Below, piece after piece: positions 1 through 64,000 of a stretch of 64,000 nucleotides of DNA; the stretch's first letter is position 1, and every line of letters starts with the position of its first letter. The stretch is from the NCBI GenBank assembly GCA_903813345.2, contig CAIIXF020000002.1, forward strand, positions 20,784,455 through 20,848,454, in the 5' to 3' direction. The DNA comes from Owenia fusiformis. Its lineage: Eukaryota; Annelida; Polychaeta; Sabellida; Oweniidae. The position numbers and the translations under genes were made by a program. The notes beneath the pieces are model-generated. The model was not told the DNA's origin, searched no databases, and saw only the letters and a list, made by a program, of their open reading frames with translations.

Positions 1-826
1 GTTGCACTACAAGATTACTAAATCGAAACCTGGAATCTACTATACTTTAAAGCTGGCTAGAATTGTCTATGGTTCTAGCCAGGATAAGGATACCAGTTCT
101 TCAACTCGACAATGGGAAGAACTGCTCTACCTTAGTGACTAATATGTCATGATATGACATCTAAAGAGTCAATAAAAGATATATAAATTATATTATATTA
201 CATTATATTTATATTATATTGATATATATTATATTTTATCCCACAATTATTGTTTCTTTTGTACAATAACACTACCAGTATTATTTCTGATATTATATAG
301 ATCCGCGTGGTATTCTTCAGAAATTTGCTTATCAGACTCATGCCCTCATATGCGGCTGGTATAGTTTATCAGCTACATGTATGACTGACCTCATATCTGT
401 ATGATAAACAAATTTGAATCTTATGATTTTTTGAATTTTTAATTCTTATCATGGGATAAACCCAATATCAGATCATTTCTAGTGATATCGTTTATTGCCT
501 TGTAAATATCAATATCAACACTCATTTGCTTCAATCAATTGTGTTGATATATATTTGATATAAAAATTATATTAACAATTGTTAAGCTCTGCAATTAAGT
601 TATAATTATTACAATAATTTTAATTAAAAAATAAATTACATGTTAAATAGTCAACCTCAGAGACGTTCTCATTACCTGTAAAGTAGGGAGAGTGCGTTGA
701 TTTCAATAGGCACACCCAGCCATTCCTATAAAAGAACAAATAAAGCACAATAACACTGTGACCAAAACGTGGACACGAGATCAATTCTAAGAATGAGATA
801 AACATATAAATTCAAAACAAACACAG
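1..826. other. AT-rich intergenic DNA, no gene seen
   Basis: Contains a run of TATATTA-type simple sequence at about 175-235. No splice-flanked exon or conserved frame was recognised. Confidence 0.6.
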
Positions 827-1800
827 GGGTTGTATCAAAAATATGAGAAACACAGAAAATGGTCATAATTACATAGGGGTTTCATCAAAAACATAAGAGG
901 AATAGGAAATGGTCATACTAATATAGGGGTTGTGTCAAAAACATGAGAGGCACAGAAAATGGTCTTACTAATATAAGGGTTGTATCAAAAACACAAGATG
1001 CACAGAAAACGGTCATACTAATATAGGGGTTGTATAAAAAACATGAGGTGCAGAAAATGGTCATACTAATATAGGGGTTGTATCAAAAACATGAGGCACA
1101 GAAAATGGTCATACTGATATAAGGGTTGTATCAAAAACACAAGAGGCACAGAAATGGTCATACTAATATAGGGGGTTGTATCAAAAACATGAGAGGCACA
1201 GAAAATGGTCAAACTAATATAGGGGTTATGTCAAAAACATCAGAGGCACAGAAAATGGTCATACTAATAAAGGGGCTGTGTCAAAAGCATGAGAGGCACA
1301 GAAAATGGTCAAAAACATGAGAGGCACAGAAAATGGTCAAACTAATATAGGGGTTATGTCAAAAACATCAGAGGCACAGAAAATGGTCATACTAATATAG
1401 GGTTTGTATCAAAAACATGAGAGGTACAGAAAATGGTCATACTAATATAGGGGTTGTGTCAAAAAGGTAAGAGGCACATAATATGGTCATACTAATATAG
1501 GGGTTGTATCAAAAACATGAGGCACAGAAAATGGTCATACTAATATAGGGATTGTATCAAAAACACAAGAGGCACAGAAAATGGTTATACTAATATAGGG
1601 GTTGTATCAAAAACATGAGAGGCACAGAAAATGGTCAAACTAATATAGGGGTTATGTCAAAAACACGAGAGGCGCAGAAAATGGTCATACTAATAAAGGG
1701 GTTGTGTCAAAAGCATGAGAGGCACAGAAAATGGTCATACTAATATAGGGGTTGTGTCAAAAAGGTAAGAGGCACAGAAAATGGTCATATTAATATAGGG
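827..1800. repeat. 51-bp minisatellite, about 19 copies
   Basis: Unit carries gaggcacagaaaatggtcat followed by actaatataggggttgt. Copies differ by substitutions and small deletions. Short open frames in it come from the repeat. Confidence 0.9.
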
Positions 1801-2224
1801 GAACACTTCTCTCTAGTGAACACCTGTCTCTAGTAGACAACCTTCGTTTGGACATACTCTGTTTACTAATGTATAAATTACCCTCTCTGTAGTAAACAGC
1901 TATCAACATTGAACCTTTTTTCTTTGCAAGAAATGTTTAATATACACAGGTTTTGCTGTATATCAATCCCATGTTAATACACAGAGAAAACTGTAGACTA
2001 TAAATAGAACATCTTTGGAACGTACTTAACATAATGTTCTATTTAGGAGGAGTTCCACAAATAGAGGTTTTTACATTAACTTCATGAGAAAGAGGACTTT
2101 AAATAGTGTTCTATTTTACAGGATTTGCTGTACATGTAAGTCCCAACAACATGCATTGTACAATAACACAAGACAAGGCATTAACATAAAATGTCACCAC
2201 CTAGTGCTCACAATATTAAATGAG

Positions 2225-2735
2225 TTCTAATCTTGAGTCAGATTTGAATTTCTGAGAACTTGTACAAAGTCAGATTCGAACTTCTGAGAACTTGTAGATG
2301 ATTTTGAAAAAAAATTGGTCAATTTGAAGCAATTTGAAAAAGGACCTTTTTGACCTTGAGAAGGTCATTGAAGGACAATTTTTTTTTGACCTTGAGAATG
2401 TCATTGAAGGTCAAATAGTCTGATTTGAACTTTTGAAAACGTAGATGATTTTGAAAAAGATATTGGTCAATTTGAAGCAAGTTGAAAAAAACCTTTTTGA
2501 CCTTTTTTGACCTGGAGAAGGTCAATGAAGGTAAAATCTCAAATCTTAAGCCAGATTTGAACTTCTGATAACTTGTAGATGATTTTGAAATAAAAATTTG
2601 GTCAATTTGAAGCAAGTTGAAAAAAATCTTTTTAACCTTTGTTGACCTTGAAAAGGTCACTGAAGGTCAAATCTTAAATATAAAGTAATATTTGAACTTC
2701 TGAGAACTTGTAGATGATTTGAAAAAAACTGAAGT
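2225..2735. repeat. ~135-bp degenerate tandem repeat, four copies
   Basis: The landmark gatgattttgaaa recurs at about 2297, 2447, 2578 and 2713. The unit holds several TGACCTTGA/GAAGGTCA half-palindromes. It lies between two halves of a GTCACCACC-family element. Confidence 0.8.
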
Positions 2736-2782
2736 CCGTCTAAACAGTACTTGTTAAGTTATTGGAAGTTTTAAGAATTTGT

Positions 2783-2888
2783 TACAGATGCCAACCGCCA
2801 CACACCGATCGCCAACCGCCGATCACGCACCGCTGTCACAAAAAAACAGAGACCATAACAATATGTCACCATTTTTGGTGGTGACATA
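2783..2888. mobile_element. GTCACCACC-family foldback MITE, right part
   Basis: Starts ttgttacagatgcc and ends in accataacaatatgtcacc...ggtggtgacata. The matching left part (acaaggcattaacat...gtcaccacct) is at 2171-2202. Confidence 0.55.
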
Positions 2889-3144
2889 AAAACTAAATAT
2901 ATAAATAGAATAAGTTGGGTGCTTAAGCAGGGGCATAGCCAGAAGTTACATTCTGCCAAAGCCAGGGGTTCGATTTATAGCAAAGGGGGGGTGAGTTCGC
3001 ACGGCGGAAACAGTTTCAATGAAAAAAAAATCAATTTACGGGTATAGAACGTCATATAGCACCTCATCAAATATGAGCGATTCATTTGTTCATGCAAAAA
3101 TATTCATCTTTCTGAGAATCTTTTCTGTTCTTTCGGAAAGACGG

Positions 3145-3537
3145 ATTGTTCCAGGCCGGGGGTTCATTTTATAATGAAAAGGGGGTTAATTAAGGCGATG
3201 GGGAGAGGGTTCGCAGTTAGCACGAGTCCCCTCTCGCTACGTCCATGTTAAGAATACAGCCAAAAACAATGATTACACAATCAATGATAGATAAAAATTC
3301 AAGGGACACTTAATTACATATAAAGGTGGCACCATCAGCAAAAAGGGATTGTTCCAGGCTGGGGATTCATTTTATAATGAAAAGGGGGTTAATTACAGTC
3401 AGGAGAGGGGGGTTCGCAGTTAGTATGATCCCCTCTCGCTATGGCCATGTTAAGAATAGAGCTAAAATCAATGATAACACATGTATAGGGAAAAATTCAA
3501 GGGATGCTTAATTACATATAAAGGTGGCACCATCAGC
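3145..3537. repeat. Tandem duplication, two ~195-bp copies
   Basis: Copy 1 at about 3145-3339, copy 2 at 3343-3537. Both run from gattgttccagg to taaaggtggcaccatcagc with roughly 85-90% identity. Confidence 0.85.
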
Positions 3538-5722
3538 TAACACACCTATTGGTATAGATCATTCAATAGCATATATTGTTTGTTTATTACTTTAATACAT
3601 GGAATTGAATGGAGTATTTCAATAAAAATGATAACATTATCCTATCTTATGGAAATGTAAATCGTGTTTCACAACAAGTTCAGAGAGTGATGCTATTAGT
3701 ATATGGCGATTGCTCAATGAAATTTGACAGTGATCTCCTCAGCATTAAAGCAAGTGGGTGCAGCACCCACAGTCAGTCCCATTCCTTCCCGTCCCAAAAT
3801 TTTTTTGGACCGTGACACCTCGAGTATCCACAGGGACTTATGGGAGACTTATGAGTTACTTACAGTTTCCAGTTCTTCTTCATGTTCTTTTATATAGTGC
3901 TCACATTCATCCCTCACTTCCTCCCATCGTGTTTGTGTGGAAAACACCTTAAAAGAGGAAATATTTTAACTCCTGTAATATGATTTAGAACAAAATGCAA
4001 CATATAATGCCTTGAACCATATCCTCCTTGCAATTCAAACGAGTTTTGCCAAAAAGGAAGGGGTTCAAATTTGACAATCTGGCCAGATAATACTGTAAAT
4101 GTAAGACAATCGTAAAATCAGATGCGTTACACGGTTACACCCGATTTTCCCAAATTGACCAATCAGATCATGCGATGCATGTCCAGAAGCCATGAAGAAA
4201 TGGAAAGGGATTCTACTTTCATAGCCTGGTGTATATAATCAGCTTAAAGTAGAGCTTCTCAATATCTCTGATTGACCGATGATACTTCTCCCTATTTATT
4301 TACCGAATTACATTACTTTTTGGATGGAAAAAAATTGTCCAATGAAGCATGAATGTAATTTGCATTCACCTGTTCTGCAATGCATCGATACAGTGAGCTT
4401 TCATCTTTGGCAATGGGCTTCCTCCACAGATCAAGAGAGGATAAATAGTCATCCATTTTTAAATCTGAAAGTAGACTCAAAAGTTTGACACTTTGATTTA
4501 CTTGATTCAGTTGATTGAACTTTGAAGTTACACTTTTTCAACAAAGGCAAACATTTACAAAATAAATTCAAAGTCTTCATAAAACATTTGATGAATTTAG
4601 TCATACGTTTACAGATATAACATATATTAGTGTTCAGTTACATAACTGAACAGACAAAACATACCTGAAACTTGAAACAATGTGACTTCCAGACTTCTGC
4701 AAGTTTGAATTTTGGGGAGTAGGTCAATCTGAGGATTATGCGTTTTATTATACTACTTGAAACGAATTCATTCATTGATATTTCAAATGTTTGCGGAGCG
4801 TTATATATTAGTTTATTTCTGCATTTGTTCATGATTTATCGAAGCGTTCTGCTAGACATTTGTAGTATTTCTTACATTTTAAAGATGTCACTACTAAGAA
4901 TGATCGATCATTTTTTGCACTCGATGACACCAGACCCACGTGACCCTCAAAGTCAACGCATGCGCATACGACCCTTTCCTATGTGCTAATGGCGACATGT
5001 GCTTGTATCAGACAAATGTCTGTTTTCCCAAGCCTTGTTAGTCTAAGTGCAACCATAAACACTCCATATAACACAGTCTTCCAATAGCGGAGTAGACCAG
5101 CTAACGCCTGGGACCATATGAAACCTCAAACAAGACGGGGAACAGAAGAAACATTGACCTGTATGTTCCAGTTTCTCCGAGCAACGTGGTGAAATTTTCA
5201 GAAGAGAAAAGTATGGATCATATTTTGGTAGGGTTTCTTTCTTTTACTTTGAATCTTGGTAAAGGATATACGTTGAAGTACGTGTACACATCACCTCCTT
5301 GCTTTTTATCCACTTGATGTCACATCGATCAGTAGTTCTGATATTGTGACAACTTACCCTACTTTTGACAAGGTCATTCATTCACTGATTCAGTCCAGAT
5401 TTGAGAAATTTTGCCACACAATGTACATGAGCATAAGTTGATTTATAAAACAAGACTTGTTGACTTATGTTTATTTGGACCTTTGATAACTGCATTTCTT
5501 CCGTATAAACATGGTGTGCCTCTGTCTCTGCTATTGCAATCGGAAAATCAAATGCAATCCACCAATGTTGTACACATGCAGTCAAATGACCAAAAAGGAT
5601 GGTCTGAAAGAAGGTCAAAGCATCATTTGTCTTTTTCAGATCTGATATTGTATCGCAAGCTACATACCCAGTGAATTGGATATTGACAATTCGAGGACAT
5701 ATCTATTTATTATTGACGTTAG
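3538..5722. other. Upstream flank of LARP1
   Basis: Holds a truncated CAGTGATCTCC element (3728-3780) and the candidate promoter around 4937-4980. No coding exon was supported. The region just upstream of 5739 probably includes non-coding LARP1 exon sequence. Confidence 0.4.
4937..4980 (+). promoter_or_regulatory. Candidate LARP1 promoter: E-box, NRF1-like site, pyrimidine tract
   Basis: CACGTG at 4937-4942, GCATGCGCA (NRF1-like palindromic core) at 4958-4966, then a nine-pyrimidine run CCCTTTCCT at about 4972-4980. It is about 770 bp upstream of the LARP1 ATG. Motifs are seen; promoter use is inference. Confidence 0.3.
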
Positions 5723-5738
5723 GAGCTAAACTTGCACA

Positions 5739-6234
5739 ATGTCGGCTGAAGTCGCGCAAGCTCCAAAGACTGATTTCGCTCAAACTGAGGCACCCGTGTC
5801 TGATTCTAGCCCTCGAGCTACAGAATCTATTTCAAAACCAGTAGTCAGTGAACCTGTTTCGCCACCATCTCAGGAAGACAATCCAATTCAAGGGGAATCT
5901 GATAATATTGATTCTAAAGACAGTGCTAAAGGAGAGCAAGAGGCTTCAAAGCCAAAAGTATTTATCGAAGCCCCTCCTCCTAAGGTAAACCCGTGGAAGA
6001 AGAATGCTCCACCTCCTACAAAGACAATTCCAACGGAGCAAAATAAACCAACATCACAACAAAAAACAAACACTGTGAATGCTCCAAAGCAAAAAACTTC
6101 ACAGAAAAGTGTGCAAAAGCCTTCATCGCAGAAACCTGCTCAAAAGAATGCACAGAAAGTACAAGGGAAACCCTCTCCTAAACAACCTGTGAACGTGAAG
6201 CAAACACAATCTAAACCAGAACCCACCTCATCAG
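5739..6234 (+). CDS. LARP1: LARP1 coding exon 1
   Basis: Codes residues 1-165 plus one base. Rich in Pro, Lys, Gln and Ser, with many KPxxQK-like repeats; carries the conserved [10 protein letters not shown] block. Donor tcag|gtgaga at 6235. An acceptor-like site (tattgacgttag) ends at 5722, so the exon probably starts at 5723 with 16 nt of 5' UTR. The open frame runs on to 6335 as intron read-through. Confidence 0.9.
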
Positions 6235-9200
6235 GTGAGAATCTTTATCTTTATAGTGAGGCATATCTGAATGGCAATCATAATTGGGAGTCCCTATGTT
6301 ATTTTCATGTACTGATAACTCATTTCGTATATTGATCTTCATCCTTCAGTTTTGCAGTATTTCAGTGTATCTGTATAATTAGGTCACTGAAAGATGCAGA
6401 CCATGTATAAAATGAGAAATGTGTATCCAGGGAACTTCTCGTAGATAGGAAGACATTAGAACATGCAGAATGACTTTCAGAAAAATTTGAAAACTAGAAA
6501 ATGTCATTTTTATGTCACCACCACAAGTAATGATATATTGTTATAGTCTCCAACCTTTTTGTAGACTTATAGCAGTTGGCATCTGTAACAAATGGCACAT
6601 GGTGACATTTTGCATGTTAATGCCTTGTTTAAAGTCTGATTCACAACTCTGTGGAGAAGTTTTGAATCTAAAAAATAAGCAATCAAAGGACCACATTGCA
6701 ACAGTAGATGAAAAAATAGAAACATAACATACAAGACCTAACTTTTGTAAATCTCAGATAGTTATGTATAATGTGCAGCTAACCTGCGGCCTTTTGTATA
6801 ATTTAGGGTGTTTTTCGTATACTAGTGATCTCCCCAGTATAAAAGCAAGTTGGTGCAGCACCCACCTGAGATTTTGAAAATAGACTTGCACCCACCTGAA
6901 AACCCACTTGCACCCAGTTGAAAATGAGAACAATCATGAATTTTGAGAAAAAATCCTGTGGAGTTCACTGTATACTGTTGCAATATAGTCCTTTGATTGC
7001 CTATTTAAGATTCAAAGTTCTCAATTGAATTATGAATCAGACTGTAAGTTTATTTTGATTAAAATGACTTGTACTGATAAAGTTTTTGAATATTAAAAAT
7101 ATTAGATTCTCATGGTATTTTAATATTAGACTCTCCTAAGATGTTGCAGCTTGGAAAGGTTGTTCAGGCATATTTGAGATATCTTTATTGTTGTATATTT
7201 ATTATATATGGCATATAATTAGGTGTCATGTATATATATATTTTTAGGAGAGGTTATAGACGTTTGCTCTTATTTAGTTCTATTCATGTCGGGATATAAA
7301 TTTCATTTTAAATCACTTTAACCATTTATAGCATTTAACTGTGTGTTGATGCTATTAGAACACTTGAGAAAAAGGACCATCTGATAAGTTTATAAAATAT
7401 ACTTTTCAAAATTTTTAACGAGAATTTCTGAAATTAACTGTACTGTTTTGTCTACAGGTAGTAATCTTTCCAAAATGATATTCTCTCAAAATAACATCTT
7501 TTGGTAACTGGCCTTGTATTGCGCAATTTGGCCATCTTTTGCATCTTGACCTCTATTATGAAAATTAAAGTAGTTCAGGAGCCAGGAAGGGTTCGACCAA
7601 ACCCTCCCCTTGGCCAAAAATCCTTTCAAAATCATACAATTTTTCACCATTCTTAGCACTTTTTTAAGAGATTTTGGCCATTTTTGGAACATTGGATAAT
7701 TGTCAAAAGTGAACCTCCATGGAATTTTTTAAAAAGTGAACCTCCTGGGAAAGCGGCTACAGGCCTGAAAAGTATACTTCCATAGTTCATACATCGTTGA
7801 TAACAAGTGCATAGTGTTAGCACCAGAATGAAGGAATTAGCATAAAGAATCCCCATGTGACTTTACTGAATGGTGTTCATTTTGTATATCACCAAGTCAT
7901 CCTCAGCTTCACCACCTTGAAGTGTTTCTGAATGAGCATTTGCTTTTGGTTGAAGGGAGGAGATCTAGTATTTACTATAGCACCGGTGTTAAGGAGAGAA
8001 TAATCAATGTTCATTGGTCTAGAGAGACACGCCTCCAGATTCATCTAAATTCAGACAATTGTCAAAAAGTGAGATAGTCATACAATGCTGAACTTAACTT
8101 AACAAATAAGATTCCATAAAAGGAAGGAATAAAATTAGAAACACTAAACCACAGGCTTATAAAATATTGATCACAATGCAAATAAATGTATTGGTTTTAC
8201 AATAAAAGCATGCATCTGTATTGAGTTACTAATATGCATATGTGTGAATAAAAAAGAATCAGGTTAAAGTACCATCTTCCACCATTGAAATAAAACTTTT
8301 CTCAAAGATAGAAAGATGGTTTCATTTATATCTAAAAATTCAAATTTTCATAAATTTTTGAATAAGTTCATGTTTTTCTCATTGATTTAGTTTTTCTGTA
8401 GTATATATGTACATGTTACTGTATTTCACCTTAAAATATGTTCATTCATGGTTTCAGCAGGTATAATATTTTCAGCTTGATATCAGTCAATGTAGTGATA
8501 TGTTATTGGTTTATTGTAATTCATATGCAGCAATTTCCCTTCTAATACCATGCTATCATAAATTACTTCATGAATGGAATAGTCATACTGGTACATGTAT
8601 GATAACCGCAATTGATACAAAATTGATATGTACATGTAGTTCTATGCTAGCAAATCAGACATTTTAAATCATGAGAAACTTAAAGCCCTTGATAAATGTT
8701 ATGTTATACTTCATGTATATTTACTTTTCGTAGATCATTTGAATAGGTGCCCTTTTGTTGTTAAACAATTACTGGATGTGCAAAAAATGGCGAGTTTGAT
8801 TCCAAAATGATTAAAAAAGTTTAACTCTTACTAAATTGGTTGTCTAGATATGGCCAAAATTATTAACATTAATTTAAACGGTAAGTTAAATATAATTTTA
8901 TAAGGGCATGGAATCTATTAATAATATTCAATTAATATTGGTATAGCAGCCCTATTGATTTTCAACATACAACGCGACATACAATATATGCACTTACATA
9001 TGTTTAATGATATCGCAGCTAAGATAGCAGTGAACATTGAACAGTTAAAGGCATGGCTTATTCAGACATATGGTCAAATAAAAAGAAAAAAATTGCCAGT
9101 TCTCTTGGATTGTAAACTGATGTAGACATAACATTAATGCTATTGAATTGATATTATATAGATGCAAGTGATCGGATATAAAAGAGCATCGATTAAAACT

Positions 9201-12200
9201 GAAAAAAGGATTTATTTGGTGTTTGAAATATACAGGGAATAAGTACATATGGAAGGTGACAATGTGAAGCAGTAGTGTTCAACTGAGACTTAAACAAAAT
9301 AGAAATAAGATGAGAGGGTCAGGTAGGCATATTTTGCATGTAGAACTCAGTGATCTCCCCAGCATTAACCAAGTGGATGTAGCACCCACCTGAGATTTTG
9401 AAAATAGGCTTGCACCCACCTGAAAATCCATCCATTTGCACCCACTTGAAAATGAGAAAATTCATGACAAATAATCATGATAATTTTTTTTTTTTTTTTT
9501 GGTCTGAATTGTGAAAATGAGAATTTTGCACCCACTTGGGAAAAAATCCTGTGGAGATCACTGGTACTATATAGTACAGTAACACTTGTGCAGTGAACAC
9601 CTATAGAGCCACAAAAATGTGTTCACTGTAGATAGGTGTTCACTACAGAGGCAATTTTATACAGAAGTGAGTAGAGTATGTTCTGAGAAGGGATGTTCAC
9701 TAGACAGGTGTTCACTAGAGAAAGGTGTTCACTAAGACAGGTTTAACTGTTTATAATATATTATACATGTAACATGAAATCAGTTTAGGAATAACCTCCC
9801 CCCCCCCACTACACCCCATGTGTGGTTGTGGGGAATTTGAATACACATGTATATAGGGAAGAGTAAGGTCAGAACTGGAGATCATTTTTGGTCCAAACAA
9901 TTTCCATTCTATTCAGTTGCCCAGTGTGAAGTGACCTATTCCAGTCATAATTCTGTCTCAATGTATACTTGTAAATCAATATACCAGGGGGGTCGCCAAA
10001 TGGTTGCAACATCTCATTTTCAAATGGGGTTTGGGTTAGGTACAAATTGGTTAAAATCTCTCAAAGTAGATGCATTGCCTATTTGCTTTAAACCCTGGGA
10101 ATTTTTAATATGACAGTAAGCATGTTTCTAAGGTAGACATACGTCTTCCCATCCAGGGCATTAATTGGGCAGAACAAGGTATCTAAAGCCATATATGTCA
10201 AATCTAACACGTCCAACGTAATGTTTAATTAATATGTAAATATCATAATTAATTAAACTCCTGTATATTCCAGGATGCGACTTTGCTTTAAATAGATTGT
10301 GTTGTTTGTTAATGCTGATCAGTTACATAAGCAATATTGTTGTTATCTTGCAATAAAGCAGTTTATTATTTTACAAGACTTATTATCTAGCTAGATATTG
10401 ATGAAATGACATTTGCGTGTTGAGAATGTTATTTTCATATTTTTAATCACCTGTAGTTGATTAAAAATTTTATTACATTTTTGTAGACATTTACACAATA
10501 TGGTAGAAAACATGCATTATTCAAATCAAAATATTTCAATGAAATGTAGAAACGAGTAGATATTTATACAATGGAGAGGTTAAGCTAACGATGTTTTTCA
10601 CAACGTAACCGTGAACGCAAAGTAGAAAAATTAACAAAGGAATGTATCGAGCGCTCATAGTTTTATGCGCGCTTAGTCTACTTCAGATACTCTTTCAGCT
10701 TCAGAGTTTCGGGTTTAGAACGGGAGATTTTGAAATTTGACGTTGGGTCAACGGGAACCATTTTACTCGTGTCTATTGAACACTATGCTGTCAATTTTGA
10801 TTTCGATGCACAGTTGAATTCTTGCTGAACACGATGATGTATGCCATGCATGATTTAGCGCCAAAAATCTTACGAAACGAGTTCGTTTAAAATATGTATT
10901 AGAAGACCAGCTATAAAACCGCATCAATGACATACTATAGAATCATATCACGCTATGGTGTAGTCTAAACAAACACTGGATTTGAACGGCTATTTATATG
11001 AGAAGGCTACATGAATTTGTATATGGTCGAGTGATACGTACAGGTTTAGTTTCGATTATATATGCAAAGCTTAACCTCTCAATTATGGTAGAAAACATGC
11101 ATTATTCAAATCAAAATATTTCAATGAAATGTAGAAACGAGTAGATATTTATACAATATGGTAGAAAACATGCATTATTCAAATTAAAATATTTCAATGA
11201 AATGTAGAAACGACAATGAAATGTAGAAACGAGTAGATATTTATACAATATGGTAGAAAACATGCATTATTCAAATCAAAATATTTCAATGAAATGTAGA
11301 AACGAGTAGATATTTATACAATATGGTAGAAAACATGCATTATTCAAATCAAAATATTTCAATGAAATGTAGAAACGAGTAGATATTTATACAATATGGT
11401 AGAAAACATGCATTATTCAAAATCAAAGTATTTCAATGAAATGTAGAAACGACACTTTCCAAATTTTATTGTTTACTTATTTACTTAGTAGAGGCACCAA
11501 CCCAAGAAATATTTAGGATATGGTGGAAACATTTCAGCTTAACTGTTGAATCGTGATAAATCATATTTATGTTGTTTTATCCTTTTTACAAGCTATACTA
11601 TTATTGTGTTCAGTCAAGTTTAGACTATGGGAACAATCATGATTTGCCTTGTTACAGTGATTAATTACATGACTATAAACTGTTAAATGCTAAAAAATAG
11701 GTCTTAATCTTATATAGCTAACCTCTATTACCCACCCCCATCCGGTTTTTGTCACACCACTGGTGGGATTTAGTTATCATGACTGCTTGTTATCAGGATT
11801 TGTGTCTTCCGTCATTTGAAGAAAAGTAACATATCTGATTTTCTTCAACTTCCATACATGTTGTATCAATCCCATATTTTTGTCAGACTTTGATTTTTGT
11901 GCAAATATTCACTTTGGGTAAGCTTGAGATTTGGACAATTTCAGATTTGAGTCAATTTTTAAGATTTTGAAAAAGAACCTTTATTATTATTGTCCAAAGG
12001 GAAGGGAATTTAATTACATTTTACCTCTCTGTCCAACATTGTTGAATTCTTGTATTAGAAGTTACTTTAAGAGCAACACTAATGTCCCATTTGCCCTTCA
12101 GATAATATCATTTTTGTTGATCATTTTATAAAAACAGTCTTGTCCTACCAACATTGATCAATTTTAAGTGACAATAAATTTAACTACCATTTTTGTGATT

Positions 12201-15200
12201 TATTCGATATCGGAGTCAGCATCTGTAACTAATGTCACACTTTTGTAACCATTGATTTGCACTTACTAAACAGATGGTTACATTTTATCACGTTACTGTC
12301 TTATGTATTGTTAATGTCTGTCCTGGATGAAACATAGATGAACAAGTACGTGACAAGAGAGCTTTTACTAGAACTTTAATTAACTCTCGACTCACATTCA
12401 GAATTTATAATAAAGGGTGAAAAGTAAAATTTAGGATGTCAGTTATCATGTTTGCAAACTGCTTAGCATTATCAAACATGATTTCACATCAGTTTTATTT
12501 AGAAGGTAATAACATCATAGTCAGTCAATGAACAGCTTCAAAAACATAAACTTTGGTACTATTAAATCTCAAGGTCGTAAGTAGCGAGTAACCTACATCT
12601 GAATCTAGGATAGTTGCCAAAAATGTTATCTCCTAAATACTACAGTATAGTCTTGTATTTAGACCCTATACCCCCCCATTGCCTCTCTCAACCTTCTTAC
12701 TAATAGAGAGGGGGTAATGGGTATACAGGGGTAAATGCAGGACTTTGTGTTTTACAAATATTGAAAATTTAATACAGCAAACATGAAAAGTATTTTTATC
12801 ATTAATTGCCTAGGGTATGACACTATTTATCCAGGTGATTGATGAGTTATACTAACAACGGTGAAAGTCGTTATACAGGCTTGCATAATATACATGTATT
12901 AACAGTTATGGTAAAGGTTATTAAATTCTGTTTTTTTATAAAGTTAATTTGACTCCTGTGTTAGCTTATTGCTACCATTTTCAAAACCTCTTTTGATAAT
13001 AATAGAACATTTTATCATAACATGACAATTTTATTTAGTTTAGAAGGTCAAGGAGAAAAAAAATATGATACAGTTGGTTTTACACAGTCGAATCCTTACT
13101 AGATATAGTATCATATAGCAGTCAGTAATACTAAACCATTGCTCAATGTATTTTATTTTAACTTCAATTCTGAAGCCAAATACTATAAGCTAGTTCATCA
13201 GTTAGCTTGTATTTATAGTATGTACTGTTTGATATATCTTGGAGCCTGGAGGTGTGGATGTACTATCAGACGAAGCAAATCAAGTATTGAAAAGGTCATT
13301 GTCAAGGTCAGCAGTTGCTCCAAAGAATAAATGCTAGTGATAATGAACACCTTTAAAGTGATCCCTCATCATAAAGTTAACTTCTTTGTTCTGTGCTAAT
13401 GGAATCAAAAGGAAGTTGTGTGAAATCAATGATAAATGAGCTTGCATCGACTTACCAGTAATAATGTATAGTAAAACCTGTCTAGTGGAACACCTTTGGT
13501 ATATAAGTGTTCAACTTGGGAGGTGTTCCACTTATACATTAAGTCAGTTCGTCTTGGGACTCTGAAAAGTGTTCAAATAACAGAGGTGTTCCCTTCCTAG
13601 AGGTGTTCCACATAACAATAACAAGTTTCACTGTATTGTCTTGATAAGAGGCTAGAAAACCTTTAGTAGAAATCAGACTTTTTTTAGGCAAACTGACAAT
13701 ATAGCTGGGTTCATAGTTCTGTAACACCTTTCCTTTCGCACGTGTGTGTGCATAATAGTGACAATATTGAATTTTGCCCATACATGTACTTCAAAAATAT
13801 TCATATTTCTTTCATTGTTTCCAGCATTAGCTGAGAAGAATGATGGGGGCAAACCTAAAGAAACACAGATCCTTCCAGTGCCAGACCCCCCTCCCTCTGT
13901 ATGGAAGGCAGGTCCTAAAGGAACAGAGCCAGAATCTGTAGCTAGAGTGGTGAAACCTGCAGAAAAGGAAAAGGTAAGCATACATATTCTTGTCTCTTAT
14001 AAGGTCTTTTTAGTTCAGGTTTTCATTACTCTAAGAAAAAGTGCCATATTCAGGAGTTTCACTATAATTTCTCACAGCCATCCTCTTAAGCAGGTATCCA
14101 GAATCCGTACCTCCTTCTTCCCCCTGCTATAACCAATTTGGAAGCGCCCGATTAAACTGAATCACGTGATCTAATTATGCGCAATGACTTATACATGAAA
14201 AACAAAAAGGGGATATTGTGAAAACAACTGGTGAAAATCACCTGTTGCCTGCTGCTAATTGAACCCCTGTAAGCATACATATTGTTGTCTCATATAAGGC
14301 CTCATTAGTTCCCAGGTTTTCATCACACTTAGAAAAGGTGCCATATTTTTGTCATCTTGTTCCTGTGTATGGGTTTGGTCAGGGAGTCGGGCGTTACATT
14401 AATCTTCACCACAACTGGGTTCTACAGGGTTACTCAAAAAATGGAACCCTCTTATTTTCGAATTGCTTTCTCAGTTATAGTTGAGTCTCATTGAATTTTC
14501 TCCTGTAGATAGAATGTTCAAATGAGCAAACTGTAGTGTACTTTATTGCATCTTTGACCTTGTGATGTTTAGAAAACATATTTCCCCAAGGCATGCTCTT
14601 GTAACAAATGATTCAACAAATAAATAAAATAAGTAAAATAAACATAAGTCTACCTTGTGCCTGTCTCTGTAGTTCTGTCAAATTGAAGTTGATAAGTAGC
14701 GATATATTTCATCTTAGATTACCAAGGTTTGAAGTTTTCGATAAATAAATATATATTTAAATATTTTAAAAGAAGTGAAAAGCTTTTAAAATTATCATTC
14801 AATGCATTATTATGCTCCAAAATGCGAAAATGGAACCCCCAAAATGTTGAAAATTAAACTGGTAATCAAGTATGGATATATTTAGGGAGACACTATTGAA
14901 TCAGCTCATTTAACAGATGAGATGTTACATTCGCAAACTGATTATTTTCTGAAATGAAGCACAAGTACTCAGGCACATCTAGTTTCTATCTGAATGTGCC
15001 TTTAAATGTTGTGCGATATGAACTGAGACTTAATAGCAGCCTGTAGACATCCTGCTATAGGCTGTCGCTTAGTTCTCATACATTTTCATTTTCTTGAAAA
15101 TCAGGAAATGGGAACAGGAAGAAATGTGGTTGAACCATTGTTATAAACCAAGAGTCTGTATGTTGTATTATATCCGCTTGAATTATAATTTTGGTCATTT

Positions 15201-18200
15201 CTAGGGGTTTCACTAGAATTTCTCACAACAGGCTAAATGAATGAAAACAACTGGCAAAATTAATGGAAATTATAAATTTAACATAGAAAAGTTGAAAAGT
15301 CCCTAAAAACAACAGGCGATTTTGTGAAAACAACTAGTGAAAATCGCCTGTTTCCTGCTGCTAATGAAACCCCTGTTTTTGTAAACTGTGCTGTTTTATA
15401 CTGGATTACTTGTGACACCCTGACACGCCCCAACTCCACATGTTGGAAGTAGAAAGGCCATTGAGAAGGAGGGGTTCACTAAACCTCAGGAAGCAAACAT
15501 TTATTTTTGAATGAACTTAACCTACAGTATCCTTCATAGCTTTGTTTCGCATAATAAACTGTTTGATTGATGTAAATAGAAGACAGAACATTTTGCCTGA
15601 AGCAACCTGTATATATTCTGTATACAATAGCATTGTATGACATTTACATTTCTTTAATTTAAATGTATATTCAGCTAAACATGTGTCAGTTTCACATCAG
15701 AGATTTTATATATATATTGATTCCAAATCATGTACATGTTTTACATTATACTTGTAGTTGTATAACATCTGTGTTTTTTTTATCACATAAGGAGTTAATG
15801 ATTAAAATGAAAAATCTTTTCATTCTGTTGTTGTCCTCATCTATAGAAAAAGAGAGCAAGGCCAAGTCAGGGGCGAGGTGGGACCATATGACGACATAAT
15901 TTATATAGGCTAATAAGGCTGAAATTTATTTAGTGTTATCATTTGAGAAATTTCATCATTCTGGGTTATCAGTTGGTTGCTTCATGTTGTGTAATTGACT
16001 GAATTTTATCTCTGTAACCTTTTATATATGAAGTTCCAGTTAGAATGTTCATGATCTAGGCCAAGGTATAATAATTCAGCCTCGAGAAAATAGGTCTGAG
16101 TAAAAAAGGCATGATCTTGATCTGACATATTATTTCATAGGATTCAAAGGTATATATTCTATACTGAAGAAGAATATGAGATTATTAAAGGATTTAAGCA
16201 TGGGAATAAATTAAAAAACAATGTTCATGTACATCTTGTATGTCTTGTCTCCAGGCTTCAAATGAGTTTGGTATGCACAAATTCAAGTTTGGAATTCATT
16301 GAGTCGTGTGCTTAATTTGTTTTCACATATCGTGCTTAATTTGTTTTCACATATCGTGCTTAATTTGTTTCCACATATCGCAAAAGATTTTGTGCAGTAT
16401 CACTTTGCTAGGGTTATATGTGATTGGTCAAAACAGACATTTAGCCTGCATAAGCACCTGTCTTGGTAATCTGTATGATGTGATCATCTGATGGATCAGA
16501 TTGTTATATTGAATGATATTGATTTTAATATTTTTGTATTAATTACTTGCAGGCCTTTGCGGACCCCCAACAATGGCCCACCCTTGGTGAAGTGGTACAG
16601 GTAAGTTACTTTGAGTACATCTCTCCATAAAAATAGAACTTAATCAGTTACTCATCAATGTGTACATGTACTTGTTTATGAAAATAGAATCATAGAGATG
16701 CAGAAAAAATGTGTTTTTGGAACCATTCCAAAATTTAAAATATATATAAATGGCAAGTATGAAATTTAAGAAAATTGGCACAAAGAGAGATTTAGTGAAC
16801 AGAGTTAAATAAAAAATGTCCATCTTTGATAAGATAATCAATTGTCTCGTACACCATTATTTTTTTCTTCAGGAAATTAATCCAAAGAAATGTTGATTCA
16901 CCAATACATCTGAAAGTACTTTAGAAATAGAATAAAGTTGTAATTTATGAATATTTAACAATAAATTGATATCATTGTGCCAAATCAAATCATATTTTAA
17001 CTCATACAAATTATTGAAATAAATTGAAATTATTTTCAGCCCACAGATGCAGCAGTCAAGAAGCGACCTGCCCAAAGTGCCAGCCCTCCCCTCCCAGAGG
17101 CACCTAGCCCTGAGCCCCAGGAGACTCAAGAATCTCCAAGGGCCCCACCCCCAGACTCCCAGTCCCAAACAGACTCCGGGGGTGATGATTCTGCCAAAGA
17201 AAATAAAGAGAATAGTAATGGATCTCAGGAGAATAGCAGGACGCCTAAGAAAAAAGGTGAGTTCTAAGTACCAAAATGATCGGACAAATGACCAAGCCAA
17301 CAGTCCATAAATGGCAATTTTGTGTTGGGTCATTTAGCATTCAGGAACATTGATTCAGCTGTGACCAAATATGGTCATGTATGACCAGATATGCTTAATC
17401 AATCAAATTGCTTGTTTACTGTTCCTTAGCACTCAACAGTGCATTTTTATGAAACTTTGAAAAACATTGGAGTATTCTCATAGTTCTGTTTTGCTGGGTG
17501 TGTGTCTGGGTGGGTGGGTTTTTAAAGTCACAAAAAACAGGAAACCACTTATCCAATCAACTTGACATTTTACAGATGCAAGAGCAAACTAGTGCCAATA
17601 TGTGATTAGGGTTTGGGCATGCTGGGTAAATTATGTGGCAACCATTTTGCTCTTCAAAGTGCGATGTTTATCACTGATAACTGATGTTGTTTTATACCTA
17701 GATCCAGGGATCAATATTGTGCAGTCATTTCTATGCCTGCTGATCCCAAATCAGCTTATCGCAAGATGTGTTCATATAATTAGGTTTTTCATGTTGTGTT
17801 TTGTTATTAAGTCTAATTGGAGAAATATTTACATGAAGTTATTATCCAACACAGTTGGAATTTGTAAATGACCCAGTTAGGAATTGCCATCTTGTGAAGC
17901 CTTCAAGTCCATCATTTGTTTGAAGCACTGCTAGAGCGCTTTTGCTAATAAATGAATCCTGAAATGAATTAATTTTTGTCTCAAGCGCACATGTACTCAG
18001 GCATATGTAGTTTCTGTACTTATCTGCCTTTAGATTTTGTGCCAAATGAACTGAGACTTAATAGCAGCCTGTAGACCCCCCTGCTATAGGCTGTCGCTTA
18101 GTTCTCATACATATTTATTTTTGAAAACGACAAAATTGTAATTGTTAGAGAAATATTAATAGTAAATGATAAGAAAGAACATCACTTGAAACAAGTCTGT

Positions 18201-21200
18201 TTAGGTTGTATTATCTTACCGAAAGAAGATTGGCAGCTGAATTTCAAAATGGCCGCCATAAATTATTTTTGATAACTCAAATACCAGTCAAAGGATTTGG
18301 CTCAAAATTTATATTTTGATACCCAGAGACAAAAGAAGAAATTTTCAAGATGGCTACTTATCAAAACATGTTTTGTTCGGCGGGATTTGCTACTCTGTGG
18401 AGTTGCAGTTTTCTCATCAAAAACTCAAAACTGTTTTCAATATTTGTAGGCTTCATTTCAGATGGTAAAAAAGGCAAATGGGTGCCTATGGAAATTGAGC
18501 TGCCCGCAAGGGACCGTCCTGGCCGTAGGGCTAGGAATGACGGCACAGGCTCTCCCCGGGGCCGTAAAGATGCTCGTACACGTAGCGATCGCTACAATCG
18601 CTCAGAGAGGGCTGATCGTGAGATGCAAGAGAAGGAAAGAGGTAAGTGACATCCTGCAATAGTTTTCATAAATAAATCTAGCCGACATTAAATTAATTGT
18701 GCTTGGCTTGTTTGTCATTATCTCTGGATTTTGCCCTTAATTACTTCTTAATGACCTGACTTTGAATCTTTATAATAGGCCCTTGATATGAACATTTCAA
18801 ATAATGATGCTGTTAATCACCATACAGAGTTGATGACAAATGATCAAAGAATATGAAAATATTGAGAAATTGATTAGGGATGCATGAAGTCTAGACAAGT
18901 TTTATTATCATACTAATGCATTGAAAACAATCCTGTTTCCATTGCATAATTTATTTGTCTTCCTTGGCTTTCATAATGAATGAAAGGGATATTGGAGTCA
19001 CTATATATCTATCTATCCTTGACGCCTTGTACAAGTACAGTATAAGGCTGTGACTTGGAGGGTAAAATAGAATCCTTCTAATCTGAATGCCACAAGGACA
19101 AGCCAAATGTGTTCAGATTAGCATTTTAATTTTTTCAATAACATATGTGAATGGGAGATAAAAAAAATTTGGGACCGAGAAAAATTGATCTCATTGCTCA
19201 TTGAGAGGTGTTTGATTTTAGAAAGTTATTTGGATATTCTAAGGTTCCATTGTAATAGTTTAAAGAGTTAACATATGGTGAAGTCTAGCCTATAATCAAG
19301 TGTATGATGTGTCATTTAAGGCTCACTACTTGTATTAAGTTAACCACCTGTTTGTTTCTCAAGGAATAGGGAATATCATACACAAGTTTCAATTAACTGT
19401 ATGTCAAAGTATATTCTATATACATCAATTAAAAGCATTTTCTGGGGGTTGGTATCAGACAGGCTCACAAATCATGTAATTAAACTAGTCTCCTTATTCT
19501 GCATTTAGTGTCTAGAAATTCAATAATATTTTCCTTGGCCATTTGATTGCTCTTTTTCTCAGAATTTCCCCAAGCTGTACCTAGCTATTTGTATTTACAT
19601 TGGGGCTGATAAAGGGGATGGGTACCATTACTGATATTATGTGATATGCTTAAATTCTTCAGATATACTGCAAATGATGTTATCCAATAGATCCTTCTGA
19701 CTGGCTCAGGGTTATGTACTCAATTAGAACCCTGTGTCAGAGTGGATGAGAAAATACACTGATGCAACTACACTGAATAAAATATTCTCATTGAATATAC
19801 AAATTGGAGCATATCTACATTTTGTAGGAAGAAAGGCACAATATGAGTGATATTTATTTATTAACTGAAGCTCTTATATGTTGACTTTTAGGAGATAAAA
19901 TCTTGAAAACGTTGCAATTTTTTCAAAACATCTTTCCTTTCTGCAGGTTCCAATTCCTCCAACTGGCGAGATCATGCAGATGAGGATCAACCAAGCCCTC
20001 GATTTAGAGGGCGTGGTGGTGGATATAGGGGCAGAGGAAGAGGGCGTGGTAGAGGCAGAGGGCGTGGTGCACGGTCATTTGAACACAAAGAGTTCAAACC
20101 TGAAGAAAGTAAGTTAAAACTAATTATCAATATTACCTCATTAAGGAACAGAAAATTCATTTACAAATTTCAGTTAAACAAATATTTAGACACCTCCAGT
20201 TGGTGAAAGCAAGATCTTTCCAGTTGACAAACAGCGTGTAATGGGGCAGAAAAAGAAGCACTTATATCCTGAGATATAACTGAAGTTAAGATATTGGATG
20301 CTTGGAAGTTTCATTCTGTAATTTCCTGAATGAAATTATATTCTGTGTCGAATGTTGTACTGACCCTGAAATTTGTCTATTATATGTTTTGAAGTACCAG
20401 GATTCTTTGAAATGGACCCTGCTTTAGCCAACACCTACGCTGGGGGAACTGTGTTTTTTAACAATGTGCAATATATGAAATCAGAGGACCCCCTTATGAA
20501 GGACTACGTTAGAAAACAAGTGTAAGTTAGCTCGTCTTTACTGGCTTTATTTTTTATTTTTTTACTTTCAATATACACAAGACAAGATACAAGTGATTTG
20601 CTAGGAGCAGTTGTTACAAAAGAAATAGAAATACAAAGATACCAATTCGACACACAAACCCATCCAGTCACATGACATTCATTCATATCATGCATATGAC
20701 ACACCTACATTCACTCATTAAAAAGTTTTTCCAGTCTGAGACCTTTGGCCAGATAGGCTTGAAATCCAAGTTTTCTACATGTTTTGAGATATCAAAGGAT
20801 ATGAATGCGAAAGAATCTAAATATTAGTTCAAAAAATAATTTTAATTTTTCAATGTTTCATTATGATACATGCGCTGACAAATCTGTTCTTTTTTGGCAG
20901 TGAATACTACTTTAGCATAGAGAATCTTCAGCGGGATTTCTTCTTGCGACGTAAAATGGATGTTGACGGTTGGATCCCATTGAGTCTGATTGCAAGCTTC
21001 CACAGGGTACAGGCGCTAACACAGGACGTCAAGGCGATCATAGAGGTAAACAAAATGATCAGTTCCTAAGTTGAACAGATGAAAGTAATTCTCCCAATTA
21101 TATAGTAATGATTAGTCCTACTATTCCCCAGTTCTCAATAAATCAAATTTCTAAAATTTATAATATGATCAATCCCCAGAATTCTACACAATCATAGTTT

Positions 21201-24200
21201 CAAAAATCTGACAAAATGTGGTGTAGAAACAGACAGAATTTACTCACTGAACTTGAGCTCGGTTGTTTTTATGAAGTAAAAGGTTTATTTTCCCATGACA
21301 TGATGATATTGCAAATTAAAAATATGACAAATCCTTGATCATGGCATGCAGATTTGCAAATGATGTTATCCAATAGATCCTTCTGACTGGCTCATGGTTA
21401 TGTACTCAATTAGAACCCTGTGTCAGAGTGGATGAGAAAATGTACTGATGCAATGCTATATATACCTACGCTTGATGATCGATTCATTTGCTTTTTGGTA
21501 TGAAACTCTAGACATTAGTCTTAGTTTTAGATATGCTGAGCAAATCATATGTTGGCAATTCAAAAATTGTAAGCTCCGTCAAACATTTTCTTTTAATGGC
21601 TAGGTTTTGCCCATACTGCTACACATAATGCATAACGACACCCTTTTCCAGATTTTTTTTTTATTTTAATTCGTCAATAAAAAGTGTAAACAAGTATAAA
21701 TTCAGCCTTATAGAAAATTAATGGAGATTATCTACTTCCAGAGTGTCGTGGGCAGTACAGAGGTAGAACTCTCTGAGGATCACATTAAAGTACGAGCCCT
21801 CCATGACCCAACATCATGGCCATTGGATCCAGTTGTTTCCGTGTCACAGCTCCACGCTGATGTGCCAGAATTTGTTCCGGGCCGAGCATATGTGCCACCA
21901 CAGTTGCCAGAAACTGGTATGTGGTGTTGCATGATTGATATGTGGTGGTTCATATCTATATGTATTTGATTTGCAATTTGATTGCTAATTTTACTGTACA
22001 TGTCAACCATGGATGCATGCTTTTCTGCAAATGATGTATCCAATAGATCCTTCTGACTGGCTCAGGGTTATGTACTCAATTAGAACCCTGTGTCGGAGTG
22101 GATGAGAAAATACACTGATGCAAATCTGATTTATATATCCATGTCTCCAATAGAGGAGTTTAGTTACATTTTTAACATAAGTATCTGTGTAACATTTCGA
22201 TGTAGAATATCAATCTTTTTACCATTACTATTAAAAAATTGTGAACTCCAGAAAATAAATAATTCAATAAAATGATTTTAATTACAGAATCCGCCCCAAC
22301 TTCACCTGGAGCGAGACTAGGGGCCCACGATGATGATGAATATGAAGACGATCATTTCGCAGAGTCTGACCCCACAGGGTTATCTGTGGGAGGCCACACC
22401 CCCGGTCTATCCTCCAGTGCCCCTGAGCGACAGGGAGAATGGATGGAAGTGAATAAACGTCGCAAGCCAAAACCTGAAAAAAAGATCCCTTCTCAAGTAA
22501 AAGAGGTGTGAGAGTGTTCTATCGTAGCAATAAGGGAGGTTGTGTGTCACTTGTCAACCCAATGGGTTTTGGTTGCCAAGAATGGGGCATCATGGGATGT
22601 GATACAACCTCCATTGTTGTGTATTTCATCTTACTTACCCTTGCACCCTTTATATCTATTTCTTCACAAAAATTTAAATTATGGGACTCATTCTTTCCCA
22701 ATTAGAAACTATGTAGATGAACCCTTTTGACTTGTAGGTCTAGAACATGACTATTTATTGAGGCCTCAGGTGTGGTGTTTTGATAGTTGAATAATTAACA
22801 TGGTGATGTCGTAGGTTGGTGTGCTTGAAGTAACATTAGATTTTGTTAGGCTACAATTAGGAATTACAAGTTTTTATCTATCAAAATGTTGTCAAAATGA
22901 TTTATATTTGAGCAACACGTTATTCTGCAATGAAATCTATTTAAATAGCTAACAATATGTACTTCAAAATGATTCTGCAATTGAATAAATCTGTGATGAA
23001 TCCTTTACTTAAAAAAGGCATAAACATATCCTTCTAATGGGATTCATGCGTCATGCCCTACCGGAGTCAGTTACATCTGTATTCACAATCACGTTGAAAT
23101 TAGAATGCCTCTTATCAATTTCATAATTCAAAGTTTCGTGGATGATTCCAAGAGGCTTCCACTCCAAGTATTATATTACCTGGACTCATGAAAGGAGTAA
23201 ACAAGAATAAAATATTCAACAGTCAGTTGACGCTGCGAAGTCCGGTCACTAATGTGCTGAATATGTTTTTGCAGAAGGATGAACCTGAGGAACTTGACTT
23301 CATGTTTGATGAAGAAATGGAACCAGGACAATTTGGACGAAAAAATGCATTTACAGATTGGTGAGTCCCTTTGAATATTTAACAGTCCTTACCTATTTTT
23401 AACTTGATAGAAAAAGTCATAGAGAATATGGTCTGTTTTAAAGAATCTTCATGTCTGGAAAAATTAAGACGTACTGTTGCTGATAAAAAAATGTAATTGC
23501 AATTGTAGGAATGATGACGATAGCGATGATGAGATTGATGACCAAGAAATCAATAAAATTCTTATCGTCACCCAGACGCCACCTGCTTACCGAAAACACC
23601 CAGGAGGTGATCGCACAGGAGATTATGTCCCCAGGGCAAAAATAACACAAGAGTTGGCGAAAGAAATTAACGATGGCTTGTATTACTATGAAAGTGACCT
23701 CTGGGAAGAGGTAAGGAATAGGAAATTAAGTTTATTAAAAGCAAGTGTTGAAGATTTTCTTTTTTTCCAATTTTCAACTATGATGCCCTCGAGTGGCGAG
23801 CAGATCAATGGCACTGAGGAGAAAGTTGGATTAAAGGTCCTGCATATTGAAAACCATGGGGAAGATCATTGCAATTTATGCGCAACATTTCCATAAAATT
23901 AATTCAAATATTTAACATATTTAAAAAGGATTGAATTTATACAGGGTGTGTTCCAGTGTTGGTTGTCCATACCTTCACTGGGTCAAACCCCTGTTACAGT
24001 ATATAGTTGATCACTACACCCTAGCAGCTCCCTCTTATAGGGTAGTGGCTCTAGTGATCTGCTTACAAAATTGAACATTTTCTCCAATCCAAAGTCTGAT
24101 GATTTGCATTACGATAAGTTTACAGTGGATATTTGGACATATATATTTGCAGGGATCTCCCCAGCATTAAAGCAAGTGGGCGCAGCACCCACCTGAGATT

Positions 24201-27200
24201 TTGATAAGAGGCTTGCACCCGCCTGAAAATCTATTTGCACCCACTTGATAATTAGAAAAATCATGAAAAATGGACATATTTTGGCCAATTTTAGAGAGAA
24301 AAATCCTGTGAAGACACTGCTTTGAGTGCTTCAGTTTGACAGCAACAACAAAAAATGATTGAGAAATGTTAAGGTTTAGAAAAATCATGGGCAACCAATT
24401 TGTTTCCATGATAAATAATGGGCATTTCTCCACATTTTTTATAGCACCATAGTAATTATTTCTTTTCATCACACTTTTTGTAAGTCCTATATTGTCATCA
24501 TTATCTTGATCTACTGGGCGACACAAATCCGTTAATCTTATTATAAGCACATCTTGATTATCTTGTAGGATGGTTTACAATGGGAAGAAGACAACAAGAC
24601 AGTCCAAGTGATCACCAAGGAACAGTTTGAAAGTATTGTTCCAAACCAGAAACTGCCAGCCCAAACAGTACCCCCTCCCCCTCCACCCATGCATACTGAA
24701 GGTAAGTTATATATTCTAAAGATTCATCCAGTTCCATATGTTATTTAGAGTTTTAGAGCAAAATTAGCTTTACTTATTGAACGACCTGTATATTCTTTAA
24801 GTTGAGTTTAGTTCCGTATATGCAAATGATGTTATCCAATAGATCCTTCTGACTGGCTCAGGGTTATGTACTCAATTAGAACCCTGTTTCAGAGTGGATG
24901 AGAAAATACACTGATGCAAATAATACATCTATAATATTCAATATGTTTCTTAATATAATACAATGATTCAAAAATCATTCAATACTATATTTCATTTCAA
25001 AGAATGAAAATTATTTTTCTCAACATAATGATATCACAAGGTACAGTGCTAAAACAAATCAAATCAAATGTCAATGATGCATTTTTGAACTCCATAGAAA
25101 ATAGGACAAGTAACAAGGAAAGTTTTTGCCTCGATTAAAAGAGGTCTCCACCTGAAGCAATTCTCAGTAAATTTATTCCCCCTTAAAAGCCCCCCCCCCT
25201 TAAAAAGATGTACATGTAGTCTACTAGTTCATTTTTGCATGGACAAAGTTCCATCTATGAATTCTGGGGTATTTCAACCTCTTCCACTCAAAGTGTTTTT
25301 TAAAGGAAAAATCACACCTGCATGATAATATAGACATACATATTCTCCCGTTTCCCACTTCCAGAAATAGCAATACCAGCATCAGGAGCACATCAGGAGA
25401 TCCCTGACCAGGCGACATCGCTTCCCGTTCAGATTAAGGATGTTACTCCCAAAACTCCCCGCACACCTCGCACTCCACGAAAGAACCAACAAGAGGCACC
25501 CAGGTTCTATCCAGTTGTCAAAGACAAAGGACCCGATCCACAGGTAACTGAATGAAATTTCCAGATATTTTATAAAACACAATATGTTTATGTCACCACC
25601 ACAAGTTGTGTCATATTGTTATGGTCTCCCAACTGGCGGCTTTCCATGGTTGTTGTTTGGCGTTAAGTGTTTGCCTTGGGCATTCAGCATCTGTAACAAA
25701 TGGCAGGTGATGACATTTTGTATGTTAATGTCTTGTTGATATGTATTTGGAGGAGAGTAAACAGTTTGCAAATGATGTTATCCAATAGATCCTTCTTACT
25801 GGCGCAGGGTTATGTACTCAATTAGAACTCTGTGTCAGATAGGATGAGAAAAATACACTGATGCAAATAATACATCTACGCTATTCAACTTTTTTTGTCA
25901 CCACACATTGCATTGTAAATCTCTGAACTTTTTTTTTGCGAATGGATGGTGTTTGGTGTCTAACAAATGGCAGATGGTGACATTTTGCTTGTCAATGCCT
26001 TGTCTTATTTTAACAGTTGTCAGATACTGTCGTATCATTCAGTTTGACTGGTTTCTCTTATGATATTATGGCTGTATCAATTATGCAATCAATCTGATTG
26101 GTTGTTTCTGTGACAACGATTCATTGAATCTTATTGTTATTTCAGACTCCCAGGAAACGAAAGACTCGTCATGGCAAGAACCCACCCCAGGAGAGCCATG
26201 TTGGCTGGGTGATGGATAGCAAGGAACACAGGCCTCCAAGGTCAAGAACCACCTCCACAAGCTCACTTGGACAGAGGTAAACAAATAACTTGACATGGGT
26301 GCCATCTTTATTGAAATAAAAGATTGGATTGTGATAACAGCAAGCAAAAAGCGTGGAGTTAATACTCTTATAAAATTCCATAGACATGTAATATAGAATA
26401 GAATATAATATATAGAATAGAGAGATCAAATTTTAAGAGAAATAAAGGATTATAAGTATCCACATGATTTTCCTCATATGTGAATACAAATAATGGACTG
26501 AGTAGCCCAGGACAAAAAGGATGTATTTAGATACTTGATCGCGCCAGAAATACTGTTCATTGAATTCTTGGATTAGTCTTATATTGATCATTTTATGAAC
26601 GAATTAATTTTATATATTGTATATTGCAGTCCATCAGAGAGCACAGTATCCACCAGTTATGGGACTCCACAAACTTTCCCCAACTTCCAACACCCTTCGC
26701 ATGAATTGTTGAAGGAGTCTGGCTTTGTATGGCATGTCTACCACAAATATCACTCTAAATGCTTAAAAGGTAAGCAAGTGATTAGATTCACTTAAACTGA
26801 ATCTATTGAACCTTTAATGAATTGTATGAACTTCAAAACATTGGTTTTATACACAGTAATATGTCACCATCAATCCATCATGGTTTCTGGCAGTCAGCAT
26901 CTGTAACAAATGGTAGGTAGTGACATTTGGTATGTTAATGCCTTGCTCCCATGGTGTAATGAGTCTTTGGAATCACCTAATCATCCCACTGTCCATCCAT
27001 CCATCAACAGTTTTCGTACAAATGAAAACAAGCCAATGAGGAAAGATTTAATAAATCTTGATTGTACTAGATATTCTGGCACAATATGATCAAGGGATCA
27101 ACCAACTGAGGCCTGTAGTAGAATTATGTGTCTAGAATTACATATTACTGAATTTCAGATTTTTCCTAGCTAAAGTGTTGTGTACTAGTTTAAAGGAACA

Positions 27201-29802
27201 TTCCTTGCCAGACTATTTCTCTCCTGATATGGTAGCTACAATCATATATCATACATTTAAAAATGTAGTAATCATTCCCAGTAAGCTGCCATCTTTTCAG
27301 ATTTCTTTCAGGAAGTGATGTCATCGACTCTCACCTGTTATAACCTTGTCTATTACAGTATAGGAAAGAAGTACAAAATCACTTCTTAACAAGAAGCCCT
27401 TATCTTCTGTGTAAAAATATTTTCAGGAGTTGTCAACTTAAAACTAAAGAAGAGATCATCAAAAGGATTTTAATCATAGACCAAATTGAAAAAAATATTC
27501 AGCTAGTTTAGTAATTCTAATAGCTCCTTACCTAATGTTATATGCAAAGTTGAGAGTCGATGACATCACTTCCTGAGTGAAATTTTAAAAGATGGCAGCC
27601 TACTGGAATTGAGCACTACATTTTTAAGTGATCAATATTGACCATTTCAAAACATTTTTCTGTTTTTTGATAAACTTGCAAAGTATGTATATGGTATTTA
27701 GCTACCATATTAGGAGAGAGATGGTCTGGCAAGGAATACCCCTTTAAGTATATGCTCCGAGTAACACTACAGTATAACCTGTCTAATCTGAACACTAAAT
27801 AACTATTTCAGAGCGTAAGAACACTCTCTTTAGATTCTGGCTAAAGTGTTGTGTACTAGTTTAAATATAATCTCATGATAACTCTACAGTTAAGTGTAAC
27901 CTGTCTAATCTAAACAATCTAACTATTTCAGAGCGTAAGAAGCTTGGTGTTGGAGTCTCCCAGGAGATGAACACTCTCTTTAGATTCTGGTCATTCTTCT
28001 TGCGGCAACACTTCAACAAGAAGATGTACCAGGAGTTCAAGACCCTCGCTGTGGAGGATGCCATTGCTGGATATAGGTAAGTCTTGTATTGTCAACTTTC
28101 GATACATTTCTCTGTGATCTCCCTGGCATTAAAGAAATAGGGGCGGCTCCATGTTGAAAAATTGAAAATTATGTGCTACCTTGCTGAAAATCTGTGCACC
28201 ATGTTACAGGGATGAAGTATTGAGCTTTTTTGACCGAAACAAGTACTTATCGATTCTCCAGATAGTTTGAAAGGCTTTCCCTTCAACCTTATTCCATGCA
28301 ACATTTTTAAGATGCTACTATTTATTAATTAGCTAACTGCATCTGTATACTGTACAAATATTTCATGTATTTGTAGGTATGGTGTTGAGTGCCTGTTCAG
28401 GTTCTTCAGCTATGGGTTAGAGAAGAGATTCAGACCAGAACTTTACAAAGATTTCATGGAGGAAACACTACGAGACTATGAATCCGGTACGTCAAATATA
28501 GCTTACACTTTTAGAGTTAGCCTTCATATCCATAGAACGGGCCTCCTAGACTTCCACTAACGCAAATATCAGTTCTGACCTCGCGAACTGCATTGATGGA
28601 AGTCTAGGAGGCCCATAGAAGAAGAGTTTCTGCACTCTTGATGAGAAATACGTAATAAAAATTCAATATTCTGACTTTTACCCTTTTAGATTAGGTCTAA
28701 AAAAATACAGCAACCCAGCGGCTTCTGAACTCTTGCAATATGTTAATAAACAGGTCAATGAGGATTTATAAATATCACTTGATTGTGCCAGATATTCTGT
28801 CACAATATGATCAAGGGATCAACCAACTGAGACCTGATTTATTCTGTTAGTTTCACTTCATAAAGAATTTCAACCAAGTTGTATCCTATCCATATAACGT
28901 TTTTGGCAAGTGCAAGAATTTGCTTTTGGTTGAAATTGATGAAGATTTATAACGATTGTTACATATATGGTTTACATACAACAAATGTGAATTAATTTAC
29001 CCATTTTGACTTGCAGGTCAGTTGTATGGACTTGAGAAGTTCTGGGCATACTTGAAATATTCCCGCAAACATACTGAGGTCGACCCAAGACTCACTGAAT
29101 GCCTGTCGAAGTATAAAAGACTTGAAGATTTCCGCGTTGAGGTAAGAACATGATTAGTTTATATAAAGCTTAAATATGTAGAAGATATCCTAAGATGTTG
29201 AGAGATATGATTTTTATTCATGAATGGATATGATATCTGCAAGGAGGGAGCATATGAAAAGTGCATATGTTCCAACTCAATCCTGTGTGTGAAATGAAAT
29301 ATTTTCAATATGATTTTTATCTATAACTACGAAGTTACTCAGACGTAGCAGATATTGTCATTAGAATTCCACTGAACTAACCATGTTTAAAGTTGTTTCA
29401 GATATTCCCCTCATAATATACCAGTATTGAGTTGCTACCTCCAGATTAAAGATTCAACTATTTGATTGGTTGATGTCATGGTTCCTATGTTAACCTAATC
29501 ATGATTTGTTTCTATTTCAGCCACCAATTGAGGAGGGTGGCATCGTTCATGTGCCATCAATAGCAGGAAAACACCCCCCTCCTGCAGGACCCAAACGCTC
29601 CCGTGGAACCCGCAGCAAAAGCGAATCAGACAAGTCCTTGGTCCCGCAAACTTCAAAATCATCAAAACCAAAAACAGACTCTTCGAAATCAAAAGCTCAT
29701 AAAGACAATGTACCAGCCAAATCTGGAAAATCGGAAACTTCAAAAAGTGAAACTGCACCTTCATTAAGTCAGCATTCCACACCGACGATTCGGGAAAACT
29801 AA
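5739..29802 (+). CDS. LARP1: La-related protein 1 (LARP1), whole coding span, 20 coding exons
   Basis: LARP1 is a cytoplasmic RNA-binding protein that controls translation and stability of 5'TOP mRNAs downstream of mTORC1. Joining 20 exons by GT-AG sites and phase gives 3444 nt, an uninterrupted 1147-residue protein, near the length of human LARP1. Domains in order: low-complexity N-terminus with [10 protein letters not shown] (84-93); WPTLGE segment (223-228); [12 protein letters not shown]-rich box (about 380-405); La motif (about 445-530, with [12 protein letters not shown] and [10 protein letters not shown]); PAM2-like motif PEFVPGRAY (548-556); acidic segment followed by [10 protein letters not shown] and [25 protein letters not shown]15 repeats (about 897-1050); basic Ser/Lys-rich tail. 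The DM15 cap/+1C contacts of human LARP1 (R840, F844, R847, R879, Y883) align with R945, F949, R952, R984 and Y988, all conserved. The start ATG opens the N-terminal exon 17 nt after a candidate splice acceptor (5721-5722), so an upstream non-coding exon is likely. Confidence 0.95.
6511..6628. mobile_element. GTCACCACC-family MITE in LARP1 intron 1
   Basis: Begins tatgtcaccaccacaagt and ends ggtgacattttgcatgttaa tgcc. Other copies or fragments: 25588-25737, 25894-26009, 26861-26946, 35126-35241, 36722-36814, 48984-49107, 52401-52600 and 63301-63436. Confidence 0.6.
6824..6969. mobile_element. AGTGATCTCC-family MITE with 7-bp target duplication
   Basis: Terminal inverted repeats agtgatctcc / ggagttcact, flanked by GTATACT on both sides (6817-6823 and 6970-6976). 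The interior is rich in tgcacccacctgaaaa repeats. Confidence 0.7.
7556..7770. repeat. Dispersed repeat (AAAGTGAACC family)
   Basis: Shares ttcaaaatcatrcaattttt and aaaagtgaacct blocks, ending in gctac/gctatggcctg. Other copies, same orientation: about 37990-38140, 42500-42612 and 52660-52800. Confidence 0.65.
9348..9563. mobile_element. CAGTGATCTCC-family MITE, full copy
   Basis: Perfect 11-bp terminal inverted repeats CAGTGATCTCC / GGAGATCACTG around a 216-bp element with a poly-T run inside. Confidence 0.75.
9575..9752. mobile_element. Tc1/pogo-like MITE (CAGT...AACCTGTCT termini)
   Basis: Ends tacagtaacacttgtg and cacttaagacaggtttaactg-type sequence, inverted relative to each other. Interior repeats of aggtgttcact. 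A relative lies at 13467-13635. Confidence 0.5.
10488..11455. repeat. ~73-bp tandem array split by a 507-bp insertion
   Basis: Unit contains ggtagaaaacatgcattatt and aatgaaatgtagaaacgag. One copy precedes 10574; about five follow 11083. The array is interrupted by the element at 10574-11080. Confidence 0.85.
10574..11080. mobile_element. Non-autonomous DNA element inserted in the 73-bp array
   Basis: Perfect 13-bp terminal inverted repeats gagaggttaagct / agcttaacctctc. No open frame of note inside, so it is non-autonomous. Confidence 0.7.
12649..12743. mobile_element. Short foldback hairpin element
   Basis: The arms agtcttgtatttagacc...cctctctc and gagagggggtaatgg...gtaaatgcaggac pair imperfectly over about 40 bp with a short loop. 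Confidence 0.5.
13467..13635. mobile_element. Tc1/pogo-like MITE
   Basis: Ends tatagtaaaacctgtct and acaagtttcactgta, inverted and TA-bounded. The interior has repeated aggtgttcc. It sits 190 bp upstream of LARP1 exon 2. Confidence 0.55.
13825..13973 (+). CDS. LARP1: LARP1 coding exon 2
   Basis: Begins after ttgtttccag, completes the split codon (g|ca) and codes [10 protein letters not shown]...[10 protein letters not shown]...PAEKEK. Ends in phase 0 with donor aag|gtaagc. The first ~77 nt of the following intron, donor included, are duplicated at 14269-14347. Confidence 0.85.
14051..14268. mobile_element. hAT-like MITE next to LARP1 exon 2
   Basis: Ends caggagtttca and ttgaacccctg. It shares the termini and the tgcctgctgctaat block with the copy at 15203-15374. 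Confidence 0.55.
14935..15110. mobile_element. Palindromic dispersed element, copy 1
   Basis: Contains actgagacttaatagcagcc and ctataggctgtcgcttagtt, which pair as an imperfect hairpin. A second copy is at about 17945-18120; both lie in LARP1 introns. Confidence 0.6.
15203..15374. mobile_element. hAT-like MITE, second copy
   Basis: Perfect 10-bp terminal inverted repeats aggggtttca / tgaaacccct. The interior repeats caactggc/gaaaatcgcctg. Confidence 0.6.
16308..16379. repeat. 24-bp tandem repeat, three copies
   Basis: Three copies of a unit beginning gtgcttaatttgttttcaca, in LARP1 intron 2. Confidence 0.85.
16553..16600 (+). CDS. LARP1: LARP1 coding exon 3 (48-nt small exon)
   Basis: Sixteen codons, [16 protein letters not shown], between tacttgcag and gtaagt, phase 0 at both ends. 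It matches the NWPTPGE segment of vertebrate LARP1. Being a multiple of three it could be skipped without frameshift. Confidence 0.85.
17040..17256 (+). CDS. LARP1: LARP1 coding exon 4
   Basis: Begins after attattttcag; codes [20 protein letters not shown]...TPKKKG, a Pro/Ser/Glu-rich disordered linker. Donor g|gtgagt at 17257, phase 1. Long open frames on the other strand and in another frame here are composition shadows. Confidence 0.88.
17945..18120. mobile_element. Palindromic dispersed element, copy 2
   Basis: Near-identical to 14935-15110 through the hairpin core (actgagacttaatagcagcc to cgcttagttctcatac). Confidence 0.6.
18462..18641 (+). CDS. LARP1: LARP1 coding exon 5 (two possible acceptors)
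   Basis: Codes [20 protein letters not shown] then an Arg-rich stretch ([22 protein letters not shown]). Two in-frame acceptors 12 nt apart are possible: ttgtag at 18449 adds GFIS, and catttcag at 18461 does not. The second has the better pyrimidine tract and is used here. Donor gtaagt at 18642, phase 1. Confidence 0.85.
19669..19767. mobile_element. TGCAAATGATG element, copy 1 (LARP1 intron 5)
   Basis: About 100 bp, running from tgcaaatgatgttatccaat to gatgagaaaatacactgatg. It has an internal hairpin cagggtt...aaccctg. Confidence 0.7.
19947..20108 (+). CDS. LARP1: LARP1 coding exon 6 (RG-rich box)
   Basis: Begins after tttctgcag; codes [20 protein letters not shown] followed by alternating RG/RGR repeats and [15 protein letters not shown]-rich tracts of this kind in LARP1 precede the La motif and bind RNA. 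Donor gtaagt at 20109, phase 1. Confidence 0.9.
20401..20521 (+). CDS. LARP1: LARP1 coding exon 7 (start of La motif)
   Basis: Codes [12 protein letters not shown]...[19 protein letters not shown], leading into the La motif. Tandem acceptors 6 nt apart (gaag at 20394, taccag at 20400) both keep frame. Donor gtaagt at 20522, phase 2. Confidence 0.85.
20901..21045 (+). CDS. LARP1: LARP1 coding exon 8 (La motif core)
   Basis: Begins after ttttttggcag. Codes [20 protein letters not shown] and the following segment with [10 protein letters not shown], nearly identical to vertebrate LARP1; this winged-helix La motif contacts RNA 3' ends. Donor gag|gtaaac, phase 0. Confidence 0.95.
21353..21453. 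mobile_element. TGCAAATGATG element, copy 2 (LARP1 intron 8)
   Basis: Same element, same orientation; differs at ctcatggtta, which breaks one base of the internal stem. Confidence 0.7.
21742..21916 (+). CDS. LARP1: LARP1 coding exon 9 (La motif end and PAM2-like motif)
   Basis: Begins after ctacttccag. Codes the end of the La motif ([18 protein letters not shown]), then WPLDP and [15 protein letters not shown], which aligns with the PAM2 motif by which LARP1 binds the MLLE domain of poly(A)-binding protein. Donor gtatgt at 21917, phase 1. Confidence 0.92.
22026..22124. mobile_element. TGCAAATGATG element, copy 3 (LARP1 intron 9)
   Basis: Same element and orientation with a one-base deletion (gatgtatcc) and tgtcggag. 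Confidence 0.7.
22288..22505 (+). CDS. LARP1: LARP1 coding exon 10
   Basis: Begins after taattacag. Codes [11 protein letters not shown], an acidic stretch ([14 protein letters not shown]) and [17 protein letters not shown], which matches the NWIEVKKRPRPSP block of vertebrates. The donor gag|gtgtga is the weakest of the gene; phase 0. Confidence 0.85.
23275..23360 (+). CDS. LARP1: LARP1 coding exon 11
   Basis: Begins after gtttttgcag. Codes [20 protein letters not shown] and GRKNAFTDW, matching the EELDFLFDEEME segment of vertebrate LARP1. Donor gattg|gtgagt splits the Trp codon, phase 2. Confidence 0.92.
23509..23710 (+). CDS. LARP1: LARP1 coding exon 12
   Basis: Begins after gcaattgtag. 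Codes [37 protein letters not shown] and [20 protein letters not shown], one of the best conserved linker blocks of LARP1. Donor gag|gtaagg; intron read-through stays open to 23896. Confidence 0.94.
24151..24319. mobile_element. CAGTGATCTCC-family MITE, diverged copy
   Basis: Begins gggatctccccagcattaaa and ends aaaatcctgtgaagacactg. A more decayed copy is at 28114-28202. Confidence 0.6.
24569..24701 (+). CDS. LARP1: LARP1 coding exon 13
   Basis: Begins after tatcttgtag. Codes [20 protein letters not shown] (vertebrates have ...ISREQFD), then a poly-Pro run. Donor g|gtaagt at 24702, phase 1. Confidence 0.88.
24821..24921. mobile_element. TGCAAATGATG element, copy 4 (LARP1 intron 13)
   Basis: Same element and orientation. 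It shares a further flank (aataatacatct) with copy 5, so the full unit may be longer than 100 bp. Confidence 0.7.
25365..25543 (+). CDS. LARP1: LARP1 coding exon 14
   Basis: Begins after cccacttccag. Codes [10 protein letters not shown]..., the basic [14 protein letters not shown] repeat and [14 protein letters not shown], matching vertebrate RTPRTPRTP...SRFYPVVKEG. Donor cag|gtaact, phase 0. Confidence 0.92.
25588..25737. mobile_element. GTCACCACC-family MITE in LARP1 intron 14
   Basis: Near full copy: ttatgtcaccaccacaagtt to gcatctgtaacaaatggcag, gtgatgacattttg. Followed at 25894-26009 by a second, shorter copy. Confidence 0.6.
25765..25866. mobile_element. TGCAAATGATG element, copy 5 (LARP1 intron 14)
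   Basis: Same element, more diverged (cttactggcgcagg, agaactctg), between two GTCACCACC-family copies. Confidence 0.7.
26146..26276 (+). CDS. LARP1: LARP1 coding exon 15
   Basis: Begins after gttatttcag. Codes [20 protein letters not shown] and [17 protein letters not shown], matching the [15 protein letters not shown] signature just before the DM15 region. Donor gtaaac at 26277, phase 2. Confidence 0.94.
26630..26769 (+). CDS. LARP1: LARP1 coding exon 16 (DM15 repeat A)
   Basis: Begins after tatattgcag. Codes [20 protein letters not shown] then [13 protein letters not shown] and [13 protein letters not shown], the first DM15 helix-turn-helix repeat. Donor g|gtaagc at 26770, phase 1. Confidence 0.95.
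27194..27743. mobile_element. TTAA-flanked foldback MITE (piggyBac-type target) in LARP1 intron 16
   Basis: 550 bp with long inverted arms (about 27194-27345 and 27550-27743). The outer ends share attccttgccagac and are bounded by TTAA at 27190-27193 and 27744-27747. The arms also share gagagtcgatgacatcactt / agtgatgtcatcgactctc. No transposase frame. Confidence 0.75.
27809..27840 (+). pseudogene. Partial copy of LARP1 exon 17 with its splice acceptor
   Basis: Sequence aactatttcagagcgtaaga is repeated from the true acceptor (27921-27940), then joins acactctctttagattctgg, with 32 nt of the exon deleted between. If used, translation would read [17 protein letters not shown] and stop. Confidence 0.75.
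27932..28076 (+). CDS. LARP1: LARP1 coding exon 17 (DM15 repeat B, cap contacts)
   Basis: Begins after aactatttcag. Codes [34 protein letters not shown] and [10 protein letters not shown]945, F949 and R952 match cap/+1C-binding residues of human LARP1. Donor gtaagt at 28077, phase 2. A broken copy of the acceptor and exon start lies 140 nt upstream (27809-27840). Confidence 0.95.
28377..28486 (+). CDS. LARP1: LARP1 coding exon 18 (DM15, R/Y cap contacts)
   Basis: Begins after atttgtag. Codes [20 protein letters not shown] and [14 protein letters not shown]984 and Y988 match R879 and Y883 of human LARP1; the intervening YY is FF here. Donor gtacgt at 28487, phase 1. Confidence 0.95.
28539..28614. 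repeat. Hairpin with perfect 18-bp arms (LARP1 intron 18)
   Basis: gggcctcctagacttcca (28539-28556) and tggaagtctaggaggccc (28597-28614) separated by 40 bp. Confidence 0.8.
29017..29141 (+). CDS. LARP1: LARP1 coding exon 19 (DM15 repeat C)
   Basis: Begins after gacttgcag. Codes [18 protein letters not shown] and [13 protein letters not shown], the last DM15 repeat. Donor gag|gtaaga, phase 0. Confidence 0.95.
29521..29802 (+). CDS. LARP1: LARP1 coding exon 20 (C-terminal tail, stop)
   Basis: Begins after tctatttcag. Codes [17 protein letters not shown], then a Ser/Lys-rich disordered tail ([26 protein letters not shown]) ending in PTIREN and TAA at 29800-29802. The opening PPxxEEG matches the vertebrate C-terminal exon. 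Confidence 0.94.
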   Translation, partial: PPIEEGGIVHVPSIAGKHPPPAGPKRSRGTRSKSESDKSLVPQTSKSSKPKTDSSKSKAHKDNVPAKSGKSETSKSETAPSLSQHSTPTIREN

Positions 29803-30129
29803 GTGTATAAATTCAAGAAAAAGAATATTTAATCAACGTTAAGATTTTTGATTGGCCAGTTGTAGTTATTGTGCCTTTTAGTAGAAAATTTACCATATGT
29901 GCATACACCACACTGTTGTAACATCAAACTGGGCCCAGTTGAGTAAAAATTTCATGATTTACTTGACTGGGCCCATGCTACTATTTGGCTTGAAAAGACT
30001 GGTTTTCACGAGTAAGGTTTGGAGAAATGCTTCTTGATGATCGAAACTATATCCACTGCAGTATTGTTTGTGTTACTAATTGATTAATTAAATGTAAGAG
30101 ATTTATGATGTAATGTATTCATTTAGTGA

Positions 30130-30264
30130 GATTTGGACAGGACTGAGCTGTTGCTCAAAATATCAGTGATGGATTTGGACAGTTTCCAGGACTGAGCTGT
30201 TGCTCAAAATATTAGAGATGGATTTGGATGGTTTTCTAGGACTGAGCTGTTGTTCAAAATATCC
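30130..30264. repeat. Three ~45-50-bp repeats in the LARP1 3' flank
   Basis: Each contains gatttgga...aggactgagctgttgctcaa aatat. Confidence 0.8.
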
Positions 30265-31084
30265 TTGAAAGATTCTTTGACATGGCTATGTATATTATGA
30301 AATGGTTCCCTGGTGTTTCATACAGGCAGCTTATAGTGTGTTGTGTTTAAATACTACATCGTGTTGGTCTATGCATAGTATCACAAGGCTGAAACTAACT
30401 AACTGCTCCAATATGTATATCTATAGGCTTCAAGATAAAAGCTTCATTGCCAAAATTCTAAGCTCAGATCTCTTGCCTTAAAGTAGAGTCCATGAGATTC
30501 AGATAAAAACACATGCTGTTTAGTCTGGCAACCACGGAGGCTTGCTGTAAAAGGCAAGCTATGTTTAGGTCAAAAATGGTTAATAGGGGAAACAGCTACA
30601 TGTTTTTATTATTTTAAAGAGTGCTTGTATTTGAATGTGGTCCACCCTTTTATAAGTATCTTCTTCCCTTATTAAGTTTAGAAGGATAAAGAAAATAGTC
30701 ATAATTAGGTCTCTAGAAAAGCCAATTGAGTAATCCCCCTGGCATATAATATTGTACATTCAGGGACAAGTCTTAAAACGTGTAGCTCTATCGCCTCAAA
30801 TAGATGTAATTAACATGAAATGTTTGATCAAATGATCAATCCGCCAAATTGACCATGTCATTTCTCGTATTGGCAGTGTGATTGGAAACATACTGAATTT
30901 TACACCTTGACATTTGCCAACTAAATGGTGGATATTCTGAATACCAACAAACAAAGTGTTTGTGTGTAAAATGTGCAAGAAACACCTTAATTGCCAACAC
31001 GTTTCAGTAATAGAGCGGCTACTTTCCGTGACATTTGTTCTTAATAAGGACAAACAGGAAAATGCATGTATGGAGTGTGATACA

Positions 31085-31144
31085 CTTGTGTTCACTGAGA
31101 TACGCTTGTGTTCCTGGAGATACGCTTGTGTTCACAAAGAAACG
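31085..31144. repeat. 20-bp tandem repeat, three copies
   Basis: Units of cttgtgttcactgagatacg type. Confidence 0.75.
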
Positions 31145-34100
31145 CTTGTGATTTCACTTAGATATTGTGCATGTAAACATGGACCAATATAGATTCATAA
31201 TAGGCTGATATACATGCATATAGGACTGAAAATTGCACGAGATGAGGTGATCTTATCTTTTCATTATCGGACACTGCTTTGTGCTTCCTCTTATAATAAG
31301 CAGGAGACAATGTTCTCATTTGTGAGCCTATGCCCTAATTTGGGCAAAATGGTCTCCGGAGTATGAGTCCATGCCCATATATGGGTGCTATATATATTTT
31401 TGTACATAGAAAGATGAGGTATTGGGTGACAAGACGCTCGCGCAAATATTTTTAAACTTTGCATAATTTAATTTTCATGTGTATATTACATATATGAATT
31501 GATTATTATTAGATATATCAAAGGAATATCACTATGGTGATTAGCTCCTCAGATGAATGTTGCTACGGAAACATAATATTAATGTTGTTATCAGGAAAAA
31601 TCAATTATTTTACATTTTAACCAACTTACATACACACAAGGCTTGTAAACAACAAAAAAAGTTCAAAATGTAAAATGCATACTATAAAAAGTAAAAAACT
31701 ATTAAAATTGCATTAAACAAATTCATGCTACATAAGCATCAGATGTACATAAACTTCAGTATAACACTGAACATCGGATTTTGTGTAAAATGTAAACTAG
31801 TCAATGTGTAACTGTATGTGTAGAAGTACATCAAAAGATGTACAGTAGATGCTTGTCTCTGATTTATTGTAGTTATAGTTGCTTTCATTAACAATGCCAT
31901 CAATGACTCCAAAGTGGCAGTAATAAAATCAGAAGTGCCAGTAGATCCTGAAAGAAAAATTAAGACATAATAGTCTTGTGAAAGTATATCCAGTATTTAT
32001 TGATCTATATCTACTGTGTAGTTATTTGCAAATGGAATAATAGAAAGAATTACTCTAGTAGTGCAGTCCTTTCATAATTAAGAAACTGAATGCAACATTA
32101 AGACCCCCCCCCCTTTATACCTCTTCGATATGTCCTCTCCTATGTGAAATTTGCAATTTGGGAAAGCTTGTCCACTTTGGAGTCATTGAGGTTATATTGC
32201 TGTGTCTTAGAGATACTAGGTGAGCACCTAGAAGATGGCTTAGTTAACATAAACGGACCTATTTGTGTTAAGGATTTAGTTGCCTTATGATGTTACGTGT
32301 CCATACCATGATGTCATGTTTTACACAGCTTCTTATTCATAAGGTCAACAGGGTGTTCCTGAAATGTTACCTTAAGAATCTTAGGAAATTCAGCTATTAG
32401 ATTTCGTTCTTTGAAAATATGGATGACAGATTGGAACAACTTGTAGACCTATGTGATGGACTACAGAATGAAGTATTATGTGTAAATTTTGCTATTTTTG
32501 TTTAAATTGCAGCTATAATGTGTAAACTACACATGTTGTGTGTAAACTACACCAGTTGTTGATTTTAGTGTGAAACGTATGTGGTATAATTTATGAACGT
32601 AGAATTAGGCCATTGAAATGAATGGCCTGTTTCACAAATGTCATCATATACCTGTGAGTAAATGTTCACTTTAGTGGCCTTACCTGAGAACATAATAATC
32701 TAATAAGTTCAATGTAAGGGTTCATATCAGTTGATATATATGGGATTTGTGAATGAACCAAGTCCTTGTACCATAGTGTAATATAAAAAACGTATCTAAG
32801 CAACCATGCATACAACAAACAAACCCAGAGATGAAATAACACTTAGATTGCTTTATTTGATCCTTCAGAAATTTGAATAAATTTTGTGAGTTCTGGTCAT
32901 TGATATAAATGCAAACTGCAATAGGTTTATTGTTTATATATTCAGTGTTAATTCCTCTTGTTTCTAATTTAGAAAAGCTTGAACTAAGTGATGTTTTATT
33001 CCTGGGTTTGAACTTTATTAATGGGTCAGTCAGGGTTTCTTAAAATATGTACATTCAACTTTTCAATTTTACAATTTTTCAGTTCGCTTCGGGTGGGTTA
33101 TTTATATATTTTGATGTCTACGTTATAATATCATATCGATTTGCCCATTTTGTGATCGTTCACAAATTAATTATTCGTAAATGAATTTAACCCAGTGAGT
33201 AAATGCAATTTTCTCTTTAATTCAACGAGCATTATTTTTCCGAGATTATAAATAATGAGAAAATAATTGACATAAATCATGAAGTTATCGATGTCACCCA
33301 TTGTTACATAACAATAGTTCTTTCATAAAAGGGAGGTTTGATAAAGTACTTCACTTCACTGATTACAAACCTGATAATGCACACGAAACCAGTATTTGCA
33401 ACTGCCTTCATCATGTACTCTTCATAAGCATCTATAAAATTCTATAATTTACTTCAGCTTGCATCATATCGAGGTCGAATATTCTTATTTGCGCCAAATT
33501 CCATGTGAAACTGATGACCATTATGACATCATCCATGGAGTGGTTGATGCAGTTTTTAGCAAATTTTGGACAAAGTGTAAAAAGTTTTAAATGTAATCAA
33601 GATTCGTAAAGTGATAGTTAAAACAGTATATTAGTCGTAAAGTTCCTCTGTAAATTGATGATGTCACAACTATTATATATTTCATGCGTAATTTCAATTT
33701 GATGTAAATTACAATTGATTATTCTGCCAGCATCACTTCATATCAAAATCTAGTAAGTAAGTAGTCTCTGCAACTCTTCAGCGAGTTGACAAATCAATTT
33801 TGGATCAAATTCTGAAATGCAATTCCCGTCGAGTAGGAGGGATGTGATAGTGCAACTAATATAGTGATTTAACTGCAGATGTCTAGCTCTTTATATGTAC
33901 ATAGTAAATTGGGACTGGGTCAAATGATTCAACTATTATACTGTATAAAATATTTGAAAATATATTGTTAAGATTTTTTGGGATTATTTCATCAACTTTA
34001 TTCAAACAATGTCACCTGTGCTTAGAATATCATTGCACTCTTAAAGCCTCTCCCAAAGCAAACTAGCCACTTTTAAAGCCTCTTCTGAAGCAAACAAGCT

Positions 34101-34767
34101 ATACTGGGTACCAAACTCCACCATGAACCAAGTAACATTCCTAGACCTAGACACAAAAATTCTTTCATTTTAAAAATAAATAATTAAGAAATTCTGATAA
34201 ATATTGAATTTGAGATGGTAAATTGGGAGTTCTAGAACATCCTTTATATCTCTAAATAGAGGATGATATTCTGGCTTTTCCATTGATAGTGAATTTGTTC
34301 AATTCTTACTTTACTCCTCCCTTCTCCCTCCCATAACAATACAGGATTGCAATGGTATTTTATGCACATGGTTCTCAACCACGTCACATAATTATGTTTT
34401 GGTGCTAAATCATACATATTGATTCAAATAATTATCATTTTTACATAGTTAAATGATTTAAATCTCTGCCGAGACACAATTGTACATGTGTGAGCAGTTA
34501 TGAAAAAATTGTTTTATGAAACTTCGTTTTTTTCTACAATTTGTTGTAGGATTTTTTTGCATGTGGATGTTCTTGTTAGGTTTTCATTTAGTGTAGTAGG
34601 GATTTAAATTGTTTAATCATGTGATGTAGGACCAACCAATCATAATGCAAGGATTTAAATAAATTGGTCATGTCAACTAGGATTGACCAATCATAATGCT
34701 TTTGATTAAAAGTAGCTTTGCATAGCGCCATGTCTCTCTTGATCATCATTATTACTGTATTATTAAT

Positions 34768-34773
34768 AATAAA
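34768..34773 (+). terminator. Candidate distal LARP1 poly(A) signal
   Basis: AATAAA in a tattaataataaag context, with a GT/T-rich stretch (ttgttttgtttactgttgc) about 30-45 nt downstream, as at metazoan cleavage sites. It would give a 3' UTR of about 5 kb. Choice among several hexamers is inference. Confidence 0.35.
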
Positions 34774-35266
34774 GAAAAAATAACAAAAAACAAACGGACT
34801 TGTTTTGTTTACTGTTGCTCGTGAATTGGAAAAGGCAAAGAACTATTTGCCATTCAATTTGGTTAAATTCAGCATGAGTTGGGGAGAACGTCATACAAAG
34901 CACAAACCGAAGGTGAGTGCATTTGTATCGACATTCTGTCGGAGTAGAATTTCACTATATTGAATAGCCTTTCATTGTTTTTTCAGATTTAAACATTGTT
35001 CCGAGAATTGAGAATTGAGTTCCAGGAAATAACCAAACTGGTGTCATATGAGACCTTGCATTTGGATGTTGATTGATATTTTGTCATTTTGAAATCTCCG
35101 AAACTAGTTCATACCATGATTTAAGGCTTGAACACGCAAAATATCACCACCTGTCATTTGATACAGATGCTGAACACCACTCGCTGACACCAAATAAAGT
35201 TGGAGACTAAAACAATGTATGTAACCACTTGTGATAACATAAAAATCGAATAGAATTCATATTCAC

Positions 35267-35279
35267 TTTATTATTTATT
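35267..35279 (-). terminator. Candidate RARS1 poly(A) signals
   Basis: Two AATAAA hexamers on the minus strand (35279-35274 and 35272-35267), about 300 nt past the RARS1 stop. They face the candidate LARP1 3' end ~480 nt away, so the genes converge without visible overlap. Confidence 0.4.
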
Positions 35280-35572
35280 CCTTGTGCATGTACAGATTTG
35301 ACAGTGCATCCAAAAGTTGTAGCTGTAATTCCTCTTGGTATATATAATAGGCTAAAGTAGAGATATGTATAGCTTTTTATAGGGACCGAATTAACCAAAA
35401 GATGTGGCCGATGTGGTTGTATATTTATATTGAAATAGAAATAGACAGACCACTTCTTTCATCTTTCTTTCCACCTATTGCCATTTTTGCAGCCACAATA
35501 CTATTGTTGATTGTCCATGGAGTCATTCAATTATTTGCACTTTCATCTCTGCATGGCTATCCATTGTGATGA

Positions 35573-35682
35573 CTACATCTTAGCACATGGGGTAATGCCA
35601 AGAATGTGGAATCCTGTCTCCAATATCCTGGCTGTGGCTTCACATAGCAACAGACGTTCCATGTTCACCTTCAAGATTTCTC
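35573..35682 (-). CDS. RARS1: RARS1 terminal exon
   Basis: Reverse strand: acceptor tttcttccag'g-type site (cttctTCCAG) before 35682, codes [20 protein letters not shown] and [18 protein letters not shown] at 35575-35573. Matches the vertebrate end (GFDILGIKPVQRM). Confidence 0.95.
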
Positions 35683-38662
35683 CTGGAAGAAGAAACACAC
35701 ATAGTGATAAATATTGCAAAAATTCAAGATGAATGCATAAACGGTTTTCCTGGAATTTTGATGACAAGATGACAATATTCAGTTGATTACTCCGTAGTCA
35801 GTTCAGGATATTGAGATTATCCCTTGTTAGCCCTTGTTCAATGTCATACATTTTCCATTGAGACCTATGGCTCTCAGGCAGATATATCATACTGTTACTG
35901 GCCTCAGGATAATTCCAATATCCTGAACCTCATATAGGATAATCTCTATTATATCAAAAACTTAACCTAAAATCTCACTTTTTGAACAAAACTTAACAAG
36001 CCCAGAAATCATCACCATGACAACATACACACCTGTCTTTCGATCTTTCTCCACACAGTAACAACTGTCATAGAATTCCGTGAAAGTGCCAGAAACTTCA
36101 TACAGGTAGTCGCATAGAGAATGCAGCAATAAGTCATCCATCATCTTCAGGATCACTTCCGGGAAACGGAGAAGACATTTCCCTGAAAGAGAAAGATAAT
36201 GTTAATTAAGCTGTCCCTATATGGGCAAAGGGTGAAATATACTTTGATCGATCTTTGATAGTTATTGAGTCCATCTGCTATGGCTCAGCAGCAGAGTCAA
36301 GGTTACCACTACCGCATGGCCCTGGGTTCATTTCCCATTTACGTTATGTAATTCTGAGTGTTTGACTGAGTGGTCCTCGACTTATAAAATGCTGTAGTGT
36401 GTACTTGTATGTCTGTGCACCAGTGCACACAAAAGAATACAGGGCTCCTCCAAGGAGGGATTTCTGGCTCTGTCTTTGAGTGTAAAATACGGTATATAAT
36501 AATTAGGGATTGCTCGCCAAATATAGCATTTACCAAGATACAATACAATTCACTTCTACATTTTCTTTACCTAGTTTCCACTCCTTAGGATGTTCCAATG
36601 GGAGATCAGTTGTCTTAGCAGCCTCTGCCAGTTGTTCTGGTGTAACATTGGCAGTGCGTGCAATAGCCCTGAAAATGATAAAGTGGTTATATTTTGAAAT
36701 GTAAAACAGAACAAAAGATTGACATGCAAAATGCCACCACCTGCCATTTGTAACAGACACTGACCGCTAAATGCGGAGACAATTACAATATGTCATCACT
36801 TGTGGTGGTGACATAATGAAAAAGGTGAAAGGAAGGTCAATTTGTAAATATATTTCATTGTACAAAAATTCCTGAAAACCAGACAAGGTGGTCATGTTAA
36901 AATGCAAAAATAGAATGAAAACGAGTGGAATAAACAAGGAATAATGTAAATAGACATTTAGTCAACACTTTAAATTGAAATGCAAGAATATCAAATAATT
37001 TATTCAAATTTGAGAGAGAACAGCATATAAAAAGAGAGATTTCTCATATGACTAGGAAAGATACAGCCATCTTTACCCCATGCAAGATACTGCCATCTTT
37101 CATCCTAAAAAGTCACACGTGCAAGATGAGATTTATTTATGACATCACAGGTTTAAAAACATCATCAACATGACAACTGATACACCGTTACTATGTGTAT
37201 CCATGCTCATTCAACAAAATAAGTTGTGACGTCATAACAATCAGACTTTGTTGCCACGCGTAAGCAGGTGTTTTCTACAACATTGTTATGACGTCATAAT
37301 AATTGAAAGATGAAGTTCCATTAATTTGAAGCTATTTTTCACTCTGTTTTATCATAAAAAGGTGAAAATATGGCATAATACAGAGTCATATGAGAAAAAC
37401 TTTCTTATACTCGTACCTGTGCAATATCGTCCATTCTTGACTCGCTTTGATAATGTTTCTTTATCTCGTCTGCGACTCGATAAAGAAGAATTATCAAAGC
37501 TCATCAAGAATGGACGATCTTGCACAGGTACTCATATAAGAACCTCTATATCTCAAGTAATCATTCATTTTTAATTGATGAAACATACCTGATTCTCATA
37601 CAAGCATACATCAGATAGACAGCTGTATTTCCTCTGTCATCCAACATCTGAATTCAAATAACAAATATAATGACATTCTTGTTTTGTTTTATAAAAGCTT
37701 GAAAAAGTTCTAAAGCTAGAAAATAAAAGGTGCTTACCTTCACTTACTTTCATTTACATTGAAAGAATTGATTTACAAAATGGGATTTCAAAATCTTACA
37801 TTGGGATTAAAATTGCACTTGTTGCAAAAGGCAAAATGAGATAACTGAAGCAAAATGAGATAACTGAGTTGTGATTTTCTACCAAATGAAACTTCGTTTC
37901 CTAATACCAAAGAAAAAAGACATGATGTTTCATATATTTTCATTATTATCCCCCTGTCATGTATCCCATTGGATATTGGTACTGAACACGGGTCACATGA
38001 CAAGGGTGCAAGCAATCCACCCCTGGCCAAAATTCTTTTCAAAATCATGCAGTTTTTCACCATTCAGAGTACTTTTCAAGTGATTTTGGGCCAAAGATTT
38101 TGAGAAAAGTGAACCTCACATTGACAAAAGCTGGGCCTGCGTATCCTGTGATTTTACCATATTTGGGCAGATAAAGGACCCTCTTATCGAAAAAGCAACA
38201 TCTCATTGGTGAAGTAGGAAGTAGTAATATAAATAATTTCACTTACTTTATCGAAGGAGAATACATAGTCACTGAGCCTATTATGGGATAGATCTGCATA
38301 TTTGATACAGCCGTATGCCACGTTCACTTTAGCAGCCTCAAACTCTTCAGGTGATAAAATCTGGGAAATAAACATGAAATAGCAATGAAATAAACATGGA
38401 ACAATAGATAGATTTATCATATATGTATAGAGTGGTACAGAATCATGCCCCCTCCTAAAAGTAATATTTACAAAATATTGCAGAGAACTATGAAATCATA
38501 TTTATGATAGTTTAAGCAAACATTTTAATACTTATAGGAACTATATTTATAATTACATTTTCTCGTTCTTTTTCTCTCAATTTTGCCTCAGATCTCTTAA
38601 TGCCTTCGTCCAGTAAATCAACCAATCGGACAGTTTCTCCTGATCTGGTCTTGAATTTCTTT
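35573..38662 (-). CDS. RARS1: Arginyl-tRNA synthetase, cytosolic (RARS1), C-terminal six exons; partial
   Basis: Class I aminoacyl-tRNA synthetase that charges tRNA-Arg; in animals part of the multi-synthetase complex. Six exons joined by GT-AG sites give 211 residues with no break, colinear with the last third of animal RARS1. They cover [20 protein letters not shown] (the KMSKS-equivalent region of ArgRS), [20 protein letters not shown], the DALR-type all-helical anticodon-binding domain ([34 protein letters not shown]), [18 protein letters not shown] and the C-terminus [10 protein letters not shown]. The 5'-most exon found opens inside a codon, so at least one upstream exon exists. The HIGH-type motif and the catalytic N-terminal ~400 residues were not found up to 64 kb. 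The gene is tail-to-tail with LARP1. It is either a normal gene with a very long intron, a locus broken by rearrangement or misassembly, or a partial duplicate. The intact splice sites argue against an old pseudogene. Confidence 0.92.
35801..35928. repeat. Inverted repeat in RARS1 terminal intron
   Basis: gttcaggatattgagattat (35801) pairs with ataattccaatatcctgaac (35909-35928); 22-bp arms with three mismatches. Confidence 0.65.
36033..36182 (-). CDS. RARS1: RARS1 exon (KCLLRFPEV...EKDRKTG)
   Basis: Reverse strand: acceptor tctctttcag, codes [31 protein letters not shown] and [17 protein letters not shown]; donor g|gtgtgt. [15 protein letters not shown] is essentially invariant in animal RARS1. 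Confidence 0.95.
36274..36490 (+). mobile_element. tRNA-derived SINE-like element
   Basis: A-box-like tggctcagcagc at 36281 and B-box-like ggttcatttcc at 36325, 44 nt apart as in a tRNA. A non-tRNA tail follows (gagtgtttgactgagtggtc). It lies antisense in a RARS1 intron. Only one copy was seen in the window. Confidence 0.45.
36571..36668 (-). CDS. RARS1: RARS1 exon ([20 protein letters not shown])
   Basis: Reverse strand: acceptor cattttcag, codes [18 protein letters not shown] then [12 protein letters not shown]; donor g|gtaaag. Matches the RSIARLANI...HEKEWKLG block of vertebrate RARS1. Confidence 0.93.
37404..37540. repeat. 62-bp-arm hairpin in RARS1 intron
   Basis: Arms of 62 nt (37404-37465 and 37479-37540) pair at roughly 88%, with a 13-nt loop. 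They share gtacctgtgcaa and atcgtccattcttga. An 82-residue open frame on the plus strand is a by-product. Confidence 0.8.
37589..37647 (-). CDS. RARS1: RARS1 exon ([20 protein letters not shown])
   Basis: Reverse strand: acceptor gaattcag, 59 nt coding [19 protein letters not shown] plus two bases of Arg, donor gtatgt. First helix of the DALR anticodon-binding domain. A 137-bp hairpin lies about 50 nt further along the intron (37404-37540). Confidence 0.93.
38247..38360 (-). CDS. RARS1: RARS1 exon ([10 protein letters not shown]...FSFDK)
   Basis: Reverse strand: acceptor tttcccag, 38 codons in phase 0, [20 protein letters not shown] and [18 protein letters not shown], donor gtaagt. Near-identical to the vertebrate exon. 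Confidence 0.95.
38557..38662 (-). CDS. RARS1: RARS1 exon (KFKTR region), 5'-most found
   Basis: Reverse strand: acceptor attgcag before 38662, one base completing a codon, then [20 protein letters not shown] and [15 protein letters not shown]. Donor gtaatt at 38556-38551. The conserved KFKTRxGxTVxLxDLLDE block is shared by bacterial and animal ArgRS. Confidence 0.92.
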
Positions 38663-41600
38663 CTGCAATTACAAAAGCAACAGTTGAAATACATGAACTT
38701 AGTTTTGACAGAGTGTACTCAGTTTAGTATGCAGTACTTTAACATATTGTCAATGAGATATTTCTACTAGATTTTCATTAACAATTGTATGCCTTAAGAT
38801 TAGTATATGTACATATACAATGCAATTCTTTGTTGAGGTTTATTTATCAAAACTTTTCAATGTTTATTAAAAGATGGCAGCACTGATCCCAAAATCCACA
38901 TCATTCATGAATGAAATAAAGTTCATTTGTTTTGCTGTCTGTTGTCTGTTGTGTACGTCTGGAATTTACTTTGTTTAAACCAGATACATTTGTTTTGTTG
39001 GTTGTTTGTTTGATTGATTGTTTGTTTGTCTGGTTACAACATACAATGAAATTTCATCTCTGATTCTTTTCAATGATATTTTATAGATGAAGAGACTGGC
39101 AATTTGTTACAAAGATATAACTTAATCCCCAAAGTCATTGTGACAAATGAACTCCAACAACTTTGTGACTTTTGCAATGAAATATCTTTACAGAGGATCA
39201 ACTCTAATACGTCTAAGCCTTAGACGAAATTGAAATATCATATTGCAATTAGTAAGTCATTAGTCTGTGACCTTGAGATAAGCCTTGACCTTCAGACAGT
39301 CTTTGATATTGGAACCTGCTCCTACAGTAAGGCTTCGTTGTGGGGAAATGAATGGAGTTTAGGTAAAAAAAATTTGGAATTTTCGGGACTTAAATATTGA
39401 TAGTGATAGTAATTATTCCAAAAGGTTTTAAAATTATAAAATCAATTGAGATTTGAATTGCTTGTATAACAACACGTGGTACTAACTCACCGGGGCGTAT
39501 CGAAACCAAAATGCCCCGCAAAACCGTTAATTTGAATTTCAAACCTACCCTTTCTTTGGAAAATCAATGATTGTGACAATCCCATAGGCTCACTGTGTGA
39601 GCCAAAAATATCATTGTTTGTTGTGTCCTTGTACAAGTTGGTCTCCAATAAAGATTTAGTATTCACACAAGAACGATAGTAAACTATAAATAAGTAGAAG
39701 AGAGATGTATGAGTTTCCAAAAATAATGAGTTTCTAAAAATAACACACTACAAATCTTTGTAAAACATCGCAAGAAATCAAACAGCACCTTATTACATTA
39801 TTGTTTAAGAGAAACAAATGGAACACACTTTTAATAACTGACGTTTTTAGGATAAGTTATATCTATTTAATTTGCAGTTATTACAACGTATAAGTAGGTT
39901 TCATCTCCACAGCAACAGTTAAAATGACTAAGTACACTTTCCATGACACTAGCAGAATTGTGAAAGATGGTGGAAAATGTATATTTTTACATTTAACACT
40001 CAGTTTCATTACAACATTTTCAAATTTCCTAAATTATTTTCCTTTCTCAAGGATAAATTTTAAAAAATCTATCAACCAAAATGTAATTAAAAGAAGCAAA
40101 GGTACATGTACTTTAATCCACTTAATTGAGTAGCCCTAAATCCCCAACTTGTGAGATTGTTCTTTCAACAGAAATTCTTTGACGAAAGTTCATTCCAAAT
40201 ATGGAAGGTGCAAAAACAGAGCTGTCAATCAAATCATGAACCTGGAAGAAAAATGTATTGTTATCTGATCTTGATTTTCTCTGACCCAGAATTGCAATTT
40301 TATAACAATGTTCAAAATTAAATTTGTGCACATTACAAACTATTTGATGAATATCTATAAAGGTCAGTGTGACCTATTTGTAGCAAATTATTATAAAATT
40401 AATATTCTATTCAGCAAAATGAAAGAAATCATAACTACTCTATAAATTGAACAAGGCATTAACATGCAAAATGTCATCACCTGTTGGTTGTCATTTTATT
40501 CTCATCAATTTCATTCTAAAACTGGAATAAAGTATCTGATTTTATAATATATAATTTCCATACTTCACAGTTCAGATCCAAGAGAACAGTTACTATGGCA
40601 ACCAAAAACTCTTGATTCCCTGTTTTTCCTCTTTATAAAATAAATCGCAGACAGAAACATGCACGCCAGAAAAAAGACACACACGATTCACCTGTAGTAT
40701 ATAACAAGTCTACCTGACAGCTTTACATAAACAACTCCAAACATAAAAGGAAACTCGGATAAACAACACTTAGCGTATAACAATTTCACCAAACAGTCCT
40801 ACTTAAGAGTTCCTCTGAAGAATCAGCCCAAAAATCTCACCTCTTTATGTTTATGTATCTTTTATGCCTCCATAAATGATGAGTACGATAACTGCGCAGA
40901 GTTAAGAAATAAAATAAAGATTTTACGTGCTCAAATGTACCAGATACTATGGCAAAGAGCGTGAAGGGATTAATTGGAAATTATCAGTTGGTTGATTGGA
41001 TTCAGTGAGGCTATGAGATTCCATAGTTTAGTAACCACATCAACTATATCCCATCATCTCCTGGAGGAGAGGCCACTCAGCTCAATAACCCCCCCCCCCC
41101 AACACTTGCCATTATTGCTTGTATATTTTGCTGCATATTCAATCCCCAATGTCCTTTATAAATGTCTTTTACCCTTTCAATCAATGCCTCCCCCCGTAGT
41201 TGATTCTGTTACTGCATAAAGGTCAGCAACTTGAATTGCTATCACTTCCCTATTTCTATTTGACCTTGAAGTTTTTAATTGCTATCCATTCCCGATTTCT
41301 GATTTCTTTTTTATGTTATATGAATATGTGTATTTTATGTTTTGTTTTCCAGAAATGCAATTTGCGATGCCATTATGAAATAATAATTATCAACCATTTA
41401 CTGATTAATGAGTGTATCTAGAATTTCATGCTAATTATCCTACACATCCTATTTAAGATAATCTATAATGGCACATTTTGAACATCCTTTCCACAAATGA
41501 AATCACTGTATTTCAAAATAGTTTGGATAGCTAGTTCTTTTTTTTTATTCAAGACTTTACTGGACTCCAAGTTACATTATAGTGACATCTATATGCATTT

Positions 41601-44600
41601 GTCTAATACACTGACCTACATCTCAATCATCCCAAGAATTATTGGCCAGCGCAATTTTCTTAAAAATCTTAAATCAAGGACAATTTTGAATTATTACAAC
41701 TCTAAATCGTGAGCTTATTTGAGAGAAATCCATAACATTTTACCGATACATCCTGAGATGAGAATTTGCTGATTATAATAAATTATTTATGAAATATTTC
41801 AAAGCATACTTTTCATTCCTATGCAGCTTTTAATTAAGTGCCAAGATATTCAACGTAAAAACAAAATGGTACACTTTGAACAATATTGTACCTAAACTGA
41901 CCATGTTTATATCTACCAAGCATGCCCAAAATCTACCCAGTTCTTTTTTCTTCACTTTTTAAAGGGTTCCGATAAGCATCCCATATAAAAACAATATGGC
42001 GGCTCCAGGCGAATCGACTGGATCAGTCCATTTTTAAGAAATAAGGGGAGTTCTGTAAAATCCAGTTTATTGAAATTGTCTTTGAGATAAAGTAATCCGT
42101 TTATAATGATTTTGAAAACATTATCCATAGAGTGATTTCGTTCAAAGAATATGTACAACAGCCAATATAAATCCTTGTATAAGAACTGCTTTGTTTCATT
42201 TGTAGGATATTTCATATACCAAGCTGTGTGCTATTACGTTATGGGGAAATTTAGATGCAATTTTTCCTTATTATACACATCAAATAGAAGATCCTGAAAC
42301 TTCACCCATAAATGTGGAATTGATTTGATTTTTATAAATATGTGACGATCTATAATATACTTATGCTATGTAACAGTTAGAGGTGTTGACACAACAACCT
42401 CGAGCCTGTGAACCCTTGAGTTTTATTCCGGGATCGGGCCTTTTATACTAAACGGTGAGCAACACCAGAAACGATCGTTCGATTTGCTAAACGATATGCG
42501 TCACCCTTTAAGTGTTTTCGCCATTTTGGACCAAAATTGTTATAAGTGAACCCCCCTTGGAATTTTTCAAAAAGTGAACCCCCTTAGCAAATACTGGCTA
42601 TGGTCCTGCAGTTCTATATATTTACACAAAGAAACATTCCTGAAAGTTTAAATTAATCCTTCAAGGGATTTGTTGGAAATACGCAGATTAGAAAAGACTA
42701 CAAAACCACCCGCTAACCAGCCAATCCAAGATCAATGAATGTACAGCAATGTTAAAGTAAATTACGTTGGAGACTTATAGCAAGCAACAAGATAAATATA
42801 TTTTCATCTGTTCTTATTTTAGAAATGCAATTGCTTTACCATATTCTGTGTAAAATATATGAGCTTTATGACTTATGCAGTTGCTTCATCAGCAAATGGA
42901 CTATTTAGTTTAAATGTCAATGGATATTCATGCTTATTCCACTCTTTTTCTCTCTCTAAATTGAATAATTTTTCTAATTTCATGGCATTTTCGTATAATT
43001 TAGAATCTCCACTACATGTCTGTTGACTTTTTTCCTTGGTTATTTCTCTGCTTTCTACCCTATTCTGCATTTTAAAATGTGGTGTTCATGAAATGTTTTC
43101 TCCGGGTTTCTGTTTTAAGATTTATCCCTCCCAAGGTTGCCAGAGTCTATTTTGGAGCGATGCTAATGTAATGTGTCGAGGGGCGCTGATAGGCTATCAA
43201 TCCACAAGTTTTCACTCACGTTCTAACTATTCTGCTCAATTTCACGCTAAAATTAGAACGAGGGTACTATGTTTTTTACATTTTGTATACTTTAGAATAT
43301 CAGCTTTTGGTGTGTATCGATGAAATCTTCCTGATTTCCCTATTTTCCACTCTAAATATGCCTAAAGCGTGACCACCAAGCTCGTTGTATTGAGTTCTGA
43401 TAGGTTATCTTACATACACTTCACCAAAAACTATTTTTCTGAATTCCTCAAGAAAAACAAATTATCCCGTATGTTTTTGCTGTTTGGAGAGATTTGGTAT
43501 TAGATTACAGAGGTAAACAAACAAGTTACCTTTTTATGTTTTCATTGCAATTCTATTCATGCTTTCAATAATATTACATTTTATGCTGATATGTACTATC
43601 TATATACATCTAAAAAACAGGGGTATATAATACAAACATATTGTAAATAAAGGGTGCATTGGTGGTCAAAAATAAGCAAAAAAGAGCAAATAGCAGATAA
43701 TATAATCCAGTCTTGTCTGTTTGCAAATCAGAAAAGAAACAGTACTAATCCAAAAACCATCAAAATAGAGGAATCCCTACATAATAGGACTTGAAAATGT
43801 TCAGAATACTTTTGTGGTAATCACAATAAAAATATATAACTGCATTTTCATCACTTCTAACAATTTCAACAGTTTTGACAGTTTTGACATATCTGTCAAA
43901 CATTAGAGATTTTTGTTTTATGTTTGCATATTCATTCATAACATCTTGATCAAACATTATTGTTAGCAAGGGCAAAGGCTTCCATACTTATAATTGAATG
44001 AAGGAGATTTCAAGCTTTTTGAAATAAGTGAGGCAAATTTCAATAGGTGAGGCAAATCTTCAACCAAGGAGGTTATTTAAGGATTTGAGCTCGGAATTCA
44101 GTGCATGGTGTGGGTGATGAATCATTCATTGAAGGTGTTGTTTCCAAATCTTTGCATGACCGCGCAGCGGAATGCAGTTACATAAAATAGCGTGTTCTGA
44201 TTAGCTAGAATTGGACACACCTTACCTAGCTATGTGTATTAAGTACCAGGAGACATCATTTTTACAGTTTCAGTCTAGCCATGGGCTTTCAACAGAAGAC
44301 CATGGTCTAGCAGATCAAATATATTGCTAAGTAAAAAACCTAACCTGCATATAAATGCGTCATATTTATAACCCCCATCCCAGGGATAACTGTCCCCCTA
44401 GATTATTTCAGGGACCTAAATACAACATTCTTTATACCTTTATACTACAAGTAAATACTACAAATGGGAGTACAAATCTGTAGATCACCATAATAGTTAA
44501 AGGTCTTTAAATCTGAAGCTAACCTCCATTCCACAATGGAGCATATTGGCACGCCCGGTCTTCACTGCGTTCATTGACCGATGGGAGCCGAGTGAACGAA

Positions 44601-45912
44601 GATGACAGTGGAGCACATTGAATCTGAATCTAAAACTGATTGGTCAAATGAAGACAGGTTGTTAGCCCGAAGACTAACGGAACCAGGATGTGAGAAAACA
44701 CTCACGATGTAACAACTATTATTATAATGATAAATAATGATAATCACAAAACTATCAGATAACAAAACGGGAAGTTCCATAATTATGACCAGGACACTAA
44801 CAAATGTGTTGATGGCGAAACAGTTATTTTTAGATTCAATGTTATCACAGTTCTTAGAAAATAACATTGTGATCTCAAAAACAGATGTAATTATATAAAT
44901 ATTATGGTATTCCATAGGAATATTATCAAAACCGCAGTAAACAAAATGTTTACGAAAGTACATTGAGTCTAATGAGTCTAGACAGATGACTCAAACAAAC
45001 AAAGAAGTTTATCTTCAGATTTTTACTTTAAACTACCCTTTACCATTTGTTCGATTTCACTTCTTAAAACAGAGCTTTGTCTTCAGTTTATAACTAGACT
45101 CTGTGTGAAGGGTAACTTTAAACTTTCTTGTGAACTGAAAATATGAAAAGGTTTCTTTTTGATTTAAGTTGATTTCCAGAATTTGGTTTGATGGTTGAGA
45201 GGAATAAGCTGAAAGTTTGAGGATTGTCTAAATGTTGTCTCTCCTTTATTTATATTACTTTTGCCAACAGTATGTTGTACGTATATAACGGATAATTGAA
45301 AGTTAAATGCATATAAGAAGCATAAGCAGACAACCATTTATAACATTATAAGTAAGAAATGTCAACATAAGCAAAATTTAAGCTATAAGCTCGGCATTGT
45401 CGCTGTAACCATGAGGTTGTGAGTTTGAGACACACATGACCTCCTTGCGTTCATTCATTTATGTCATCCTTGCCTATCTTATCAATATGGTTTCATTTGC
45501 TGCTCAGACTAATTAACCCTTCATAATAGGCTACAGTTGTGATATGTAAGACATATGCTTGAAATATCATTCATGCTCATTCCACTCTTTTCTCTCTAAA
45601 CTTGTATGAAGTACCACATTTTTTTGCATTTTTTATACAATTTAGAATGTTGACTTTATGTCTGTATACTTTGTTCCTCATTGATTCCTCTTGTTTACTC
45701 TCAATTTTACATTTTAAAACATGGCCGCCATGAAATTCTTCTCGCAGGAATGAAATCGGAAGAATCAATTTACCAATTCAAAAATATTTAATAAAAGTAA
45801 AAATTCTCTCATTTTTCTTAATAAATGGGTTAATAACTTTTGTTAGTACACTCCTTATTCTAAATGTTACTTTTTCGAATCCTCTCTTTAATACAATTTC
45901 TGTTTCCATAGT
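38663..45912. other. Repeat-rich DNA upstream of RARS1 exons, no exon recognised
   Basis: Searched by eye for RARS1 N-terminal blocks on the minus strand; none seen. Holds a dispersed repeat at 39480-39600 (inverted copy near 62560-62650), an AAAGTGAACC-family copy (42500-42612) and two related copies of an AT-rich repeat (about 42920-43110 and 45560-45770). A 130-codon minus frame at 44571-44963 is unrecognised. Confidence 0.5.
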
Positions 45913-46743
45913 CACAGGCTGGTATCGAAATATTTGTCCGCTGTGACGGAGCATGCTATTTTTCATAAAAACACTAAGAATACTTCACGATTTATTTTTT
46001 AACTCATATGTTTCGTTATACCATACAAAATTACTTACTCCATGCAATAGATATATAATTTGCGGGTAACTTTCACTTCTGTTTGAAGTCCAATTACGCT
46101 GGGAAGAAAAGCGATTGAAAATGGCGCCGGAGTATCATACTTCAAAATGTACCATTTCTTGTTTAACTTTCTAATGGCACGATATAGTGACACGATAATA
46201 TTTACACATGGTTTCAGCATAACTATGAAGGTATAAATGAGATGTTGATGTATTTGGTCTTTTTAATTCTTTTATAAAAAATAATGTTTAATTTTTTTGT
46301 CCGCTGTGACGGAGCAGTTGCAAATGTGAACTGTGAAAATGCTCCGTCACAGCGGACAAAAAATATTAATATTATTTTTTATTAAAAAAACTAAAAAGAC
46401 CCAATGCATTAATATCTCATTAATACATTCAGAGTTATGCTTAAAACATATGTTAATATTATCCTGTCACTATATCATGCCATTAAAAAGTTAAAAAAGA
46501 AATGGTACATTTTAGAGTTTGATACTCTGGCGCCGTTTTCAATAGATTTTACTCCTAGCGTTATTGGACTTCAAACAGAAGTGAAGGTTACACGCAAATG
46601 ATATATCCATTGCATGGAGTAAGTAATTATCTTTGATATAACGAAACATATGAGTAAAAAAAAAATCGTGAAGCATTCTTAATGTTTTTATGAAAAATAG
46701 CATGCTCCGTCACAGCGGACAAATCTTTCGATACCAGCCTGTG
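45913..46743. mobile_element. Symmetric 831-bp foldback element
   Basis: Two arms of exactly 404 bp (45913-46316 and 46340-46743) around a 23-bp centre. The motif tttgtccgctgtgacggagc lies inside both outer ends and at both inner ends, so it occurs four times, two per orientation. Outer termini are cacaggctggtatcga / tcgataccagcctgtg. Arms have diverged moderately between the motifs. No coding frame. Confidence 0.85.
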
Positions 46744-47086
46744 AGTAATAAAAGCAGATTACCCGAATATTTTCATTGGGATTACAATAAATATGAGATA
46801 AGGAATTTATTGCTCACGTAACATAATAATTGATAAGTTGTTATCATCAACAAACCAACCTCAATAGAAAAATAATAAACGTCTCTATCTGAAAACCTAT
46901 TTTACACAATTGTTAGTTTCTTATAATGAAATATGGCAATACTACAATGTCACCAGGTAAAATGACCTGATCGATGTTATAACAACCTAATCGCAGTCTG
47001 GAAAATAAATATTATTGATAGAAATAGCTGATTCTTCATCTCCTGATGTAATTCTAGGCACTGATTTAAGGAATATGGAATGTCAG

Positions 47087-47440
47087 TGGCGTAACCAGGA
47101 TTTTGATAGCAGGTACGCGGGGCAGAAGGCCGAGCAAAGCTAGGGATCGCGAGGTGCAGGGCCATGCCCCCTGGATTTTTTTTATTTTAGACCCTAAATG
47201 GTGCGTTCTGAGCCATATTAGACTGTGAAAAGGGGGACTATTTATTGTATACATTATATTTTACTTTACTTTTTTTACAACAATTTATTTTTTGCTCCAT
47301 CATTTAGAGTACGCAACTCTCACGTACTATAGGTACGCAACTCTCACGCACTATAGGTACGCAACTCTCACGCACTATAGGTACGCAACTCTCACGCACT
47401 ATAGGTAGTCTCACCTATGCCTGGTTACGCGCCTGCTCTG
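47087..47440. mobile_element. Element with GGCGTAACCAGG / CCTGGTTACGCGCC ends
   Basis: Inverted termini gtggcgtaaccagg and cctggttacgc enclose the 24-bp array at 47309-47404. Confidence 0.45.
47309..47404. repeat. 24-bp tandem repeat, four copies
   Basis: Unit gtacgcaactctcacgcact atag; only the first copy differs (cgtact). Confidence 0.9.
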
Positions 47441-47894
47441 CTCAGTTGACCATATACCTTGAATTAATGCACTGCAATAGTATGAAACAACAGCATTGCT
47501 TCCTCTCTAAAAATAAATCTTTGTAACAGACCTAAAGATTATAATGATGTGTATTTTTACATCCATCAGTCAAACTCCATCTGCCAAAATTGTATTTTGT
47601 AGGTTTGATCGATCAACATTACAGTATTGGCTTTGATCTATCACAGATACTAGAATTTTGTGATTCCACATCCCCGCTGAAAACCGCAGAGTTTTGGGTT
47701 TCAAAATCTTGGCAGAATTTGATATTTCCAGTCAAACACCTCATCTCATATTTATCACTCACTTTGATACCTTAGACAGTCATTTGTCACCAGAAACTGG
47801 CGTTGTTTAAAATTCTCATACTTCTGCCCACTAAAGATTACATCTAATATGTCGGGAAATTTGAATTCCCTGCAATTTCATGATAGTTCATTCA

Positions 47895-48802
47895 GATGAA
47901 GCCATTCCTTGCAAAATCTATACCAGAATTCGGGATTTCATGCAGAATTTGGTGCAGAATTTTACTTTTACATGCAGAATTTCTGCGCAGAATTTGCATT
48001 TTTCTCATCCAGAACACAAGTATGTGTGATGTATTAATATTGTTACATCAGGTGTGTGATTGTACTAGATCTAGGCTATTACATAGATGAAGTCATTCCT
48101 TGCAAAATCTATAGAAGAATTCTGGATTTCATGCAGAGTTTGACTTTTACATGCAGAATTTCTGCGCAGAATTTGCATTTTTCTCATCCAGAACACAAGT
48201 ATGTGTGATGTATTAATATTGTTACATCAGGTGTGTGATTGTACTAGATCTAGGCTATTACATAGATGAAGTCATTCCTTGCAAAATCTATAGAAAAATT
48301 CTGGATTTCATGCAGAGTTTGACTTTTACATGCAGAATTTCTGCGCAGAATTTGCATTTTTCTCATCCAGAACACAAGTATGTGTGATGTATTAATATTG
48401 TTACATCAGGTGTGTGATTGTACTAGATCTAGGCTATTACATAGATGAAGTCATTCCTTGCAAAATCTATAGAAGAATTCTGGATTTCATGCAGAGTTTG
48501 ACTTTTACATGCAGAATTTCTGCGCAGAATTTGCATTTTTCTCATCCAGAACACAAGTATGTGTGATGTATTAATATTGTTACATCAGGTGTGTGATTGT
48601 ACTAGATCTAGGCTATTACATAGATGAAGTCATTCCTTGCAAAATCTATAGAAGAATTCTGGATTTCATGCAGAGTTTGACTTTTACATGCAGAATTTCT
48701 GCGCAGAATTTGCATTTTTCTCATCCAGAACACAAGTATGTGTGATGTATTAATATTGTTACATCAGGTGTGTGATTGTACTAGATCTAGGCTATTACAT
48801 AG
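47895..48802. repeat. 179-bp satellite-like tandem array, five copies
   Basis: Units start gatgaagtcattccttgc at 48086, 48265, 48444 and 48623, exactly 179 bp apart and nearly identical. The first unit (47895) is 191 bp and more diverged. Confidence 0.95.
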
Positions 48803-49490
48803 ATAAAGCTAGGGTGCACCAGGTGCCTCCTTGATCTATTAATGCCTAAGGGATTAGCCAAGACAGATCACCGAGGTACAGTTAGAAAGCTGAGGCTCCT
48901 GCCCAGAAACTATCAATAACGTAGCATCTATGTTAACCTGAAAAATCTTGAAAAAGTGACAATATAAATGTCATCCTATAGAACAACATGTTAAATGTCA
49001 CAACTTGCCATTTGTTTCAGATGCTAGACGCCAACCCCAAACACCAACTGCCAAACACCAACCACTGAACACAAACGCTGGACACCACACCAATATGTCA
49101 CCACTAGCCCCATCCCAAAATGGCCAATTTCAATCCCATCTCGATCTTATTATCAAATCATCCTGTGACACCCCTAAACTTTTCCAAATGAGATTTTACG
49201 ACCATCGAAGATTAAAAATGGCAATATCGTCATGGTAACATGTTTGAGCAGATGCAACAGTGTTTGTATCATCCCAATAATCTGTCTAGTCATTTTATCA
49301 CCTCGTAATATAGGCAATTATTCCTTGACTAGAATCAGGAGAGCAGTTGCTCATTTAAGCTTATTAATATCTATTTGTTACCATAGAAACGGTTTCATTT
49401 ATTTTACAAGATGGCATTCTATTATCCTGTCAAAGCTTTATGGGGATAATTTCCAATTTCCTCAGTGAAATAATGTTTATCTCGAATAAT

Positions 49491-49616
49491 TTAACTCCCT
49501 TTACTGCTTTTATCTAATATTATTGGGTATTCTTAGTTCAATTTTCAATCAGATTGAAAATTGACCAAGAATATCACTTTGAAATACCCCAAGGAAAGCA
49601 GTTAGTCAAGGGAATG
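49491..49616. mobile_element. Near-perfect hairpin MITE
   Basis: Core ttcaattttcaatc / gattgaaaattgac with almost no loop, extended outwards by weaker pairing (ctccctttactgctttt / aaagcagttagtcaaggga). Confidence 0.55.
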
Positions 49617-51990
49617 CAAAAATCTCATATTAAATTTCCCAAACTTCTCTGATTTAAATGTGAAATTCCCTGAGCAAATGTATTAATCATGTATTGTGGT
49701 CCAATTTCAAACTTTTTAAAATCTCATAAATCTCATAAATTTCTACCCTGTGTGCAGAGTCTAGTTATACTAAGCTCTCTTTTAAGAAGCGAAGTCAAAC
49801 AAATACAAAGGGTAATAAATTTCCTTCACTTTTCCCTTTCTGAGGATTCTAAAACTCCCTGACAATTTGGCAATATTTGAAATTCACAGACTTTCCCCTC
49901 ACCATGCTAATCCTGCAACAGTGCTCCCCAAATAGATCTCATATCTTAGAAGTGCATCGGTTTAGAAAAAATCTCAGAAGACCTCACATATTTTACCATA
50001 CCATGTGCCTATCCATTCAGCAATTCAATAATAAACTTTTGCTTGAAAAAATAAATCTTCCAGATTTTTTGAATTTTCTAGCGGAAACTGACTCAGCTCC
50101 ATCCTCCATGCTATTTTTACGATCACTGGGCGTGATGCTGAGTTTAGTGAAAATTGGTGAGATCAATTCTACACATTTTAAAACATTGGATGAAAATTGT
50201 TCAAGTTGAAGCGATTTTAGTGAAAACATGTCACTCTGGGATTCATTGTCATTTCTTAGGTGACAAGAGATCTCGTCACTCTGGGTAGTCAAGAGGTTAA
50301 TTACCCCAGATAGCTGTCACATCTTTAGTTACAAAGACACATGAAAAAGTTCTGTGACTGCATTTCCGAATTTTTTGATCAATCAAATCTGACTTGGTAA
50401 ATCCTAAATCAAAGAATAATTTCTCATTCTAAGAGAAAAGATCTTTACTTTTTTGAATATATTGAAAAGGGTATTGATCTTGCTACAGAGAAAACTGATA
50501 TTGAAACAAACAATTGGGACCATATCTGTTTTATTGAACCTCTCCCGAGATCAATTTAATCAACATTAGAACAAGAAATTGAAACAAATGTCGGTAATGA
50601 ACATTCCACTAAATCTACAGAAAATGACATTGGATTATAGTTATGCAGAAAATAGCCGTGAAGTTGCGTTGTTGATGCAGTGAGGGCCTCGAATAACTGT
50701 GTTGATTCCAGTTTTGAGAGTGCGAAATGTTGGAATATTTTCAAATATGGTTGTTTCCTTTCTAATCTTAATTAAATTAAATTTAGATAGTTGTGATTTA
50801 CAATTATGCAAGTTCATGTATACATTATTATCAATGTCAAATATGATACCATTTGCATTTTTCGATTTAGCTCCTTAAAAGAAAGCTTCGTCTCCACTCT
50901 TTCGGCTTAAAATAATTCTCTGACCGTACTGGCAATACAACCAAAGCTTTACTTTGAGAGGACAATTTTCTACAGATGGCCATTTCCTCTGACGTCCATC
51001 ATGATAAAGCATGACATGTCACTTCTTCTCAGCCTTCAAGCTTTTGATAAAACAGAAAGATGCTACGGGAGTCAGAATATCTGACGCAATCATTGACCAA
51101 CTTTTATAAACATTATTGAAACATGTTTCTACTAATCATTTAGTTACAATGTACAAAGACCCATACAATAAATGTCAATAAGGAAATAACACATCTTACA
51201 CTTTAAATCGGACAATCAATTGCCGTTCAATATCGTCTCATACAGGAAGCTTAGGGGAAGTTTAAAGCATTTACTCCCTGTTCATGTAGTCAGTGACTCC
51301 CATAAAACAAAGGATTTTATCGAAGAAGATTAGAAGCTCAAGGGAATTAACAGATCATTGACACCGATTGTGTCCTAATTTACTGTATAGTCAATATTCT
51401 TGAAACAATGCCATTGATATCTGTTTGGTTAAAGGACACCTTGAGACTCAGGGCAGAGTGCATTAAACCATAAAACTCAGTAAAAGCTATTATGATTAGG
51501 AAGAATGATCTTGATCATAAATGTTTTGCAAGATCCGAGAAACATATAATGTGTAATTTAATGAAACTGGGATAATTATATACAATTATCTTCAACCAAT
51601 CGAAATAGAGTATTTACTTTGAGAAAATAACGATACAATTGTAGGCTAATTCCATCTTCGTTTATATAGCTCCCGTCTGTCTGATTACGCAGCGAAGACT
51701 GAGTGAGCAAAGATGGGTTAATCCATGGCTGTAAAATATTGATGCTGTCGTGTTTAAAATGCCAACCTGAGAGTGAAAACAATATGCATAGAAAGTAATT
51801 AATCTTATAATTCATCGTAAGAAAAAATGCTGGGATTAACTAAAATGAATGTAATTTAAATAAATGACATTTAGAGTAATCTTTAACTGTGATTGGTTAA
51901 TCTTGATGGTCAGGGATCATTTCAACAGCTGTCAAAGAAAGACATTTGAGATATGTTGTATTCATGGTTAGAAAACACCTGTGGTCAAAG
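49617..51990. other. Unique-looking DNA, no exon recognised
   Basis: Overlapping open frames of 110 codons (plus, 49877-50209) and 91 codons (minus, 50017-50292) resemble no known family and lack clear flanking splice sites. Confidence 0.4.
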
Positions 51991-52210
51991 ATATGACTGT
52001 CTAATATCATTCCCCATATCATTATACAGCCAATTTCTAATAGTACCGTATGGAACCGTTTTGGCTACGGTACTATACGATACAGTAAAATTTGGTACTG
52101 TATTGTGCACTAGACTAAAACAGTACCATACAGTACTATGAACACTGTATGGCACCATACTCGAATGGTACCAAACTCTTAATGTACTGCACAGTGCCGT
52201 GATTTCAAGG
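51990..52210. mobile_element. GTAC-rich palindromic element
   Basis: Dense gtaccgtatggaacc, ggtactatacg, cagtaccatacagtac and atggtacc motifs in both orientations; probably a decayed foldback MITE. Confidence 0.4.
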
Positions 52211-53039
52211 TTTGAATTGGGAGTATACATGTTGTACATGCCTTTTCATACATTTTGATTTGGTCTACCCAAACTCTATCCTCCATCTCCAAATATGGCT
52301 TTTTAGATCTGTTAATATTTGGAGATATCCCCTTGATTCAATTCTATTTTGAGGTCAATTCAGAAATGTACATAAGTAAATGCTTTTCTATGACAGGAAA
52401 ACAAGGCATTGGCATGTTGGATGACAAAATGTCACAACCTGGTAAGTGAATGCAAACGGTTCCAAAAGTGTCAAAATTTGTTACAAATGCCAACTTCCAA
52501 ATGTCATGTAACATCATACTCCAAATGTCAAATACCTATTACAACAAAGACTGGCTACAACAATATTCACTCATACAATACATATACTTGCTGGTGACAC
52601 AATGTATTTTTACCATTGCTCATGCAAATTTCATGAACTCTCTCAAAGTGAAAAGCTGACAGCTGGGCTGTTCTTTCTTTGCAAATTTCATTTCAAAATC
52701 ATGCAGCTTTTCATAATTATTAGCACTTTTGAGTGATTTTGGGCCAAAATTGTCAAACTTAAACCTAAGCCCCTTGCCAAAAGCTGGCTATGGGCCTGGC
52801 ATAATTCATTGTTAATTCCTCCCCTTTCCACTATGTAAAAATTCCAACATGACCAGGAGGTTGTTTTTCGTTAAACTAATTAGCACATCCTAACTTCAAT
52901 CAATACCTGCTTTCTTAGATAAATGTTTGTAAACATGATGATTTTCCTAAAGAATATCAATATTTTTCTCTTGTTACTAATAAGGAGAGTTGAGTGGCTA
53001 AATGAATTGTCATTATATTAATTGTGTTACCTGATCGAT

Positions 53040-53345
53040 GAATGAGTGCTTTCAGTTCATGAATGAGTGCTTTCAGGTCATGAATGAGTGCCTTCTATAT
53101 ATGATATAGTGCATTCAATACATGAATCAGTGCTTTCGATATATGAATTAGTGCCTTCAGTATATGAATTAGTGATTTCAATATTTGAATAAGTGCCTTC
53201 AATACATGACTTGGTACCTTCAATGCATGACTCAGTACCTTCAATATATGACTCAGTACCTTCAATATATGAATTAGTACCTTCAGTACATGAATAAGAA
53301 CCTTCAGTAAATGAATCAGTGCTTTCCATATATAAATCAGTACCT
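53040..53345. repeat. 21-bp minisatellite, about 14 copies
   Basis: Unit atgaattagtgccttcagta t. Because 21 is a multiple of three, the minus strand stays open as a degenerate heptad (YIEGTNS-like). Confidence 0.85.
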
Positions 53346-54703
53346 TGCTTAATGAGCATCCCTAGTTTCAAGCCATAGCTAAGCTTGGAAAAGTGATACA
53401 TTTCCCCCTGATATTGCAGATAAATAACTATTCCTTTGCATCTTTCTCCTGAGAGAATAAATCATCAATCTTAGCATATTTTTAGATTTACACATTTTCA
53501 ATATCAGAACTAATTGTGTTTACCAAGAAACAAATTGTTACAAGTCTTTTTACATCTGTGGCTAGAAGTAATAAAACACCATTCCATATGTACAATACAG
53601 GTACATGTAATTATGTTTATGTTCTGTTAAAGAGTGAAAATCTGAACCAATATACTGAAGGTACCCTGCACGCAGAATATAGTTATAAACTACCCTCTGC
53701 CTAGTCCTGGGTGCCTAGTATAGACTATATTACAGTTTAGCATCCCAGGCCCCACAGTTGGTGCCTGTGACAGTCTGGGTCATAAATCATGTCAAACCAA
53801 CTCCGCTGACCTTACCTCAACCAATCAGCGAGCTAGAAGGAACACACGCTAAATGTGAGCTCCTTTACTATGGCATGACATCGAAGGAAATGACCAAATA
53901 AAGAAAGTTGTCTGTATTTTGACGACAAACTCTGATTGGCTCGGTGAGTTCAGAGATTTATTGTTAACTGAAAGAGTGAAGACGAAGCTCTCTTTTGAGA
54001 AGCAAAGCCCAATGATGACAACATTCTCAATCTGTCCCTCCCTACATAAACTGGGCAATGTAACAAATTGACATGACTGGGTAATCTTTTTGAATTTTGA
54101 GCCTAATATTTAAGAAATTGGCCCAACTTTTTAAAATAAGGGCCAAAATCTTTTCCATGCAAAAGCTTGGAAATTTTTGGGCCACACTCCCTCTTAATAT
54201 CAAGGATTGCACATGCAACTTCAGTGTGTCCTACAAGTGTCTCAGCACGTTTTTTCAATTTAAGTATTGTAATTGGAAGAAAGAAAAAATTAGTGAACAT
54301 TCTCTAAATAGGCTTTTAAGTCAAAAATATTGCAGTCAATCCAATTATTTCTCACGTCCTGTAATTAATTCTCTACTCTGAAGCTATCTGTTTCCTTTTA
54401 AATAATAAATGTTCTGAGACCTTGAGCTGATTTCTCTTGTCATGTCTCGCTATGTTCTAAAAGTCTCGTTTTATGTTCTATTTGAATAAGACGTACAAAA
54501 CCTTCATTCCTAGGTTATTGAAACAATTTTCTTTGATGAAATAATCGGCTGAATTTAATCTAAGTAGGCTGACACAGTTAAAGTATAATTTAAGATGTGG
54601 GAGGAGGGGGAAAAGCAGTTCTTGTTGACACATCCAAACTTATCTTAAAGTTGTTGGAATCTGCATATTTTTCTGGTGAGTTAATAAATCAAATGCCATA
54701 AGC

Positions 54704-55302
54704 TAGGGATGTCACGGTTTCCTGATATTGTCCCGTCTCATAGGACTTTGTTCTTGGGACGGAATGGGACGGGACAACCCATGTGTACCAAAGATTTCAG
54801 TCAAAGTTCAGGATATACTATTTCTCCTGTTTATGACCCTAAAACTTTTCAAATGCATGAAAAATATGATCTAAACGAGAATTTTCTTCCTTATCTGCCA
54901 CATTACGTTCATGCGTAAATGCCATCTAGTGGCTATTACAATAAGTGATTATTAATAAACAAAAATCCAGGACAGAACATGCAGTTTTATCGATAACAGA
55001 CTGTTTCCCTTTGAAATATGCTTTAATTCAAACAATAACAAAGAACTTCATTGGCAAGAAAGGTAACAACTTAAAATTAACCTCAGATAACAAGTTTTTG
55101 CGCAACATGTGCAGCCCTCTTACGACGTTCAAAAGATCTGTGCTGCATAAGCATAACCGGAAGTAGACGGAAAATGTAAGCTGTTGAACTGCTTTAAACT
55201 TATTAACTATTTTATTGGTTAGATGTCTCATCCCGTCCCGAATGTCCTGTCCCAAAATAGATAATTCCTGTCCCAAAATATTTTTGTCCTGTGACATTCC
55301 TA
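54704..55302. mobile_element. hAT-like non-autonomous element
   Basis: Termini tagggatgtcacgg and ctgtgacattccta; flanks ccataagc and ccatccgc match at 6 of 8 positions, as expected of an old 8-bp target duplication. Ends are rich in tcccgtccc. Confidence 0.6.
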
Positions 55303-55860
55303 CCATCCGCACAAAACAATAAGAGTATAGCACTGTCATAATAATTATCATTGTGTTTATCCATGTCCAAAATATTGCAGATAAGAAATAGCAAAGTAAA
55401 AAGATTTAGGTGTTGGGGCACATTCACATTTCTTCAAATTTCTATTGCCCCTGTCCCAGCTCTGATGTTGTCCATACTCCAACAGTCAAACTAATAAGAG
55501 CCAAGCGCCCCCCTCCCCCCCTACCACTACAAGTAAGACTAAGCAAATTATCATGTTTTCACTACAAGGTGTTTAACTGTTATTCAGAACTGAAGCTTGG
55601 CAGCTATATAAAGGTGTTGACCCCTCTCTACTGTGCTAACCTTATTCCCGTGAAGTAAATTACTTCAGATTCTTTTAAAAATCAAATTATTTTCTTTTTA
55701 TCCTGAAAATCTAATTAAGGAATGGCCTAATACGGCTCTCCATTTGTATGGCCAGAGATAAAGATGACTTTGATAGAATAAATATACTCTCAACTCTCCT
55801 CTTCATCTAAACTGATATGACATTTAGTTCACACATAACATCATTAAGGATAGGGGAGTT

Positions 55861-56580
55861 TATCAAGATGAAATACAAGAACCCCTATCTAATAAACCTC
55901 ATTGTATTCCACCATGCATCATTGTATTACAACATGCATCATTGTATTATAACATCCATCATTGTATTATACCATCCATCATTGTATTTCAACATGCATC
56001 ATTATATTACACAATACATCATTGAATTACATAATGCAACTGGATTGTACCATGTACCATTATATTACACAATGCATCATTGTATTACACCATGCATCAT
56101 TGTATTACACCATGCATTATTATATTACACCATGCATCATTGTATTACACCATCCATCATTGTATTACACCATGCATCATTATATTATACCATACATCAT
56201 TATTATTTATATTATACAATACATCATTGAATTACATAATGCAACTGGATTGTACCATGTACCATTATATTACACAATGCATCATTGTATTACACCATGC
56301 ATCATTGTATTACACCATGCATTATTATATTACACCATGCATCATTGTATTACACCATCCATCATTGTATTACACCATGCATCATTGTATGACACAATAC
56401 ATCATTGTATTACACCATCCATCATTATATTATACCATACATCATTATTATTTATATTATACAATACATCATTGAATTACATAATGCAACTGGATTGTAC
56501 CATGTACCATTATATTACACAATGCATCATTGTATAACACCATGCAACTGGATTATACCATGTATAACTTATCAATGTAT
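55861..56580. repeat. 20-bp tandem array with 205-245-bp higher-order repeat
   Basis: Unit attgtattacaccatgcatc. The block attgaattacataatgcaac recurs at 56021, 56226 and 56471. Open frames of 131-191 codons in all three plus frames are repeat artefacts. Confidence 0.95.
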
Positions 56581-56721
56581 CTTTATTTTGATAAATGTTC
56601 TTTGACATAAATTGATGTATTCCAAGCCTATTGCCAGGTTACTTCAGATTACTTTAGCTGGTTCACTTTCAGTTATACATATGATTATTTTGTTATAACT
56701 AGCCTTGACGATTCCACATCT

Positions 56722-57332
56722 TTGAAAACAAGTTCGGTTGTTGTATGAGCCTCAGGTAGAAGTTTGCTGGGGGTTGGGAAAAACTGCATCTATGTTCTGT
56801 ATGTTATATTAATAGTACAATAACGTCATTTTTAAGGGCAATATAGTAAATATTGGACCGAGGGCTGAAGGCCCAAGGTCCAATATTTAGAGGTTATGTC
56901 ACTATGACGTGAAATATGCCTGAGTTCTCCCAATATAGGCCGACCTTGGGAGGCTCTATATTTGGGCAAGAACGAAGGCATATTTCACGTCATAGTGACA
57001 TAACTGATGTATTACATGCCTTTGTTCCCATGGTTACTTTGTATCAATGACGTGACGTCATGATATTATCATGGTTATTAAAGAAATCTAATATCAAAAC
57101 GAGGTAAGCGGGCTATATCGGGGTAATCGGGCAATATCGGTGGATATAGCTCGCTAACTTTCCCATTGACTTCCATACAAATGCTTCGCTAGGTATGTAA
57201 TACTTCACTATATTGCTCGCAGAAATGATGTTATTGTACTATTAATATAACATACAGAACATAGATGCAGTTTTTCCCAACCCCCAGCAAACTTCTACCT
57301 GAGGCTCATACAACAACCGAACTTGTTTTCAA
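56722..57332. mobile_element. Nested foldback element
   Basis: Outer arms of 109 bp (56722-56830 and 57224-57332) are near-perfect inverted copies. Inside is a second, perfect 27-bp inverted repeat (56894-56920 and 56977-57003) with cactatgacgtgaaatatgc. Confidence 0.85.
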
Positions 57333-57956
57333 GAAAATCTTACGCAATGAACGATATCTAATTTCCCGGGGAAAAATTGCCGGTCCAGAATATATTCTAG
57401 ACCAATCCATATGGACCACCACTATGACGTCACATATTTCTCAGGATATAGTAAAATGAACGCCTTCTAAACTAGCAATTAAACCTCTAGAACTGGCCCT
57501 GCAAGGTGGTAATAATGTAATATAAATACAAAGTTTCTATATGGTTTGATAAAATGAAAAGAAGCAGTCGAGGAGAAATCTTTTTCAGAAAATTTATTAA
57601 TTTTTGATTGCAAATGCTAGTTAATCAAATCATCTGTAAAATCTGTTCACGACACAAATGATAAATCTGTTTTTAAAACGAAATTCTTTTTCATGATTTA
57701 CAAACAAAAGAGAATTGAATTTGAAGGTCAGCTTGACATTAGCACAGGGTAATCCGGAGGCTTCAATATTTCAAGTTAGACTTAATTAATTTAAAAAATG
57801 AAAGTCTGTCAGATGAAAGAACTGTAAGACTTATAAAAGGATTAATCGGCTTACAGATTTATATTTATCGTAAGTGTCTCTTCTAAGCTTAGCCCATCCT
57901 AGCAAGATGGGAATCTCTCTCCTTCAATTTTTTCTCTGGAGTACTATATAAGGGGT

Positions 57957-58140
57957 CATCCCAAAACAGACAAACTCCAGGAGTATGTTTCACAAAAGGG
58001 ATCCTCCCAGAAACAGACAAAGTCCAGGAGTATGTTTCAAACAAGGAGTCCTCAAAAAAACAGACAAACTCCTGGAGTATGCTTCAAACAAGAGGTCCTC
58101 CAAAAAAACAGACAAAGTCCAGGAGCATTTTTTACAGAGG
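57957..58140. repeat. ~50-bp tandem repeat, four copies
   Basis: Unit carries aaacagacaaactccaggag tatg; copies vary in A-run length. Confidence 0.8.
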
Positions 58141-58636
58141 GTTTGTCCCAAAAAAGGCAAACTACCGAAGTCGATTTTTCAACCAATCGTCGAGCTTCAC
58201 AACACCGTAGAAACATGTTTACATACTGAAAATCGTATCAGAGGAATGACTGTTTCTGATTGACTAAGCAAGTTCAAAGGTTAATGAGTAATGGTGTGAG
58301 GGTGAGGCAGTGCTAATCAATATTGCGGAGTGAGGGTATATTAGTAAGCCCCTAGATCAGATACAATCTAATCCCCTGGATTAATACCACATGCCAACAA
58401 TACCCTAGAATATCAAATTAACACCCACGGTTGTTACATATTTTCTCTTTACTGAACCATACGCTCAAGAGAAATAGCCAATGAGAATTATTCTTAATAC
58501 AACTATATTCTGGATGAAATAATCTTCCGATTTTTATAGATATTGACGTTTTTGAAAAAATGTCATTTGTAAAAAAATGGAATATTTTTACGGGATATTG
58601 ACAGATTCTATCTGTACGTTACTTACACCTGGGGAT

Positions 58637-58912
58637 ATGTTTTAATTGTTTGTAAAATAATTGCCCGTCCTGTGGCATCTCATGTCAATCAATATGACAG
58701 GAACAGAAGTTATCTTGATTCAATATGTCACATGATATATGCAAAATTTCATTTTCTGACACATCTTCCACATTATGTCCTCAAATCTCGATAGAATCTT
58801 TCTTTTGCCCTGTTTTATCAAATATTCCACTTACAAAACTGCTATGTTTAATAGACAATGTCAATTAATGAACTATGTTTCATCTTCAACTCCCAAGATA
58901 ATGATCAATGAA
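58637..58912. repeat. Direct repeat upstream of the cGLR-type gene
   Basis: Runs from atgttttaattgtttgtaaa to caactcccaagataat. The downstream partner is at 62988-63280, same orientation, roughly 90% identical, with a 17-18-bp indel after tctcgatagaatc. Confidence 0.9.
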
Positions 58913-59084
58913 GTTAACATTTTGTTAGAATACATTAATTTTTTCAAAGACAGCAAAACTTGAAAATACACAGGCGCAAACATGTACAACAATACCAACC
59001 AATGGGTTGATTTTTCATCCCTAATGCCCAACACTAATAATCAGTTGAAGAGACTAGATTTGAGATCAGTTTAAGATTTTCAAA

Positions 59085-59465
59085 CAAAGTTTCATCCCTG
59101 GAAATGAAAATTTGAAATTATCTGTCCAATGGTTCACCTGAAAACTCGTAGACAAGGTAGCAGACAAGATTTTAGGATCGAAAATCCAAAATGGCTACCT
59201 TAAGATTTACCCAGAATACCCAAAAACTAAACAGTTCAAGATTTTCATATAAAGAATCATCTCTGAAAAATTGAAATCCATCTGTCAAATGGGTCGCCTA
59301 ACAAACAAAGACAAGACTTTACAAACAAGATTTTGTGATCTAAAATTCAAAATGGCCACCTTAATATTTACCCAGAATACCCAAAAACTGTTCAGTTTTG
59401 AGATTTTCATACAAGAAATCATCTATGAAAATGTAAAATCAATCTGTCAACAATTCAACTGCACA
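59085..59465. repeat. ~170-bp degenerate tandem repeat
   Basis: aaaatggctaccttaagatt / aaaatggccaccttaatatt and acccagaatacccaaaaact recur about 170 bp apart. Confidence 0.75.
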
Positions 59466-60075
59466 GAAGATTTTACTTCAGAAAATAAAATTTAAAAAAA
59501 AGGCTGACAATAAAAAAGGCAGATATGAGTTTTTGTCAATTTTTTAAATAAAATTATTGCATACAACTACTGTTAACATTGACATGGGCCTTTACAATAC
59601 AGGACATCTGAAACTTTTTATAAAGCTACTAAATAGTTTAATTTTGAAAACTCAAAAACGACATATTAATATGATACAAAGTATTATTGAGACATTCAAA
59701 AATGGATCCCATAAGCCAACATGTTCAAAACCTAATAAGATGTAGAATGAAGTGAGTTAAAGAAGATTTAAATTTTAAAAGAAATTATGAAGCCGTTTTA
59801 CTTAAAATATACAGATAAGGATTTTTGCATTTGAATAAAATTATGGCCGACAGGAAGTAGGTATCAAGTTGAAATCTGTAGGGGTTTTGGAGAAAACTGC
59901 CGGATGTACAGACGGACAGATGCCCCTTGGCTGACAATATTGCTGCACACTATGTGTAATATGTATACTATTTAATCCAAGAAAGTGAGGATTAAACCAT
60001 GATGAAATTAACTTTGTTTTTCAACAACTCATGACAATGGGGCATTGACAACTTATCTACAATTAGAAGGTATAA

Positions 60076-60097
60076 ATGACAAACTTAAATTGTCCAG
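60076..60097 (+). CDS. Candidate first mini-exon of the cGLR-type gene
   Basis: An ATG at 60076 opens MTNLNCP plus one base, then a good donor cag|gtaagg (60098) and a 100-nt intron ending ttgttcacag (60197). Joining makes GAT and stays in frame with ATG 60200, giving a 540-residue protein. The fit of donor, acceptor and frame is seen; use of this exon is inference. Confidence 0.3.
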
Positions 60098-60199
60098 GTA
60101 AGGTCACATAGCAATATTCTTTAAAATATCAATACTTGAAAATATCAAATGTGGGTCAAGTGATTGATAACAGTCTTGTGATGTGTATTGTTCACAGAT

Positions 60200-61798
60200 A
60201 TGAATCATCACCAAAATACAGTACAAGACATAAACAATATAGATGCAAATACAGGTGATGCTGGTAACTCAACTTCCAAATCGATTACAGATATGGCTGA
60301 ATCTCATGAAAGAGATTTAACATTAAATCCCGCAGCTAGTGGTAGTAAAGAGCACCCTGTGAGGAATTTCATTAAAATAACTAGAAGTTCAATTGTACTG
60401 ACTCCAGAGCAGAAGCAAAGACTTGATGCATATGTCGCAGCAGGATATAAAGCAGCCAAACTACAGGACGGTTATACTGATGTTATTGAGCACAGAGATC
60501 ATATAGAGAACTTCGTGAAAGTACTCCTCAAAAAGCTAGGAGAGCGTTTTCCACCATTCAAGGTCAAGGAACAACTTAGGACTGGAAGTTTCGACCACAA
60601 TACAAAGATATTAAGCCCAGATGAATTTGACTTTTTGCTAGTATTGTGTTTGACAAATCAAATAGATTGCAGTTTTGGTCCTCATTCTGTACAGATAAAA
60701 AATTCAGATGAAAAATTGAAAAATACCATCGATGATTTGATTCAAGCAGACAGTCCCAGCCATAATAAAAGCCATCGCCATATTCAAGCTACTGATTTCT
60801 ATAAAGCACTTTGTTTGGCTATATGTAAGTGTGTACGTGAACTACATGAAGAAGGCACAATGGATTATATAGAGGGTTATTCTCAAGCACGCTCTGTTGG
60901 TGAATTTAAAGCACTTGACAGGCTCAATCAACTGAAAACTAGTGCAACCAGTGCATCTCACAGAGAAGCATACAAGTTTTTGTTGAAAAGAGTACTCAGG
61001 GAAAAATCTGATAATAATCAATATATAACAAAAGAACTGGAGAATTTACACCAGCCAATGCGCTATATTGTTTCAGGTGTGGTTGATAATGATCCAGCTG
61101 TAAGACTGAGAGTACATGGTCCTTTAGGCCCAACAGATATAGATCTCTGCTTTGGTATAGAATCACCCAGGACTGAATCTGGTCGCTATTTTGCAATCCC
61201 TAGCCTGGGGCGTATAAATTGGCAACTAACATACTATGAGAATCCCAGTAGCCCTAGGTTTGATGAACACCATAGGAAGATTTTCATGTTTCTCAAGTAC
61301 ATTTTCGTGGAATGTAATTTAAAATTATACCCTTATAAAGGATTTTATAATCCTAAAATCAGCTCTCATTACCTCAAGACATGTGTCCTAGTCCACCAGG
61401 AGATGTGTAAAAAGAATTCGAAGCCAAACGATATTGAAAGATCATTGGGAGAATGCTTCAGTGATATTGCATTTTACATGTTTGAAACATGTAACATGAA
61501 AATAATATACGGTTCAGAGCTAGGTATAAAGGGTCCCAGTGTCGAAATTCCAAATATCAACTTTCCAGGTACAACAACGAGTGCATATGTACCAAGCGAG
61601 ACAATGATGCTTCTCTATATACTTATAGAGGTGGTAAAGGATGCACCAATTTCTCCTTCAGACCACCAAGCGCTCTCTGCTTTAGACCACAAGTTGGTCC
61701 TGGCTGAAATTCTGGCAAAGGATGCTTTTAAACTTCAAGCAGACACTTTTAACATATTAAAGGAAATTAAATCTAAATTTTATACTGGAACTCATTGA
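60200..61798 (+). CDS. Mab-21 / cGAS-like nucleotidyltransferase (cGLR-type)
   Basis: Cytosolic nucleotidyltransferase-fold protein of 532 residues. In animals, active members sense nucleic acid and make cyclic dinucleotides that activate STING; others in the Mab-21 family lack known activity. Motifs: GS of the catalytic loop at 129-130 in TGSFDHNTKILSPDEFDFLL; metal-binding acids E142 and D144 in DEFDF; third carboxylate most likely D313 or D315 in GPTDIDLCFG; C-terminal Mab-21 helices with HHRKIFMFLKYIF and ISSHYLKTCVL. All three carboxylate positions are filled, so activity is plausible. The ~170-residue gap between second and third acids is long for the family. No cGAS zinc ribbon (H-x5-CC-x6-C) is seen. 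The N-terminal ~60 residues are polar and disordered. The ATG follows a splice-acceptor-like ttgttcacag (60188-60197), so a 5' exon probably exists; TTG 60188 is not a eukaryotic start. Substrate and activating ligand cannot be read from sequence. Confidence 0.9.
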   Translation: MNHHQNTVQDINNIDANTGDAGNSTSKSITDMAESHERDLTLNPAASGSKEHPVRNFIKITRSSIVLTPEQKQRLDAYVAAGYKAAKLQDGYTDVIEHRDHIENFVKVLLKKLGERFPPFKVKEQLRTGSFDHNTKILSPDEFDFLLVLCLTNQIDCSFGPHSVQIKNSDEKLKNTIDDLIQADSPSHNKSHRHIQATDFYKALCLAICKCVRELHEEGTMDYIEGYSQARSVGEFKALDRLNQLKTSATSASHREAYKFLLKRVLREKSDNNQYITKELENLHQPMRYIVSGVVDNDPAVRLRVHGPLGPTDIDLCFGIESPRTESGRYFAIPSLGRINWQLTYYENPSSPRFDEHHRKIFMFLKYIFVECNLKLYPYKGFYNPKISSHYLKTCVLVHQEMCKKNSKPNDIERSLGECFSDIAFYMFETCNMKIIYGSELGIKGPSVEIPNINFPGTTTSAYVPSETMMLLYILIEVVKDAPISPSDHQALSALDHKLVLAEILAKDAFKLQADTFNILKEIKSKFYTGTH

Positions 61799-61938
61799 AT
61801 ATACGATATTTAACGAACTCATTGATCAAAGGTTAAAGAGATCTTGAGTGGAAACTAATAGGATAGATGCCCATTTATGAATCTATCAATTATACATGTA
61901 GAATACATTTATACATAATTATACTTTCAATTTACTCG

Positions 61939-61944
61939 AATAAA
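61939..61944 (+). terminator. Poly(A) signal of the cGLR-type gene
   Basis: AATAAA in ctcgaataaaggaatt, 141 nt after the TGA stop; the first good hexamer downstream. Confidence 0.5.
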
Positions 61945-62987
61945 GGAATTATCGGATAATAGGGAGTTTAAGCTAGCATATATAATCGAAACCTATTAGT
62001 ATGACCAATTACCCATTCAAATGCAATGCTAAAATATTTTCTGTTCACGTTTAGGTTGTGAAAAACATTGCAAGCTTTAACTCCCCATTGACGAAAGTTT
62101 ACACTTAATAATGTGTAATGTGTTCAGTATAACCTGAAGTGGCACTTTACAGTACAATTCAACGCCCCGTTGGATCTATACACCTTATCTATACATGTTT
62201 GGAGTCATAGACTCTGCGGGGCATTTTGGAAGACAACGGGGCGTTTTGGTCAATTTCGAACAGTTGCGTAGGACTTTTTAAAATTGCTGAGTTTAATGTA
62301 ATAAATATGTTGATGCAGCGATGGAGGGTTGTAATGGGAGTCCTTGTGCAAAATATAGGGGAGAATAATAAATGAACTGGCGATATATTGAGGCTTTTGG
62401 TTGAAATCTCTGATGATTTGCATCTTCTCACATCTGGGGACCAAAACGCCGCCAAAACAAGGGACGTTGTAAACAAAGGCAATGTCTCGACTGAAAGGTA
62501 TTTTTGTGAAGGTTTTAACGGAACAAGTTTGAAGAAAAACGGTGTAGTTTGAGACTCACAATCATCGATTTTCCAAAGACAGGGTAGATTTGAAATTCAA
62601 ATTAACGGTTTTGCGGGGTGTTTTGGTTTCGATACGCCCCGGAGAGTTAGTACCGCGTGGATATATTAATATTCTAAAATAGTGGACATCTAATAATTAA
62701 GATACAGACATTCTTTAATATATAAATATTAAAAATATAATCAAATCTATAGGAAGTGACAAAATTACAAGCAACAAGTGACAAACCAGTATCGATTCTC
62801 ACAATCACAAATATAATATCTCCCAAATGATCCATGATATGTTATAAATTGGTAAAGTTATAAAGGAATCAAAATGTCAAAATGGGGGATGGTTAAAATT
62901 CTCTCAATTAATAAAATGACTACCATATCTATAGACAAGGACACAAATTTATACAAAATGTCCCCACCAATAGGTGATCTTATATAG
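61945..62987. other. Downstream flank of the cGLR-type gene
   Basis: No exon seen. 62165-62650 holds a repeat with several aacggggcgttttgg-type motifs; its end (62560-62650) matches 39480-39600 in inverted orientation. Confidence 0.5.
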
Positions 62988-63280
62988 ATGTTTTAATTGT
63001 TTGTAAAATAATTGCCCATCCTGTGGCATCTCATGTCAATCAATATGACGGGAACAGCAGTTATCTTGATCCAATATGTCACATGATATATGCAAAATTT
63101 CATTTTCTGACACATCTTCCACATTATGTCCTCAAATCTCGATAGAATCAGATAAATTTTATTGAAATCTTTCTTTTGCCCTGTCTAATCAAATATTCCA
63201 CTTACAAAACTGCCACGTTTAAAGGACAAGGTCAATATACCAATATATGATTTATCTTTGACTCCCAAGGTAATCAAGAT
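62988..63280. repeat. Direct repeat downstream of the cGLR-type gene
   Basis: Partner of 58637-58912. Confidence 0.9.
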
Positions 63281-63756
63281 GTGACCTTAAGGGGGACTTA
63301 AACAAGGCATCATAACCTGCCATTTGTTACCGACACAATGACTGTGGAACACTGAATGGCAACTGCCAAACACCAATCACTGAATAATCCACACAAAAAG
63401 TTAGAGACTATAACAATATGTCACAACTTCCTGAAGTGGTTGATGAATTCGATAAGTAACATAGGCCTCAGGTCGAAGTGTTTTTTATAATATTCTTCTA
63501 TGCGTCAGTCACATTTGTACCTGCTGTTGGCTGGGAAGTAAGAATTGGCTGGCTTCCTGGTGTGCTAGGCCCCAGAGGCTCTTTTCCGAACCCTAGGATT
63601 TGACGTGAGTATAGTCACATGCAGGCAATGTTGTCCTCCACAAACAAACAAACATCTGAAGTGTACCCTCGGGAGCCCACAAGATTATAGCAAGCAAATC
63701 TGATGACTTGGCTATTATACATCACTTGGAAGATGTTTATGCGGCTACCTTATGAT

Positions 63757-63920
63757 TGCCATTATGGTACCCTCCCAGATATTGGGCAGTTACGAGACAT
63801 CTGGTAGTTCCAAAATTGTACAAAAATTGTATAAAAACCCAATTGCCATTATGGTACCCTTTAAGATATTGGGCAGTTTACGGGACATCTGGTAGTTCCA
63901 AAAGTGTACAAAAACCCAAG
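63757..63920. repeat. ~82-bp tandem duplication
   Basis: Two copies of a unit with attgccattatggtaccct and gacatctggtagttccaaaa. Confidence 0.85.
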
Positions 63921-63965
63921 ATGACCTTTTCACGATTGTTCTGACGAGTTATTGCCCGGACACAC

Positions 63966-64000
63966 GTTCGGACGGACGAACGGACGGACGGAAAAACGGA
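63966..64000. repeat. ggac tetranucleotide run at the window edge
   Basis: cggacggacgaacggacgga; continues past the window end. Confidence 0.8.

Follow-up and report, generated by a model that had tools for sequence, protein, structure and literature searches.

The LARP1 locus and its intronic foldback

The window, a 64,000-nucleotide stretch of Owenia fusiformis DNA with a G+C content of 31–38% (2-kb steps), carries on its + strand a predicted LARP1 gene. Of its coding stretches, 26622–26774 matched LARP1 through residues 16–66 of the translation of 26577–26792 (best E 6e-15), 27934–28074 matched LARP1 chains (best E 3.4e-24) as well as the Pfam family PF21071, LARP1_HEAT (E 4.3e-23), and 28333–28557 matched the part of LARP1 that follows (best E 1.4e-18). 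On the 1096-residue chain 11hg_LA these three matches cover residues 849–901, 901–947, and 948–986. Because they are consecutive, the interval of ∼26.78–27.93 kb is an intron, and a long foldback element lies inside it. The features of the locus are as follows.

26622–26774, + strand: preceding LARP1 coding stretch
27166–27840, + strand: upstream duplication unit, with the inserted element and a shortened copy of the exon
27190–27747: foldback element with both TTAAs, 558 bp
27190–27193, no strand: left copy of the putative TTAA target duplication
27194–27743, no strand: body of the foldback element, exactly 550 bp between the TTAAs, with no long open reading frame (ORF)
27744–27747, no strand: right copy of the putative TTAA target duplication
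27812–27840, + strand: defective duplicate of the beginning of the exon, lacking 30 bp (10 codons) relative to 27932–27990
27837–27990, + strand: downstream duplication unit, containing the empty site and the first part of the intact LARP1 exon
27861–27864, no strand: single TTAA of the empty site, placed by flank alignment
27932–28076, + strand: intact LARP1 exon, limits set by eye from splice-like ag/gt

The initial annotation had described a 550-bp foldback between two TTAAs, and its coordinates proved exact. In a repeat search the arms paired in two blocks of 49 and 83 nt, an outer one (27190–27238 with 27699–27747, 88% complementary) and an inner one (27254–27336 with 27548–27630, 87%), and in the arm alignment ∼53 bp were present in the right arm and absent from the left. 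Immediately inside the TTAAs, 39 of the 45 outermost base pairs are formed and the arms continue further inward, whereas the inverted similarity ends at the TTAAs themselves, with 25 of 30 bases matching inside and 8 of 30 outside. Folded as single-stranded DNA, the element reached −125 kcal/mol, compared with −46.0 (sd 3.9) for 100 shuffled versions, none of which folded as well (z −20). The longest ORFs overlapping it, read from stop to stop among ORFs of at least 30 aa, encode 60 aa on the + strand and 63 aa on the − strand.

Read inward, the tips are AGGAA (left) and AGGGG (right), each directly after TTAA, and three bases differ between them just after AGG. Together with an arm divergence of ∼16% over the BLAST columns, this difference means that the original tips can be given only approximately. 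The same divergence makes a recent arrival of the element improbable, unless its arms already differed at that time. The longest perfect pairing in the inner arms, 26 bp (27308–27333 with 27551–27576), was weighed as a possible conserved motif and dropped, its length being unsurprising at this arm identity by an estimate rather than a computation.

Filled and empty copies of the target

Both flanks of the element recur directly downstream. The left flank (27166–27193) is identical to 27837–27864 at 27 of 28 positions, and the right flank (27748–27840) aligns with 27865–27990 at 82 matches and 8 mismatches (82 of 90 aligned positions) with 39 gap columns, 30 of which are a single deletion in the upstream exon copy. 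Aligned locally, the right flank scored 73, a value that none of 5080 control windows reached; these were drawn from both strands, leaving out starts at 27600–28050, and the best of them scored 26. Over the 26 nt directly after TTAA, 18 positions match, compared with at most 15 in 1016 stretches beside the other TTAAs of the window. When the flanks (27100–27193 and 27748–27840) were searched by BLAST against the window at E 0.1, just these two copies were recovered, and besides them one 29-bp stretch at about 61.0 kb (E 0.051).

As the initial annotation had noted, the nearby copy crosses one TTAA with no insert; this TTAA lies 113 bp beyond the right TTAA of the filled site, and the matched ends of the two units overlap by 4 bases at their junction. 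The flank alignment, which that annotation had proposed as a check, supports its reading of the two units as filled and empty copies derived from a local tandem duplication. What was duplicated is the terminal part of the intron together with the beginning of the exon that follows. Translated in the frame of the exon, the shortened upstream copy reads RKNTLFRFW, after which the frame runs into the next unit and ends at a stop after LKCCVLV. The downstream copy continues into the full LARP1 exon, so that the defect lies in the unit that bears the insertion.

Paralogous loci that lack an element, termed RESites (related to empty sites), are an established means of documenting insertions in the account given for PIF/Harbinger-like elements (PMC2213677). 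The present case resembles the RESites of that account in that a paralogous locus without the element records past movement and target duplication, and differs from them in that the empty paralogue adjoins the filled site through tandem duplication, its TTAA only 113 bp away (PMC2213677).

Other foldbacks, repeats, and genes of the window

With the element as BLAST query against the window (E values up to 1), the matches were the element, its two arms, a palindrome within it, and three stretches of 15–20 bp (E 0.10–0.36), with no second copy. No transposase was found by Pfam at E 0.01 among 10 window proteins, made up of one exon and 9 out of 41 ORFs of at least 90 aa, the families recovered being just LARP1_HEAT and tRNA-synt_1d; the DDE transposase with THAP and H2CH motifs that an autonomous Kolobok partner would encode was thus not seen in this set. 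Exact searches of viral_contigs and genome_contigs with a terminal pattern and an inner arm pattern gave 0 matches, as did a third pattern in viral_contigs, results of little weight given that these collections hold viruses and prokaryotes.

We scanned the 511 TTAAs of the window for inverted pairs 80–3500 bp apart with at least 15 of 20 bases alike, which yielded four pairs, of which just 27190–27747 forms a complete element with TTAA as its limit. At 56809–57245 and 46163–46494 the bases outside the TTAAs still match (30 of 30 and 26 of 30, respectively), so that TTAA is not the boundary, and 27257–27627 is internal to the arms of the 27190–27747 element. A separate BLAST scan for inverted repeats found 4 pairs and added a foldback at 6629–7047; it missed the 46-kb pair and is therefore not exhaustive.

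The 6629–7047 foldback (419 bp, arms 82% alike) lies just downstream of an ORF at 5730–6335. It has the tips AGTCTGATTC at both ends, next to TTAA on the left and GTAA on the right, and its ends separate 24 of 30 matching bases inside from 7 of 30 outside. It could be a further Kolobok-like MITE with AG tips, one of whose TTAAs has decayed, or else an element with a TAA duplication. Another foldback, 56722–57332, is 611 bp long with 134-nt arms at 95% identity and is not TTAA-bounded; its arms are closer to each other than those of the intronic element, which suggests that it is perhaps the younger of the two. A long imperfect foldback at 46100–46560, likewise not TTAA-bounded, contains a near-perfect central hairpin at ∼46300–46360 (by eye).

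Several other repeats were also present. One of ∼100–120 bp occurs in five places at 88–97% identity (24817–24941, 25767–25888, 19664–19770, 22026–22125, and 21352–21472), and dispersed short repeats at 25584–26003 and 26889–26945 have matches on both strands near 2.2–2.9, 6.5, 35–37, 40, and 49 kb. A 179-bp unit forms a tandem array of 4.8 copies with 99% matches at 47953–48808. The exon at 27932 is flanked by a 90-bp repeat (27026–27115 and 28748–28836, 83% identity) that is distinct from the tandem duplication. With respect to genes, the + strand carries an uninterrupted 538-aa ORF at 60182–61798 that may encode a cGAS-like nucleotidyltransferase: its residues 98–155 weakly resemble cyclic GMP-AMP synthase (best E 0.00039), and Pfam gave nothing for it at E 0.01. 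On the − strand an ORF fragment (38187–38495) matches the catalytic domain of arginyl-tRNA synthetase (PF00750, E 2e-08).

Target, superfamily, and history of the element

Taken alone, the flanks put an upper bound of 5 bp on the duplicated target, because TTTAA is what the empty site has in common with each side of the insertion. Requiring equal tips leaves two readings. In one the target is TTAA and the tips are AGG, in the other the target is TA and the tips are AAGG; both give identical letters because T-TA-A is palindromic. The earlier claim that the two sites show TTAA duplication directly was therefore too strong, although TTAA remains the most likely unit. We favor TTAA over TA, short of proof, since under the TA reading the flanking T and A would have to be there by chance and the fit to the published rule for Kolobok and T2 elements would be lost.

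TTAA target duplication is described as common to Kolobok and piggyBac, and 5′-RR…YY-3′ termini as setting Kolobok apart from piggyBac (PMC9587614); the T2-MITEs of Xenopus, regarded as non-autonomous Kolobok elements, are reported to combine a TTAA target with terminal AGGRR (PMC6004289). The tips of the intronic element, TTAAAGGAA and TTAAAGGGG, both conform to TTAA followed by AGGRR, a combination found at 4 of 1022 sites in the window (511 TTAAs, both strands), two of which are the ends of the element. Its termini are 5′-AG…CT-3′ if TTAA was the target, and it shows the 4-bp TTAA duplication expected of Kolobok, which in a single copy TA with AAGG tips would fit as well. It thus shares with the Xenopus T2-MITE family, as characterized in that source, the TTAA target, AGGRR at both ends, and the form of a short inverted-repeat element (PMC6004289). 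High copy number and similarity to a T2 subfamily also belong to the profile of a T2-MITE, and in the window the element occurs once. AGGGG tips are also listed for A5/Tr2, a full-length Xenopus Kolobok (Table 5 of PMC6004289), a likeness that does not imply any closer relation. With the Kolobok elements, KolobokP included, it shares the TTAA duplication and 5′-RR…YY-3′ termini as given in the cited description, whereas the KolobokP arrangement differs, the element being 558 bp long and having no long terminal direct repeats in the repeat search (PMC9587614).

From this evidence, namely the target and some five bases at the ends of one copy, we consider it likely that the foldback is a non-autonomous MITE of the Kolobok superfamily with tips of the T2-MITE type, which entered a TTAA of the LARP1 intron after the tandem duplication. 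An origin in another superfamily is unlikely. It might be a TA-inserting element, such as a Tc1/mariner-like one, with AAGG tips and a chance T-TA-A context, which would produce the same letters at both ends, or a TTAA-inserting element such as Sola3, whose target is TTAA; we know of no Tc1/mariner element that starts with AAGG. Assignment of MITEs by their tips is admittedly imperfect, with 481 of 6012 insect families left unassigned in one survey (PMC5199201), but AGGRR after TTAA at both ends conforms to the T2-MITE rule as published for Xenopus (PMC6004289).

For the Kolobok-type MITE that we prefer, the simplest order of events begins with the tandem duplication of the intron end and the start of the next exon of LARP1. 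The element would then have inserted by cut-and-paste at the TTAA of the upstream copy, now defective in its exon part too, with a Kolobok transposase supplied in trans and the TTAA duplicated at entry, while the unfilled target would have persisted in the downstream copy. The sequence by itself does not distinguish this from the opposite order, in which the element predates the duplication and what looks like a never-filled site is what a later, seamless excision left behind. Excisions are known from the superfamily, having been described for KolobokP solo LTDRs, in that account with footprints (PMC9587614). Here, however, the excision would be one event more and would have had to leave a single TTAA and zero footprint, and we regard this order as quite unlikely. 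Its specific form, in which a Kolobok-type element was duplicated along with the host segment and then left one copy in the seamless manner of piggyBac, appears a shade more doubtful still; if true, it would mean that Kolobok MITEs are able to leave without a footprint.

The target choice had initially been ascribed to a transposase of the piggyBac type, an attribution that was not supported. A MITE moved by piggyBac transposase would account for the duplicated TTAA, with the TA caveat given above, piggyBac being a user of TTAA. However, piggyBac terminal repeats are described as 12–19 bp long and starting with CCYT (PMC5601938), whereas both tips here start with AGG and the arms span 49 and 83 nt, a length difference that is a weak test for a foldback derivative. 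CCYT follows TTAA at four sites in the window (2632, 45513, 58277, and 61829), none of them at the element. The likeness to piggyBac and to its MITEs such as MER85, as these are portrayed in the cited reports, thus lies in the TTAA duplication, with AGG in place of CCYT and an inverted repeat far above 12–19 bp setting the element apart (PMC2268245, PMC5601938). Since the AGGRR and RR…YY tips carry the Kolobok/T2 signature and CCYT is absent, we hold a piggyBac-type origin to be very improbable. Finally, the strong foldback could also stem from a gene for a hairpin RNA or from an inverted duplication that arose in the intron by chance. Either is scarcely credible, as the repeat ends, at the duplicated TTAA, are also where flank homology is interrupted, and Rfam returned nothing at the gathering score in 26500–28500.

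Apart from its paired sites, the element is most likely an ordinary intronic MITE of a known group. The locus preserves, within a short space, a natural insertion and its control side by side, and it cautions that TTAA on its own must not be taken as a mark of piggyBac.
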